This document shows, piece by piece, positions 1 to 43,413 of a stretch of 43,413 bases of DNA (positions within the stretch are counted from its first letter, which is position 1; every line of letters begins with the position of its first letter). Below the pieces are notes generated by a model that saw nothing but the letters and a program-made list of their open reading frames with translations, was not told the DNA's origin and made no database searches. Made by a program: the position numbers and the translations under genes. This stretch comes from a virus: positions 1-43,413 of the IMG/VR virus record IMGVR_UViG_3300044546_001663; one strand, given 5' to 3'.

Positions 1-25
1 TTGTAATTTCCTTGTTTGACTTATT

Positions 26-52
26 AAAACTTATTTTTATATAATAAGTTTT
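26..52. terminator. Inverted repeat downstream of the last structural gene; possible terminator
   Basis: A perfect 10-bp stem (26-35 paired with 43-52, 7-nt loop) starts four bases after the stop codon of the minus-strand gene at 56. Each arm ends in a run of A or T, so a minus-strand transcript would end in a stem closed by U residues. It is AT-rich with no G+C core, and no long T run follows the stem. Termination is plausible in either direction but unproven. Confidence 0.45.
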
Positions 53-55
53 TTG

Positions 56-694
56 TTAAGTTGTTGTTGTTGTTGTTGTTGTTGTATTTACGTGTTTCGC
101 GTGTTCCCTAATGAACTTACGTGCGGTATCGCGTTTTTCAGTTAATTCTTGCTGTTGCTCAGTAGTTAGTTGTGCAAAATAATCCACTGTCATCTTATAG
201 TCAGTATCGGCTAAATATTTTTTAGTTTCTTCAACAAGAGCAGTGCGCTGTTTGTTGATATCTGTTTTGATGATTATCTCTGAGTTTTCCATTGCAAGAT
301 AATCATATGATCGTAATGACTCTTTGGGTATAACTCCAGAGTATTCAAACCAACCGTCTGTTATCATTTCTGTCGTTGCAGATCTTCCACCCAACAAAAC
401 TTGATCGCCGATTAATTTAATAAAAACAAATTCAGTAGTAATTGGCGCTAAGCTAGTAGTTTGTGATTCGTCTACGTTGATTGTTGACGAAGCTTTTGCA
501 AAATATTCCAACAAATTTTTATCATTATTTTCTAATGTCGGTGTTATTTCAGATTCACTTGATACATAAACTCCGTTATTGCCATCTGCGTATACGCTTT
601 GCAATTTATTGTCTATATACGTTTTGTATAAGAACGTATCCTTTTCAGTAAAGACAATACCGCTTTGCGGTGTTTCTTGTTGTACATTATTCAT
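56..694 (-). CDS. Tail fibre assembly chaperone-like protein
   Basis: This 212-residue protein lies directly downstream of the tail fibre gene, where phages usually encode a fibre chaperone. The C-terminal third (YLADTDYKMTVDYF, then TEKRDTARKFIREH) resembles the conserved end of phage tail-fibre assembly proteins, which typically have a 'YL..TDY.v..D' segment followed by 'R..aR.fIR'. The N-terminal part predicts beta structure and is not recognised. It ends in nine consecutive threonines encoded by a trinucleotide repeat. The gap to the fibre gene is 38 bp, so the two are probably co-transcribed. The upstream ribosome binding site is weak. The role is inferred from position and the C-terminal motif. 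Confidence 0.55.
   Translation of the reverse strand: MNNVQQETPQSGIVFTEKDTFLYKTYIDNKLQSVYADGNNGVYVSSESEITPTLENNDKNLLEYFAKASSTINVDESQTTSLAPITTEFVFIKLIGDQVLLGGRSATTEMITDGWFEYSGVIPKESLRSYDYLAMENSEIIIKTDINKQRTALVEETKKYLADTDYKMTVDYFAQLTTEQQQELTEKRDTARKFIREHAKHVNTTTTTTTTT
61..84. repeat. (TTG)8 trinucleotide microsatellite
   Basis: Eight perfect tandem TTG units, read on the minus strand as ACA (Thr) codons at the very end of the chaperone-like gene. Changes by whole units keep the frame and only alter the length of the polythreonine tail. Confidence 0.95.
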
Positions 695-732
695 GTTTAT
701 TTTGTTCCGTGATTATTGCAATAACATTACGT

Positions 733-3700
733 CTAAGTAATTGGACCAAGTAGTCCAGTTCCTTTGTTTATCCAAGTTATAAATGAGTCGCCGGTTATAG
801 TAGGTCTAACTCTGTTTTCTTCATTTTCTGTATATCCAGGAATTCCTAAATCTTTTCCACCTTTGCCGTCAGTATAATCCAATCCGCCTTTGGTTAACGT
901 GCCAGGCTGTGGTGCTGGATTAGGACTGATCCCTTTAATACCTGCAGCACCTGGAGGTGATCCGGCGCCTCCACCGCCAGCGTCATAAACATATCTAGCC
1001 CCATTAGACCAACCTTGCCAAACCGACCATCCACCACCGCCACCTTTAGCAATAGTACCGTTTGAATTATCTATTAAGATTCTGGTTCTTGCTATCAAAG
1101 CAGGACCGCCGTCAATTTCTGGGCTTTGTCTTTCTGATGTATACGTACTAGATGTTCCATTCCAATTTGAACCTCGTCCGCCACGACCGACAATATAGCC
1201 TCTATTGATAATTAGAATCTGATTTTTCGTGACTGTATCATTAAAAACTGGTGCTGGCCATCCATCGCTTGTATCTAGTGCATAATCACCAGCCGTGTTT
1301 GATCCAATTATTCCATCGTTTATTATAATAAATGTCTCAAAATCACTATGACCATCCCAACCAAGTTTGATCGCCTCAGTTTTTAAATTTAATGTTTGAA
1401 CAGTTGATCCAGCTGGATTTCGATAAACATAAGTTGGAAGCCGATTTTTTGGCTGAACTTTGTTCATCGTCGGAAGCCTCACAAGAATAGGAGTTGGTAC
1501 ATTACCGCCTTGCCATGGAGTTATCCCGTGTTGTCCATTGTAACCCCAGGCATACAAGTTTTCCTGTCGTGTTCTTGCTAACAATATTCGTCCTCCTCCA
1601 GTTGTTGAATACCATCCTAGGTCTACAACTTCTTCTCCAGCTGGCAACAACACTTTAGTGAATGCATTGTTGCTTGCAAATGTACTCCCATTGCCAAGAC
1701 AACCTTGAACATTGTATCCTGCTGCCCATAACTGACCCGAATTGTCAGTATAAAAGCCATGTGAATAATGCGAGGATGAATGTTCTGACATTCCATTACA
1801 ATGCAGAGCAGCAACATTTCCAGCAGCCCAAGCGGGAATTGCATTAGTACTAGATGTTACAGGTCGACCTATCTGACCAAAATCATTATAACCCCAAGTA
1901 TATAAACTATTTCCGCCGGTATTGTCAATACCGGCTGTAAAACCATTGCTTTCAGTCATAGTCATAGCATAAACTGTTGCTGGGCCGCCACCAAATACAG
2001 CAAAATCCAGTACTCTGCTCCTAGAATAAGCATTAGGTATCATTGGAGACGCCGGTACACTAAAATTAGTTAAGCCTTCATTTGTCCCGCGCTGTCCCCA
2101 CGTATTGTTACCGCATGTGCGCAAGTACCCATGATCTCTGCCTTGGTGTTTTATTAGCATTGTCACTGATGACTGTGGGTTTTGGGTACTGTAGTACCCA
2201 AAACCACCTGAAACTTTTATGTCAGTTATGTTTGCTGAAGTATCACCTGGGAGCATATCAACTGTCGTTTGAACCCAATTTGAGGTTACGTCTGTGAATG
2301 TTGTTAAGCTGTTAGTATCGTATGTTCCTAATTGCCCATACCCGTTGTACCCAGTAACATAAATTTTACCATTTAAGAAAAGCACTGTGCAGCCGACCCA
2401 CGACCCTAAGTTAAAAAGTTTCAACGGTGTTGACGCAGTCAGACCAGGCACGTTTATTTTAGTCCAACTTGGAATAGTTGTGGTAGTATTTCCAATCCCT
2501 AATGCGCCATGCGCATTATATCCACATCCAAATAATTCACCAGAGTTGCTTAGATAAAACAGTCTAGTATGGGTAACGTCGATATCACCGTTAGTAGGAT
2601 GACTAAATACTTCTTTTACGTTTGTTGCGGATAAAACTGGCAGCGGTCTAGGAAAATAGTCGCCAACACCGCACTGTCCGTTTGAGTTTAACCCCCAAGT
2701 GTATAAGTTACCATTATCAAATAATGCCCATTGAACTTGATATCCGGTTCCACCTGAGCTAATTATTTTACGTTCTGCACCAATGTTTGGAAAATGAATA
2801 GGTTGAAAATTATCTACGCCAAAATGAATTAAGGAGCCATTTAAACCGCGACCACTGGTACAGTCAGAGTATGAACCAGTGCTGCCTGCAGTTGAATATA
2901 ATCGATCATTAAGAATCATTGATAGGTGATTATATCCCGACTTGCTCAAATAAGTGATCTTATTTTTTTCAAAAACATCACTCTTAAAATCCCAAACACC
3001 AGCAGCGTTACAACTCGCGCGAATATTTCCAGATCCATCACTTAGAATAATATTATTGTTAGATGTTGCTATTGATGCTCCATCATTGCCACCAATAACA
3101 ACATTGTTAGATCCAGTTGTTATATTCGCTCCAGCGCTAACTCCCACAGCCGTATTGTACGTTCCTGTTGTACAAGCATTTAAAGCTACATGACCAACTG
3201 CGGTATTTAATGCACCTGTTGTGTTTGATTTAAGAACACTATGACCCAGCGCAGTATTCAAATATCCACTCGTATTTTGCTGTAGCGTGGTAACACCTAT
3301 TGCAACATTATGATGACCGTACATGTGTTTTTCATTAGTTGGTGCTTGACCGCCGCCAACAGTGTAACGTAATGCTTCAACACCAATACCTATGTTATAA
3401 CCACCGGTCGTATTTTCTCTAAGAGCATTATTGCCAATGCCAACATTCCATGCACCAGTAGTATTATTGAACAGTGAATCAGAACCTATTGCGACATTCG
3501 AATGTCCTTCTGTATTTTTATGCAATGAACGCGTACCGACTGCAATGTTCCAACCTCCAGTTGTATTTTCATACAGACTTTTAGCACCAACCGCAGTGTT
3601 TGACCGTCCAGTTGTATTTTTACTTATTGATTCTTGACCAACTGCTGTAATTTCAACACCTGTGGTGTTTTGAGACAATGCGCTCATTCCAACTGCAGTA

Positions 3701-4608
3701 TTATTTGTTCCAGTTGTATTTCTTAATAGCGACCACCAACCAATTGCTGTATTGTTATCGCCCGATATATTATCAAAAAGCGCGCCGTCACCAAATGCAG
3801 AATTTTTTGAACCAGTTGTATTTGCTTGTAAACTATTGAATCCGACGGCTGTATTTTTATCGCCGGTTGTATTATTGTTTAAGCTGTTTGCACCAATTGC
3901 GGTCAAACCATTTGTATTATTATTTTTACCTGCTGCCCAGCCAACTGCCGTATTGCCATAGCCGTTGATGTTCTTAAAAAGACTGTCATATCCAACTGCC
4001 GTATTATTATTACCGTCGACATTATAATAAAGACTTTGATAACCAGCTGCTGTGTTGTTAACACCAACGGTATTTTCACGCATTGAATTTTGACCGGCGC
4101 TTGTATTAAAATTGCCACTTATATTAGAAAATAGCGAAGCTGCGCCCGTTGCAGTATTTGAAATACCAACAGTATTGCTGTGTAGAGCTCCATTGCCAAA
4201 CGCAGAATTTGAGTAACCGGACGTATTAGAAAAAAGCGAACGAAAACCATTAGCCGTATTCCATGCTCCAGCATTTTGTTGACCCGACTGATAACCTGAA
4301 AAAGTCGAATCAAAATTTTGTACTCTAAAAACAGAACTTAAATCTTCTACGACTGCTTCAAGAACGTCAATGTTATTACCTACTCTGCTCTCAAGACTGC
4401 TAACATTTGCGTTTGTCGTGTTTAAACTATTTTTAACAGCATTAATTTCTGTACTGTTAGTAATAGCCATACCCACAACATTGTCGATATGATTTGAAAT
4501 AGACTTTAAATTCCCATCCATTTCATCACTCGAAAGTGGGCTGCCCTTAACCGACGATGCGCTTGGTACAGTTGCGTTTGAATTTTTTCTGTAGAGAATA
4601 TTAGTCAT
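733..4608 (-). CDS. Long tail fibre / receptor-binding protein: 17-residue repeats, RCC1-like propeller, Gly-rich tip
   Basis: At 1291 residues this is the largest protein in the window and the probable distal tail fibre. Four regions are visible. Residues 1-107 are an N-terminal part with heptad-like stretches, probably the attachment end. Residues 115 to about 508 are about 22 copies of a 17-residue unit of the form NTAVG..SL..NTTG, like YadA-type head or fibre-shaft repeats. Residues about 565-1060 are repeated blades of the form LYTWG.N..GQ.G, typical of RCC1 beta-propellers. Residues 1075-1291 form a glycine-rich C-terminus (GGGGGW, GGGGAG) resembling the receptor-recognising tips of T-even adhesins. 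The start overlaps the preceding gene by 4 bp. The specific receptor cannot be told. Confidence 0.85.
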   Translation of the reverse strand: MTNILYRKNSNATVPSASSVKGSPLSSDEMDGNLKSISNHIDNVVGMAITNSTEINAVKNSLNTTNANVSSLESRVGNNIDVLEAVVEDLSSVFRVQNFDSTFSGYQSGQQNAGAWNTANGFRSLFSNTSGYSNSAFGNGALHSNTVGISNTATGAASLFSNISGNFNTSAGQNSMRENTVGVNNTAAGYQSLYYNVDGNNNTAVGYDSLFKNINGYGNTAVGWAAGKNNNTNGLTAIGANSLNNNTTGDKNTAVGFNSLQANTTGSKNSAFGDGALFDNISGDNNTAIGWWSLLRNTTGTNNTAVGMSALSQNTTGVEITAVGQESISKNTTGRSNTAVGAKSLYENTTGGWNIAVGTRSLHKNTEGHSNVAIGSDSLFNNTTGAWNVGIGNNALRENTTGGYNIGIGVEALRYTVGGGQAPTNEKHMYGHHNVAIGVTTLQQNTSGYLNTALGHSVLKSNTTGALNTAVGHVALNACTTGTYNTAVGVSAGANITTGSNNVVIGGNDGASIATSNNNIILSDGSGNIRASCNAAGVWDFKSDVFEKNKITYLSKSGYNHLSMILNDRLYSTAGSTGSYSDCTSGRGLNGSLIHFGVDNFQPIHFPNIGAERKIISSGGTGYQVQWALFDNGNLYTWGLNSNGQCGVGDYFPRPLPVLSATNVKEVFSHPTNGDIDVTHTRLFYLSNSGELFGCGYNAHGALGIGNTTTTIPSWTKINVPGLTASTPLKLFNLGSWVGCTVLFLNGKIYVTGYNGYGQLGTYDTNSLTTFTDVTSNWVQTTVDMLPGDTSANITDIKVSGGFGYYSTQNPQSSVTMLIKHQGRDHGYLRTCGNNTWGQRGTNEGLTNFSVPASPMIPNAYSRSRVLDFAVFGGGPATVYAMTMTESNGFTAGIDNTGGNSLYTWGYNDFGQIGRPVTSSTNAIPAWAAGNVAALHCNGMSEHSSSHYSHGFYTDNSGQLWAAGYNVQGCLGNGSTFASNNAFTKVLLPAGEEVVDLGWYSTTGGGRILLARTRQENLYAWGYNGQHGITPWQGGNVPTPILVRLPTMNKVQPKNRLPTYVYRNPAGSTVQTLNLKTEAIKLGWDGHSDFETFIIINDGIIGSNTAGDYALDTSDGWPAPVFNDTVTKNQILIINRGYIVGRGGRGSNWNGTSSTYTSERQSPEIDGGPALIARTRILIDNSNGTIAKGGGGGWSVWQGWSNGARYVYDAGGGGAGSPPGAAGIKGISPNPAPQPGTLTKGGLDYTDGKGGKDLGIPGYTENEENRVRPTITGDSFITWINKGTGLLGPIT
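3084..4266 (-). repeat. About 22 tandem 17-residue repeats within the tail fibre gene
   Basis: Translation shows a 17-residue period (xxNTAVGxxSLxxNTTG), with one copy interrupted by an insertion near GGGQAP. Nucleotide identity between copies is partial, so this is an old, diverged tandem array encoding a fibrous shaft, not a recent DNA duplication. Confidence 0.85.
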
Positions 4609-4814
4609 TTGGTTTTCAGCAGGTGTGTTAACATTTCTTTAAGCTCTCGGATTTCGCACTGTAAATCTTCTACTTTATTGTGCATTTTATTTATTCTCTC
4701 TATCTCAAGTTCTGACTTCATTAGTTGAGAGTCATTTTTGATAGAGATTGCGCCATTTGGCTCTCGGTGTATTCCTTCAAGAGCCACTCCATGTTTATCA
4801 ATTACCTGTTTCAT
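4605..4814 (-). CDS. Small coiled-coil protein of the tail/baseplate operon
   Basis: Residues 32-66 of this 69-residue protein form a heptad-like helix (LEIERINKMHNKVEDL, then REL..ML..LL), so a coiled-coil oligomer is likely. The start overlaps the upstream baseplate gene by 4 bp and the stop overlaps the tail fibre start by 4 bp, so translation is probably coupled. A fibre-attachment or trimerisation role would fit the position between baseplate and fibre genes, but no family was recognised. Confidence 0.6.
   Translation of the reverse strand: MKQVIDKHGVALEGIHREPNGAISIKNDSQLMKSELEIERINKMHNKVEDLQCEIRELKEMLTHLLKTK
4688..4695 (-). promoter_or_regulatory. Candidate late promoter (AATAAATA) for the tail fibre
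   Basis: On the minus strand the octamer AATAAATA differs from the T4 late consensus TATAAATA at one base. It lies within the small coiled-coil gene, about 80 bp before the fibre start codon. AT-rich DNA gives such octamers by chance, so confidence is low. Confidence 0.3.
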
Positions 4815-7102
4815 GTTGCCAATATGATTACTCTATAGTTTGCAATACGTGGAACAATTGCCTGATTGCTCGATAACATTACTATTTTAATGTCATATAC
4901 GTTAAAAGGTTCAATATCGTCAAGCTGAAATTCATAATCAAGAAATTCATCCTGAGATTTTGACAGATTTCTTTTCACTGAACAGTTCATTTTTGTCCAA
5001 ATTTTGTCCTTGTGTTCTTTTCCAGACCCAGACAAGCTTGTTCTAAAGTATACATCAAAACTACTCTGAAACATACTAGCAGCATTTACATAAACTCGAG
5101 CGCCTTTACTAAGAGTTTCTAGCGTAAACTGTTTTGTTATATATTTAGAGTACGCCCCGCCACCGGTTGGTTTGAATTCAGAATTTGCTGCAACCCACTG
5201 CGTACCACTTAATACCCAATCGGTATTATCAGTTGTGCGGAAATATACTGTATTAGCCAATCCACCAGTGGTTGGTAATTCGCTAACCGTTACAATGTTG
5301 TCATATGAAGGAAAATTATTAATAGAATATGCAAACGTTTGAATCTTGCGTTCATGATTCAACAGTACAATTGGTGATGTATTCTCATTTGTTGATTCTA
5401 ATTCAACAACGAATTCGGTTGATCGCTGACCCGGCAAATACATACTTTGATTTTTGCCGCTCAAAATAACAGAGTGTTCATTTACAGCGTGAAACTCATC
5501 TAATTTTACTGCAGCAAACCCAGAGGTGCCGTAATTTGAATTTGTCGTCTTCAAACGAGATTTGATATTTGTATCAGGAGTTAATGCATGCGGAAATAGT
5601 GGTTTAAACCCATGCGCAACGTTATTGGTAGTAACCTCAAAAATACTCTCAGAGATTACTGCTAATTTTGCAATACCAGCAGCAGTAGGATCGCTTAGTG
5701 TATAAGACGGAGTAAATGTATATCCAGAACCTTTATTTGTAATCTCAATGTGCGTTATAACACCGCCGGTGTGATGAACTTTCGCAGTCGCTCTTGTTCC
5801 ACCACCTTGAGGTGCATCAATTATGATAGTTGGGTTTGTATAACCAAAACCGCCATCATCAACTATAATTGAATTAATAATGCCAGGGGATTCAAGTGTG
5901 CCAGTTGAAGTCGCTGATGATTTTGCTATAAACTCTATTGTATAAGGATCTACAACAGAAACTGGAAAATCTGTATTCAATTGACTTGAAATATTTGATG
6001 ACGGAATTCCTCTATACACTGCATCAGCTTGTCCTTTAATTTCAATATAATCATTAGGACGCAGTCCGTGTTGATGCTCAAATTTTATTTTTATTTTAGG
6101 ACTTTTGTCTTCGACTTGTATTGAATTCCCATAAATCAAAAATGTATTTGCTTGAGCATTAAATTGCAAAGACTCAACCTTAGTCGTGTCAAATTTTGCT
6201 TTGCGCATCGTGAATTTAATGTCTTCTGTTTGCTCTGCAGTCCACGTTGCATTATTTTCAGATTTAAACAGCGATCCAATATGAGGTTGTTCAAAAATTG
6301 TTTTTCCAGTCTCAATTGATTTTTCACCAAGTTTACTTGTAAAAACAGTATATTTGTTACTATTAGAGAGTAAAACAAAACACCAATCACGATTTTGCGG
6401 CAAATATATTGGCGTTGAAAAACGGAATGTAGTTGGTATACTAGCATTATCGCTTAAAGCAACACTAGATGGATTTAACGATACACTTGAATTGAATGTA
6501 GCCCAATTATCTCCAGGAACGCCTGCTACCAATTCACGAATCTGACACACAATTGGAATATTGTCGTCTTTTGTTCTAAAAAAGATATCAATTTCGGTGA
6601 CAAAACAGCCGCCATTTACACCATGCGTAAAGAAAGACTGAGCTAACGGGTCACCACGCGGAGGTGGCGGAGGTGGAGGATCTATAACACTAATTTGATT
6701 ATAGAACACATTATGAACAAACGTATCTGTTGTTTGTTGTAAAGTTTGACGGACTGCACTTGTAGTAAAAGTTGCAGAAGCACTGCCCAGCGTTGCTCCT
6801 GACAGACTGTCTGGATTGTATTTTGGTTCTTCTTGAAACTTTAATATTCGGCTGCCTGTATTAAACGTAAAAGGTGGAATATCAACAAATCCAGAACACC
6901 GACCATTATCGTCAGTTTTAATTAGCGTGCTGCCTGTTTCATGACAGCGTGTAAACAGCGCAATACTCTTGCCATCAAAAAATGGATACAATACAGTTTG
7001 TGGTTTTGTTTCAGTTATGACAAAATTTATTCGAACTGCTCGCATCCACGCTACAGACGAAACACCTACTAGGTCTGTTCTACTTACTGATCTTGTTGCC
7101 AT
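4811..7102 (-). CDS. Baseplate structural protein, homologous to the C-terminal half of DUF4815-type proteins
   Basis: This 763-residue virion protein begins with a segment (RAVRINF, then VLYPFFDG near residues 22-45) and continues with DPLAQSFF (about residue 151) and FCxVLLSNS-like blocks. From family knowledge, these normally lie in the C-terminal half of one very long DUF4815 baseplate protein in aquatic T4-like phages. Here that half is a separate gene. Residues about 395-480 carry a GGFGYT / GSGYTFTP beta repeat shared with gp8. It follows the DUF4815 gene by 3 bp and overlaps the next gene by 4 bp. The exact baseplate position (gp10-like region) is inferred. Confidence 0.7.
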   Translation of the reverse strand: MATRSVSRTDLVGVSSVAWMRAVRINFVITETKPQTVLYPFFDGKSIALFTRCHETGSTLIKTDDNGRCSGFVDIPPFTFNTGSRILKFQEEPKYNPDSLSGATLGSASATFTTSAVRQTLQQTTDTFVHNVFYNQISVIDPPPPPPPRGDPLAQSFFTHGVNGGCFVTEIDIFFRTKDDNIPIVCQIRELVAGVPGDNWATFNSSVSLNPSSVALSDNASIPTTFRFSTPIYLPQNRDWCFVLLSNSNKYTVFTSKLGEKSIETGKTIFEQPHIGSLFKSENNATWTAEQTEDIKFTMRKAKFDTTKVESLQFNAQANTFLIYGNSIQVEDKSPKIKIKFEHQHGLRPNDYIEIKGQADAVYRGIPSSNISSQLNTDFPVSVVDPYTIEFIAKSSATSTGTLESPGIINSIIVDDGGFGYTNPTIIIDAPQGGGTRATAKVHHTGGVITHIEITNKGSGYTFTPSYTLSDPTAAGIAKLAVISESIFEVTTNNVAHGFKPLFPHALTPDTNIKSRLKTTNSNYGTSGFAAVKLDEFHAVNEHSVILSGKNQSMYLPGQRSTEFVVELESTNENTSPIVLLNHERKIQTFAYSINNFPSYDNIVTVSELPTTGGLANTVYFRTTDNTDWVLSGTQWVAANSEFKPTGGGAYSKYITKQFTLETLSKGARVYVNAASMFQSSFDVYFRTSLSGSGKEHKDKIWTKMNCSVKRNLSKSQDEFLDYEFQLDDIEPFNVYDIKIVMLSSNQAIVPRIANYRVIILAT

Positions 7103-7105
7103 TGC

Positions 7106-10100
7106 TTAGTCTCTAATATTTTTTCCAACTTGCTCAAAAATGAACATTAAAAACTTATCCTTTTTAGTTTTTAACGCCCACGCTATAAAAGTATGTATTG
7201 GAAGTCGTCGTGAAAGTTTTTCAAGAAATTTATTAATTCTAAATGCGCCAATCTGTCTATCTGCATTTAAAGAACAACGTAACATGATATCTGTTACTTC
7301 TTCTTGTGTCAAAATTCCGGCTTCAAACATACGTGTTAACCAGCTTCCATCTCCAATAATAGAAGTTGTTCCGTACTTATTTACTCTATAAGTTCCATCA
7401 CCGTCTACCCATAAATTGTACACTGTTTCTCCTGACGCAGCAATAACCTTGTATGGTAATAGATCAGCCATTTCACCAAGCCACACATAGTTTGAATTGT
7501 CAGCATCAACCGCGCTTAATACGCCATTAATATAAAGTGGATGATTGATTGTAGCGAATGGAACTTCGTTTTTGTTTACAGAAAAAAGTGGAACATCATT
7601 ATTTTTAATAATTTCAATGAATTTAACTTCGTTGATTTTTGTTTTATCAAAATTGTAAACAAGGTCACCGACACGTACATTAGAAATGCACTTTCTTCTT
7701 CCGGTTGACATTTCTATAGTTGCTGATTCAATAAAACAGCCCCCACCCCCACCCCCGCCAACTGGAGCAGGACTCGGTGCAAATCTAAAGTTTTCGCCGG
7801 GTGATGGTTGCCAATTCCACGGACGACGAACTTCAACGTTAACGGTTTCGCTTGTGGTTGTTGTATTAAAAATTGCAGGTAAAAATTCTGTTTCAACCCA
7901 AGAATCAGAAGTTGGAGTTAAATCAAGACGCCCGGTCCATGAATAAACGGCAAATGGATTTACATTGGTCACTCTAGATGAAAGCGGTTGTTGCGCAAAA
8001 ACCGTTTGAGTAAAAGGAAGTGTAGCGTATGTTCTGTCTGACCCAAAATTAATAGGCTTAAGATCAACCTCGTTTCGCTCAATCTGCGGTATTAAAAAGC
8101 CATCTACATAAGTCGCCTTAAACTCTTCGTTAAACACATCTCCAATCATGTCCGGATTGTCAAATGTCTCAACAAGATAACCAGATTTAAAACGTGTTAG
8201 ACCAGTTTTTGCATCAATAACTTCTTTTGTTACAAGACTTTTTTCACTTTCGTTCAGCAGTGAATATTGCTCAAGATTAAAAATTCTATCTTCTATTTTG
8301 GCTATTTCAGACATTGTATAGCCATTATTTTTTGCCTTGACTATTTCAATGTCTTTTATTGCGGATGTATATGCTGGAACACGCAACTTTCCTAATAGAA
8401 TAGTGCCAGACGGCTGTTTAGGTTCTGACGGCTTTTCGGCAGGAATTCCAGTGATTGATTCTATTTTACCAGATTTATTCATTACCACAAGATCAATACG
8501 CGGTACAAAGTAACTGACTGATGTAACAATTCGTGAATCTATTTGAACAAGATCAGTGGTGCTCTGATCGTTTAAATTTTGCGCATTAATACGCGGTCTA
8601 AAATCAAGACAGTTTATTAGATTATAAATTTTACCGTCTGAACCAGATTTGTATTTTGGAACTCTATCATAGTAATCTACAAGACCGCTTGATTCGTACG
8701 AGTCAATTGAAAAATAATCGCCGCTACCTGAGTGTGTAAAGTAATTAAACGATACAGAAACTGCGCTAGTTGGCAATGCTTTTCCAGGTTTCAATCTAAG
8801 AGAACCTGGCAAGTATGCATAGTCGCGATGGCCATTATCAAGCTCATATCTATCGGTAACATCACCATCCACGCTTCGAATGCTCAACACTTCAAATACA
8901 TCACACACAGGAAGCGGAATAATATTTTTAGCTTGCACATTCACAATAGGATGAGAAACAAGTGTCTTGCTCTTATTAGTCTGTGCAGTTTTTGTACATG
9001 CAACTATAACTGAAATTTCTCCATTATAAATGGTACTCAATCCACCCAAAGAAATACTGTTCATATTAACTACTACTTGATTGGACATAATTGGAATTAC
9101 GCCTTGAGTAGGATGAACTGCGATTGTATTGCCTTGTTCAAATGGATCAATCGTCATACCAACAACAGATGCACTTCCAGATCCACCGCTAATTGAAATA
9201 GACAATTGTTTATACACTGTATATGTAAAGTCTACTGTATTATCTTGACGACGAACTCTATATGTTGCATCAAATGGCAATTCAACAATTGCTGCATTTC
9301 CACTAAGATTTCCACCACTATCAACTGCGAGTACAACGCCTTCCGCAGTACTTACACTCCCACGTATTTTATCTCCGCTTTCTGGAAGAGGACTAGATCC
9401 CTTGCTAGCGTATAATTCTGAATTGCTGCGAATATACTTTACTACACCACAGGAGCGACCTGCAATAGTTGTTACTGTATCTTGAGAATTAAAATTCGCA
9501 CCAGACACGGGAACATTCATTTTATGACACACTGATGCGAAAAACATTCCATCACTGTAAACTGAAACAATTTCCGATGTTGTTCTGCCAGAATTCATTA
9601 CAATGTCAGATACGTACAGTCTAAAAATTGCGCTGTCTGGATTTACGTCGTCTGAAATGTGTAGATCAACAGATAGAATTCTTGCTGTGCCAATTTCGGC
9701 ATTGTCAAAATTGCGTAAACTTAGAACAGTTCTATTGCTGATGCTAGGTAAACTACGCAATTTATGAATAAACAAATATTGACCAAAACGCGGGTTTAAT
9801 GCAATAGACGATCGCGATTTAATATGACTTGTACTACGACCTTTTTCTAATTCAAGTCTTGACGATACCAATTTTTCGTTTTCAAACCCTTGAATATATG
9901 CTTTACCGGCTGAAATTTCTGCAACAAATTTTCCGCGATCGCCACCGTTCTGCGCGTCAAATACGCCATTGTTAAAATTAGAATTTAAATGTTCACGAAC
10001 ACTAATCTTTAATCCATCGACCACATAATCGCCGGATTCGTCGTACGTGCGCCGAGCGAGAGATTTTTCAAGTTCATTGTATTTTGGATAGCGCGAATGT

Positions 10101-10903
10101 TCCTCTAATACGCCATCGTTATACCGCATAAGCTCTACATAGTCGTCACTTATAGTACTTCCAAGAGGAAGTGTTGTTAATGTGAGAGTTACCTTATGAC
10201 GATCTGCTCCAGGAGCAGAATAATTATACGTTCCTTGTGCTGGATCAAGAAGCGACGCATCCTCATCACTATCTACGATGGTCTCGTTTATCTTTAGCAG
10301 AACATGACATGAAGGCTGCTGTGAATAACGATCAATAACAACAGACTGAAGATTAACCGTGACAAACATGCCGTTGACATAATAGACACCATCATTAATA
10401 AAAGCAAGCGATCCTAAACCTGTGCTATTTGTTTCTTCTGTTATGATTGTTATGCTGCTGTTACCCTCAACATTTAAAGTCTCATTATCTGCAAATACAC
10501 TAGCAGGAGAATTTTGATTTGTTCCTCCAGATCTGTATGCTATATAAAGAGTAATTGGACCGCCGTTTCCAGCAGGTTCAGCTTTTCTAATATATGCCTT
10601 TATACCCGTTGTTCTACCTTCTATGTTTTTTCCGTTCAATGATGAAAGATTTGTTACGCCTAGCAGTGTTTTTACTTTTACATAAGGAACAGACAAATCG
10701 CTAAGAGAATTTCCAGGAATAACTACAGATCCCTGCTTGAAAATATGATTGCCAAATTTCTGTATTTGGTCTTGGAGAATAGTTTGCAGTTGCGTTAATT
10801 CTCGTGCTTGAACAGAAACACCCGGTTTAAAAAGAATCTTATGATAATTTTTTGCTGCCTCAAAATCATCATAGTACGGATCGATGTTAAATGTTTTTGT
10901 CAT
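7106..10903 (-). CDS. DUF4815 baseplate protein with a C-terminal Hint (hedgehog/intein) domain
   Basis: The first 80 residues (PYYDDFEAAKNYHKILFKPG, then QARELTQLQTILQDQI) are the hallmark of the DUF4815 virion protein of T4-like phages, so this is a baseplate wedge component. The domain runs to about residue 1040. A Pro-rich stretch and seven glycines follow, then Cys1056 opens a Hint-type domain: CFIESATIEM, VRVGDLV, a TINHPLY block, and YNLWVDGDGTY. A helical tail of about 80 residues ends the protein at 1265. The C-terminal part expected in this family sits in the next gene. Hint domains cleave the bond before their first Cys, so self-processing to about 1055 residues is possible but not shown. 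Confidence 0.8.
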   Translation of the reverse strand: MTKTFNIDPYYDDFEAAKNYHKILFKPGVSVQARELTQLQTILQDQIQKFGNHIFKQGSVVIPGNSLSDLSVPYVKVKTLLGVTNLSSLNGKNIEGRTTGIKAYIRKAEPAGNGGPITLYIAYRSGGTNQNSPASVFADNETLNVEGNSSITIITEETNSTGLGSLAFINDGVYYVNGMFVTVNLQSVVIDRYSQQPSCHVLLKINETIVDSDEDASLLDPAQGTYNYSAPGADRHKVTLTLTTLPLGSTISDDYVELMRYNDGVLEEHSRYPKYNELEKSLARRTYDESGDYVVDGLKISVREHLNSNFNNGVFDAQNGGDRGKFVAEISAGKAYIQGFENEKLVSSRLELEKGRSTSHIKSRSSIALNPRFGQYLFIHKLRSLPSISNRTVLSLRNFDNAEIGTARILSVDLHISDDVNPDSAIFRLYVSDIVMNSGRTTSEIVSVYSDGMFFASVCHKMNVPVSGANFNSQDTVTTIAGRSCGVVKYIRSNSELYASKGSSPLPESGDKIRGSVSTAEGVVLAVDSGGNLSGNAAIVELPFDATYRVRRQDNTVDFTYTVYKQLSISISGGSGSASVVGMTIDPFEQGNTIAVHPTQGVIPIMSNQVVVNMNSISLGGLSTIYNGEISVIVACTKTAQTNKSKTLVSHPIVNVQAKNIIPLPVCDVFEVLSIRSVDGDVTDRYELDNGHRDYAYLPGSLRLKPGKALPTSAVSVSFNYFTHSGSGDYFSIDSYESSGLVDYYDRVPKYKSGSDGKIYNLINCLDFRPRINAQNLNDQSTTDLVQIDSRIVTSVSYFVPRIDLVVMNKSGKIESITGIPAEKPSEPKQPSGTILLGKLRVPAYTSAIKDIEIVKAKNNGYTMSEIAKIEDRIFNLEQYSLLNESEKSLVTKEVIDAKTGLTRFKSGYLVETFDNPDMIGDVFNEEFKATYVDGFLIPQIERNEVDLKPINFGSDRTYATLPFTQTVFAQQPLSSRVTNVNPFAVYSWTGRLDLTPTSDSWVETEFLPAIFNTTTTSETVNVEVRRPWNWQPSPGENFRFAPSPAPVGGGGGGGCFIESATIEMSTGRRKCISNVRVGDLVYNFDKTKINEVKFIEIIKNNDVPLFSVNKNEVPFATINHPLYINGVLSAVDADNSNYVWLGEMADLLPYKVIAASGETVYNLWVDGDGTYRVNKYGTTSIIGDGSWLTRMFEAGILTQEEVTDIMLRCSLNADRQIGAFRINKFLEKLSRRLPIHTFIAWALKTKKDKFLMFIFEQVGKNIRD
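7349..7738 (-). other. Hint autoprocessing domain coding segment (residues about 1056-1185)
   Basis: The segment starts with a catalytic-type Cys after polyglycine, has the usual 'V.VGD.V' strand about 22 residues later, and a T-x-x-H-like block (ATINHPLY), all standard for Hint domains. No Asn followed by Cys/Ser/Thr plus an extein-like continuation is evident at its end, so it looks like a cleaving (hedgehog or BIL-like) domain and not a splicing intein. Confidence 0.7.
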
Positions 10904-10904
10904 T

Positions 10905-12710
10905 TTAGAATTTTATAATGGATCTGAAAGTTACTGCTTGGTCTATTGTCTGGTTGAACGGATCACGATTATCAATAAACAGCATGTCGCCTGAAAATAT
11001 ATCAACATTTGGTTCAACAACACTGAGAACTTGGATATATAGTGATGTTCCTAACTTATTTAAAGTATCACTTACGTGTATTTTTCCACCGTTTCTTGGA
11101 GAAAGCAACATTTTTCCAGGCTGTGTCGAGACTACAACAAATTGTTTTCCGTTAATTACGACAACGGTATCTAATGGAAAATAGTCTTGATCAAAATTGC
11201 ATCCAATAACATAACATGGACTAGCAACGTTGTTTTGAATAACTCGTTGTTTTTCTACGCCGCCAACTACAAGTCCTATAGAAGGAATGTCATTTCTTAC
11301 AAGTGACTGACCAATTGTAATACCAATACCTTCTTTGTTAACCTCGGTCAAAACAATTCCAGACTTTTCAGTTTTTTCACTAATTATAATTGAAGATACC
11401 CTATATTGTTTTAATTCTGCTGTTCGCAATACAGTGCCAACTGGAAATGCAGAAACGTCATAGTTTCCATAAATCGCAAATGAATATTCTGTGACAGGAT
11501 CTGTTAAAAGAGTACTTGATCCAGCTGAACGAGGATTGCGTATAATACCAAATTGTCTAAAATCATTGTTGATTGGCACTCCACCAAATTTTTCGTAGTT
11601 TAGGTTTTTATAAAACATTAAAGTCGACGCATTCAGTTCAGCTGGAACGTTCCTACCATGTCCTAAAAAAGGCGAAATAATAGGTTGAAGCATGGCATCT
11701 TGACCATCTCCAACAATATTAATGCTTGCATAGGTATAGCCTGAGCCCGCATCGGTTATTACGATTTTTTCAATTTCACCGTTTGTTGCTATTACAGCCT
11801 GAGCAGTCGCGCCTTCACCATCTCCAATTATGATCAAATCTGCTTTTGTATAATTATAACCACTATTCTTAATGTTTACAGCATCAATTGATCCGCGGAC
11901 CGACAAACCCTCAACCAGTGCTTGAGGTGTACTCATATCACCACGTGAAAAATTTACATACGCTGCCGGAAAAGTAACAAATCCAATTTGACTAGGAGCA
12001 ATAGCTATTTCAATTTCTCCATATGTATAACCAACTCCCGGATTAATGATATTAATAGATACAAGCTGCCCGTCAACAATAAACGGTTCCAACTCTGCTC
12101 CTTCACCGTCTCCATTAAGTGTTACACTCATTGTATTGTAAGTCAGTCCTGCTCCAGAATTTGTAATTATAATGCTTTCAATGCAGCCGTCTGAGAAAAA
12201 ACGATTACGCAAGGCTGACGCAACGGGCATATAATCTACAGTTAAAAACTTATTACGCAAACCAAGAGGAACGTTACAAAGAAATTTCCATTTATAACCA
12301 TCACTCGTGATAAACGGATCAAGACCTGTACCAGACGGTTCGTCTATTGATGATGTTCCTGGAGAAAAAAGACATTTGTAAACATTGAAAGTGCTGAGTG
12401 TTAAAACATAAAAATTATGAGTGTCTAATTCGTACTTTTCAGAATCATAATGCTCATAAACTGTTCCTTTCAACCAATTTATTCGTGGAACAACCATACA
12501 AACATCACTTACTCCAATACTTTTCAATACCACCGCACGACGTCGAGTTTCAGCTTCGTATTCAAGAGTATTAGACGGTGAAAGGTCTTTTGTAAGGTCT
12601 TCATTGACGCCACCAATGAAATAGTAGTAACGGGCATTTCCAGACTGAATTTCATTTAAAATACTGTCTGCTACTGCATAGCTAAGTCTTTGTTTTGTTA
12701 TTGCTGTCAT
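10905..12710 (-). CDS. 8: Baseplate wedge subunit gp8-like
   Basis: The N-terminus (YYYFIGG, then RINWLKGTVYEHYDS, NFYVLT, YKCLFSPG and DGYKWKFLCNVPLG) matches the layout of gp8 from aquatic T4-like phages: a 'Y.f.G' start, a tryptophan-rich strand, and the 'DGY.WKyL' block. T4 gp8 is 334 residues; this 601-residue form is enlarged by about four GxGYTY-type beta repeats between residues 175 and 335. gp8 dimers join baseplate wedge arms to gp10 and gp7. It lies between gp5 and the DUF4815 gene with gaps of 6 and 1 bp, consistent with one late operon. Confidence 0.75.
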   Translation of the reverse strand: MTAITKQRLSYAVADSILNEIQSGNARYYYFIGGVNEDLTKDLSPSNTLEYEAETRRRAVVLKSIGVSDVCMVVPRINWLKGTVYEHYDSEKYELDTHNFYVLTLSTFNVYKCLFSPGTSSIDEPSGTGLDPFITSDGYKWKFLCNVPLGLRNKFLTVDYMPVASALRNRFFSDGCIESIIITNSGAGLTYNTMSVTLNGDGEGAELEPFIVDGQLVSINIINPGVGYTYGEIEIAIAPSQIGFVTFPAAYVNFSRGDMSTPQALVEGLSVRGSIDAVNIKNSGYNYTKADLIIIGDGEGATAQAVIATNGEIEKIVITDAGSGYTYASINIVGDGQDAMLQPIISPFLGHGRNVPAELNASTLMFYKNLNYEKFGGVPINNDFRQFGIIRNPRSAGSSTLLTDPVTEYSFAIYGNYDVSAFPVGTVLRTAELKQYRVSSIIISEKTEKSGIVLTEVNKEGIGITIGQSLVRNDIPSIGLVVGGVEKQRVIQNNVASPCYVIGCNFDQDYFPLDTVVVINGKQFVVVSTQPGKMLLSPRNGGKIHVSDTLNKLGTSLYIQVLSVVEPNVDIFSGDMLFIDNRDPFNQTIDQAVTFRSIIKF

Positions 12711-12716
12711 TTTTAA

Positions 12717-15218
12717 TTATTCGTGCAGATGAAAACCTTGTTGTTTTATTGTTGTATCACCAATTTGCATAGTTAAACATTGATTCCTATTTCCACTATT
12801 ACAAAACCCAATGTGAATCCACATTTTTGGCCCGCTATATTCAACAATAATTTGATCAAACGATCCCAGTAATTTTTGTATCTCTATTGCGGCGTTGAAT
12901 GTTTGTCTTTTATTGAAACCTTGAAATTGAATATCAACAGCTTGTCCTGTCATATGTTTACTTGTTTTTGACGCACCTTTTAAAGAATTATTTTTCTTCT
13001 CAGACCGCCAAGTATTAGTAATAATCATATTTGGATATTTACTCCTAATTGGCTCAAGTACATTTACAGCAAGATGCTTAAGATTACAAACAATTTCTGC
13101 TGCTGACTTGCCATAACACATTGATGGAAGTTCTGGATTAGACCCTACAACTGTATTTTTAAGAGTAAAATTTTCAGACAGTCGATAATTCCATGTAAAA
13201 TCAGTTTCTTTCATAATCGCGTCGCACGATGTAGGAATACTTGTGCTATTTTCCTTCTTTAAATCTGTTACTGATTCTGACGCAGTAGATCCGGATCCAG
13301 CTGGTGCATCTGGATCCAATTTTCCTGACTCTATTAATTTTTTTCTAAATTCTTCCGGTGGTTCGCCTTCGTCTGGACTCTCATACGTTGCATCCAAATC
13401 ATCATGACGAGTTGGAACAGCGAGTTGTGGAAATTCAGGAACACCATCTGCAGACCCGCCTGCTCGTTGAACACCACCGCCTTTTCCTGAATTTAAATGA
13501 ACCGCTGAACCATCAGCTGAAACTTCTCCGCCAGCGGACAGTCGAATGTTACCACCTGCTCCAATACCAATATTTCCACCTGCCTTGATATTCATATCAC
13601 CAAATGCTTCAATGTTGGCATTATTTTCAACCCTAATATTTCCATTTCCTTGAATAGTAATGTTGCAAGTTCCTTTAATAAGAACATTACCATTTCTCTC
13701 GAGTATTTGAAAACTGTCTCCAACAATTCTATTAACTTGAGTACCATTTACGTCAATTTCATTAAATGTGCCACTTTTATGATATTGATGAATTCTTTCA
13801 TTACCAGGAGTGTCGTCCCATTCTTGTACATGACCACTCTCAGTAGCAAATACTTTGTTATATGGATATTTTGTATTGTACGGAATCGATGGCTGATCCC
13901 AACTTCCGCCATCAGCTGTTCCAACGCCTTTTACCCTCGCACATTCTTTTTTATAAACTATTGTGCCATCAATTTTTTCATTTCGAGCAAGCCTGTGAGT
14001 GTCTGGTTCGTTCAAGTATAGAGGAAAACGCGCATTTGGATCGGCGAATCCTGGCTCATTAAGTTGTTGCACTACTCCAGGATTATTACTGTTATTATCA
14101 TCAAAACGGCCGTCACGTATAACAACAGGATTTTGTGTTGCGTCTGGTGCTGTTTTTTCAGCGATTGGATTTTTTTGAATAGATCCGTCGTCTTGAGGAA
14201 TTCCATCTTTTAAAAAATGAGCTTTTTCTATCTCACGACGATCGCGTAACTTACCGTTTAAATTATTTGTTTCTGGAATAAGGGCTGCTGCTTCTGCATA
14301 TTTTCCAGCATTGAGCGACGCTCTAAAAGCAGATTTTGCAAAGTTACCTCGCCCCATATTATAAATCATACTAATACACGCATCAAACATGCTCTGCGTT
14401 ATCGGTACAGTTACTAATTTTCTTATTGCAGGTTCATCGTCTTTTTGAATTCTAATTTTCAACAGATTGTCGCATTCTGCTTTTGTGCGTGTTGTAGTTT
14501 CTGTTACTTCAGTTTTCATATCCTCAAGATATGTACTTCCCCAACCGATTGTCCATTTACCAACAATGTCCTGATAACTGTAGATTTTTGTAGATGCGTT
14601 TGTAGAGTCATTTCCCATTCCGCCTTTAAACGGATTATTTCCTACTCCGGGTTTAATCGACGCTAAGCCTTCTTTTTTTCTAATTAAACCAAAACCCGCA
14701 GCGCTTGTAGAAAGTTCACTTGGACGTCGTGCATTATTATCGCGTTTCTCGTCTTTAATTGGTTCCTCTTCTTTAACAGGTGCTGGAGATTCACCGCTGG
14801 TAATTGGTTGACCAGATCCATCAGTTATAGCAGTACCATCACCCGAAGTTACAGCATTACTTGGTTGAGTTGAACCTTTTGATTGTACAGCATTTGCATA
14901 TTCTGTAGAGCTGTCGCTTTTTTCTTGAATTTCTTCTTTTGTCGGTACGCCCGGAATAGTTCCAATAATAATTGGCATTTGCTGATATTCATCACGGAAC
15001 ATTATAAGTACAAGAGATCCTTCTACAATCCCAGTTGGCGAAAAACCGACGCCGCTCATAGCTGAGCTCGTAGTTGGTTGCATTATCACGGCCCACGGCA
15101 AATCTTTTGATGGAAGTGCGATCTTATTGTCTGTATGAATTCCGGAAATTCTAACTTTGCAACGCCCAAGTTTTAACGGATCAGAAACACGGTCTTCAAC
15201 TATTCCACAATAAATCAT
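12717..15218 (-). CDS. 5: gp5-like baseplate hub spike with lysozyme and M15 peptidase domains
   Basis: This 833-residue protein has an N-terminal OB-fold (residues 1-95, GIVEDR.DPLKLGRCKVR). A T4-lysozyme-type (GH24) domain follows at about 168-340, with a Glu183 / Asp217 / Thr223 triad in T4 spacing for the last two (SYQDIVGKWTIGWGS). A trimeric beta-helix spike lies at about 490-580 (INVKAGG-like octads such as NIKAGGNI, GIGAGGNI, RLSAGGEV). A C-terminal M15 peptidase domain spans about 664-810, with His755, Asp762 (HMTGQAVD), Glu793 and His802 (WIHIG). T4 gp5 lacks the peptidase. The spike punctures the outer membrane and digests peptidoglycan. The start overlaps the gp27 stop (ATGA). Confidence 0.9.
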   Translation of the reverse strand: MIYCGIVEDRVSDPLKLGRCKVRISGIHTDNKIALPSKDLPWAVIMQPTTSSAMSGVGFSPTGIVEGSLVLIMFRDEYQQMPIIIGTIPGVPTKEEIQEKSDSSTEYANAVQSKGSTQPSNAVTSGDGTAITDGSGQPITSGESPAPVKEEEPIKDEKRDNNARRPSELSTSAAGFGLIRKKEGLASIKPGVGNNPFKGGMGNDSTNASTKIYSYQDIVGKWTIGWGSTYLEDMKTEVTETTTRTKAECDNLLKIRIQKDDEPAIRKLVTVPITQSMFDACISMIYNMGRGNFAKSAFRASLNAGKYAEAAALIPETNNLNGKLRDRREIEKAHFLKDGIPQDDGSIQKNPIAEKTAPDATQNPVVIRDGRFDDNNSNNPGVVQQLNEPGFADPNARFPLYLNEPDTHRLARNEKIDGTIVYKKECARVKGVGTADGGSWDQPSIPYNTKYPYNKVFATESGHVQEWDDTPGNERIHQYHKSGTFNEIDVNGTQVNRIVGDSFQILERNGNVLIKGTCNITIQGNGNIRVENNANIEAFGDMNIKAGGNIGIGAGGNIRLSAGGEVSADGSAVHLNSGKGGGVQRAGGSADGVPEFPQLAVPTRHDDLDATYESPDEGEPPEEFRKKLIESGKLDPDAPAGSGSTASESVTDLKKENSTSIPTSCDAIMKETDFTWNYRLSENFTLKNTVVGSNPELPSMCYGKSAAEIVCNLKHLAVNVLEPIRSKYPNMIITNTWRSEKKNNSLKGASKTSKHMTGQAVDIQFQGFNKRQTFNAAIEIQKLLGSFDQIIVEYSGPKMWIHIGFCNSGNRNQCLTMQIGDTTIKQQGFHLHE

Positions 15219-16474
15219 TTTAATAATGTGCTTTCTTTACAGAGTTCAATTGTACAAAGATGTTTTTCGCGATTAATTTGATGATTGATTGCTGTTATCA
15301 AATAATAACCACTGTATATTTTATCTAAAATGTCTGACGCCAAATCATTCTTTTCAATATTTCGAATTTTGTCAATATCGACTAAAACTTTTCGACCAAC
15401 AGTATAGTCAGTTCGCCCAAATACATCTATTTCAATTTTAGATGAAGTCAGCATTCTCAAATAGCTAATCCGACTCTGTGATGTTTTATAATTTGAAATG
15501 TCTGAATCGCCAAAAACACCCCATCCACGTGTTTTATTAACAACTACTGGATTTAGTGTGTTAATTACATCGTCGCTGTACAATTTATTTTCATTTATTG
15601 GTTTGTGCGAACCCACGTTAAAAGTTGACCAACGTATTTGTTTGCTATTTAAATCGACACTGTACTGTTTTGTTTTAATTGCAAGATTGTTATAATCACG
15701 TAGTACATCAAACACATTGTCAATCCGCAGCGCGTTTAGCGATTCATAATCAAACTTTGGAATCCTATTGACATCTCCTTCTTTAGATCCTTCAGTAGTA
15801 ACACTATTAACATAATTCATTGACGAGAATTTTGTCAGATGTTTTTCAGTAAACAATTTTGACACGTCTTTAAAATTAAATCCGTCGCGATTTTCATAAA
15901 AAAGATAGAGCGATTTGTCTGTTTCAGACAGTGAATGATCACATATATACGTAAAATTTTTTGATGGTGTCCAAAAATTACTAACGTACGTCAATTGGTT
16001 TTTTGCTGGATCAGAATTAAATTTTTTGTCAGAAAGATATACCTTTCTGATTATTTTTTCAATTATGTTTTCACCAGATCCAGAAAATTTTTTTGAAACG
16101 TGTTCGTTTGAATCAACATACATTTCAATTGAGCAAAAATACAGTCTGTACAGTTGTGTGCGATCTTTTGCAATTTCACGATCCGACATTTTATAAATGA
16201 CAAAATCTCCTTTTATAGGCTGGGCATTCTGTATAGAAGGATTTGAAATATGCAGTCTTAACAGTGTATTCGAGAAACGACCGATTGTGTTTGGAATGTC
16301 TAGTGTATCTCGCATACTGACAAAACCGGTAATAAACGGCGAAAACAAATCTTCAAACACGCTGATAAAATCTATTTGTGGAATTATATCAATCAATTCC
16401 ACTCCTTGTATAATAGAGCATTCACCGACAAGGACACTTCCACCAGCAGAAAAAATATTGCTGTTATTGTCCAT
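15215..16474 (-). CDS. 27: Baseplate hub protein gp27-like
   Basis: This 419-residue protein is immediately upstream of gp5 with an ATGA overlap. T4 gp27 (391 residues) forms the trimeric hub ring that holds the gp5 spike. The opening VELIDIIPQIDFISVFEDLFSPFITG and the later YLFYENRDGF.F are typical of gp27/VgrG-type hub proteins (a domain 'iy.vFE.l..p...G', then 'lyFYen..Gf'). No enzyme motif is visible. Size, position and these motifs agree; sequence identity to T4 itself appears low. Confidence 0.75.
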   Translation of the reverse strand: MDNNSNIFSAGGSVLVGECSIIQGVELIDIIPQIDFISVFEDLFSPFITGFVSMRDTLDIPNTIGRFSNTLLRLHISNPSIQNAQPIKGDFVIYKMSDREIAKDRTQLYRLYFCSIEMYVDSNEHVSKKFSGSGENIIEKIIRKVYLSDKKFNSDPAKNQLTYVSNFWTPSKNFTYICDHSLSETDKSLYLFYENRDGFNFKDVSKLFTEKHLTKFSSMNYVNSVTTEGSKEGDVNRIPKFDYESLNALRIDNVFDVLRDYNNLAIKTKQYSVDLNSKQIRWSTFNVGSHKPINENKLYSDDVINTLNPVVVNKTRGWGVFGDSDISNYKTSQSRISYLRMLTSSKIEIDVFGRTDYTVGRKVLVDIDKIRNIEKNDLASDILDKIYSGYYLITAINHQINREKHLCTIELCKESTLLK

Positions 16475-16991
16475 CGTTTTCCTTAAACAAATTTTGAATT
16501 TCTGCTACTACCTTCGAAATAATTTTGGGATTAATTACCTTTATAGTGCGCAGCTTTTCATTTTCAGAGAATTCATAATCATAATTTGTAACAATACGAG
16601 CATCAGGATGACCCTTGTCTACTATGTTTCCATTCAAATCTACAAAATGTGGTCGATCGTGAATAATGTGTTGTTTTAGTTTTTCGTCACCGTATTTTTC
16701 ATCGATATAATAGTCTAGTTGATTTTGTGTTAACGGAAATTCATTTGCATGGTGATATTTTTCATTGCACAACATTATAACCCAGTGCAAATTTGGATTG
16801 CCATAAAGTTTTTCTGCTATTGTTTCTGGAGTTTCGCCTTCAACAATATCATAGTTATCGAAGAGTACAATATTATCAATAATCTGTTTTTTAATTCTAA
16901 TATTGCTTGTTATGTCTTTCATGATTAACAGACGATTCTCACCCGCAATATTGAACTTGTAGAATATATTTGGAAAATTTTTAAAATACAT
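16464..16991 (-). CDS. 53: Baseplate wedge subunit gp53
   Basis: The protein begins MYFKNFPNIFYKF, as gp53 proteins do, and has the wedge LysM-like segment at about residues 50-85 (YDIVEGETPETIAEKLYG, then LHWVIMLCN). T4 gp53 is 196 residues; this one is 175. It completes the wedge before wedges assemble around the hub. I chose the ATG at 16991 over an in-frame TTG at 16997 because AAGG lies about 9 bases upstream of it and because the family starts here. The 3' end overlaps gp27 by 11 bp. Confidence 0.85.
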   Translation of the reverse strand: MYFKNFPNIFYKFNIAGENRLLIMKDITSNIRIKKQIIDNIVLFDNYDIVEGETPETIAEKLYGNPNLHWVIMLCNEKYHHANEFPLTQNQLDYYIDEKYGDEKLKQHIIHDRPHFVDLNGNIVDKGHPDARIVTNYDYEFSENEKLRTIKVINPKIISKVVAEIQNLFKENDGQ

Positions 16992-16993
16992 AA

Positions 16994-17992
16994 TCAAGAA
17001 CCTTTAGAATATGTAATAAACGGCATTGATTCTTTTGTATTCAGCGAAAGTTCTTTGAAACGTAATGACATATTGATCTGTTGCGGCATTCCATTTTTAA
17101 ATGTTATAAATTGTCCGTTTGGAGTATAATCTACGTTAACTGCTGTTAATACTGCTGTCAGATTTTTATCCAAGTACTCATTCTCTTTATCTTTTACAAA
17201 ATACTTAATATTAAATTCACTAGGATATATAAACAAAAATTTAGAATCGTCTTTATACTCTGGAAGCATATGGTGTTTAAAGGCACGTATGATATTAAAA
17301 ACAATTAACGCTTCTTCTTCAGATCTTGGAGCAAATTGATAACTGAATTCAAGATCTCTAAATCCAACAGATCTAAATAGTTGTTCTGCCTTTGAATTAC
17401 CTGGATTTACTCTAGAAGAGTGCTGTGTAAGTGTACTTGAACGAATATTTGAAGCTGCTCCAGCGCTCGCAGCACCTCCTACAGTTCCAGTTACTGCGCC
17501 CCAACCGCCTCTTAAGCCTTTTGTAAACCAATTGGATCCTTCACTTGCATTGAGTTGAGCGCTTGATTTTGCATTATTTGCAATGTCTAGAACAGTTGAT
17601 GCAGAATTTTGAGAAAAATCTTCTTCACTCCAGTCTACTGACTGTTGATTTGTAAGTGAATTAGGAACGTATAAAGCAATAGCGACGCTGAGACGTTTTA
17701 GAGCACCTCCGCTAAGAGCAGTTGAAGCTCCAGCTGTTTCAGATAATTTTCGTCCAGAAGTAGCAGCATAATCACTTTTTGGAATGTCATAGAGTTTATA
17801 AGTTTTTTGAGCGTCAGCTGTTGATTTTGAACCAGCTGCAACATTTATAAAAAACAATACTTTGTTGCCGCTGTACAGATCGCTAGTAGTTAAATCGATG
17901 GGATATCTGTGATCTTTTATGACGTAACTGTTGCCCTGATCTCCAAAATTTGACGGTGCTGTTCTGTCAATAATTGTTTTTTCTGATGACAT
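16994..17992 (-). CDS. 48: Baseplate tail-tube cap protein gp48-like (or gp54)
   Basis: At 332 residues, this protein has a C-terminal half with FRSVGFRDLEFSYQFAPRS followed by EALIVFNIIRAFKHHMLPEY and a final beta region. That is the tube-fold domain found in gp48 and gp54, which cap the baseplate and start the tail tube. The middle (about 150-200) is low complexity, rich in Ala/Gly/Ser. T4 gp48 is 364 and gp54 is 320 residues, so size does not separate them; the sequence style is that of gp48 in aquatic T4-like phages. It is the first gene of the minus-strand late operon that starts near 18018. Confidence 0.7.
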   Translation of the reverse strand: MSSEKTIIDRTAPSNFGDQGNSYVIKDHRYPIDLTTSDLYSGNKVLFFINVAAGSKSTADAQKTYKLYDIPKSDYAATSGRKLSETAGASTALSGGALKRLSVAIALYVPNSLTNQQSVDWSEEDFSQNSASTVLDIANNAKSSAQLNASEGSNWFTKGLRGGWGAVTGTVGGAASAGAASNIRSSTLTQHSSRVNPGNSKAEQLFRSVGFRDLEFSYQFAPRSEEEALIVFNIIRAFKHHMLPEYKDDSKFLFIYPSEFNIKYFVKDKENEYLDKNLTAVLTAVNVDYTPNGQFITFKNGMPQQINMSLRFKELSLNTKESMPFITYSKGS

Positions 17993-17997
17993 GATGC

Positions 17998-18005
17998 TTT
18001 AAATA
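17998..18005 (+). promoter_or_regulatory. Candidate late promoter for the gp4 operon (TTTAAATA)
   Basis: TTTAAATA followed by ATTAT compares with the T4 late consensus TATAAATA followed by CTATT. It lies 32 bp before the gp4 start codon in the short space between divergent operons, so a start site near 18011 would give a normal leader. Confidence 0.5.
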
Positions 18006-18017
18006 ATTATAGTTTAA

Positions 18018-18026
18018 CTATTTACA
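18018..18026 (-). promoter_or_regulatory. Candidate late promoter for the gp48 operon (TGTAAATAG)
   Basis: The minus-strand nonamer TGTAAATAG lies 26 bp before the gp48 start and mirrors the plus-strand element 13 bp away. The identical nonamer recurs at 32140-32148 before another gene, which supports function. Confidence 0.5.
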
Positions 18027-18036
18027 ATACAGTCTG

Positions 18037-18474
18037 ATGAAATACCATCAAGGAATTTTTACTCCAAAGCATCCAGAAAAATATGTTGGTGACTCGACTA
18101 ACATTTGTTATAGAAGTGGATGGGAGAAAAAATTTATGATTCTCTGCGATATGAATCCACAAGTAATTCAGTGGGCGAGTGAAGAGATAATAATTCCATA
18201 TTTCAGTCAAGTTGACCAAAAGATGCATCGTTATTTTCCAGACTTTATTATGAAAGTACAAAATAACTCTGGCGACGTTAAAAAATTTCTTGTTGAAATA
18301 AAACCAGAACAACAAACACTGCCACCAAAACAGCGGTCAAAAACAACAAAACGTTATTTAACTGAAATGGCAACTTACAGTGTTAACTGTTCAAAATGGC
18401 GCGCTGCAGAAGATTGGTGTGCAAAAAACAGCATGGAATTTATTATAATGACAGAAAAACATTTAAAGGTATAA
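18037..18474 (+). CDS. 4: Head completion protein gp4
   Basis: This 145-residue protein matches gp4 (T4, 150 residues) along its length: YHQGIFTPKHPEKYVGD, YRSGWEKKFM.LCD, WASEEIIIPY, then HRYFPDFIMKV and VEIKPEQQ. The pattern 'E..IPY...D...HRYFPDF...' followed by a Lys-containing strand (VEIKP) recalls a PD-(D/E)XK-like nuclease core, which this family is thought to share. gp4 acts in the head after packaging, before tail joining. It is the first gene of the plus-strand late operon and ends 1 bp before the next gene. Confidence 0.9.
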   Translation: MKYHQGIFTPKHPEKYVGDSTNICYRSGWEKKFMILCDMNPQVIQWASEEIIIPYFSQVDQKMHRYFPDFIMKVQNNSGDVKKFLVEIKPEQQTLPPKQRSKTTKRYLTEMATYSVNCSKWRAAEDWCAKNSMEFIIMTEKHLKV

Positions 18475-18475
18475 A

Positions 18476-19051
18476 ATGCGCAAAACAGCATTTGAACTGT
18501 ATCATTACGACTTAAAAGACGTCCAGCGTTCACAAGCTTGGTTTGACGAAAAAATAAAGCTAATGAACAAAGATCGCGTTCGTCCTAATAGTATTCTCTT
18601 AAAAGACCAAGGAGAACACTTGACTAGTGATATTAAACCTGCGATGTTATGTGCATTTTATTATTGGCCAAAAGGTCATGATACTTTGCCATACTACGAT
18701 ACATTTCCGCTTGTATTTCCTTTTGGTGCAGACAATGAAAGCTTTACTGCTCTTAATATGCACTATCTTAATTATCCAGACAGATTTGCGCTGTTTAAAA
18801 AATTACTAGATGTTAGTGGCAATAAATCATTAAATGAACATTCAAAAATGAATTTAAATTGGCAGCTAATAAAAGGTATTTCTAAAACAAAACATGCGAG
18901 TGCATGTGTAAAAAAATACTTGTTTAGTCATGTAAAATCACCGTTCTTGCCAATACAACCACAAGATTGGACTACTGCAATGATGATGCCTCTTGCACGT
19001 TTTCAAGGCGCAAACGAAAAAACTGTTTGGAAAGAAAGTAGAAAATTATGA
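18476..19051 (+). CDS. Conserved T4-like phage protein; possible gp2 (DNA end protector)
   Basis: This 191-residue protein follows gp4 and overlaps the next gene by 4 bp. Its middle has a distinctive block, FYYWPKGHDTLPYYDTFPLVFPF followed by LNMHYLNYPDRF, that I associate with a conserved protein of the T4-like head/tail cluster. In T4 gene 2 is adjacent to gene 4, so gp2, which protects the packaged DNA ends, is the leading candidate. T4 gp2 is longer (274 residues) and I see no diagnostic motif, so the assignment is tentative. Confidence 0.55.
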   Translation: MRKTAFELYHYDLKDVQRSQAWFDEKIKLMNKDRVRPNSILLKDQGEHLTSDIKPAMLCAFYYWPKGHDTLPYYDTFPLVFPFGADNESFTALNMHYLNYPDRFALFKKLLDVSGNKSLNEHSKMNLNWQLIKGISKTKHASACVKKYLFSHVKSPFLPIQPQDWTTAMMMPLARFQGANEKTVWKESRKL

Positions 19052-20370
19052 GCGGAAGTTATTCAAAATTAAATGAATTCATAACACACGTAAAAGGTGT
19101 TGGATTACCGTCAAGTTCTCATTATTCGTTGTTATTGCCTGATCTAGACAGCTCAGGAACGTACCGTAAAATTTCAATGTTGTGTGAATCTGTTAATATT
19201 CCAGGAATTCAACTAATGACTGTAGAAAACCGGACAATGGGTGAAACAGCAGAAATACCTTTTGGAGTCAATTATCAACCAGCAAATTTTGAAATTATTG
19301 TTGATAATAATTTTTCGGCAGTTGAGTATTTTCAAAAATGGACAAATAATGTATACGACAGAAAAAACAGAATAGTTGGTTTTTATGAAGACTATGCTAA
19401 ACAAGTCACACTTAAAGTACAAGATAAAAAAGGACAAAATATATACAAGGTGATTTTGCACGAGGCATATCCAAAGGCATTAGGAGATATTCAGCTCGCA
19501 TATGCATCTCATGAAATTTTGAAATTAAATGTTTCCATGAATTTCAAATATTGGGAAGTAAAGTACTATTCTGCAAAGAAAATTATTCCTAGAGAAAATC
19601 CATCGCTAAAAGATTCTGGTGTTTCTCCGTTCTCTGCTGCACCAACAGAAAGTTTAACACCGTTTATTTCACCATTTAGTCAAGTAGAAAATATAGGTAA
19701 AACACCATATACAGATTTACGATCAATACAAAAAACACTAAGCGGTTCTCCGGAATCTATACTTGACGCTACTGGAAAGACTTTTGCAGCAGAAACAAGC
19801 AGAGCAGCTCAAGCAGCAGCTGCAGCAGCAGAGGCATCAAAAATTTCGCCTCCTGGAGAGCCAAATTTTGGTACTAAATTTGGCAGTTTGTTAAAAGATC
19901 TTGGAAAAACATCAAATTCATTAGGCGGCGCAATAAGCGGAATAAGTCGTTCATTAAGTGCAGCTGCTGCCCCTGTAACAGCCGTTGCAGGAAGTATCAG
20001 TTCTATATCTAAAACACTCGGTGCAATCGACGGACTAATGAAGTCAGTTGGAATAAAGAATTCGGGACTCGGCGGAATTGTAAAGGACCTTAATAAAACA
20101 AGTTCAGATATGAGAAATGTTGCAAAGCTTGGTGGGTTGCCTAATAAAATTGGATCAGTTGGAGCAAACATGAGTGCAGTTGGAACGAGCATGAACGTGA
20201 TAAATAATGCAATCAAAAATTTTCCAAATTCAACAAAACAAATGACAAACAGCGTTGGTAAACTTGGTTCTGTATTCAGCAAACAAGGATCAAATTTATC
20301 GCAAGCATCTGACGCTTGGGACAGCAAAACTAAAGACGATAATAAACCACAAGCTGGAACACAACCATGA
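19048..20370 (+). CDS. Tail-tube-fold baseplate protein, gp54-like
   Basis: Residues 1-180 of 440 have the tail-tube type beta domain: ISMLCESVNIPGIQLMTVENRTMGE, NFEIIVDNNFSAVEYFQKW, then VILHEAYPKALGDIQLAYA and a closing FKYWEVKYYS. This layout is shared by the tube protein gp19 and the tube initiators gp48 and gp54. With a gp48-like gene nearby and the tube gene itself expected elsewhere, gp54 (tube initiation at the baseplate) fits best. The C-terminal 240 residues are Ala/Ser/Gly-rich helical repeats absent from T4 gp54. Overlaps with both neighbours are 4 bp. Confidence 0.6.
   Translation: MSGSYSKLNEFITHVKGVGLPSSSHYSLLLPDLDSSGTYRKISMLCESVNIPGIQLMTVENRTMGETAEIPFGVNYQPANFEIIVDNNFSAVEYFQKWTNNVYDRKNRIVGFYEDYAKQVTLKVQDKKGQNIYKVILHEAYPKALGDIQLAYASHEILKLNVSMNFKYWEVKYYSAKKIIPRENPSLKDSGVSPFSAAPTESLTPFISPFSQVENIGKTPYTDLRSIQKTLSGSPESILDATGKTFAAETSRAAQAAAAAAEASKISPPGEPNFGTKFGSLLKDLGKTSNSLGGAISGISRSLSAAAAPVTAVAGSISSISKTLGAIDGLMKSVGIKNSGLGGIVKDLNKTSSDMRNVAKLGGLPNKIGSVGANMSAVGTSMNVINNAIKNFPNSTKQMTNSVGKLGSVFSKQGSNLSQASDAWDSKTKDDNKPQAGTQP
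20199..20206 (+). promoter_or_regulatory. Candidate internal late promoter (GATAAATA)
   Basis: This is a one-mismatch match to TATAAATA inside the tube-fold gene, about 165 bp before the small terminase start. It could boost terminase and gp26 expression. Chance occurrence is quite possible. Confidence 0.25.
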
Positions 20371-20744
20371 GTTTTTCAGAAACATTCGATATTATGCCAA
20401 CACCTGTAGAAAAACTTCCAGTTGTTAAAGCAGACAATACAATTGAGCAAGACAGTGTCGATGCACGAGACAATCTTCGTTCTCTTATACAAACTGCATC
20501 CAGCGCACTTGAAAACGCACTGTCAGTAGCGATTCAATCCGAATCGCCGCGCGCGTATGAAGTTGTTGCCAATCTTATAAACACAGCAGCTGACTTAAAT
20601 ACAAAGTTGTTGAATACACATAACATTCAACAAAAAGCAGCACCACCACAAGCTGTAAATGCACAGCAGAATAATACAACAAACAACGTAATTTTTAACG
20701 GAACAACAAGCGAATTAGCAAGACTTCTTGAAGGCAAATTATGA
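20367..20744 (+). CDS. 16: Terminase small subunit gp16
   Basis: The central part of this 125-residue protein (DARDNLRSLIQTASSALENAL, then SESPRAYEVVANLINTAADLN) is the helical core of gp16 in aquatic T4-like phages. That core has an 'AR.N...lI..g..al...l..A..sE.PRAYEV...L' pattern. gp16 forms a ring that regulates the large terminase during DNA packaging. T4 gp16 is 164 residues. A Gln/Asn/Thr-rich stretch precedes a short C-terminal helix. The large terminase is not in this window. Both ends overlap neighbours by 4 bp. Confidence 0.75.
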   Translation: MSFSETFDIMPTPVEKLPVVKADNTIEQDSVDARDNLRSLIQTASSALENALSVAIQSESPRAYEVVANLINTAADLNTKLLNTHNIQQKAAPPQAVNAQQNNTTNNVIFNGTTSELARLLEGKL

Positions 20745-21433
20745 AATTAAATGAATTGAATCCTACACCACTTTATGATTTAACTATACCTTCTACTGGT
20801 AAGAAAGTAAAATACAGACCATTTTTTGTACGCGAAGAACGAGCATTGCTAACAGCATATGAAACACAAGATGAAAGTACAATGCTTAACACTATTGTAA
20901 GCATTGTTAAATGTTGCATTAAACCAGAAGTAAATCTTACATCTTTTGACGTCGAGTATATTTTCTTACAGATCAGATCAAAATCAGTCGGTGAAATTTC
21001 ACAACTTATTTTTACATGTTCTGAATGCGCACACGAAACAAACATAAACGTAAACATCACTCAAGCAACGGTTAACGGTGTTTCGTCAAAAAATATTATT
21101 AAGTTAAGTGAAAATTTAAGTATAAAAATGAAATATCCTCTTATTGATGATATTGTTGACATTGTTGATTCTGATACGCCTGAACTAAATACATCACGTG
21201 CAATTGCTGCAGTTTGTGACACAATCTATTCAGGCGATGATTCTATTCTGGTAAAAGAAGAATCCACAGAAGATGTGATAAGATTTCTTGAAGAATTGAC
21301 TAGCAAACAGTATGCTCTGCTAGAAGAATTTGTCGATTCAACTCCAACAGTAGAATTACCAGTGCATTGGAAATGTCCAAAATGTTCTCATGAAAATAAA
21401 AACACACTGTCAGGTTTAACAAATTTTTTTTAG
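20741..21433 (+). CDS. 26: Baseplate hub subunit gp26-like with zinc-ribbon cysteines
   Basis: This 230-residue protein of the T4 baseplate family (PF12322-type) opens with LP/LYDLTIPSTGKKVKYRPF.VREER.LL and continues with IV..C. Two CxxC pairs, CSEC near residue 90 and CPKC near 214, are spaced as a zinc ribbon interrupted by a helical insert. In T4 gp26 is a hub component. The reading frame stops at TAG right after eight Ts. The -1 frame then continues with the sequence expected at the end of this family, so the short form may be only one of two products. Confidence 0.75.
   Translation: MKLNELNPTPLYDLTIPSTGKKVKYRPFFVREERALLTAYETQDESTMLNTIVSIVKCCIKPEVNLTSFDVEYIFLQIRSKSVGEISQLIFTCSECAHETNINVNITQATVNGVSSKNIIKLSENLSIKMKYPLIDDIVDIVDSDTPELNTSRAIAAVCDTIYSGDDSILVKEESTEDVIRFLEELTSKQYALLEEFVDSTPTVELPVHWKCPKCSHENKNTLSGLTNFF
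21424..21430 (+). other. Putative -1 ribosomal frameshift site (T TTT TTT) before the gp26 stop
   Basis: Seven Ts are in the correct phase for -1 slippage (X XXY YYZ with all U), and the zero-frame UAG follows at once (21431-21433). After slippage the next codons read Leu-Val-Cys-Leu-Gly-His-Glu. Pausing at the stop codon could stimulate the shift. Confidence 0.55.
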
Positions 21434-21621
21434 TATGTCTGGGGCATGAAACGTTGCAAAATCATCTTCAGACAAATTTCTCATTAATGCAACATCACAA
21501 CTATACACTGTCAGATCTTGACAATATGCTGCCGTATGAGCGAGAAATTTACGTTAATATGCTGATTAAGTATTTAGAAGAAGAAAAACAAAAACAAAAA
21601 CGAAGTCATGGCTACAACTAA
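21430..21621 (+). CDS. -1 frame extension of gp26 (63 residues) or a short separate gene
   Basis: The open frame continues after the T run as LVCLGHETLQ, then NFSLMQHHNYTLSDLDNMLPYEREIYVNMLIKYLEEE, ending 14 bp inside the next gene. 'MQHH.ysL..ld.M.P.ERe.YV..L..yleeE' is, as I recall it, the normal C-terminal part of the gp26 family in aquatic T4-like phages, so it should be translated. An independent start could be the ATG at 21487, giving only 44 residues and no clear ribosome binding site. Fusion by frameshifting is more attractive. Confidence 0.6.
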   Translation, partial: LVCLGHETLQNHLQTNFSLMQHHNYTLSDLDNMLPYEREIYVNMLIKYLEEEKQKQKRSHGYN

Positions 21622-23674
21622 TTCGCAAACAATAATTCCATCGCAACAGGCTGCAACACTTGTTTCTTCTTTGAGCAAAATAGCAGAAGGTTTTAGCTTT
21701 TTCAAGAAGAAAGCTACTAACGCAGATTTACGTGGAAAACCTGCAAAGAATATATTTGGAGCAATTTCTCATCATATTCCGCAGATCAAAACTGCTTTTC
21801 AGCAATCTCAGTCAAAAACAACAGATCAAAACGGCGATCAGTCAGACAAAAATAACAATACAACAAATAAAAACTCCACAAAAAATTCAACCATCAGAGG
21901 TTCAATAAAACAAACAGTAAAAGAGCATATTACTGGTGGAATTAAGGGTTTAAAAAGTAAGTACGGAACAAAAGAAGGTTTACTCGGCGTTGCTTCGGCA
22001 GCCGCTGGAGGCGGAATATTATCTTCAATTTTAAAAGAATCGTCGGATAAAATCTCGGAGAGTAAATCAACGGATGCAAGAAAAGAAAAATTCATTTCAA
22101 GATATCTAGCAAAAACAGAAAAAGGTCAAGAACTCTCTAGTAATTTGAGCGGTGACGACGCTCGTGCCGAAGCACTTAAAGTTTACGAAAAAGAAATTGA
22201 ACTAATTGAAAAAATTAATAAGCTTGAAGATGAACACAAAAAGCTAAAAAGTGAAGGTTTAGAGATAACCGAAGAAGAATTAGAGCATGTAAAAAATCTT
22301 GAAAAACAAAAAGCCGATCTTATTTCTGGTAAAAAACAGACAGATCAGCCTGTAGCTGCAAATAAATCTTCTACCACAGATTTTAAAAATTCCAACAGCG
22401 AGCAAAAACAAGAAAATGCACTTAACGCTAATCAGTCAACAGAACAATCTCATGTTTCAAATAAATCTATAGCTGCTACAAATAAACAATCACGTAAAAC
22501 ACAAAAAGCTCTGCAACGTGCAGCATCAATACAAAAATCAGCATCTAAAATATTAAAACCTGAAACCGCATCTGTATCAAAAGAAGAGTCAAAATCCGAA
22601 GATACTCAAAAAGACAGCAAAAATTTATTACAAAAAATATACTCTGCAATTTCACTGTCTAATAAAGAACTTAAAAATCTTGGCAATTATTCAAAACTTC
22701 AGCTAACTTCTACATCAAAACGACCAGGTTTTTTAAACACCGTATCAAATTTTGCCAGTTCTGCAAAAGAAAAAGGTGGTAGCTTATTGTCATCGGCAAT
22801 GTCTGCTGGTTCTAATATTGCTAGTGCTGCAAAAGAAAAAGGTGGTAGCTTAATATCGTCTGCTGCCGGTTCTGGCATCGGTAGAGCCGCATCATCTGTT
22901 GCTAGTAGATTCGCGCTCCCTGCTCTTGCTGTAGCAGGCGCCGGCGCTGCTGGATGGGGTGTAGGCTCAATGATATCAGATGCATTGCCTAATTTGGGTT
23001 CTGACATATATGACTTTGTGCACGGCGAACCGAAAAAGGAAAAACCTTATCAATTAGACCCAGAAAAAATAGCAGCTCGTAAAAAGAAAGATGCCGATGC
23101 TGCACGATCAAACTTTGCAAAAACAGATCCACGAATAGTTAAACCTGAAGAAGTACAAACACCAACACCTGTTAAAACTGAAGAAGTAAAGGTACAACCT
23201 CAAGTTCCTGCGCCGCAGCCGGTTAAACCTGAAGAAGTACAAACACCAACACCGGTTAAAACTGAAGAAGTAAAGGTACAACCTCAAGCCGTGGAACCAA
23301 TAGCTGTTCCAGTTCCCACACCGTCAACACCAGTCAATACATCTCCTAAACCACGATCAAAGTTTGATCAGATAACAAACACAAGTTCTTTTAGATGGAA
23401 AGGAGTTACACCAGATGTACCGCGAGTAGTTAAACCTGAAGTAACTCCAAGAGAATCTCAAACAACACAATTAGAAAAAAGTACCGCTGACGTTGAACAA
23501 GCTAAACAACAAACAATGCAGCCAATTATAAATGTTCCGGCTTCTTCGCCAACTACTATAGTAAACAACAATACTACAGTAACTGGAAACAGACCTGACA
23601 TTCGACTTCAAGAGCCAACATATACTCAAGTTCTAAGTTCGGCATTTAGACGCAATCCGTATTTACCATTCTAA
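21608..23674 (+). CDS. Large virion structural protein, hub or tape-measure-like
   Basis: This 688-residue protein is last in the plus-strand late operon, directly after gp26. Residues 1-340 are largely charged and helical (Lys/Glu/Gln/Ser-rich). Residues about 435-465 form one hydrophobic Ala/Gly segment (ALPALAVAGAGAAGWGVG) that could cross a membrane. Residues about 510-600 are a Pro/Glu/Val/Lys-rich linker made of duplicated units. The end is Asn/Thr-rich. A helical protein with a membrane-active segment next to hub genes suggests a gp29-like hub or tape-measure role, but no specific family was recognised. Confidence 0.55.
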   Translation: MATTNSQTIIPSQQAATLVSSLSKIAEGFSFFKKKATNADLRGKPAKNIFGAISHHIPQIKTAFQQSQSKTTDQNGDQSDKNNNTTNKNSTKNSTIRGSIKQTVKEHITGGIKGLKSKYGTKEGLLGVASAAAGGGILSSILKESSDKISESKSTDARKEKFISRYLAKTEKGQELSSNLSGDDARAEALKVYEKEIELIEKINKLEDEHKKLKSEGLEITEEELEHVKNLEKQKADLISGKKQTDQPVAANKSSTTDFKNSNSEQKQENALNANQSTEQSHVSNKSIAATNKQSRKTQKALQRAASIQKSASKILKPETASVSKEESKSEDTQKDSKNLLQKIYSAISLSNKELKNLGNYSKLQLTSTSKRPGFLNTVSNFASSAKEKGGSLLSSAMSAGSNIASAAKEKGGSLISSAAGSGIGRAASSVASRFALPALAVAGAGAAGWGVGSMISDALPNLGSDIYDFVHGEPKKEKPYQLDPEKIAARKKKDADAARSNFAKTDPRIVKPEEVQTPTPVKTEEVKVQPQVPAPQPVKPEEVQTPTPVKTEEVKVQPQAVEPIAVPVPTPSTPVNTSPKPRSKFDQITNTSSFRWKGVTPDVPRVVKPEVTPRESQTTQLEKSTADVEQAKQQTMQPIINVPASSPTTIVNNNTTVTGNRPDIRLQEPTYTQVLSSAFRRNPYLPF
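22761..22852. repeat. Two 26-bp direct repeats
   Basis: Identical 26-bp copies lie at 22761-22786 and 22827-22852, offset by 66 bp (22 codons). Both encode the peptide AKEKGGSL within the large structural protein, indicating an internal duplication. Confidence 0.85.
23138..23288. repeat. Two 67-bp direct repeats encoding a Pro/Glu/Lys linker
   Basis: Copies at 23138-23204 and 23222-23288 differ by a single base and are offset by 84 bp (28 codons). They encode VKPEEVQTPTPVKTEEVK-type linkers. Near identity implies recent duplication or conversion. Confidence 0.85.
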
Positions 23675-23676
23675 AC

Positions 23677-23703
23677 AAAAAGGACCCTCTTGGGTCCTTT
23701 TTT
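23677..23703. terminator. Bidirectional intrinsic terminator
   Basis: An 11-bp perfect stem (677-687 with 692-702: five A, then GGACCC, loop TCTT, then the complement) ends in six Ts on the plus strand and a run of five As at the other end. It lies 2 bp after the structural operon and abuts the convergent minus-strand gene, so it serves both. Confidence 0.9.
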
Positions 23704-23861
23704 CAGCCTAACAAAATTGTTTTACTTTCATTTAAATCCTTTTTAATGGATTCAATCTGAAATTTTACTGCATCGGCTTCTGCTAAACTTCCACGTCGTA
23801 GATATTCAGTCATCAGCTGCTGAAGTTGCAGAATCTGTTCTTGAGCTTCACTATTAGTCAT
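23703..23861 (-). CDS. Small helical protein downstream of gp32
   Basis: This 52-residue protein starts at 23861 inside the end of gp32 (8-bp overlap) and ends at the terminator. The sequence is almost entirely helical with hydrophobic spacing (EQILQLQQLMTEYL, then AEADAVKFQIESIKKDL), suggesting a helical hairpin or coiled coil. I rejected a longer upstream start because it would run through gp32 coding sequence. No family recognised; co-expression with gp32 suggests a replication-related role. Confidence 0.55.
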   Translation of the reverse strand: MTNSEAQEQILQLQQLMTEYLRRGSLAEADAVKFQIESIKKDLNESKTILLG

Positions 23862-24765
23862 TTGCAATACTCTTAAAATAGTCTGCAAGTTCATCGTCAT
23901 CATCAGAAACAGCAGCCTTTGGTGTAGGAGCAGCTTTTGGTTTTGGAGCATTTACGACTGGTGTTGGGCGAACATTGTCTTCCATTTCTTTGACAATGTC
24001 TTCAGCGCGTTTTTCTGAACCAGCGCTTGTTCCATTAACAACAGCATTAAACTTACGGTACAGATCATCAAACGACTTGAACTTTTCTGGAGCAATGAAT
24101 TGGCTAACAGGTTCTTGCGCATTTACGATTTTCAAAATTGCTTCATCAGACTCAGCAACAGGACTTGGCTCAGCAAAAGTTGAAGTGTCGTAGTTAGGAT
24201 AACCTTCTACTTGACGCATGCGAAGTTTAAAGTTACGACCTTCCCACAGATCAAAAACGTTGCTGGGTGTTTCATCTTCAAATGTAGGCTGGACTTTATC
24301 CATGATCTTTTCAAAAATCTTTTTACCGTATTTGAAAAAGAACTGCTTACCATTGTTGTCTGGATTTCCAGGATCGTTGATAACAAGAATTCGGCTGATG
24401 TATGATGCCTTACGCTTGCGTTTGAGCGCTTCTTTTTTATCGCTCTCTAGACCAGTTGCATATAGTTTCTTATTCTCAATCAGAACAGGATCTTCTTGAC
24501 CAATAGTGCTCAAGCAGTTTTCAATGTACCATTTACCAGTTGGACCCTGGAAACCATGACTGTACAACAAAACCCAAGGCAATTCGTCTTTAGTGTGTTT
24601 AGGCAAGAATCGAATAGTAGCACTGGCATTTCCAGCTTTATCACGAGTGGGTTTCCAGAACCCTTCATCATCTTTTGAATATTCTGTTTTTTTACTCAGT
24701 GCAGCAGTAATGCTGGAAAAATCAGAAGAACGTTGTTTACGGAGATCGGCTAATGTCATTGACAT
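23854..24765 (-). CDS. 32: Single-stranded DNA binding protein gp32
   Basis: This 303-residue protein (T4 gp32: 301) has the basic N-terminal segment SMTLADLRKQRSSDF for cooperativity and a core with WKPTRD, IRFLP, HGF.GP.GKWYIENCLSTIG. An Asp-rich tail (SDDDDELADYF) recruits replication and recombination partners. T4 gp32 binds zinc through His64, Cys77, Cys87 and Cys90. Here only the equivalent of Cys77 remains and the CxxC is absent, as in some aquatic relatives. I use the ATG at 24765 (another is at 24759) because the longer frame would start before the leader hairpins. It follows the gp59 and gp33 block as in T4. Confidence 0.93.
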   Translation of the reverse strand: MSMTLADLRKQRSSDFSSITAALSKKTEYSKDDEGFWKPTRDKAGNASATIRFLPKHTKDELPWVLLYSHGFQGPTGKWYIENCLSTIGQEDPVLIENKKLYATGLESDKKEALKRKRKASYISRILVINDPGNPDNNGKQFFFKYGKKIFEKIMDKVQPTFEDETPSNVFDLWEGRNFKLRMRQVEGYPNYDTSTFAEPSPVAESDEAILKIVNAQEPVSQFIAPEKFKSFDDLYRKFNAVVNGTSAGSEKRAEDIVKEMEDNVRPTPVVNAPKPKAAPTPKAAVSDDDDELADYFKSIAND

Positions 24766-24846
24766 AATTTTTACTCTTTCAAGTGTTATAACCCATTTAG
24801 GGTTGAGGTTTATAGCAGCATGCTGCTTTCTGCCAAATGGCAAAAC
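24766..24846 (-). promoter_or_regulatory. gp32 leader with three inverted repeats; candidate autoregulatory site
   Basis: The 81 bases before gp32 hold three palindromes: 831-842 (5-bp stem), 814-827 (a perfect 14-bp palindrome centred on CATG) and 790-804 (AACCC/GGGTT). T4 gp32 represses its own translation by nucleating on a leader pseudoknot and spreading to the start site. This leader could do the same, but a pseudoknot is not evident by eye. Confidence 0.45.
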
Positions 24847-25029
24847 TTATTTATTGAGACTTTGCTCAATATAGTGTTGGATAATGGAATTGGTAAATTG
24901 TTCAACAATTCGTTTAATTTCTAAGCCAGGAAGACGACTATTAATAGATGATTCTATCAAATCACGATGAATAGATTGCGAAATTCTATATTCGCCGTCT
25001 GCAAAAACAAGTTTGGTAAAATCATTCAT
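24847..25029 (-). CDS. Small protein of unknown function upstream of gp32
   Basis: This 60-residue protein starts at 25029, overlapping the previous small gene by 8 bp. It contains a short beta-like start (KLVFADGEYRIS) and a helix rich in Ile/Glu (SINSRLPGLEIKRIVEQFTNSIIQHYIEQ). An in-frame upstream start would run through the neighbouring gene and was not used. No family recognised. Position within the gp33-gp59-gp32 block suggests a replication or recombination accessory. Confidence 0.55.
   Translation of the reverse strand: MNDFTKLVFADGEYRISQSIHRDLIESSINSRLPGLEIKRIVEQFTNSIIQHYIEQSLNK
24848..24855 (-). promoter_or_regulatory. Candidate late promoter for gp32 (AATAAATA)
   Basis: AATAAATA on the minus strand overlaps the stop codon of the preceding small gene, and a start site near 24842 would yield the leader described above. 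T4 gene 32 also has a late promoter. One mismatch to consensus, AT-rich surroundings. Confidence 0.35.
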
Positions 25030-25186
25030 AACGGTTGTTTTCCATTTCAGATAGCAGTTCTTCAATTTCGTCATCATTCTCAATAACATGATAACGCTTA
25101 TTTTTAACTGTTTTGCGCTTTTCTAATTCTGCGCGTTCTTGAATTTTTTCCTTACGTTGCTCTTTTGATTTTTCAAACTGTTTCAT
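25022..25186 (-). CDS. Small highly charged protein between gp59 and gp32
   Basis: This 54-residue frame begins at ATG 25186 inside the 3' end of gp59 (14-bp overlap) and ends overlapping the next start. The first 31 residues are basic and helical (KQFEKSKEQRKEKIQERA), the end is acidic (ENDDEIEELLSEME). The acidic C-terminal helix could be a protein-contact tail. It fills an otherwise empty stretch exactly, with tight overlaps on both sides, which supports it as a gene. No family recognised. Confidence 0.55.
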   Translation of the reverse strand: MKQFEKSKEQRKEKIQERAELEKRKTVKNKRYHVIENDDEIEELLSEMENNRYE

Positions 25187-25733
25187 GATCCTGCAAAAAG
25201 TTTTGTATTTTGTTTATATCACACTTGACATAATTATCAAGTTTTTTAATTATAACACACCATTTATTAAAAGTAAAATAATCGTGTTTAATCCAATCAT
25301 CTATGAACTCATATATTCTATTCAGCACAACAATGGTTTGAATGTGAACATTTTTTTGTAAAAGTTCATTTAATATTTTTGGTGGGTTACCCTGTAATTT
25401 ATCTGTACTGAATCCGTCAAGATCAGACCGAACAATATACGAAAGCGATTCCTTTTCCTTAGTCCATCGTGAATAGTTATCCCATGATAGAGTAGAATCA
25501 AACATTTCATCAGTTCCAGAGTATACTATATTAGATATAAAGAAATGTATGCCTTCACCTGGAGTTTTAATATGTCTTGATAAGTTTTCAAAAACATACT
25601 TTTCACGACTGGATATATACTTTTCTAAACTTGTATTTTTTGTCTGACCTCGAGATTGAACAATGTCATAATTCAAAGTAGTCAAATGAAGTTTAACTGC
25701 TCTGTGTAATCTCCACAGCGAATATCCATCCAT
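25173..25733 (-). CDS. 59: Replicative helicase loader gp59
   Basis: This 186-residue protein has the gp59 opening 'G.s.wrlh.avKLHlt..nYDi' (DGYSLWRLHRAVKLHLTTLNYDI), followed by REKYVFENLSRHI and FFISNIVYSG, matching T4 gp59 (217 residues: 'VYKLYLMIKQHMNGKYDV', 'RRDKYFFQKLSEKY', 'LIFISNLVAN'). gp59 loads gp41 helicase onto gp32-coated forks. It is encoded 2 bp after gp33, the same order (33, 59, 32) as in T4. The C-terminal half is more divergent. Confidence 0.85.
   Translation of the reverse strand: MDGYSLWRLHRAVKLHLTTLNYDIVQSRGQTKNTSLEKYISSREKYVFENLSRHIKTPGEGIHFFISNIVYSGTDEMFDSTLSWDNYSRWTKEKESLSYIVRSDLDGFSTDKLQGNPPKILNELLQKNVHIQTIVVLNRIYEFIDDWIKHDYFTFNKWCVIIKKLDNYVKCDINKIQNFLQDHETV
25249..25277 (-). 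promoter_or_regulatory. Early-type promoter inside gp59
   Basis: TTTACT (272-277), a 17-bp spacer and TATAAT (249-254) on the minus strand. It would transcribe the two small genes and gp32. It is the only copy of this promoter family embedded in a coding sequence well away from its end. Confidence 0.7.
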
Positions 25734-25735
25734 AC

Positions 25736-25957
25736 TTAGGCATCCAGTTGAGACTGTTCGGGAAGTAAACCTTGGCTGATCATCTCACATTGCAATTTTC
25801 CTTTTAGCGACGGATTGATCAATTTAGTAATATGTTCAAATTCAATACAACGTTCATCGCAGTATTCAATCAGCAGTTCAGTACAAGTAAGTCCTTCTAA
25901 TAAAGATCGCTGCTCTATATAATGTGAAAATTCACTTGCAGATTTAAACAATTTCAT
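25736..25957 (-). CDS. 33: Late transcription coactivator gp33
   Basis: This 73-residue protein has the pattern 'S..IE.l......l...eaI..YCe..gie.E.i.kLi.psLK.Kl..Ea...gLL' (LLIEYCDERCIEFEHITKLINPSLKGKLQCEMISQGLLP), as in gp33 of aquatic T4-like phages. gp33 binds host RNA polymerase beta flap and, with the gp55 sigma factor and the sliding clamp, activates late promoters. It lies directly upstream of gp59 as in T4. The start overlaps the preceding gene by 4 bp. T4 gp33 is longer (112 residues). Confidence 0.75.
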   Translation of the reverse strand: MKLFKSASEFSHYIEQRSLLEGLTCTELLIEYCDERCIEFEHITKLINPSLKGKLQCEMISQGLLPEQSQLDA

Positions 25958-26193
25958 ACCTTATCCTTTGCTATAATGATTCTATTAAGACGATTTAAAT
26001 TTGAATATTCTGCAGATTTTGCACGTAAAAAACGAGTGTACTTAAATTCTTCTCTTTGTAGTTCTTCATCAAAGTTTTCAATAAATCGTTCCATTATAAA
26101 ATCCAATTGAGTTAAACGACTCTGTATTTTATTGGAAATTTCTAGAATATTTTCACCGCGTAAAACTGATCGTTCCATTTGAAGCATATTCAT
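25954..26193 (-). CDS. Small helical protein of unknown function
   Basis: This 79-residue protein overlaps gp33 by ATGA. It is strongly helical and charged, with MERSVLRGENILEISNKIQSRL and FIENFDEELQREEFKYTRFLRAK. No membrane segment or metal motif is present. The leading place in the gp33-gp59-gp32 string suggests early or middle expression. It matches nothing I recognise, including T4 dsbA. Confidence 0.55.
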   Translation of the reverse strand: MNMLQMERSVLRGENILEISNKIQSRLTQLDFIMERFIENFDEELQREEFKYTRFLRAKSAEYSNLNRLNRIIIAKDKV

Positions 26194-26194
26194 G

Positions 26195-26323
26195 CTAGTA
26201 TCCTATTCTTCTAACGTAGATTGGAATAATATTAAACAAAAACCAACCAGAAAAACGATAAGGATTTTTATCCCATGTTTTAGACTGCTCCTTTTGGGCT
26301 GTCCATTCTCGATAAGTGATCAT
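26195..26323 (-). CDS. 42-residue small protein, possibly membrane-associated
   Basis: The frame starts at ATG 26323 and ends at TAG 26195, filling the gap between two genes almost exactly (1 and 2 bp spacers). The N-terminal half is polar (MITYREWTAQKEQSKTWDKN), the rest aromatic and hydrophobic (FSGWFLFNIIPIYV). No clear ribosome binding site is seen; translational coupling is likely. Confidence 0.4.
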   Translation of the reverse strand: MITYREWTAQKEQSKTWDKNPYRFSGWFLFNIIPIYVRRIGY

Positions 26324-26325
26324 AA

Positions 26326-26550
26326 TTAAAAGGATCGAAATTGAGGTTGTTGAGAATTTTTAATTAAGTAATAACAAAATACTGATAGAAACAAAATTGC
26401 TGGTATTGGATATATTGCAGTTGCAAAAATAATCAGCTGATCTATTTGTGCGATTCCTACTACATTTACTGCGAATAATACAATAGACAACAATGGAAAT
26501 AGGGGAATTCCTGCTGCAACAAAAAATATGAAAAATGCTAAAAAATTCAT
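26326..26550 (-). CDS. Small membrane protein, two predicted TM helices
   Basis: This 74-residue protein has hydrophobic segments at about 2-30 (FLAFFIFFVAAGIPLFPLL) and 41-63 (FATAIYPIPAILFLSVFCYY) and a short basic tail. It overlaps the next upstream gene by 4 bp, forming a pair of cell-envelope proteins. Function unknown; a role in superinfection exclusion or membrane modification is only a guess from type and early promoter. Confidence 0.55.
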   Translation of the reverse strand: MNFLAFFIFFVAAGIPLFPLLSIVLFAVNVVGIAQIDQLIIFATAIYPIPAILFLSVFCYYLIKNSQQPQFRSF

Positions 26551-26732
26551 AATCTTCCCAATTTTTTCAATTTACGAGTTACTGGACGTTCAGGTTTGCA
26601 AGTTAAAGAATTTTTCCAATTGCAACGGGGTTTTGTTTGAACAGTCTTATCATTTGACGCAGGATCAGCTTTGGGAGTTTCTGCTAATGCAACTGAACAA
26701 CAGAAAAATAAAAGAACTAATGAAATTTTCAT
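26547..26732 (-). CDS. Small exported protein with signal peptide
   Basis: This 61-residue protein starts with a signal peptide (MKISLVLLFFCCSVALAE), with a likely cleavage after ALA near residue 17. The mature part is short and basic with two cysteines (RCNWKNSLTC) that could form a disulfide. AAGGAG lies 7 bp before the ATG, and the early promoter at 26754-26782 is about 20 bp upstream. It heads the operon that reads toward gp33. Function unknown; probably periplasmic. Confidence 0.6.
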   Translation of the reverse strand: MKISLVLLFFCCSVALAETPKADPASNDKTVQTKPRCNWKNSLTCKPERPVTRKLKKLGRL

Positions 26733-26753
26733 GTTTATCTCCTTATTAAGTTA

Positions 26754-26782
26754 ATTATAACACATTTTAGAATAAAAGTAAA
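26754..26782 (-). promoter_or_regulatory. Early-type promoter
   Basis: TTTACT (777-782), 17-bp spacer, TATAAT (754-759) on the minus strand, in the 52-bp gap before the exported-protein gene. A strong ribosome binding site follows. Confidence 0.8.
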
Positions 26783-26784
26783 AT

Positions 26785-28065
26785 TTAATCTTGAAACAAT
26801 TCAAGCAGACCACGTTCTTTTTCAATGTAATTTCTAAAATAGTTTTTCGCTATTTCATACTTCATACGAATTGTTAAAAACGGTTTGTTCGTGTCTTCAC
26901 GAATAATCGTAATTTTTGGCAGACTAGATGAACCAACAGAATATGCTGTTTTGAATTTGAGTTTATTGAATCGTCGTTTAAATTCATCGTCAATTACGAT
27001 TTGGTGATAACCACCAGATTTTGTTGTTGACAACGACACGAGTGATATATCTTTGTCATCGCCTACCATAAAATGCTTTATACTATCAAAAAACGAAACC
27101 GAGTCATTTGCGATTTTATTCGATGCGTATGAATAAACTACTTGAGCAGCGTGTTTCGTATTTTCGGCAATGCTTTTTTTCGTATTCATCATTTCATGCT
27201 CAAATTCATTTTTGATGCTTGATATATCAATATTGAATTTTGAAAAAAGTGAACTAAGCTTATTCCAGTCGCCACCGCCAATTTGTCCAAATTGTTTTGA
27301 ACCAAATTTAAGTGAAAATGACATTGCATCTATTGTCTTTTTTGTGTCATGATTAAAAATTAAGATGTCTGATTTTGTTCCTGTTTGATCAAGTGGTCCG
27401 TTTGCCTGAACTTCAACATGGTTTGATTCATTATTAATATAGAGAGCCCGCGCTAGTTTTTCTATATTTTCAGAATTAGAAAATGCAACTGATCCAGACA
27501 GTACTCCGTTGATATCACCGTGTGATGATTTTAATAGAGCTTTATAATTAGCATTGCCAAGTGCTATACGCACTCCAATATTGTCTGAGTTCTTGTATAC
27601 ATCCGACACAACTTTAGAAAATTGTACCAGCTTTACATTTTTCTTTCCCGGCACGTTCTTGGCTGTTGCATTTTTTAGTTCTTGTAATGTTTCCCAAACA
27701 TCTTCAGGTGTTATTTTTTCAATTCCCGTTTTTGTTCTGGCAATAAGTTTAGAAAAAAGCGCTGCAGCAAATACTGCTTCTGCAATATCGCCTTTATTTC
27801 CTTTATTTGCCTTTACATCCAAGTAGAATGTTGGCTTTAATATCGTCATTCTTCCAATTGATGAGGATTTATTTTCCCAAAAAGCGCCGTATTCTTCTAA
27901 CTCTTTGATAATATCTTGTAAAACCATTTTTCGTGCAGTATCAGTAGAAAAATCTGATCGAAGCACATATGTATTGCCTGAACCTTTTGTTAACTGTTCA
28001 CTGCTATAACCAAGCTTTAAAATAGAGTTTAAAATAGCTTGTGTGTTTGCTGCCGTTTTTAACAT
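26785..28065 (-). CDS. Conserved phage protein, possible nuclease-like fold, next to DNA ligase
   Basis: This 426-residue protein overlaps the ligase by 7 bp. Around residues 90-115 it has NKGNKGDIAEAVFAAAL, and around 225-262 KSDILIF followed by FSLKFGSKQFGQ. A 'D...(I/V)..S.K.GS' strand pattern with an upstream acidic 'G.iaEa' helix recalls PD-(D/E)XK-type nucleases, though no canonical D/ExK is present. I think similar proteins occur in other aquatic T4-like phages, with no assigned function. Coupling to ligase suggests a DNA end or repair role. This is inference. Confidence 0.5.
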   Translation of the reverse strand: MLKTAANTQAILNSILKLGYSSEQLTKGSGNTYVLRSDFSTDTARKMVLQDIIKELEEYGAFWENKSSSIGRMTILKPTFYLDVKANKGNKGDIAEAVFAAALFSKLIARTKTGIEKITPEDVWETLQELKNATAKNVPGKKNVKLVQFSKVVSDVYKNSDNIGVRIALGNANYKALLKSSHGDINGVLSGSVAFSNSENIEKLARALYINNESNHVEVQANGPLDQTGTKSDILIFNHDTKKTIDAMSFSLKFGSKQFGQIGGGDWNKLSSLFSKFNIDISSIKNEFEHEMMNTKKSIAENTKHAAQVVYSYASNKIANDSVSFFDSIKHFMVGDDKDISLVSLSTTKSGGYHQIVIDDEFKRRFNKLKFKTAYSVGSSSLPKITIIREDTNKPFLTIRMKYEIAKNYFRNYIEKERGLLELFQD

Positions 28066-29894
28066 AGTTTGAATGAGCTTAAAAATTCATCTGGAGTTAT
28101 GATTTTAATTCCGCGTTCTCTAGCTTTTTTAATTTTGCTTGAACTGCTAGACGGATCTTTTGTTACTAGTATTGTTGTTTTTGACGTTACGCCATCTTCA
28201 ACAACACCACCAGCTGAAATAATCATTTCAAGTTGATCTGGTTTAAATCTAAATCCAGTTGCACAAATTATTTCGCCTGACATGTGTCCCGAATGTACGA
28301 TGCGCTCTGCAGTCTGATTAAATGAAACAAATTCTTGAATAAGTGTATATTGTGAAATAGCATGCTTATAATTCTCAATTATAACTTCTGCAGATGTTGT
28401 ATCAAAACCACGAAGAGCTAAAATATCATCTTTTACAAAGCTGCCATTTAAGAATTTTTCTATGCCAACTCCATCAATCAGTGCACGGAGTTTTCTCTCT
28501 CCAATGCCTCGACCAAACGAATCAAGCGATGCGAAAAGTCTAGCAGGATCAACTGACGAGATTTTTTCCTGAAAAATGTTCCAGGCCTTTTTACCATTTA
28601 CACCTAAAATTTGAACGAAAAACTGTTCAGATGAATTGAATACATCTACTGCGTTTTTAACACCTGCGTCATATAGTTTTTCAGCATTCTTTGGACCAAT
28701 AAATTCTACTTCTAGTTTATTGAAAAAATAGTCTAATTTTTTAAGTTCGCGCTGACGTTCAAAACCAGACATTTGAATCAGTTCAACACCATTAGCATCC
28801 CAAGTTGAATGAGGAACAGGATCTGGTTCAACTGGAGCAATTACAGAACTTACACAAGGAATAACATCGCCTTGCCGAGTTACAGTTACTATTGCACCAG
28901 GTCCAATACCATTATCAAAAATATTTTTCGCATTATAACCACTTGCTTTTGAAATAGTAACACCACCAATTTGTACTGGCTCAAACCACACTACTGGTTT
29001 TAGCAGACCGCCTTTACTGCAATTCCACTCAACCGATTTAACAGTTGTTGTTTCTGATGTAGATGGCGGCTTAATTTTTATTGCATACGTTGGATTAAGA
29101 TCATCAGCATCAACTGTTGGGCGATTTTCAATGTTTGCTTCTACAACAACTCCGTCTAGTTCATACGGAGAATCATTTATCATGATCTTTAGTAAAGATT
29201 GCAACGGCAAATACTCTGCTGTATTTTGCGCAATAATATACTTAGGAGTTTTAAAATTAAAAGACGCGAGAGTATCAATCATACTGCTCTTTGAGCCAAC
29301 GTAGTCAATTATTTCAAATGCGACAAAATCAATATAAGGATAGATTTCTGCAATGCCAATTGAACCATTTAAAAAACCTGCAATAAAATTACGAGAGTTT
29401 GCAAAAGTTTTTCCTGTTTTAGATTCAGCAATTGATTTTACTGTTAACCAATCACATTTTTTAATGATTAATTCACCACGAACAAGGCAATTGATTCCAA
29501 TAAATTTTGGAATCGACCGCATTCTTACTGTATGACGCGAATTGTTTGCACCAAGCAGTCCATTGCCCCGACTAAAACTTTCATAAAATTTACCGTCTTT
29601 GTACGACACTAGAACACTATTGCCATCCAACTTTTCCATTAATACACGATCACCTAAGAATTTGCGATTCCAATTATCAAGTTCGCGTTGATTATGAACT
29701 TGATTTAAACTTCCCATCATAATGGGTAATTGTACTTTACCACCGCGTACTTCTGCTCCAACTTGCAGTAGAATTTCTGGATTTGTTTTTATCAATTCTC
29801 TTTCAAGATGATCAAACGCGTCGTCACACATTATAGGATCGCCAGCATAGTACGATTCTTTTGCGTTGTGGTATAGTTGAATTTTAGAGATCAT
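28059..29894 (-). CDS. ligA: NAD+-dependent DNA ligase (LigA-type), zinc finger lost
   Basis: At 611 residues this is near LigA length (about 670). The Ia-like start (YHNAKESYYAGDPIMCDDAFDHLE) is present, then adenylation motif KLDG with Lys88, SRGNG, VRGEL, ELDGVVVE and YAIKIKP. The OB fold reads GAIVTVTRQGDVIPCV. HhH repeats and a C-terminal BRCT domain (about 535-611, GFRFKPDQLEMIISAGG) follow. The four zinc-binding cysteines usually after the OB fold are missing (HSTWDANGVEL). It seals nicks in place of the ATP-dependent T4 gp30 type. The nuclease-like gene follows with overlap. Confidence 0.9.
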   Translation of the reverse strand: MISKIQLYHNAKESYYAGDPIMCDDAFDHLERELIKTNPEILLQVGAEVRGGKVQLPIMMGSLNQVHNQRELDNWNRKFLGDRVLMEKLDGNSVLVSYKDGKFYESFSRGNGLLGANNSRHTVRMRSIPKFIGINCLVRGELIIKKCDWLTVKSIAESKTGKTFANSRNFIAGFLNGSIGIAEIYPYIDFVAFEIIDYVGSKSSMIDTLASFNFKTPKYIIAQNTAEYLPLQSLLKIMINDSPYELDGVVVEANIENRPTVDADDLNPTYAIKIKPPSTSETTTVKSVEWNCSKGGLLKPVVWFEPVQIGGVTISKASGYNAKNIFDNGIGPGAIVTVTRQGDVIPCVSSVIAPVEPDPVPHSTWDANGVELIQMSGFERQRELKKLDYFFNKLEVEFIGPKNAEKLYDAGVKNAVDVFNSSEQFFVQILGVNGKKAWNIFQEKISSVDPARLFASLDSFGRGIGERKLRALIDGVGIEKFLNGSFVKDDILALRGFDTTSAEVIIENYKHAISQYTLIQEFVSFNQTAERIVHSGHMSGEIICATGFRFKPDQLEMIISAGGVVEDGVTSKTTILVTKDPSSSSSKIKKARERGIKIITPDEFLSSFKLC

Positions 29895-29912
29895 AAAAGT
29901 AATTAGAAAAAA

Positions 29913-30083
29913 TTATAAAAACACTGCGCTGTAAATGAAACCAACGATAAAAATAAACACTCCGCTTGCAAATAAAAATGTCCAGGGAAACAATACAACT
30001 TTCCAATCGTACTGAACAAGTCCAACTAGTTTTGCAAGAGGAAGTGCAACCAATAAAATTAGAATAAACAGTAAGTATAACAT
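29913..30083 (-). CDS. Small membrane protein, two TM helices
   Basis: This 56-residue protein, too short for routine ORF calling, has two hydrophobic segments, LYLLFILILLVALPLAKLVG and LFPWTFLFASGVFIFIVGFI. AAAGG lies about 9 bp before the ATG, and the early promoter at 30109-30137 sits immediately upstream. It precedes the ligase gene by 18 bp. Function unknown. Confidence 0.6.
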   Translation of the reverse strand: MLYLLFILILLVALPLAKLVGLVQYDWKVVLFPWTFLFASGVFIFIVGFIYSAVFL

Positions 30084-30108
30084 CGTTGACCTTTTTGTGT
30101 ATAAGGTA

Positions 30109-30137
30109 ATTATACTATAGTTCAGATTAAAAGTAAA
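30109..30137 (-). promoter_or_regulatory. Early-type promoter
   Basis: TTTACT (132-137), 17-bp spacer, TATAAT (109-114) on the minus strand. It drives the small membrane gene, ligase and the nuclease-like gene. The rest of the 95-bp gap 30084-30178 shows nothing else. Confidence 0.8.
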
Positions 30138-30178
30138 ATTTTTAATCTATTTCATTATTCTACAAAAGAAGAACATAT

Positions 30179-31180
30179 CTATTCATAAGTCTTTAGACAT
30201 TCAGCGACTTGGACTGCACCAATATTTTTAGATTTTGATTCCGTCATAATGTCGCACGTATCTAAAAAAGCCAGTGCCCAATTATTTAATTTTTTATGAT
30301 TGTAGAATTCACTATGCGCTCTGAGTTTACTGCGTGGAGCGTGTTTCAACAATTCTTCTAATTGAGGTCTCTGTTCAGAAAAATGTTGTAGGTATTGCCA
30401 ATCGCTTTGGCTGTAGTGAATAACTGGTCTGTGTCCTTGCCAACTATCGCGTACTGTCTGCAATCTACTGTCGTTGGGGTCAATGTATTCGCCGGTGTTA
30501 ATAAAATGATGATGAATGTCTAGCACAATGCCAACATAAGGTGCAAGTGGTAACAGCGCATCTAGCCCTGCTTGGTATTCGTCATTTTCAAGTGTCAACG
30601 AACTCCGCAGTACAGGACTCATTTGATTGTACGCAGTTAAAAAACCGTCAACACCTAGCTTGCCACTTAAATGTATATTGATCTTAAAGTCTAGTCGACT
30701 CTTGCCATACCCCATCCACTCTGCCATTAGTGCATGATACTCAAGTTCTTCTAAACTATTGCTAACAATACCAGGATTGTTGCTAACAATACAGCAAAAC
30801 TGACCTGGATGAAAACTAAGTCGAACGCCATTGGATCTAGCAAGTTCACCAATTTTTGCAAACTCACGTTGTAGATAGCCTTGAATATTTTTATTCTGAT
30901 AAAAATATGACCAGTCTGGATGAGTATAAACGGGAAGTACGTCACTTGTAATACGTACCATTCTAAACAGTTCAGGCATTTTGGCTACAGCACTGACCAA
31001 ATTATACACAGCTGATGTGTTGTGCAACACAAGTTCTTCTAGTTTAGATTCTGCAACTTGTTTGTTTTGACGTTTGAGCCAAGAAATTGTTGTTGATTTT
31101 GTTGTTGCACTCACAACAGATCGAACTGTGTTAGAGCCATCAATTTCACTAAGCTTGCAAGCAAAACCTATACGTTTCAT
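30179..31180 (-). CDS. uvsE: UV damage endonuclease UvdE/UvsE
   Basis: This 333-residue TIM-barrel protein opens with IGFACKLS ('iGyac.' of UvdE). It carries LSFHPGQF.CIVSNNPGIV...SLEELEYHALMAEWMG, LTLENDE, IVLDIHHHFINTGEY, IHYSQSDW and RAHSEFYNHK, supplying the His/Asp/Glu ligands of the three-metal site. UvdE nicks 5' of pyrimidine dimers and other lesions; T4 instead uses DenV glycosylase. The ATG at 31180 is preferred over an in-frame GTG at 31219, because GGAG lies 5 bases upstream and the promoter's predicted start is near 31201. Confidence 0.9.
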   Translation of the reverse strand: MKRIGFACKLSEIDGSNTVRSVVSATTKSTTISWLKRQNKQVAESKLEELVLHNTSAVYNLVSAVAKMPELFRMVRITSDVLPVYTHPDWSYFYQNKNIQGYLQREFAKIGELARSNGVRLSFHPGQFCCIVSNNPGIVSNSLEELEYHALMAEWMGYGKSRLDFKINIHLSGKLGVDGFLTAYNQMSPVLRSSLTLENDEYQAGLDALLPLAPYVGIVLDIHHHFINTGEYIDPNDSRLQTVRDSWQGHRPVIHYSQSDWQYLQHFSEQRPQLEELLKHAPRSKLRAHSEFYNHKKLNNWALAFLDTCDIMTESKSKNIGAVQVAECLKTYE

Positions 31181-31207
31181 AATAACTCCATTTATAACAA
31201 TAGAGTT

Positions 31208-31236
31208 ATTATACGACACAAATGAATAAAAGTAAA
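31208..31236 (-). promoter_or_regulatory. Early-type promoter of uvsE
   Basis: TTTACT (231-236), 17-bp spacer, TATAAT (208-213) on the minus strand, about 28 bp before the chosen uvsE start codon. This fixes the start because the longer frame would begin upstream of the transcript. Confidence 0.8.
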
Positions 31237-31270
31237 ATGTTTTTGACTACTCAGCGCAATGTTTTAATCA

Positions 31271-31501
31271 TTATAGTAATGACCTAACTATACCTATCAA
31301 ATAAATCAAAACTAAACCACTGTTTACCGCAATCATAGCATTGTCTTTAATTCGTATTGCCCACCAAATAAACAACAATGACCCAATATTCATAGTGTAT
31401 ATGTTATACGGGGTTAGTTGTAATGACGTCATCAGCGATCCTGAAAGAACAAAGATGGCTGCTATCCATTCTATTGTAAGAGTTAAATTAAATTTTTTCA
31501 C
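31271..31501 (-). CDS. Small three-TM membrane protein (DUF6552/SemiSWEET-like)
   Basis: This 76-residue protein has three hydrophobic helices: IEWIAAIFVLSGSLMTS, IYTMNIGSLLFIWWAIR and MIAVNSGLVLIYLIGIV. The pattern (a 'lN...n.lgs.lW...' middle helix, charged turn 'IKDNAM', 'NS.l..iY..Gi' last helix) resembles small PQ-loop-like proteins such as DUF6552. It begins with GTG overlapping the upstream stop (GTGA), so translation is probably coupled. Substrate and role unknown. Confidence 0.55.
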   Translation of the reverse strand: MKKFNLTLTIEWIAAIFVLSGSLMTSLQLTPYNIYTMNIGSLLFIWWAIRIKDNAMIAVNSGLVLIYLIGIVRSLL

Positions 31502-31974
31502 GATAGTTTTTTATTTTTCTTAACAACTTCTATTAATTCAAATTCAGGCAAAGCGTGATGAAATTTTATTTTTCCAACAATAGTGGATTTGTTTATTTTT
31601 GTACTTACCCACTTGTTAATATACTGATCTGACAACAGAGCGCCGCTTGAAAAAATCAAACATGCCTCAATATAGTTCATAGCCGACTTTGTTTGGCAAA
31701 GATAAAGAATCTCACGCTTGAAACCATCTGTGCTTTTTTTAACAAGTTCTTTTATCTCGTCAGAAGATGACCAATATTCTTGCCAATCGGATTCAACAGT
31801 TTTTCTAAGACGTTTTCCACCAACAATTTTAGTTCGTTTGAATGTTAGTTTCTTTTGACCAATGTACAGCCGACCGTCTGGACAAGTTATACGATAAACA
31901 AAACCCTCATAGCCTAAAGGCATTTCAACAATTGGTTCGCCTTTATAGATCCAAGGACTATTCGTCGAGGTCAT
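31498..31974 (-). CDS. GIY-YIG-like endonuclease
   Basis: This 158-residue protein starts its catalytic region at about residue 24 with GFVYRITCPDGRLYIGQKK, a variant GIY-YIG motif (xVY...YIG). An Arg in FKRTK, a 'W..Y.SSS.E.K.L' segment, FKREILYLCQTK and the putative catalytic Glu in NYIEACLIF follow. The layout matches phage GIY-YIG proteins that cut DNA, some of them homing enzymes. No intron or split gene is adjacent, so it may act on host DNA or be a free-standing homing enzyme. It overlaps the zinc-ribbon gene by 17 bp. Confidence 0.65.
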   Translation of the reverse strand: MTSTNSPWIYKGEPIVEMPLGYEGFVYRITCPDGRLYIGQKKLTFKRTKIVGGKRLRKTVESDWQEYWSSSDEIKELVKKSTDGFKREILYLCQTKSAMNYIEACLIFSSGALLSDQYINKWVSTKINKSTIVGKIKFHHALPEFELIEVVKKNKKLS

Positions 31975-32116
31975 CTAAATCTTCATGAGTTTCGACTGCA
32001 CCTCCACATAGAGGACAAGCGACTATGGAATAGTCTTCACTATAGTCGCTTGGAATTTTTACAATGCTTTTTCCACCGCACTCATTACAATCTATCGTTT
32101 GAATAATAGCTGCCAA
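31958..32116 (-). CDS. 52-residue zinc-ribbon protein with TTG start
   Basis: The frame reads MAAIIQTIDCNECGGKSIV, then VACPLCGGAVE and an acidic tail (HEDLDDLDE). Two CxxC knuckles 21 residues apart make a classic zinc ribbon. The start is TTG at 32116, supported by AAGGAG about 9 bases upstream; no in-frame ATG exists. It is too short for routine ORF calling. Its ribosome binding site lies in a hairpin (32123-32157). Small zinc ribbons in phages often touch RNA polymerase or other nucleic acid enzymes; the target is unknown. Confidence 0.65.
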   Translation of the reverse strand: MAAIIQTIDCNECGGKSIVKIPSDYSEDYSIVACPLCGGAVETHEDLDDLDE

Positions 32117-32122
32117 GATATG

Positions 32123-32157
32123 TTCTCCTTATAAAAACTCTATTTACATAAGGAGAA
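32123..32157 (-). promoter_or_regulatory. Hairpin masking a ribosome binding site, with a late promoter in the loop
   Basis: TTCTCCTTA (149-157 on the minus strand) pairs perfectly over 9 bp with TAAGGAGAA (123-131), which contains the ribosome binding site of the zinc-ribbon gene. The 17-base loop contains TGTAAATAG, the same nonamer as the candidate late promoter at 18018-18026. A transcript starting in the loop would lack the masking arm. Confidence 0.55.
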
Positions 32158-32163
32158 TACCGA

Positions 32164-33171
32164 TCACATTTTTAAGAATTTACGTGCAGTTGATAGAGCC
32201 GACGAAACAGCTTGGTCCATGTTTATATAAACGTACAGCCCGCATCGTCCAATAAACTTCATCTTAGGATGCTTTAGCTCTGCGTATTTTTTATAGATTT
32301 CTCGGTTTGTACCGCTTACATCTTTTACTGGATAGTATCGCTCGCGATTATTATCTCTATAATCACACGGCTCTTCATATGTTACAGTGGTAAAGTCAGG
32401 ATTAGTACCGTGTTGTGGAATATTCTTCCACTCAGTCATTCGAGTATACGGTCCAGAGTGTGTAAAATTAACCGTTGCTGTTGGAAGTAATTTTGGATGT
32501 GGCAGCGTGACTGTATGAAACTTAATAGAACGATACGGCAGCGCTCCAAAGCTATAATTATAATATTCATCAATAGGCATTGAATTAAAAATAAAATCAT
32601 ATTCTGTTTCCATGTATATGGAGAATTCAGTACCTAATTTTACTGAAATATTTTCATGCCGCAGTAAATTCTCAAATAATTCTGTATAACCATTACTTGG
32701 CATTGCTTGATATTCATCATCTGGAAAATAGAGTTCATTCATGTCATCGCGAACCGGAACTCTGTTAATAACCGACGGATCAATTTCTTCAATGTCAACA
32801 CCCCACATTTTTTTCGTGTATGGACGAATAAAAGTATCAACGATATTTTCTTTACCGACTATTCTAGCAGTTTCTGCATTGACTGGAAGTGTAACGTACT
32901 GACCATTATCAAGAACAGCTTTTACACGATGCTGATAGTCTGTCCATTCCGTGAACCGTGAAAGGTAATCAAATACTTCTTTGTTTCTCGTATGAAATAA
33001 ATGTGGTCCATATTTGTGAACACGAATACCAACATCATTGACAGAATCAAAACAATTTCCAGCAATGTGGTCACGTCGATCGATCATGGTAATGATGTGA
33101 CCAGCTTCTGCTAGTTCACGCGCAATAACGGCACCAGAGAAACCTGCACCTACTATCAAAATATTCATCAT
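32164..33171 (-). CDS. glf: UDP-galactopyranose mutase
   Basis: This 335-residue flavoprotein interconverts UDP-galactopyranose and UDP-galactofuranose. Visible motifs are the FAD-binding GAGFSG (residues 8-13), IDRRDHIAGNCFD, YGPHLFHT, then VPVRDD, MPSNGYTELFENLL (the 'GYt.lfe.mL' block), GPYTRMTEWKNIP and the C-terminal GRCGLYVYINMDQAVSSAL. Bacterial enzymes are 360-390 residues, so it is slightly short, but all family blocks are present. GGAT precedes the start. It is 23 bp after a glycosyltransferase gene, arguing for a galactofuranose pathway. Confidence 0.92.
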   Translation of the reverse strand: MMNILIVGAGFSGAVIARELAEAGHIITMIDRRDHIAGNCFDSVNDVGIRVHKYGPHLFHTRNKEVFDYLSRFTEWTDYQHRVKAVLDNGQYVTLPVNAETARIVGKENIVDTFIRPYTKKMWGVDIEEIDPSVINRVPVRDDMNELYFPDDEYQAMPSNGYTELFENLLRHENISVKLGTEFSIYMETEYDFIFNSMPIDEYYNYSFGALPYRSIKFHTVTLPHPKLLPTATVNFTHSGPYTRMTEWKNIPQHGTNPDFTTVTYEEPCDYRDNNRERYYPVKDVSGTNREIYKKYAELKHPKMKFIGRCGLYVYINMDQAVSSALSTARKFLKM

Positions 33172-33194
33172 TTATATCCTTTAAGTAATTTCGG

Positions 33195-34358
33195 TTATTT
33201 AGGTGCTTTTAAGATTTCTTGAATTTCTTTTCGTTGAACAGCTTTGTCTAGCGGATGAATCTTGTACAGCGCTGAACGCTGCGCGGCTGCTAATTCAGCA
33301 AGTTCTTTATCAGACATGTTAATAATATCAGAAGCTTTAATGCTAGCTAGACGTTCATCATTATAATAAACCATCATTTCTTTTTTATCACCAATAAGAA
33401 TAGCACCTGCGTCTGCGCATTGAAGTGGTCTGGCTCTCCACCATCCGCTGCCTGCATGTTCGTAACCCGGCATCAAGCAACCCCAGTTACGAGCAAAAGT
33501 TTCGCACATTTTGTCTTCTGTTAGACGTTTTTGGCTGTCAGCTTTTGAACCGTACATGTCTACTTTCCAGCCCTGAATATAGGTCTCTTCGGCATCCAAA
33601 TCTTTAACAGATACTCCTTGAGACTTTAACCATTTTTTAGTCTTTGACTGTACTAGTGATGCAAAATTAAAACGACGTTCTTTTGTATACGTTTGAGCAG
33701 TGTCGTCTAGTGTAAACAGTGCTGAAAAATCAGGGTCTTCTTCACCTTCATGACCAACATCATCAGGACGCCGATTGCGATGATATGGGTTTGGATTGTA
33801 CACGAAAAGTCTGTCTGCAGAGTATCCAATACCGTCAAAAATTAAATGTGGACCGTGTTTTTCTGGATCCTCAAGATGCCCTGTTTGGAATGCTGAAACA
33901 AGGATTCGACTTTTTTTACCAATAATAACATTGATTGCTGAGTTGAAGTCTTTTAAAAATGGTTCGAGTTCTTCTCTTGTTTTTTTATTAACGCCAAGAA
34001 TAAAATCACAAAAGAGTTGTTCAGGGTCAAGACATTTTTGAACTCCCTTAAAAAGATCTGGTGCTTGCCAATCGTCGTATGCAATAATAGAATCAGGTCT
34101 GTTTGCAATTGCCCACAGTCCGTTGAACAATTTGGTTGTCACCAACTGTCGAGGTCCGGCAATAAAAACAATAACGTCGTCATATTTTGACAGATCTTCA
34201 CCAATTGCAACTTCACGTTGTTCTACTGTGTATCCCATATCGTGCAAACAATTATAAAGAGAATATGAAGATGGAACAACTTTCAATTGTTGCCGCAAAT
34301 AAAACTTGCGAATACATTGATTATTATTCATTCCGGTGATTAAGATTTTTTTGCTCAT
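33195..34358 (-). CDS. GT-B glycosyltransferase, beta-glucosyltransferase-like; candidate DNA sugar transferase
   Basis: The N-terminal half of this 387-residue protein resembles T4 beta-glucosyltransferase: a VPSS motif (28-31) followed by SLYNCLHDMGYTVE, KYDDVIVF, and IIAYDDWQAP (Asp95/96, like catalytic Asp100 of T4 bgt in FTDIRLPF). The C-terminal half has a GT-B donor-site look: LMPGYEHAGSGWWR followed by ARPLQCADAGAIL (about 296-321), comparable to 'RVWE..A......L'. A PYHRNRR patch (191-197) could bind DNA phosphates. It lies between galE-like and glf genes with a 4-bp overlap, so UDP-Gal or UDP-Galf is the probable donor. The acceptor is inferred. Confidence 0.7.
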   Translation of the reverse strand: MSKKILITGMNNNQCIRKFYLRQQLKVVPSSYSLYNCLHDMGYTVEQREVAIGEDLSKYDDVIVFIAGPRQLVTTKLFNGLWAIANRPDSIIAYDDWQAPDLFKGVQKCLDPEQLFCDFILGVNKKTREELEPFLKDFNSAINVIIGKKSRILVSAFQTGHLEDPEKHGPHLIFDGIGYSADRLFVYNPNPYHRNRRPDDVGHEGEEDPDFSALFTLDDTAQTYTKERRFNFASLVQSKTKKWLKSQGVSVKDLDAEETYIQGWKVDMYGSKADSQKRLTEDKMCETFARNWGCLMPGYEHAGSGWWRARPLQCADAGAILIGDKKEMMVYYNDERLASIKASDIINMSDKELAELAAAQRSALYKIHPLDKAVQRKEIQEILKAPK

Positions 34359-35227
34359 TTTAACTCCATGCTATAAGCTGATTGACACATATCTCTAAGG
34401 GTGTAGTCTATTTTAACATATTTAGAGGTTGAATTTATACGAAGTTCTGCAGGATCGCCGCTTCGTCGTGGTCCAATATCTACTTTAAAATCAACTCCAC
34501 TTACAATTTTCATCATTTCAATAACTTGTAGATTTGTATAGGTTTTACCCGAACCAATACAATGATAATCTATATTTGTGTGCTCAGCATCAAGTGCAGC
34601 ACGAACAATAGCATTTGAGAGATCTACAACATGAACATAATCACGAATACAAGTTCCGTCAATTGTAGGATAATCATCACCGAACAGTGTCATTTTGTCA
34701 CGTTTGCCTGCAGCTGTTTCTGCTGCTACTCTTATGATGTGTGTAGACGGTCCAAACTGTCTGAATAAACCATTACTGCCAGCAACGTTGAAAAACCTAA
34801 AGATTGTCCATTTCTTTGCAAGTTCTTTTATTACATCCTCAGCAGCATGCTTTGATTTTGCATAAGGAGAAATTGGATCAAAGCAACCTGCAGTTGAAGC
34901 AAAGATAAAATGATCAGCGTTAAAATTTTTCAGTACATTTATAGTACCAAACAGATTTGTATCATAGTATGCGGTTGGACAAGTCATGCTCTCACCAACT
35001 TGGATTAAACCTGCAAGATGTACGACAACATCATAGTGCTTATCTAGAGGACTTCTAAAATCTCTTACATCACACTGAATAATGCCTGAACAATATTGTA
35101 CTATATTATTTCGGTTTACGATATCAATATCAATTGCATCTACCTGAAAACCTGCAGATTGCAGTGCATGAACTGTGTGCGCACCAATATAACCTGTTGC
35201 ACCAGTAATAAGCGCCGTTTTTGACAT
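34355..35227 (-). CDS. galE: UDP-glucose 4-epimerase-like (extended SDR)
   Basis: This 290-residue enzyme has the Rossmann GATGYIG (9-15), Asp pair for NAD (DAIDID), VHLAGLIQVGES, FASTAGCF and YAKSK (Tyr/Lys catalytic pair), then NVAGSN, DYPTIDGTCIRDYVHVVDL (the GalE signature 'DGT.iRDYiHv.DL') and IGSGKTYTNLQVI. The product UDP-galactose is the substrate of the mutase two genes downstream. It is shorter than E. coli GalE (338 residues), so a related 4-epimerase is possible. It is transcribed from the promoter at 35266-35295. Confidence 0.88.
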   Translation of the reverse strand: MSKTALITGATGYIGAHTVHALQSAGFQVDAIDIDIVNRNNIVQYCSGIIQCDVRDFRSPLDKHYDVVVHLAGLIQVGESMTCPTAYYDTNLFGTINVLKNFNADHFIFASTAGCFDPISPYAKSKHAAEDVIKELAKKWTIFRFFNVAGSNGLFRQFGPSTHIIRVAAETAAGKRDKMTLFGDDYPTIDGTCIRDYVHVVDLSNAIVRAALDAEHTNIDYHCIGSGKTYTNLQVIEMMKIVSGVDFKVDIGPRRSGDPAELRINSTSKYVKIDYTLRDMCQSAYSMELK

Positions 35228-35252
35228 ATGTGTTTATTGTTTAAGATGTTAA

Positions 35253-35295
35253 AATGCTAAATTGAATTATACATCAATTTAGCATTAAAAGTAAA
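35253..35295 (-). promoter_or_regulatory. Early-type promoter with a 13-bp inverted repeat around the -10 box
   Basis: TTTACT (290-295), an 18-bp spacer and TATAAT (266-271) on the minus strand. A perfect 13-bp inverted repeat (253-265 with 274-286) flanks the -10 box, which sits in its 8-base loop. It could be an operator or a terminator of the upstream hydroxymethylase transcript. Confidence 0.75.
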
Positions 35296-35297
35296 AT

Positions 35298-36056
35298 TTA
35301 CTTGCTGTACGGACTGTTTGGATAGAGACGAGCGTATTCTGGTTTTGTTATTGAAACGTGTCCTTTTTCATATGCATCAACCAAATAAAAGTTTTTGCTG
35401 TACACATGCAAATTTTGAACTTGCCAAACAATATTTCCAATACTAATGTGATCGGCACTGCATGCTGTACTGCGATTATAATCTTCAACAATTTCAAACA
35501 TAACGTGGCGTTGCCATGCCCAGTCATTACGATATCCTGCCCACGCATCGTTTGATCGCATTTGTACAACACTGTGCAGTCTATTATCACGAATATAGTA
35601 CGTTACTGCATTGGTGCAAATAAAATCTGATTTGCCACATTCATTATATTCAACCCAAATTGATGGGCGAGTATATACCATTGTTGCACGTCGGGTATCT
35701 TTATTGGACAAGAGTTCACGAACAGTGGATTCAAACTGTTGGAAATACTTTTTAGAGTAAATCAACAGACCATAATTAGAATTAATATTACCATGCTGGT
35801 CAGCTGCATATTTCCAAGCAACTGGAGCAGGTCGTTCTGTTCCATAAATGTCGTTGATATTGGACGACATTGATTTATACCACTTCAGTTCAGCATCAAT
35901 GTATTCTTCAGATGGACTGCCAAAAATTGCAGTTTCGTCTGCAACAAAACTAGCGCCAATCATTTCAATAGTTTGCTGCCCAGTTTTGTCAATAGTAAAG
36001 CGTTCAGATTTTAATTCACTAATAAAATATTGACGAATATCAGATACATGCATCAT
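35298..36056 (-). CDS. 42: dCMP hydroxymethylase (T4 gp42)
   Basis: This 252-residue thymidylate-synthase-fold enzyme (T4 gp42: 246) converts dCMP and methylene-tetrahydrofolate to 5-hydroxymethyl-dCMP. It aligns closely with T4 gp42: VDKTG/IDKTGQQTIEMIGASFVAD, INSNYG, RRATMVYTRPS, FICTN with catalytic Cys147, VVQMRSND, then GYRND. Asp178 there corresponds to T4 Asp179, which selects cytosine; thymidylate synthases have Asn. LHVYS.NFYLVD completes the site. The start overlaps the preceding gene (ATGA). The phage DNA is therefore expected to contain 5-hydroxymethylcytosine. Confidence 0.95.
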   Translation of the reverse strand: MMHVSDIRQYFISELKSERFTIDKTGQQTIEMIGASFVADETAIFGSPSEEYIDAELKWYKSMSSNINDIYGTERPAPVAWKYAADQHGNINSNYGLLIYSKKYFQQFESTVRELLSNKDTRRATMVYTRPSIWVEYNECGKSDFICTNAVTYYIRDNRLHSVVQMRSNDAWAGYRNDWAWQRHVMFEIVEDYNRSTACSADHISIGNIVWQVQNLHVYSKNFYLVDAYEKGHVSITKPEYARLYPNSPYSK

Positions 36057-36370
36057 ACTACTGAGTCTTTCTTAAAACGATCATCACATTGTGGAGCATC
36101 TTTAGTAAGCTGCAGAAGAATCATTAATTGCGTTGTGGCATGAGCTAAGTGAGGCAGTCCAGATTCTGGATCAAGATCTTCACCGTCTATCCAAGCATTT
36201 AAATGACGTTGAATAGAACCATAATGGCGAGTCCAGCCGTACAAATCAGAATCACGTCTCCAATTGTTTTGACCATATTTCTTGGCACCAAATCCAAATA
36301 CACGCGAAATTTCAAGTAAAGGAAATGCTGGAACAAGTTGAAGTTGAGGTTTATCGGTATCAAATTTCAT
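36053..36370 (-). CDS. MazG-like dNTP pyrophosphohydrolase (dATP/dGTP diphosphohydrolase N-terminal family)
   Basis: This 105-residue protein has the family pattern KFDTDKPQLQLVP, ISRVFGFGAKKYGQNNWRR, YGSIQRHLNAWIDGEDLDPESGLPHLAHATTQLMILL. The E/D-rich helices 'GE..D.ESG..HL.HA' would bind Mg2+ and triphosphate. Members are annotated as dATP/dGTP diphosphohydrolases of the all-alpha NTP-pyrophosphatase type. Here it shares a transcript, with ATGA overlap, with dCMP hydroxymethylase. It may therefore act as the dCTPase that supplies dCMP and clears dCTP, as T4 gp56 does. That assignment is inference. Confidence 0.75.
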   Translation of the reverse strand: MKFDTDKPQLQLVPAFPLLEISRVFGFGAKKYGQNNWRRDSDLYGWTRHYGSIQRHLNAWIDGEDLDPESGLPHLAHATTQLMILLQLTKDAPQCDDRFKKDSVV

Positions 36371-36403
36371 AATGTAAAAGAGTTTAAAAAATTTAGATAT
36401 ACT

Positions 36404-36434
36404 ATTATACTACATTTCTGGAGTTAAAAGTAAA
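36404..36434 (-). promoter_or_regulatory. Early-type promoter upstream of the dNTPase/hydroxymethylase genes
   Basis: TTTACT (429-434), a 19-bp spacer and TATAAT (404-409) on the minus strand, overlapping the 3' end of the glutaredoxin gene. The spacer is longer than the usual 17, so it may be weaker. Confidence 0.65.
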
Positions 36435-36670
36435 CTTTTTAGGTCAGATAGAGACCCAACATATTCACCCGTAAGATGCGCAATAACTGGAGCAGATCGC
36501 ACATTTGGATAACGACTCTTAAGATCAGCGATTGCAATTTTTTCTTGATCTGCAGAGATTGCTTGACCAACATCAATGCTAACTTCTCTAAAATAGATAT
36601 TATGTGACTTCAGCAAAGTCTTTGCTACATCGCACTGTGGACAGTTGGGTTTTGAATAAACTACAAACAT
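36410..36670 (-). CDS. nrdC: Glutaredoxin (NrdC/NrdH-like)
   Basis: This 86-residue protein starts at ATG 36670, 1 bp after the nrdB stop, with MFVVYSKPNCPQCDVAKTLL. The CPQC active site and a later SAPVIA (cis-Pro) place it in the thioredoxin fold. It would reduce the phage ribonucleotide reductase, as T4 NrdC does. The longer upstream frame runs inside nrdB and was rejected. It ends at TAG 36410 within the promoter of the next unit. Confidence 0.9.
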   Translation of the reverse strand: MFVVYSKPNCPQCDVAKTLLKSHNIYFREVSIDVGQAISADQEKIAIADLKSRYPNVRSAPVIAHLTGEYVGSLSDLKSLLLTPEM

Positions 36671-36671
36671 A

Positions 36672-37769
36672 TTAAAAATCCGTTTCAAAAGTTGTTGAAT
36701 CATCATCTCGTTGAACAACATTGACCTTGTACTGGTTGTTGTCCTGTTCTTGAGGAGCCGACTGTACATTACCAATATTAATCCAATCATCTAAATGCGG
36801 CATTGGATTCTTTGTTGGTAATTTATGTTCACATTCAATATCGAGAAATTTATATACATCACGCGCATTAAAAAGTACCCATTGCTTTACAAGATCCCGA
36901 CTTGTGCCCAACAGTGATCGACCTTCACTAAAAATATAGTCTGTCCAACGCAGCTCTTGTGCAACAACTGCATCTAAAAGCTGTTTAATATCCGCACGTT
37001 TGCGCGTATAGCAATCTTTGCCTTCTTGTGTTAGCAAGAGTTCACGCAAAACAGTTTTATCTAGTTGAGCATGAACTTCCAATTCATCCTGAGCAATTTT
37101 TTGAACTGCCTTGCCAATAGACTGAAACAATCCACTCGAACAGATTGTAAACGTAATAGCAAAACTAGCCATAAACTGAATGCGTTCAAGGATCAGCAAT
37201 GCAACTACACCCATGAAAACTTTATCGTATGCTGATGCTGGAGTTTCTAGTCCAAGAGCATAACGATGCGAAGTCGTATAGAGTTCTGAGAACACTTTAG
37301 ACGTTTCGTTCAGTCGTTCTAGCGGTTCTTTTGCTTCAAGAACTGTTTTTAACACCTCTTGCGGAGAGTCAAAACTCATACGAACAATTTCTGAATATGT
37401 AGTAGCATGTACAACTTCATTGTCAGAAACACGTTGCCAAGCAGCCCAAAGCGAAGAATCTGTAATGAATGGAGCAAGAACTGGAGCAATGCTACGCGAT
37501 GCAACAGAATCAGCCTCCCACTGCCATGCAAGAGTTCGAATCATCATATCGTAAGTAGACTTTGGACATGTTTTAAAGTCCAAATTGCACTGACTGTAAT
37601 CAAATTCGTTTGCATCCCAGTCCAACGATTTCATTTCTTTATACAGACTCCAGATTTCTGGATATTGAATATTGAGTGTATCAAACAGACCTGGTTCTGG
37701 TCCAAAAAACAATGGCTGTTTGTTTGTATACTCTTCTGTTGTTTTGTTGGTATTAAAAACTTGATTCAT
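36672..37769 (-). CDS. nrdB: Ribonucleotide reductase class Ia, beta subunit NrdB
   Basis: This 365-residue protein forms the radical-bearing subunit. The di-iron ligands and radical Tyr are visible: WEADSVASR (Asp), DNEVVHATTY (Glu, His and the Tyr), ERIQF (Glu), and AQDELEVH (Glu, His). The C-terminal DDDSTFETDF would dock into NrdA. The ATG at 37769 overlaps the nrdA stop by 4 bp and is preferred; another at 37787 has its ribosome binding site only 1 bp away. Confidence 0.95.
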   Translation of the reverse strand: MNQVFNTNKTTEEYTNKQPLFFGPEPGLFDTLNIQYPEIWSLYKEMKSLDWDANEFDYSQCNLDFKTCPKSTYDMMIRTLAWQWEADSVASRSIAPVLAPFITDSSLWAAWQRVSDNEVVHATTYSEIVRMSFDSPQEVLKTVLEAKEPLERLNETSKVFSELYTTSHRYALGLETPASAYDKVFMGVVALLILERIQFMASFAITFTICSSGLFQSIGKAVQKIAQDELEVHAQLDKTVLRELLLTQEGKDCYTRKRADIKQLLDAVVAQELRWTDYIFSEGRSLLGTSRDLVKQWVLFNARDVYKFLDIECEHKLPTKNPMPHLDDWINIGNVQSAPQEQDNNQYKVNVVQRDDDSTTFETDF

Positions 37770-40021
37770 AGTTTGCAGCTTTCGCATTCTCCATTTTCTT
37801 CTAAATCGTTTACAGCATTTTCTTCTGTTGTTAAATCAACACCATTGCTGGTATTAGAGTTAATGTAGTAACGTGTCTTCAATCCATACTTAACAATGTC
37901 AAGATAATCTGTAATCATTGTAGAGCTGGATATTTTATCACTGCCTTTAATATTAACGTACAGGTCGCTGCTGATTCCTTGATCTGTCCATTTCTGCCAA
38001 ATAGCATAGAACTTAATCATGTCCAAGCTTGGAATATCCCATGCAGATTGATAGTGCTTTTTCAACTTTGTACCTTCTGGAGCAACCCAATAGTTTACAC
38101 CAGTATCGTTGGTTTTCATGATACTAATTTCACGAATTGGATATGGACCGTTAGTGGTACCGCTTGAAAGAGATGAACTTTCTCCTGGCATAAGTGCACT
38201 AACTACACTGTTACGAATACCACCATTTGCAATAATCTTTTCACGCAGCGATTCCCAATCACGTTTATTTTCTACAGAGACAATCTGATCTACTCTGCGC
38301 TCATACGTATCAATTGGTAACCAGCCTGTTGGCCAGTTCGTCTTGTGCATCCATGGAGCATTGCCAAGTTCTTGACCTAATTTCAAGGATGCATTGATCA
38401 AATGCCACATATGTGTTTCAGCCATTTCATGAACAAAGTCTCGACCGTCTTGTGTATCAAAACGTTTATGATTCTTTGCCATTTGATGTGCAAGACCCAT
38501 AACACCAACACCCGCACTTAAACGTGACTTTGCTGTATCGTCAAGATTCTTGAAAACATAATCGCTTTTATGAATACATACATCAATCATCTTTAATGCA
38601 TAGTAGGCAACGTCTGCGTACATTTCATCAGATTCAACATTAGAAACAACGATTCCAGCAAGTGAACACAGTCCAATTTCCGGTCCGCCTTCTTCGTACG
38701 GTTCATATAGTTCTTTAACTGAATTGAATGCCTTGGTCGGAATGCTAATTTCTGCGCAGAGGTTGGAACTATAAATCTTGTCTTTAAACGGAGTATGGTG
38801 ATTCATTGTATCCATTTGATGCAAATAGTGAACACCGGTCTCGTACGACTCTGTAAGCGCACTAAGAGCAATATCACGAGCATTTAATTTCATTGGCGCG
38901 CGCTGCTCCCATTCGGCATAAAGCTTTTCAAAATTACTCTGATCTTTTTCATACATTGCCTCGTACAATTTAGCATTATTATAATATGAAAAAGTTGCAA
39001 ATGTCTCGTTCTTTGCAACTTTACGCGCAAATAGTTTATTTGAACCAAAGTTATAATGACAACCAGCAATGCGCTTTGTTTGTGGTGTCATTGGATTGCG
39101 TAACTTTTGAATTACCTCAACTTCAGGATCAAAAGCTGAATAATAAACTGTAGAAGCACCGCCTCGACCATTTTGTAGATTAGCGCCAATTGCACCAACC
39201 ATTGCACGATAATATGGCAACTTTCCTTGATGTTGAATCATACCACCACGAACAGGATCGCCAAGAGAACGAGTCTTAATATGAGTACCAATACCAGCGC
39301 TCATACAAGTCATCATATAGGCAATATGATCACCTGCTGCAAGTGACTGTGCTGTGTCGTCAGTAGTATAGAGACAACAAGATGCATAGCCATTCAATTT
39401 TGTACCAAGATTGGTAAAATTAGGAGTTGGCGCATTCAGACGATTGTGTGAAAAATGTTCATACCACCGACGCAGATGATGCAGTCTGTTTGATTTTTCA
39501 TTTTCAGCCAGTGCCATTGCCATTCGCATATAGACAAACTGTGGAGTTTCATATTCCTTTTTAGCTACTTTATTCTTAAGAGCGTACTTGCTGCGAATCT
39601 GATGAACTTGATAGTGAGGATATTTTAGATCTTGCTTATGATCAATAATAGATTCAATTTCAGAGTACTCATCTTCTGAATAGTTTAATTTTACCATCAA
39701 ACCAGCATCAAATAGAGTTTTGTGCAGCGATTTTACAGTTGGATGTTTACCATTGTAAAATAAACGTTCAAGCAAAGCAACATACAGCCGACCAGCCATG
39801 CGGTTATGTTCCCAAGTTTTTTGCTGCAGACAGACACTGATCAGTGTTTCCTGAAGTTGAACGCTTGTGGTTTCTTCACCAAGTTTGCTAACTGCATCAA
39901 TAACAATAGAAGACCAGTCAAGATGACCAAGTGTCTTGGCTGCCCAAACACCCCAACCATTTACTTTTTCTGGATTAAATTCTTCACGTGTTCCGTTTCT
40001 TTTAATAATTGTTTTGATCAT
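37766..40021 (-). CDS. nrdA: Ribonucleotide reductase class Ia, alpha subunit NrdA
   Basis: This 751-residue enzyme (T4 NrdA: 754) converts ribonucleoside diphosphates to deoxy forms. An N-terminal ATP-cone (MIKTIIKRNGTREEFNPEKV) precedes the catalytic barrel, with SCCLYTTDDT, NGRGGAST, NLCAEI, the MPGESSS block near 600 and CESC at the C-terminus for disulfide exchange. Order nrdA-nrdB-glutaredoxin with 4-bp overlaps indicates one operon feeding DNA synthesis. No intron or inteins are seen. Confidence 0.96.
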   Translation of the reverse strand: MIKTIIKRNGTREEFNPEKVNGWGVWAAKTLGHLDWSSIVIDAVSKLGEETTSVQLQETLISVCLQQKTWEHNRMAGRLYVALLERLFYNGKHPTVKSLHKTLFDAGLMVKLNYSEDEYSEIESIIDHKQDLKYPHYQVHQIRSKYALKNKVAKKEYETPQFVYMRMAMALAENEKSNRLHHLRRWYEHFSHNRLNAPTPNFTNLGTKLNGYASCCLYTTDDTAQSLAAGDHIAYMMTCMSAGIGTHIKTRSLGDPVRGGMIQHQGKLPYYRAMVGAIGANLQNGRGGASTVYYSAFDPEVEVIQKLRNPMTPQTKRIAGCHYNFGSNKLFARKVAKNETFATFSYYNNAKLYEAMYEKDQSNFEKLYAEWEQRAPMKLNARDIALSALTESYETGVHYLHQMDTMNHHTPFKDKIYSSNLCAEISIPTKAFNSVKELYEPYEEGGPEIGLCSLAGIVVSNVESDEMYADVAYYALKMIDVCIHKSDYVFKNLDDTAKSRLSAGVGVMGLAHQMAKNHKRFDTQDGRDFVHEMAETHMWHLINASLKLGQELGNAPWMHKTNWPTGWLPIDTYERRVDQIVSVENKRDWESLREKIIANGGIRNSVVSALMPGESSSLSSGTTNGPYPIREISIMKTNDTGVNYWVAPEGTKLKKHYQSAWDIPSLDMIKFYAIWQKWTDQGISSDLYVNIKGSDKISSSTMITDYLDIVKYGLKTRYYINSNTSNGVDLTTEENAVNDLEENGECESCKL

Positions 40022-40392
40022 TTAGATACTTTCTTTTTTGGTTTTTCAATTACTGCTATTTTTCGTTCTGTTACTTGAGAATTATCCGAGATTTCAATTG
40101 GAATAACACAAACTGGTTCACGTAATACGGTGATCTTATGAGTGTTCTCACCGCGATGTAGACGTGTGTAATTATATTTTTGTATGTTATTGTAGAACAT
40201 GTCTCGAACCAATGCCACGTTTTCTTCTCCTTGAAGAATTATACATCCATCTTCAGCAAAAGAAAAAATAACGTCTTCATAAAAGTCATCATTGTTGCAC
40301 CAGCTTGTAGATGTAGAGAGATCCAAATATGGCACTCCATCGCGATACGACAAGTACTTTTTAGAAACATAGGTTGACATGCGATCTAACAT
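40018..40392 (-). CDS. Hypothetical protein between primase and nrdA
   Basis: This 124-residue protein overlaps nrdA by 4 bp and primase by 7 bp. Its first 60 residues are mixed alpha/beta with aromatic residues (YLSYRDGVPYLDLS, SFAEDGCIILQGEE). The C-terminus is basic (ERKIAVIEKPKKKVSK). GGAG lies 5 bases before the ATG at 40392, so that start is preferred over the one at 40380. Not recognised. Location suggests replication or nucleotide metabolism. Confidence 0.55.
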   Translation of the reverse strand: MLDRMSTYVSKKYLSYRDGVPYLDLSTSTSWCNNDDFYEDVIFSFAEDGCIILQGEENVALVRDMFYNNIQKYNYTRLHRGENTHKITVLREPVCVIPIEISDNSQVTERKIAVIEKPKKKVSK

Positions 40393-41393
40393 TTTTTCTC
40401 CAAGGTTAATTCAAGTAGGGCTTCTACGCCATGTTTTCTATGGGATAGTATATATTGATTGATTTCTTCAGCTGAAATTCCGCTTTTACAACTGTCGTTA
40501 ATGTCTTTTTTCCATTGTGACGGCAATAAACTAACAGTGAATCCTTCATCTATTGCATTTCGAATCTGCTGGCAAACCTGAAGGTTTCGACGAAAATCAT
40601 TATCAGGAACAATAATTATTCTGTCCTTAAATTGCTGAAGAAAGTCAGCCTTGTAGTTAGCAGATCCAACAGCAATAGCATTGTCTAAGAATAGCGAATC
40701 TATTTGACCCTCTACAGCAATTATTGGTTTAGAAAAATCAAGTCGTTCTAAGCCAAAAATAAAATCACTATTTGTGTCTATTTTTAAATGAATGTATTTT
40801 GGTTGTTCTGGTCCAAATGCGCGTGCAGTAAACCCATTTAATTTACGCGCTCTGTCAAAAATAGGAATAACCAATCTTGGAGAATCATTTTTTACTGTTG
40901 AAAACTGATGTTTAAATTGACTTGCCCATTTGTAAAATTTTTTTGCCAAATAGAGTCTGTCAAACTGATCTTGAGGAATTTTTCTTCGTTCTACATACAG
41001 CCTAGCAGGATGAGTTTTTGCCAATTCATTAATTGGTATTAAGCCTGACAATTCTGCGGTTTTTTTATCGACTGTAGAGTCTTCTATTGAAATGTCTGCA
41101 AAAGTTTGATCAGCTGAACTCAGACCTGCTTTTTCTTTTAGCATTTCAATTCTATATTCACCATACAGAGTTGGGTCAGCATCTTTGAGAAATTTATCAA
41201 AACGCATACTAACGCCGCAATGATGACATTTAAAGAATATCTTTTCCTTAAACGGTAAAAACCAACCACGGCGTTTCAGCGAATCGCTTCTTTCACATGA
41301 ATGAGAGAAGCAACTCTTATTGTTACCTTTAGGAGTCCAGTTACGCAGTCTTGCGCCTAGAATGTTAACAAATTTCAATTCACTGTATAGCAT
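40386..41393 (-). CDS. 61: DNA primase gp61
   Basis: This 335-residue protein (T4 gp61: 342) has an N-terminal zinc-binding domain (CFSHSCERSD, then KCHHCG) and a RepA/primase core with RLVIPIFD. A TOPRIM domain follows: IIAVEGQID (Glu) and IIIVPDND (Asp-x-Asp). The order matches gp61, which makes the pentamer primers with gp41 helicase. The only upstream ATG, at 41393, lies 7 bp from the -10 box of its promoter, so the mRNA may start at or next to AUG. Confidence 0.88.
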   Translation of the reverse strand: MLYSELKFVNILGARLRNWTPKGNNKSCFSHSCERSDSLKRRGWFLPFKEKIFFKCHHCGVSMRFDKFLKDADPTLYGEYRIEMLKEKAGLSSADQTFADISIEDSTVDKKTAELSGLIPINELAKTHPARLYVERRKIPQDQFDRLYLAKKFYKWASQFKHQFSTVKNDSPRLVIPIFDRARKLNGFTARAFGPEQPKYIHLKIDTNSDFIFGLERLDFSKPIIAVEGQIDSLFLDNAIAVGSANYKADFLQQFKDRIIIVPDNDFRRNLQVCQQIRNAIDEGFTVSLLPSQWKKDINDSCKSGISAEEINQYILSHRKHGVEALLELTLEKKC

Positions 41394-41400
41394 AAAAAAG

Positions 41401-41429
41401 ATTATAACATACCAAAGAATAAAAGTAAA
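41401..41429 (-). promoter_or_regulatory. Early-type promoter of the primase operon
   Basis: TTTACT (424-429), 17-bp spacer, TATAAT (401-406) on the minus strand. The -10 box ends 7 bp before the primase ATG. The -35 box overlaps one arm of the hairpin at 41427-41466. Confidence 0.75.
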
Positions 41430-41466
41430 AATAAACTGTCTTAAAATTTTTTAACAGTTTATTTTT
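41427..41466. terminator. Strong AT-rich hairpin, likely bidirectional terminator
   Basis: A perfect 13-bp stem (427-439 with 454-466) with a 14-base loop. On the minus strand the 3' arm ends with UUUUU and continues ACUUUUA, a plausible terminator for the ClpP-like operon just before the primase promoter. The remainder, 41467-41545, shows no gene. Confidence 0.55.
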
Positions 41467-41545
41467 CTTTAGTAAAAAAGATGTTATAATTGTATTAACA
41501 CCATCAAGTTATTCTAATAATAATTATTCTGTTTCAAACTGTACT

Positions 41546-41603
41546 GTTTGCTTGCAAACCAGATGCGAAGCATCTGTTCAAGATTACTGTAGATTTAATC
41601 TTG
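41546..41603. ncRNA. Three adjacent hairpins downstream of the ClpP-like gene
   Basis: Three perfect stems follow each other: 546-551/554-559 (6 bp), 560-566/570-576 (7 bp, GAA loop) and 579-586/596-603 (8 bp). The last abuts the ClpP-like stop codon. They could stabilise or process the mRNA end or form a small RNA. They do not fit a tRNA cloverleaf. Confidence 0.4.
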
Positions 41604-42173
41604 TTAAATTCCACCGATCTCATCAGCAATTCCAAGTTGAACACAGTCTTTTGCTGTCAAGTATATATCTTGATGTGATAAGAGTTTTTCACGAATTACT
41701 TTTTCTTCTAGACCAGTAAATTTTTTGTAATGTTGAACAATTCGTTTATCGATTGCATTGTACTGTTTATCTAAATTTTTAAGTTCGTGAAAAGTTCCAC
41801 TATGACCGGTGCTAAAATGATGACTCATTATTTCTGCATTTGGATCAATTGTTCGCATTCCTTTTGTTCCAGCCATAAAAATAAAAAGACCCGCTGACGA
41901 TACTTCACCAAGTCCAACAGTTCTGATTGGAATAACACTGCTTCCCATAATTGAGATAAGTGCAAATGCATCAGTAAGAGAACCTCCAGGAGAATTAATT
42001 ATAAGATTAATGTACTCAGGCGGATTGTCAGAAACGTTCTCTGAAAGAATCCATCCACATGCTTTTTCGATTGAATCTGTATTAATTTCTCCAAATAGTA
42101 AGTATATTCCAGCTGATTCTGATTCCAGCGGAATAATTTTAACAGGTTCTTTTTTCTTTAGTGCTGATTTCAT
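41604..42173 (-). CDS. clpP: ClpP-like serine protease (S14)
   Basis: At 189 residues it is close to ClpP length (about 200). The fold is recognisable from INLIINSPGGSLTDAFALISIM, GEVSSAGLFIFMAG (nucleophile Ser in place of the usual AASMG), EIMSHHF (catalytic His) and DCVQLGIADEIGG (acid). It may hijack host ClpX/ClpA, or act alone on host or phage proteins; aquatic T4-like phages sometimes carry clpP. AGGAG lies 6 bases before the ATG. It is 12 bp downstream of the cell-wall hydrolase. Prohead protease is an alternative but normally has a different fold. Confidence 0.85.
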   Translation of the reverse strand: MKSALKKKEPVKIIPLESESAGIYLLFGEINTDSIEKACGWILSENVSDNPPEYINLIINSPGGSLTDAFALISIMGSSVIPIRTVGLGEVSSAGLFIFMAGTKGMRTIDPNAEIMSHHFSTGHSGTFHELKNLDKQYNAIDKRIVQHYKKFTGLEEKVIREKLLSHQDIYLTAKDCVQLGIADEIGGI

Positions 42174-42185
42174 AGTTATCTCCTG

Positions 42186-42626
42186 TTATGCGTAGAAAAG
42201 GTGTTTTCCAATTTTTGTTCTGTATTTAACACGAAAAGGTTGAACATCTTCATGATGAAAATATAACGAACCTTTTGTATGGTCGATATATTTACGCTGT
42301 CCAGTTACCATATTGAATGCAATTTCTTGAATGTGCACTGGAATTTTAACAGATTTAAAATTCATACTGGAATTGTACCAACTAAACTGACCTGGTTGTT
42401 TTACTACAGAACAAATTGAATTTGGAAATTTGCTACTTTTGACTCTGTTTAGTGTTACATGTCCAACAGCAATCATTCCAGCTTTTCCTTCGCCACGCGC
42501 TTCAAAGAACATGTTTAGCGCCATACAGTGAACTTCTGCTGCTAATTTTTTATCTGATGCTGGCGTTGCGTGATTTGCTGTAGAAAAATTTAAACATAAC
42601 AATAACAATGCTAAAACTAATTTCAA
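42186..42626 (-). CDS. Exported cell wall hydrolase (SleB-like, Hydrolase_2), TTG start; probable endolysin
   Basis: This 146-residue protein has a signal peptide (MKLVLALLLLCLNFSTANH). A SleB/CwlJ-type domain follows: MALNMFFEARGEGKAGMIAVGHVTLNRVKSSKFP, with the catalytic Glu in EARGE, then SICSVVKQPGQFSWYN and a final SLYFHHEDV. Such enzymes cleave peptidoglycan. The start is TTG at 42626, backed by GAGGAG 6 bases upstream; no ATG fits. Export by signal peptide suggests lysis without a holin, or a signal-arrest-release type. A late promoter candidate lies at 42820-42827. Confidence 0.85.
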   Translation of the reverse strand: MKLVLALLLLCLNFSTANHATPASDKKLAAEVHCMALNMFFEARGEGKAGMIAVGHVTLNRVKSSKFPNSICSVVKQPGQFSWYNSSMNFKSVKIPVHIQEIAFNMVTGQRKYIDHTKGSLYFHHEDVQPFRVKYRTKIGKHLFYA

Positions 42627-42628
42627 TA

Positions 42629-42922
42629 TTATCTCCTCATTTTGGCAAGATCTTTAGCCTCATCAGCAGAAAATACCGGAACAAGGCATGATTTGTGAAC
42701 TATGCTTACTCCAATTAAATTTGGAAGTGTGCATTTTGGAATAACTTTTGGAGCAGTAGAATGTCCTGGAGTTACTAAGCTTTTGATGTGTTTTGTCGAA
42801 CGTTCGACATCACTAATTTTATTTATCGTTTTGGCTGGTTTTGCCCGGGTTCCTTTTAGAGCATATTTTACATCAAGAATTGGATCAAATTTTTTGCGAG
42901 GCGTATAATCAACTTTTTTCAT
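42629..42922 (-). CDS. Hypothetical basic protein
   Basis: The first half of this 97-residue protein is basic (MKKVDYTPRKKFDP, LKGTRAKPAKTINK). The second half has STAPKVIPKCTLPNL, IVHKSCLVPVFSADEAKDLAKMRR. The ATG at 42922 is used, because AGGAG lies 6 bases upstream and a TTG two codons earlier is too near it. It is 2 bp upstream of the cell-wall hydrolase gene. I believe similar short proteins exist in other aquatic phages, but no function is known to me. Confidence 0.6.
   Translation of the reverse strand: MKKVDYTPRKKFDPILDVKYALKGTRAKPAKTINKISDVERSTKHIKSLVTPGHSTAPKVIPKCTLPNLIGVSIVHKSCLVPVFSADEAKDLAKMRR
42794..42809. repeat. Perfect 16-bp palindrome
   Basis: TGTCGAAC followed by its exact complement GTTCGACA, within the hypothetical gene and 10 bp downstream, in minus-strand terms, of a late promoter candidate. 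It could be an operator or simply codon coincidence. Confidence 0.7.
42820..42827 (-). promoter_or_regulatory. Candidate late promoter (GATAAATA)
   Basis: One mismatch to TATAAATA on the minus strand, about 195 bp before the cell wall hydrolase TTG. A late transcript would carry the hydrolase and ClpP-like genes, as suits a lysis enzyme. Confidence 0.4.
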
Positions 42923-42941
42923 AAACAACTCCTAAAATATG

Positions 42942-42970
42942 ATTTTAGTTTATTTTTGAATAAAAGTAAA
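42942..42970 (-). promoter_or_regulatory. Early-type promoter
   Basis: TTTACT (965-970), 17-bp spacer, TAAAAT (942-947) on the minus strand, 19 bp before the chosen start of the hypothetical basic protein. The -35 box directly follows a terminator. Confidence 0.7.
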
Positions 42971-42990
42971 AAATGCCCCGAAGGGCATTT
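42971..42990 (-). terminator. Intrinsic terminator
   Basis: An 8-bp stem AAATGCCC/GGGCATTT with loop CGAA. On the minus strand it is followed by a T-rich run (six Ts counting the stem end, then ACTTTTA). It is 21 bp after the stop of the partial gene and abuts the next promoter. Confidence 0.85.
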
Positions 42991-43011
42991 GATTGTATAT
43001 AAGATACAAAA

Positions 43012-43413
43012 CTATTTTACTTTTGTTGCCTTAAACTCATTTGTTGTAACCTTATAAGTTGAACCGTCTAAATCTAATACCAATCCTTCAATGTCAGGAC
43101 CCAGCTTAAATTTCCCAACAATTGCTGGATGATCTAGAATGTACTGTGCGACCTGATCTTTGACACCTTGTAGTATAGCTTTTATTGACTGTTTTTCCTC
43201 TGCGTCTTTTTTCAGTCGCGATCCAAGAATTTCAATCGTAGTCTGATTCATGCTCATTATTGGATCTACCATTGCACTAATATCAATTGCTCCAGACGTT
43301 TGCAACTTTATATCGATGAATTTAATATCGTCAGTGGATGCACTCAACAAATCTTGAATAATTTTATCCGAATCAGGATGTGCTTCTCCTGTTGAAGCAA
43401 CCAGCACATTAAA
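43012..43413 (-). CDS. C-terminal part of an unrecognised protein (5' end outside the window)
   Basis: The frame stays open to the window edge, giving 133 residues of C-terminus; the first visible start-like codon (GTG 43407) is probably internal (FNVLVASTGEAHPDSDK). The sequence has DIKLQTSGAIDIS, a helical middle (DAEEKQSIKAILQGVKDQV) and an end KLGPDIEGLVLDLDGSTYKVTTNEFK. 'EG.V......YKV....FK' resembles motifs IV-V of nucleotidyltransferases such as RNA ligases, but this is weak. A terminator follows. Confidence 0.55.
   Translation of the reverse strand, partial: FNVLVASTGEAHPDSDKIIQDLLSASTDDIKFIDIKLQTSGAIDISAMVDPIMSMNQTTIEILGSRLKKDAEEKQSIKAILQGVKDQVAQYILDHPAIVGKFKLGPDIEGLVLDLDGSTYKVTTNEFKATKVK

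Follow-up and report, generated by a model that had tools for sequence, protein, structure and literature searches.

Five open reading frames (ORFs) lie tightly packed on the minus strand at positions 32164–36370 of the window (the whole 43,413-nucleotide stretch of viral DNA analyzed here). Read from 36370 to 32164, they encode a pyrophosphohydrolase, a dCMP hydroxymethylase, a GalE-like epimerase, a glycosyltransferase (GT), and a UDP-galactopyranose mutase (UGM). ORF, Pfam, PDB, and fold evidence recovered all five functions that the original prediction had read in line here (Table 1). Genes 1 and 2 (pyrophosphohydrolase/hydroxymethylase) and genes 3 and 4 (epimerase/GT) overlap by 4 bases, and the gene row reaches further upstream, where nrdA, nrdB, and a glutaredoxin gene precede the five-gene cluster. 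Megablast of the region against phages gave no match. Of a T4-type dCTPase/dNMP kinase supply, the window, a genome fragment, revealed no dNMP kinase and, as sole possible component, the PF18909 pyrophosphohydrolase; uvsX lies outside the window.

Table 1. Genes of the five-gene cluster and its flanks, with the evidence for each assignment.
Feature	Position	Strand	Evidence
SegE-like GIY-YIG homing endonuclease, flanks cluster (context)	31498..31974	-	PF19835 E 1.4e-27
UDP-galactopyranose mutase (UGM), 335 aa, short phage form	32164..33171	-	PF03275 E 1.4e-53; PDB UGM chains
GT-B glycosyltransferase (GT), 387 aa	33195..34358	-	AlphaFold model, Foldseek, gene linkage, alignment
UDP-glucose/galactose 4-epimerase-like protein, 290 aa	34355..35227	-	PF01370 E 2e-32; top PDB matches all GalE
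dCMP hydroxymethylase, 252 aa, Cys147 + Asp178	35298..36056	-	PDB T4 gp42, E 1.7e-68
dNTP pyrophosphohydrolase-like protein, 105 aa	36053..36370	-	PF18909 dATP/dGTP diphosphohydrolase, Pfam E 4.3e-30; phrog_801
Glutaredoxin (context, nucleotide supply)	36410..36790	-	PF00462 E 2.3e-9
NrdB, ribonucleotide reductase small chain (context)	36672..37787	-	PF00268 E 2.6e-26
Probable NrdA, ribonucleotide reductase large chain (context)	37766..40021	-	751-aa ORF immediately upstream of nrdB; sequence and position

The dNTP pyrophosphohydrolase claimed for gene 1 held at the level of the family match, in a family annotated for dATP/dGTP; its homologues adjoin the hydroxymethylase in the related contigs L057, L058, L061, and L062. 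The dCMP hydroxymethylase combines a thymidylate synthase fold with a catalytic Cys and an Asp replacing the dUMP-selecting Asn. The proposed Cys147 and cytosine-selecting Asp178 both align to the Cys and Asp of T4 gp42, the closest PDB chain (1b49/1b5e), and the pair is present in all GT-linked thymidylate-synthase-fold proteins, including those at 23–30% identity. Judged from its sequence, gene 3 encodes a GalE-class enzyme by its SDR fold, its YxxxK motif (read as YAKSK), and its closest solved relatives, all UDP-glucose 4-epimerases as predicted; it lacks a loop of about 14 residues ahead of YxxxK and would be expected to supply UDP-galactopyranose. The UGM assignment was likewise borne out, with a PF03275 match, an FAD-binding GxGxxG motif, and conserved catalytic Arg/Tyr/Trp residues (Trp123, Arg137, Arg244, Tyr280, and Tyr315 are invariant in an alignment of nine UGMs). 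At the Asp351 position (Klebsiella numbering) it carries Asn, like the Deinococcus enzyme.

The GT matched no Pfam family and no PDB sequence (phmmer) and by this criterion falls outside the sequence family of T4 beta-glucosyltransferase (BGT). Its predicted fold establishes the T4 BGT-like GT-B nature that had been proposed: a Foldseek search of the AlphaFold model (pLDDT 85.6) against the PDB, a comparison suggested with the original prediction, returned T4 BGT structures as hits 1–4 (E 1.5e-5 to 6.6e-5), with moderate TM-scores of 0.49–0.57, and an LPS enzyme family did not emerge as the match. In a viral library, the first match beyond the GT's own family and a Gordonia relative was an entry with the length and score of BGT. 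A GT–BGT profile match (E 1.2e-5) was confined to the N-terminus, the BGT profile being shallow (a T4 BGT scan gave only five close relatives). The invariant GT Asp96 lines up with Asp100, the catalytic base of BGT, and the invariant GT Arg310 with BGT Arg269. On the donor side, the GT does not retain Glu22, Arg191, or Arg195 of BGT, and in place of Glu272 it mostly has Gln; because these residues differ, BGT gives no reading of GT donor specificity. On the basis of the model, the GT belongs, as a structural class, to the BGT-like GT-B fold DNA glycosyltransferases.

Gene linkage was assessed in 80 viral contigs picked by the GT alone. The UGM was the next gene after the GT in every testable contig (74/74), a conservation that excludes a chance gene row. 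A dCMP hydroxymethylase was present in 62 of 63, within 3 kb in 57. When contigs were instead selected by the UGM, the GT lay directly upstream in 58/69. Nearly all occurrences of the GT are on viral contigs (185 and 394 relatives in the viral collection versus 5 in genome contigs). The order in relatives is DNA polymerase, hydroxymethylase, dCMP deaminase, (epimerase), GT, UGM, uvsX, and in L013, L037, L044, and L247 the GT is flanked by the hydroxymethylase and uvsX, as b-gt is in T4. GTs lacking a UGM fall into one derived clade, which includes L247 and retains the hydroxymethylase, with no UGM in contigs up to 83 kb; within the GT family, the donor may therefore vary. Gualtarvirus GTs adjoin a SIS-domain sugar isomerase and an NTP transferase in place of the UGM. 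UGMs of the same kind also occur in glycan-type clusters of some marine phages (L146, L150, L178, L185, and L195), where no GT of the window family was found.

Among cultured phages, the GT–UGM pair occurs in Aeromonas phages 25 and AS-gz and in Erwinia FBB1, and each of these genomes has gene 42 at another site; no phage epimerase was found in these Aeromonas and Erwinia phages at the search sensitivity used. A comparison with 44RR for a gene swap at the phage 25 locus was uninformative, since a symporter and a larger ORF233c occupy that place in 44RR. Phage C48C1 carries the pair directly behind a TET/JBP oxygenase and yielded no hydroxymethylase; it also has no recognizable C5 methylase, and thymine may thus be the base on which its oxygenase acts. 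The idea that a TET enzyme usually accompanies the pair was rejected: a scan with the C48C1 oxygenase gave 15 phage loci, none with the GT–UGM pair in the DNA examined, making C48C1 a single case, and no relatives of the oxygenase were seen in the 80 GT-selected contigs. Beside the UGMs of Rhizobium, Agrobacterium, and Ochrobactrum phages, no window-family GT was seen.

One close counterpart is the T4 glucosyl-hydroxymethylcytosine pathway, to which the window is tied by a dCMP hydroxymethylase at about 50% identity and a GT of BGT-like fold, and its relatives by a shared hydroxymethylase–GT–uvsX locus (T4 gene 42, b-gt, uvsX). The window differs from T4 in adding a mutase and an epimerase, and its GT differs from BGT in escaping detection by Pfam/phmmer and in its donor-side residues. 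Phage RB69, which makes arabinosyl-hydroxymethylcytosine (PMC6024577), likewise combines a hydroxymethylase, a GT, and sugar-nucleotide supply genes, and would share with the window a non-glucose sugar. Its arabinosylation has been attributed to an arabinose-5-phosphate isomerase-like protein and ORF003c (PMC6024577), yet ORF003c has no similarity to the window GT. Homology between the two was rejected at an hhalign probability of 0.4%, and a Gualtarvirus family member also lacked BLAST similarity. TET/JBP-based phage hypermodification resembles the present system through C48C1, which pairs GT–UGM with a Tet_JBP oxygenase, whereas in the window the route runs through a dCMP hydroxymethylase. 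The 5-hydroxymethylcytosine carbamoyltransferase found by MetaGPA (PMC8670742) follows the same logic, being encoded on a phage contig together with a dCMP hydroxymethylase and transferring a group, although this group is carbamoyl rather than a sugar and the activity was demonstrated biochemically. Bacterial UDP-galactofuranose pathways (GalE, Glf, and a galactofuranosyltransferase, serving LPS or cell wall) share the GalE and UGM enzymes; in contrast, the window lacks a cell-surface galactofuranosyltransferase and has a BGT-like, nearly virus-confined GT.

We consider it fairly likely that the five genes make up a pathway by which a T4-superfamily phage hypermodifies its DNA, placing galactofuranose on hydroxymethylcytosine. 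The hydroxymethylase would make 5-hydroxymethyl-dCMP, which, following the T4 pathway, would be phosphorylated and incorporated into phage DNA. The GalE-like enzyme would convert UDP-glucose to UDP-galactopyranose, the mutase would contract the ring to give UDP-galactofuranose, and the BGT-like GT would attach galactofuranose to DNA at the 5-hydroxymethyl group of its modified cytosines, where it would shield against host nucleases. Computation established what the hydroxymethylase and the mutase are, with their catalytic residues, as well as the family of the epimerase, the resemblance of the GT fold to BGT, and the conserved linkage. We infer that DNA is the acceptor and that galactofuranose is donated, together with the anomeric linkage and an anti-restriction benefit. 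The parts of the original prediction fared unequally: glycosylation of DNA is well supported by the BGT-like fold and the linkage to the hydroxymethylase, whereas galactofuranose as the transferred sugar is probable, as suggested by gene linkage and the conserved UGM catalytic residues. The open-access literature searched contained no report of DNA galactofuranose or of a UGM tied to phage DNA modification; the survey of Iyer et al. 2013 lies beyond that scope.

Two other explanations bear on the donor. The GT could glycosylate DNA with UDP-glucose or UDP-galactopyranose as its donor, with UGM and epimerase mere neighbors that serve another pathway. The GT clade that keeps the hydroxymethylase but not the UGM fits this view, as do UGMs found elsewhere without a window-family GT. 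However, the UGM adjoins the GT in all testable GT-selected contigs and in distant lineages, and loss of the UGM is the simpler reading because the UGM-less GTs form one derived clade; we regard independent neighbors as unlikely. The GT may act on hydroxymethylcytosine DNA with another furanose, since UGM can act on UDP-arabinopyranose and a UGM-like enzyme could interconvert it with UDP-arabinofuranose, or act on another UDP-sugar. A pentose on DNA has precedents in RB69 (PMC6024577) and in Shewanella phage Thanatos (PMC12838424), and the Gualtarvirus GT relative lies beside an isomerase and an NTP transferase. Yet UDP-glucose 4-epimerases are the nearest relatives of the window epimerase, the window cluster showed no gene for making UDP-xylose or UDP-arabinose, and the GT family has no detectable relation to the RB69 candidate, which leaves a pentose in this phage quite improbable.

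DNA itself may be questioned as the acceptor. Remodeling of host LPS, the alternative named in the original prediction, or of capsule, or else decoration of the virion, finds some encouragement in the related UGMs of marine-phage glycan-type clusters, although those clusters lack the window-family GT. The signs of a surface glycan cluster (several glycan GTs, a flippase, a polymerase) are absent around the UGM of the window, whose neighbors are nucleotide-metabolism and replication genes. DNA glycosylation is favored because the GT is linked to dCMP hydroxymethylase and UGM across many contigs; near-confinement to viral contigs, hydroxymethylase linkage, and best fold matches to a DNA-modifying enzyme exclude LPS/capsule remodeling as the main reading, and surface glycosylation is very improbable. 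The hydroxymethylase could also be active while the GT–UGM part has no activity or modifies RNA, protein, or free nucleotides instead, as the hydroxymethylcytosine carbamoyltransferase acts also on 5hmdCTP and RNA (PMC8670742). Many contigs, however, preserve the reading frames intact and the catalytic positions unchanged, making this the least probable reading considered.

If galactofuranosylation of hydroxymethylcytosine is correct, a furanose hexose would join the few sugars so far known to decorate phage cytosine, and the enzyme family responsible would be named. Such a transferase would be a new labeling tool for hydroxymethylcytosine and would provide a new substrate on which modification-dependent restriction could be tried. 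More tentatively, galactofuranosyl-hydroxymethylcytosine may be a widespread but unrecognized DNA base in several T4-superfamily lineages, made by phage-specific BGT-like furanose-donor enzymes that would mostly use UDP-Galf and possibly arabinofuranose in Gualtarvirus. Because the gene set is found again in many uncultured phages as well as in Aeromonas and Erwinia phages that are in culture, this apparent and so far unreported DNA sugar coat is testable now. In Aeromonas phage 25, gene 42 and the machinery for destroying unmodified DNA are present without a known glucosyltransferase (Petrov et al. 2010, PMC2993671), and the GT–UGM pair offers a direct, testable candidate answer to what protects its DNA.

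The window, a 43,413-base virus fragment from IMG/VR, bears traits of the T4 superfamily, namely baseplate, tail tube and tail-tube-cap proteins, a gp32-type single-strand binding protein and a late-promoter regulator. The five-gene modification row of the original prediction was confirmed within a longer compact row, and its coordinates, together with Cys147 and Asp178 of the dCMP hydroxymethylase, were correct. For the pyrophosphohydrolase, whose family carries a dATP/dGTP annotation, a dCTPase role would be guesswork. A SegE-like nuclease beside the cluster recalls T4, where segA adjoins b-gt, the gene of DNA beta-glucosyltransferase (BGT). This T4-superfamily phage also encodes a UvdE-type UV endonuclease, an NAD-dependent DNA ligase and a tail-spike-like protein matching RCC1-type repeat families.

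Features of the window and of related viral loci, with coordinates
Feature	Locus	Position	Strand	Remark
Compact row	window	40021 down to 32164	minus	probable nrdA, nrdB, glutaredoxin, pyrophosphohydrolase, dCMP hydroxymethylase, GalE-like epimerase, glycosyltransferase (GT), UDP-galactopyranose mutase (UGM)
SegE-like GIY-YIG homing endonuclease	window	31498-31974		adjoins UGM
UvdE-type UV endonuclease	window	30179-31219
NAD-dependent DNA ligase	window	28059-29894
Tail-spike-like protein	window	733-4608		1291 aa
GT of Gualtarvirus and neighbors	L004	7366-10770		Morganella phage vB_MmoM_Rgz1
Annotated thymidylate synthase	L005	1-821		phage DSL-LC01
Hydroxymethylase-GT-uvsX	L247	6790-10000		no UGM
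Protein of ~270-300 aa	L087	6110-7009
Protein of ~270-300 aa	L202	10605-11411
Cytidylyltransferase-like protein	L042	8732-9178		PF01467

The GT had no Pfam match and no PDB match by phmmer, and falls in a PHROG of unknown function. When its AlphaFold model (mean pLDDT 85.6, pTM 0.88, input 46 sequences) was searched against the PDB with Foldseek, the best four matches were all T4 BGT (1j39, 1nzd, 1qkj and 1bgu; E 1.5e-5 to 6.6e-5, TM 0.49-0.57); small-molecule and other glycosyltransferases ranked below them. In a viral library, the GT matched members of its own family, a Gordonia phage protein and then an unnamed 351-residue entry, which we infer from its matching length and score to be T4 BGT. 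Profile comparison with BGT gave E 1.2e-5, confined to the N-terminal 60 columns. A joint alignment at ~13% identity, whose residue mapping serves as a working hypothesis, placed BGT Asp100 (the catalytic base, and the residue mutated in 1nzd) onto GT Asp96, invariant in all GT rows, and Arg269 onto the invariant GT Arg310. Glu22, Arg191 and Arg195 of BGT are not conserved, and the Glu272 position is mostly Gln, a pattern that would fit BGT's reaction type with another donor. Marine relatives share the order DNA polymerase, hydroxymethylase, dCMP deaminase, (epimerase), GT, UGM, C5-methylase, uvsX, gp40-like and gp41-like (polymerase, uvsX, gp40-like and gp41-like assigned by homology and position); T4 has gene 42, b-gt, segA and uvsX, and the GT thus stands in the place of b-gt.

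Scanning a viral collection with a GT profile yielded 185 matches, from which 80 contigs were kept. UGM was the next gene after the GT in all 74 with at least 1.3 kb downstream (in two or three, a few hundred bases intervene). Of the 63 with 3 kb or more upstream, 62 carried a hydroxymethylase (57 at no more than 3 kb); many of these contigs are mutually related, and the counts are not independent events. Selecting by UGM instead, the GT was directly upstream in 58/69 testable loci; elsewhere UGM occurred in glycan-type clusters, beside uvsX without GT, or with one intervening gene (L189). Distant lineages lend the linkage independent support. In Aeromonas phages 25 and AS-gz and in Erwinia FBB1, the pair adjoins motA in reversed order and the hydroxymethylase lies elsewhere in the genome; further cases are Actinomycetia phage DSL-LC01, large contigs (183 to 358 kb) and phage C48C1, in which a Tet_JBP oxygenase immediately precedes the pair. 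Near the cluster, ~20 loci encode a protein of ~270-300 residues, glycosyltransferase-like by eye and without Pfam match, which could be a second sugar transferase; in ~30 loci a cytidylyltransferase-like protein lies close to the GT.

The closest solved relative of the window's hydroxymethylase is T4 gp42 (E 1.7e-68). The Asp selecting cytosine over uracil is present in every linked homologue with a readable site, including proteins at 23-30% identity, which argues for cytosine rather than thymine as the modified base in GT-UGM phages with a hydroxymethylase. One of these divergent proteins, from DSL-LC01, bears a thymidylate synthase annotation; given this Asp, it is more likely a dCMP hydroxymethylase. 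A search of C48C1 found neither hydroxymethylase nor recognizable C5 methylase; since the latter is missing, its oxygenase could act on thymine, and what this phage supports is a DNA acceptor of the hydroxymethyl-pyrimidine type, not cytosine in particular.

As for sugar supply, the epimerase is nearest to UDP-glucose 4-epimerases and, by the known chemistry of both families, would together with UGM convert UDP-glucose to UDP-galactofuranose. The window's UGM is a 335-residue form in which ~30 residues following the first part of the FAD-binding region are absent, as in most close relatives; the Aeromonas and Erwinia enzymes are longer. Catalytic positions Trp123, Arg137, Arg244, Tyr280 and Tyr315 are invariant across nine diverse UGMs. 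Close UGM relatives also occur in marine phage clusters (L146, L150, L178, L185 and L195) among proteins resembling, by eye, small glycosyltransferases and methyltransferases; these clusters perhaps serve surface or virion glycans.

A wider scan added 21 contigs, nine with UGM and 12 without; the latter retained the hydroxymethylase wherever upstream sequence sufficed, and a search of six of them (up to 83 kb) found no UGM. Their GTs form one derived, strongly supported group separate from all others, most simply explained by a single loss within the limits that midpoint rooting and long branches set on the tree; the gene order is hydroxymethylase-GT-uvsX (L247, L250, L264 and L258), and the N-terminal motif is QQLQVAMCQYSLP, versus QQLKVVPSHYSL. 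Possible donors for these enzymes are UDP-Glc, UDP-Galp and host UDP-Galf; alternatively, a UGM may be encoded elsewhere. In Gualtarvirus, a distant GT relative, unrelated to RB69 ORF003c, sits beside DNA polymerase and is flanked by a SIS-domain sugar isomerase and an NTP transferase, a setting like the RB69 arabinose locus; we regard it as a candidate pentosyl-hydroxymethylcytosine locus. The UGM-less clade and these Gualtarvirus neighbors make the link of GT to DNA stronger than that to galactofuranose: the GT very probably glycosylates DNA, and we lean towards galactofuranose on hydroxymethylcytosine, in support of the original prediction.

Known or proposed phage cytosine sugars in the open-access literature are glucose in T4, arabinose in RB69 (PMC6024577) and a pentose in Thanatos (PMC12838424). 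MetaGPA, which proved carbamoyl-hydroxymethylcytosine, shares the logic of a group-transfer enzyme with a hydroxymethylase (PMC8670742). No report of galactofuranose on DNA was found in the open-access literature searched. Petrov et al. 2010 (PMC2993671) noted genes 42 and 56, but no known glucosyltransferase, in Aeromonas phages 44RR, 31 and 25, and for such phages left open whether some other modification shields the DNA; for phage 25, the GT-UGM pair is a candidate answer. The main text of a later Tevenvirinae survey (PMC8056088) lists no gene of the GT-UGM kind. The system thus reads as hydroxymethylcytosine glycosylation of the T4 type, through a distinct GT family and probably with a new sugar, a modification directly testable in cultured phages.
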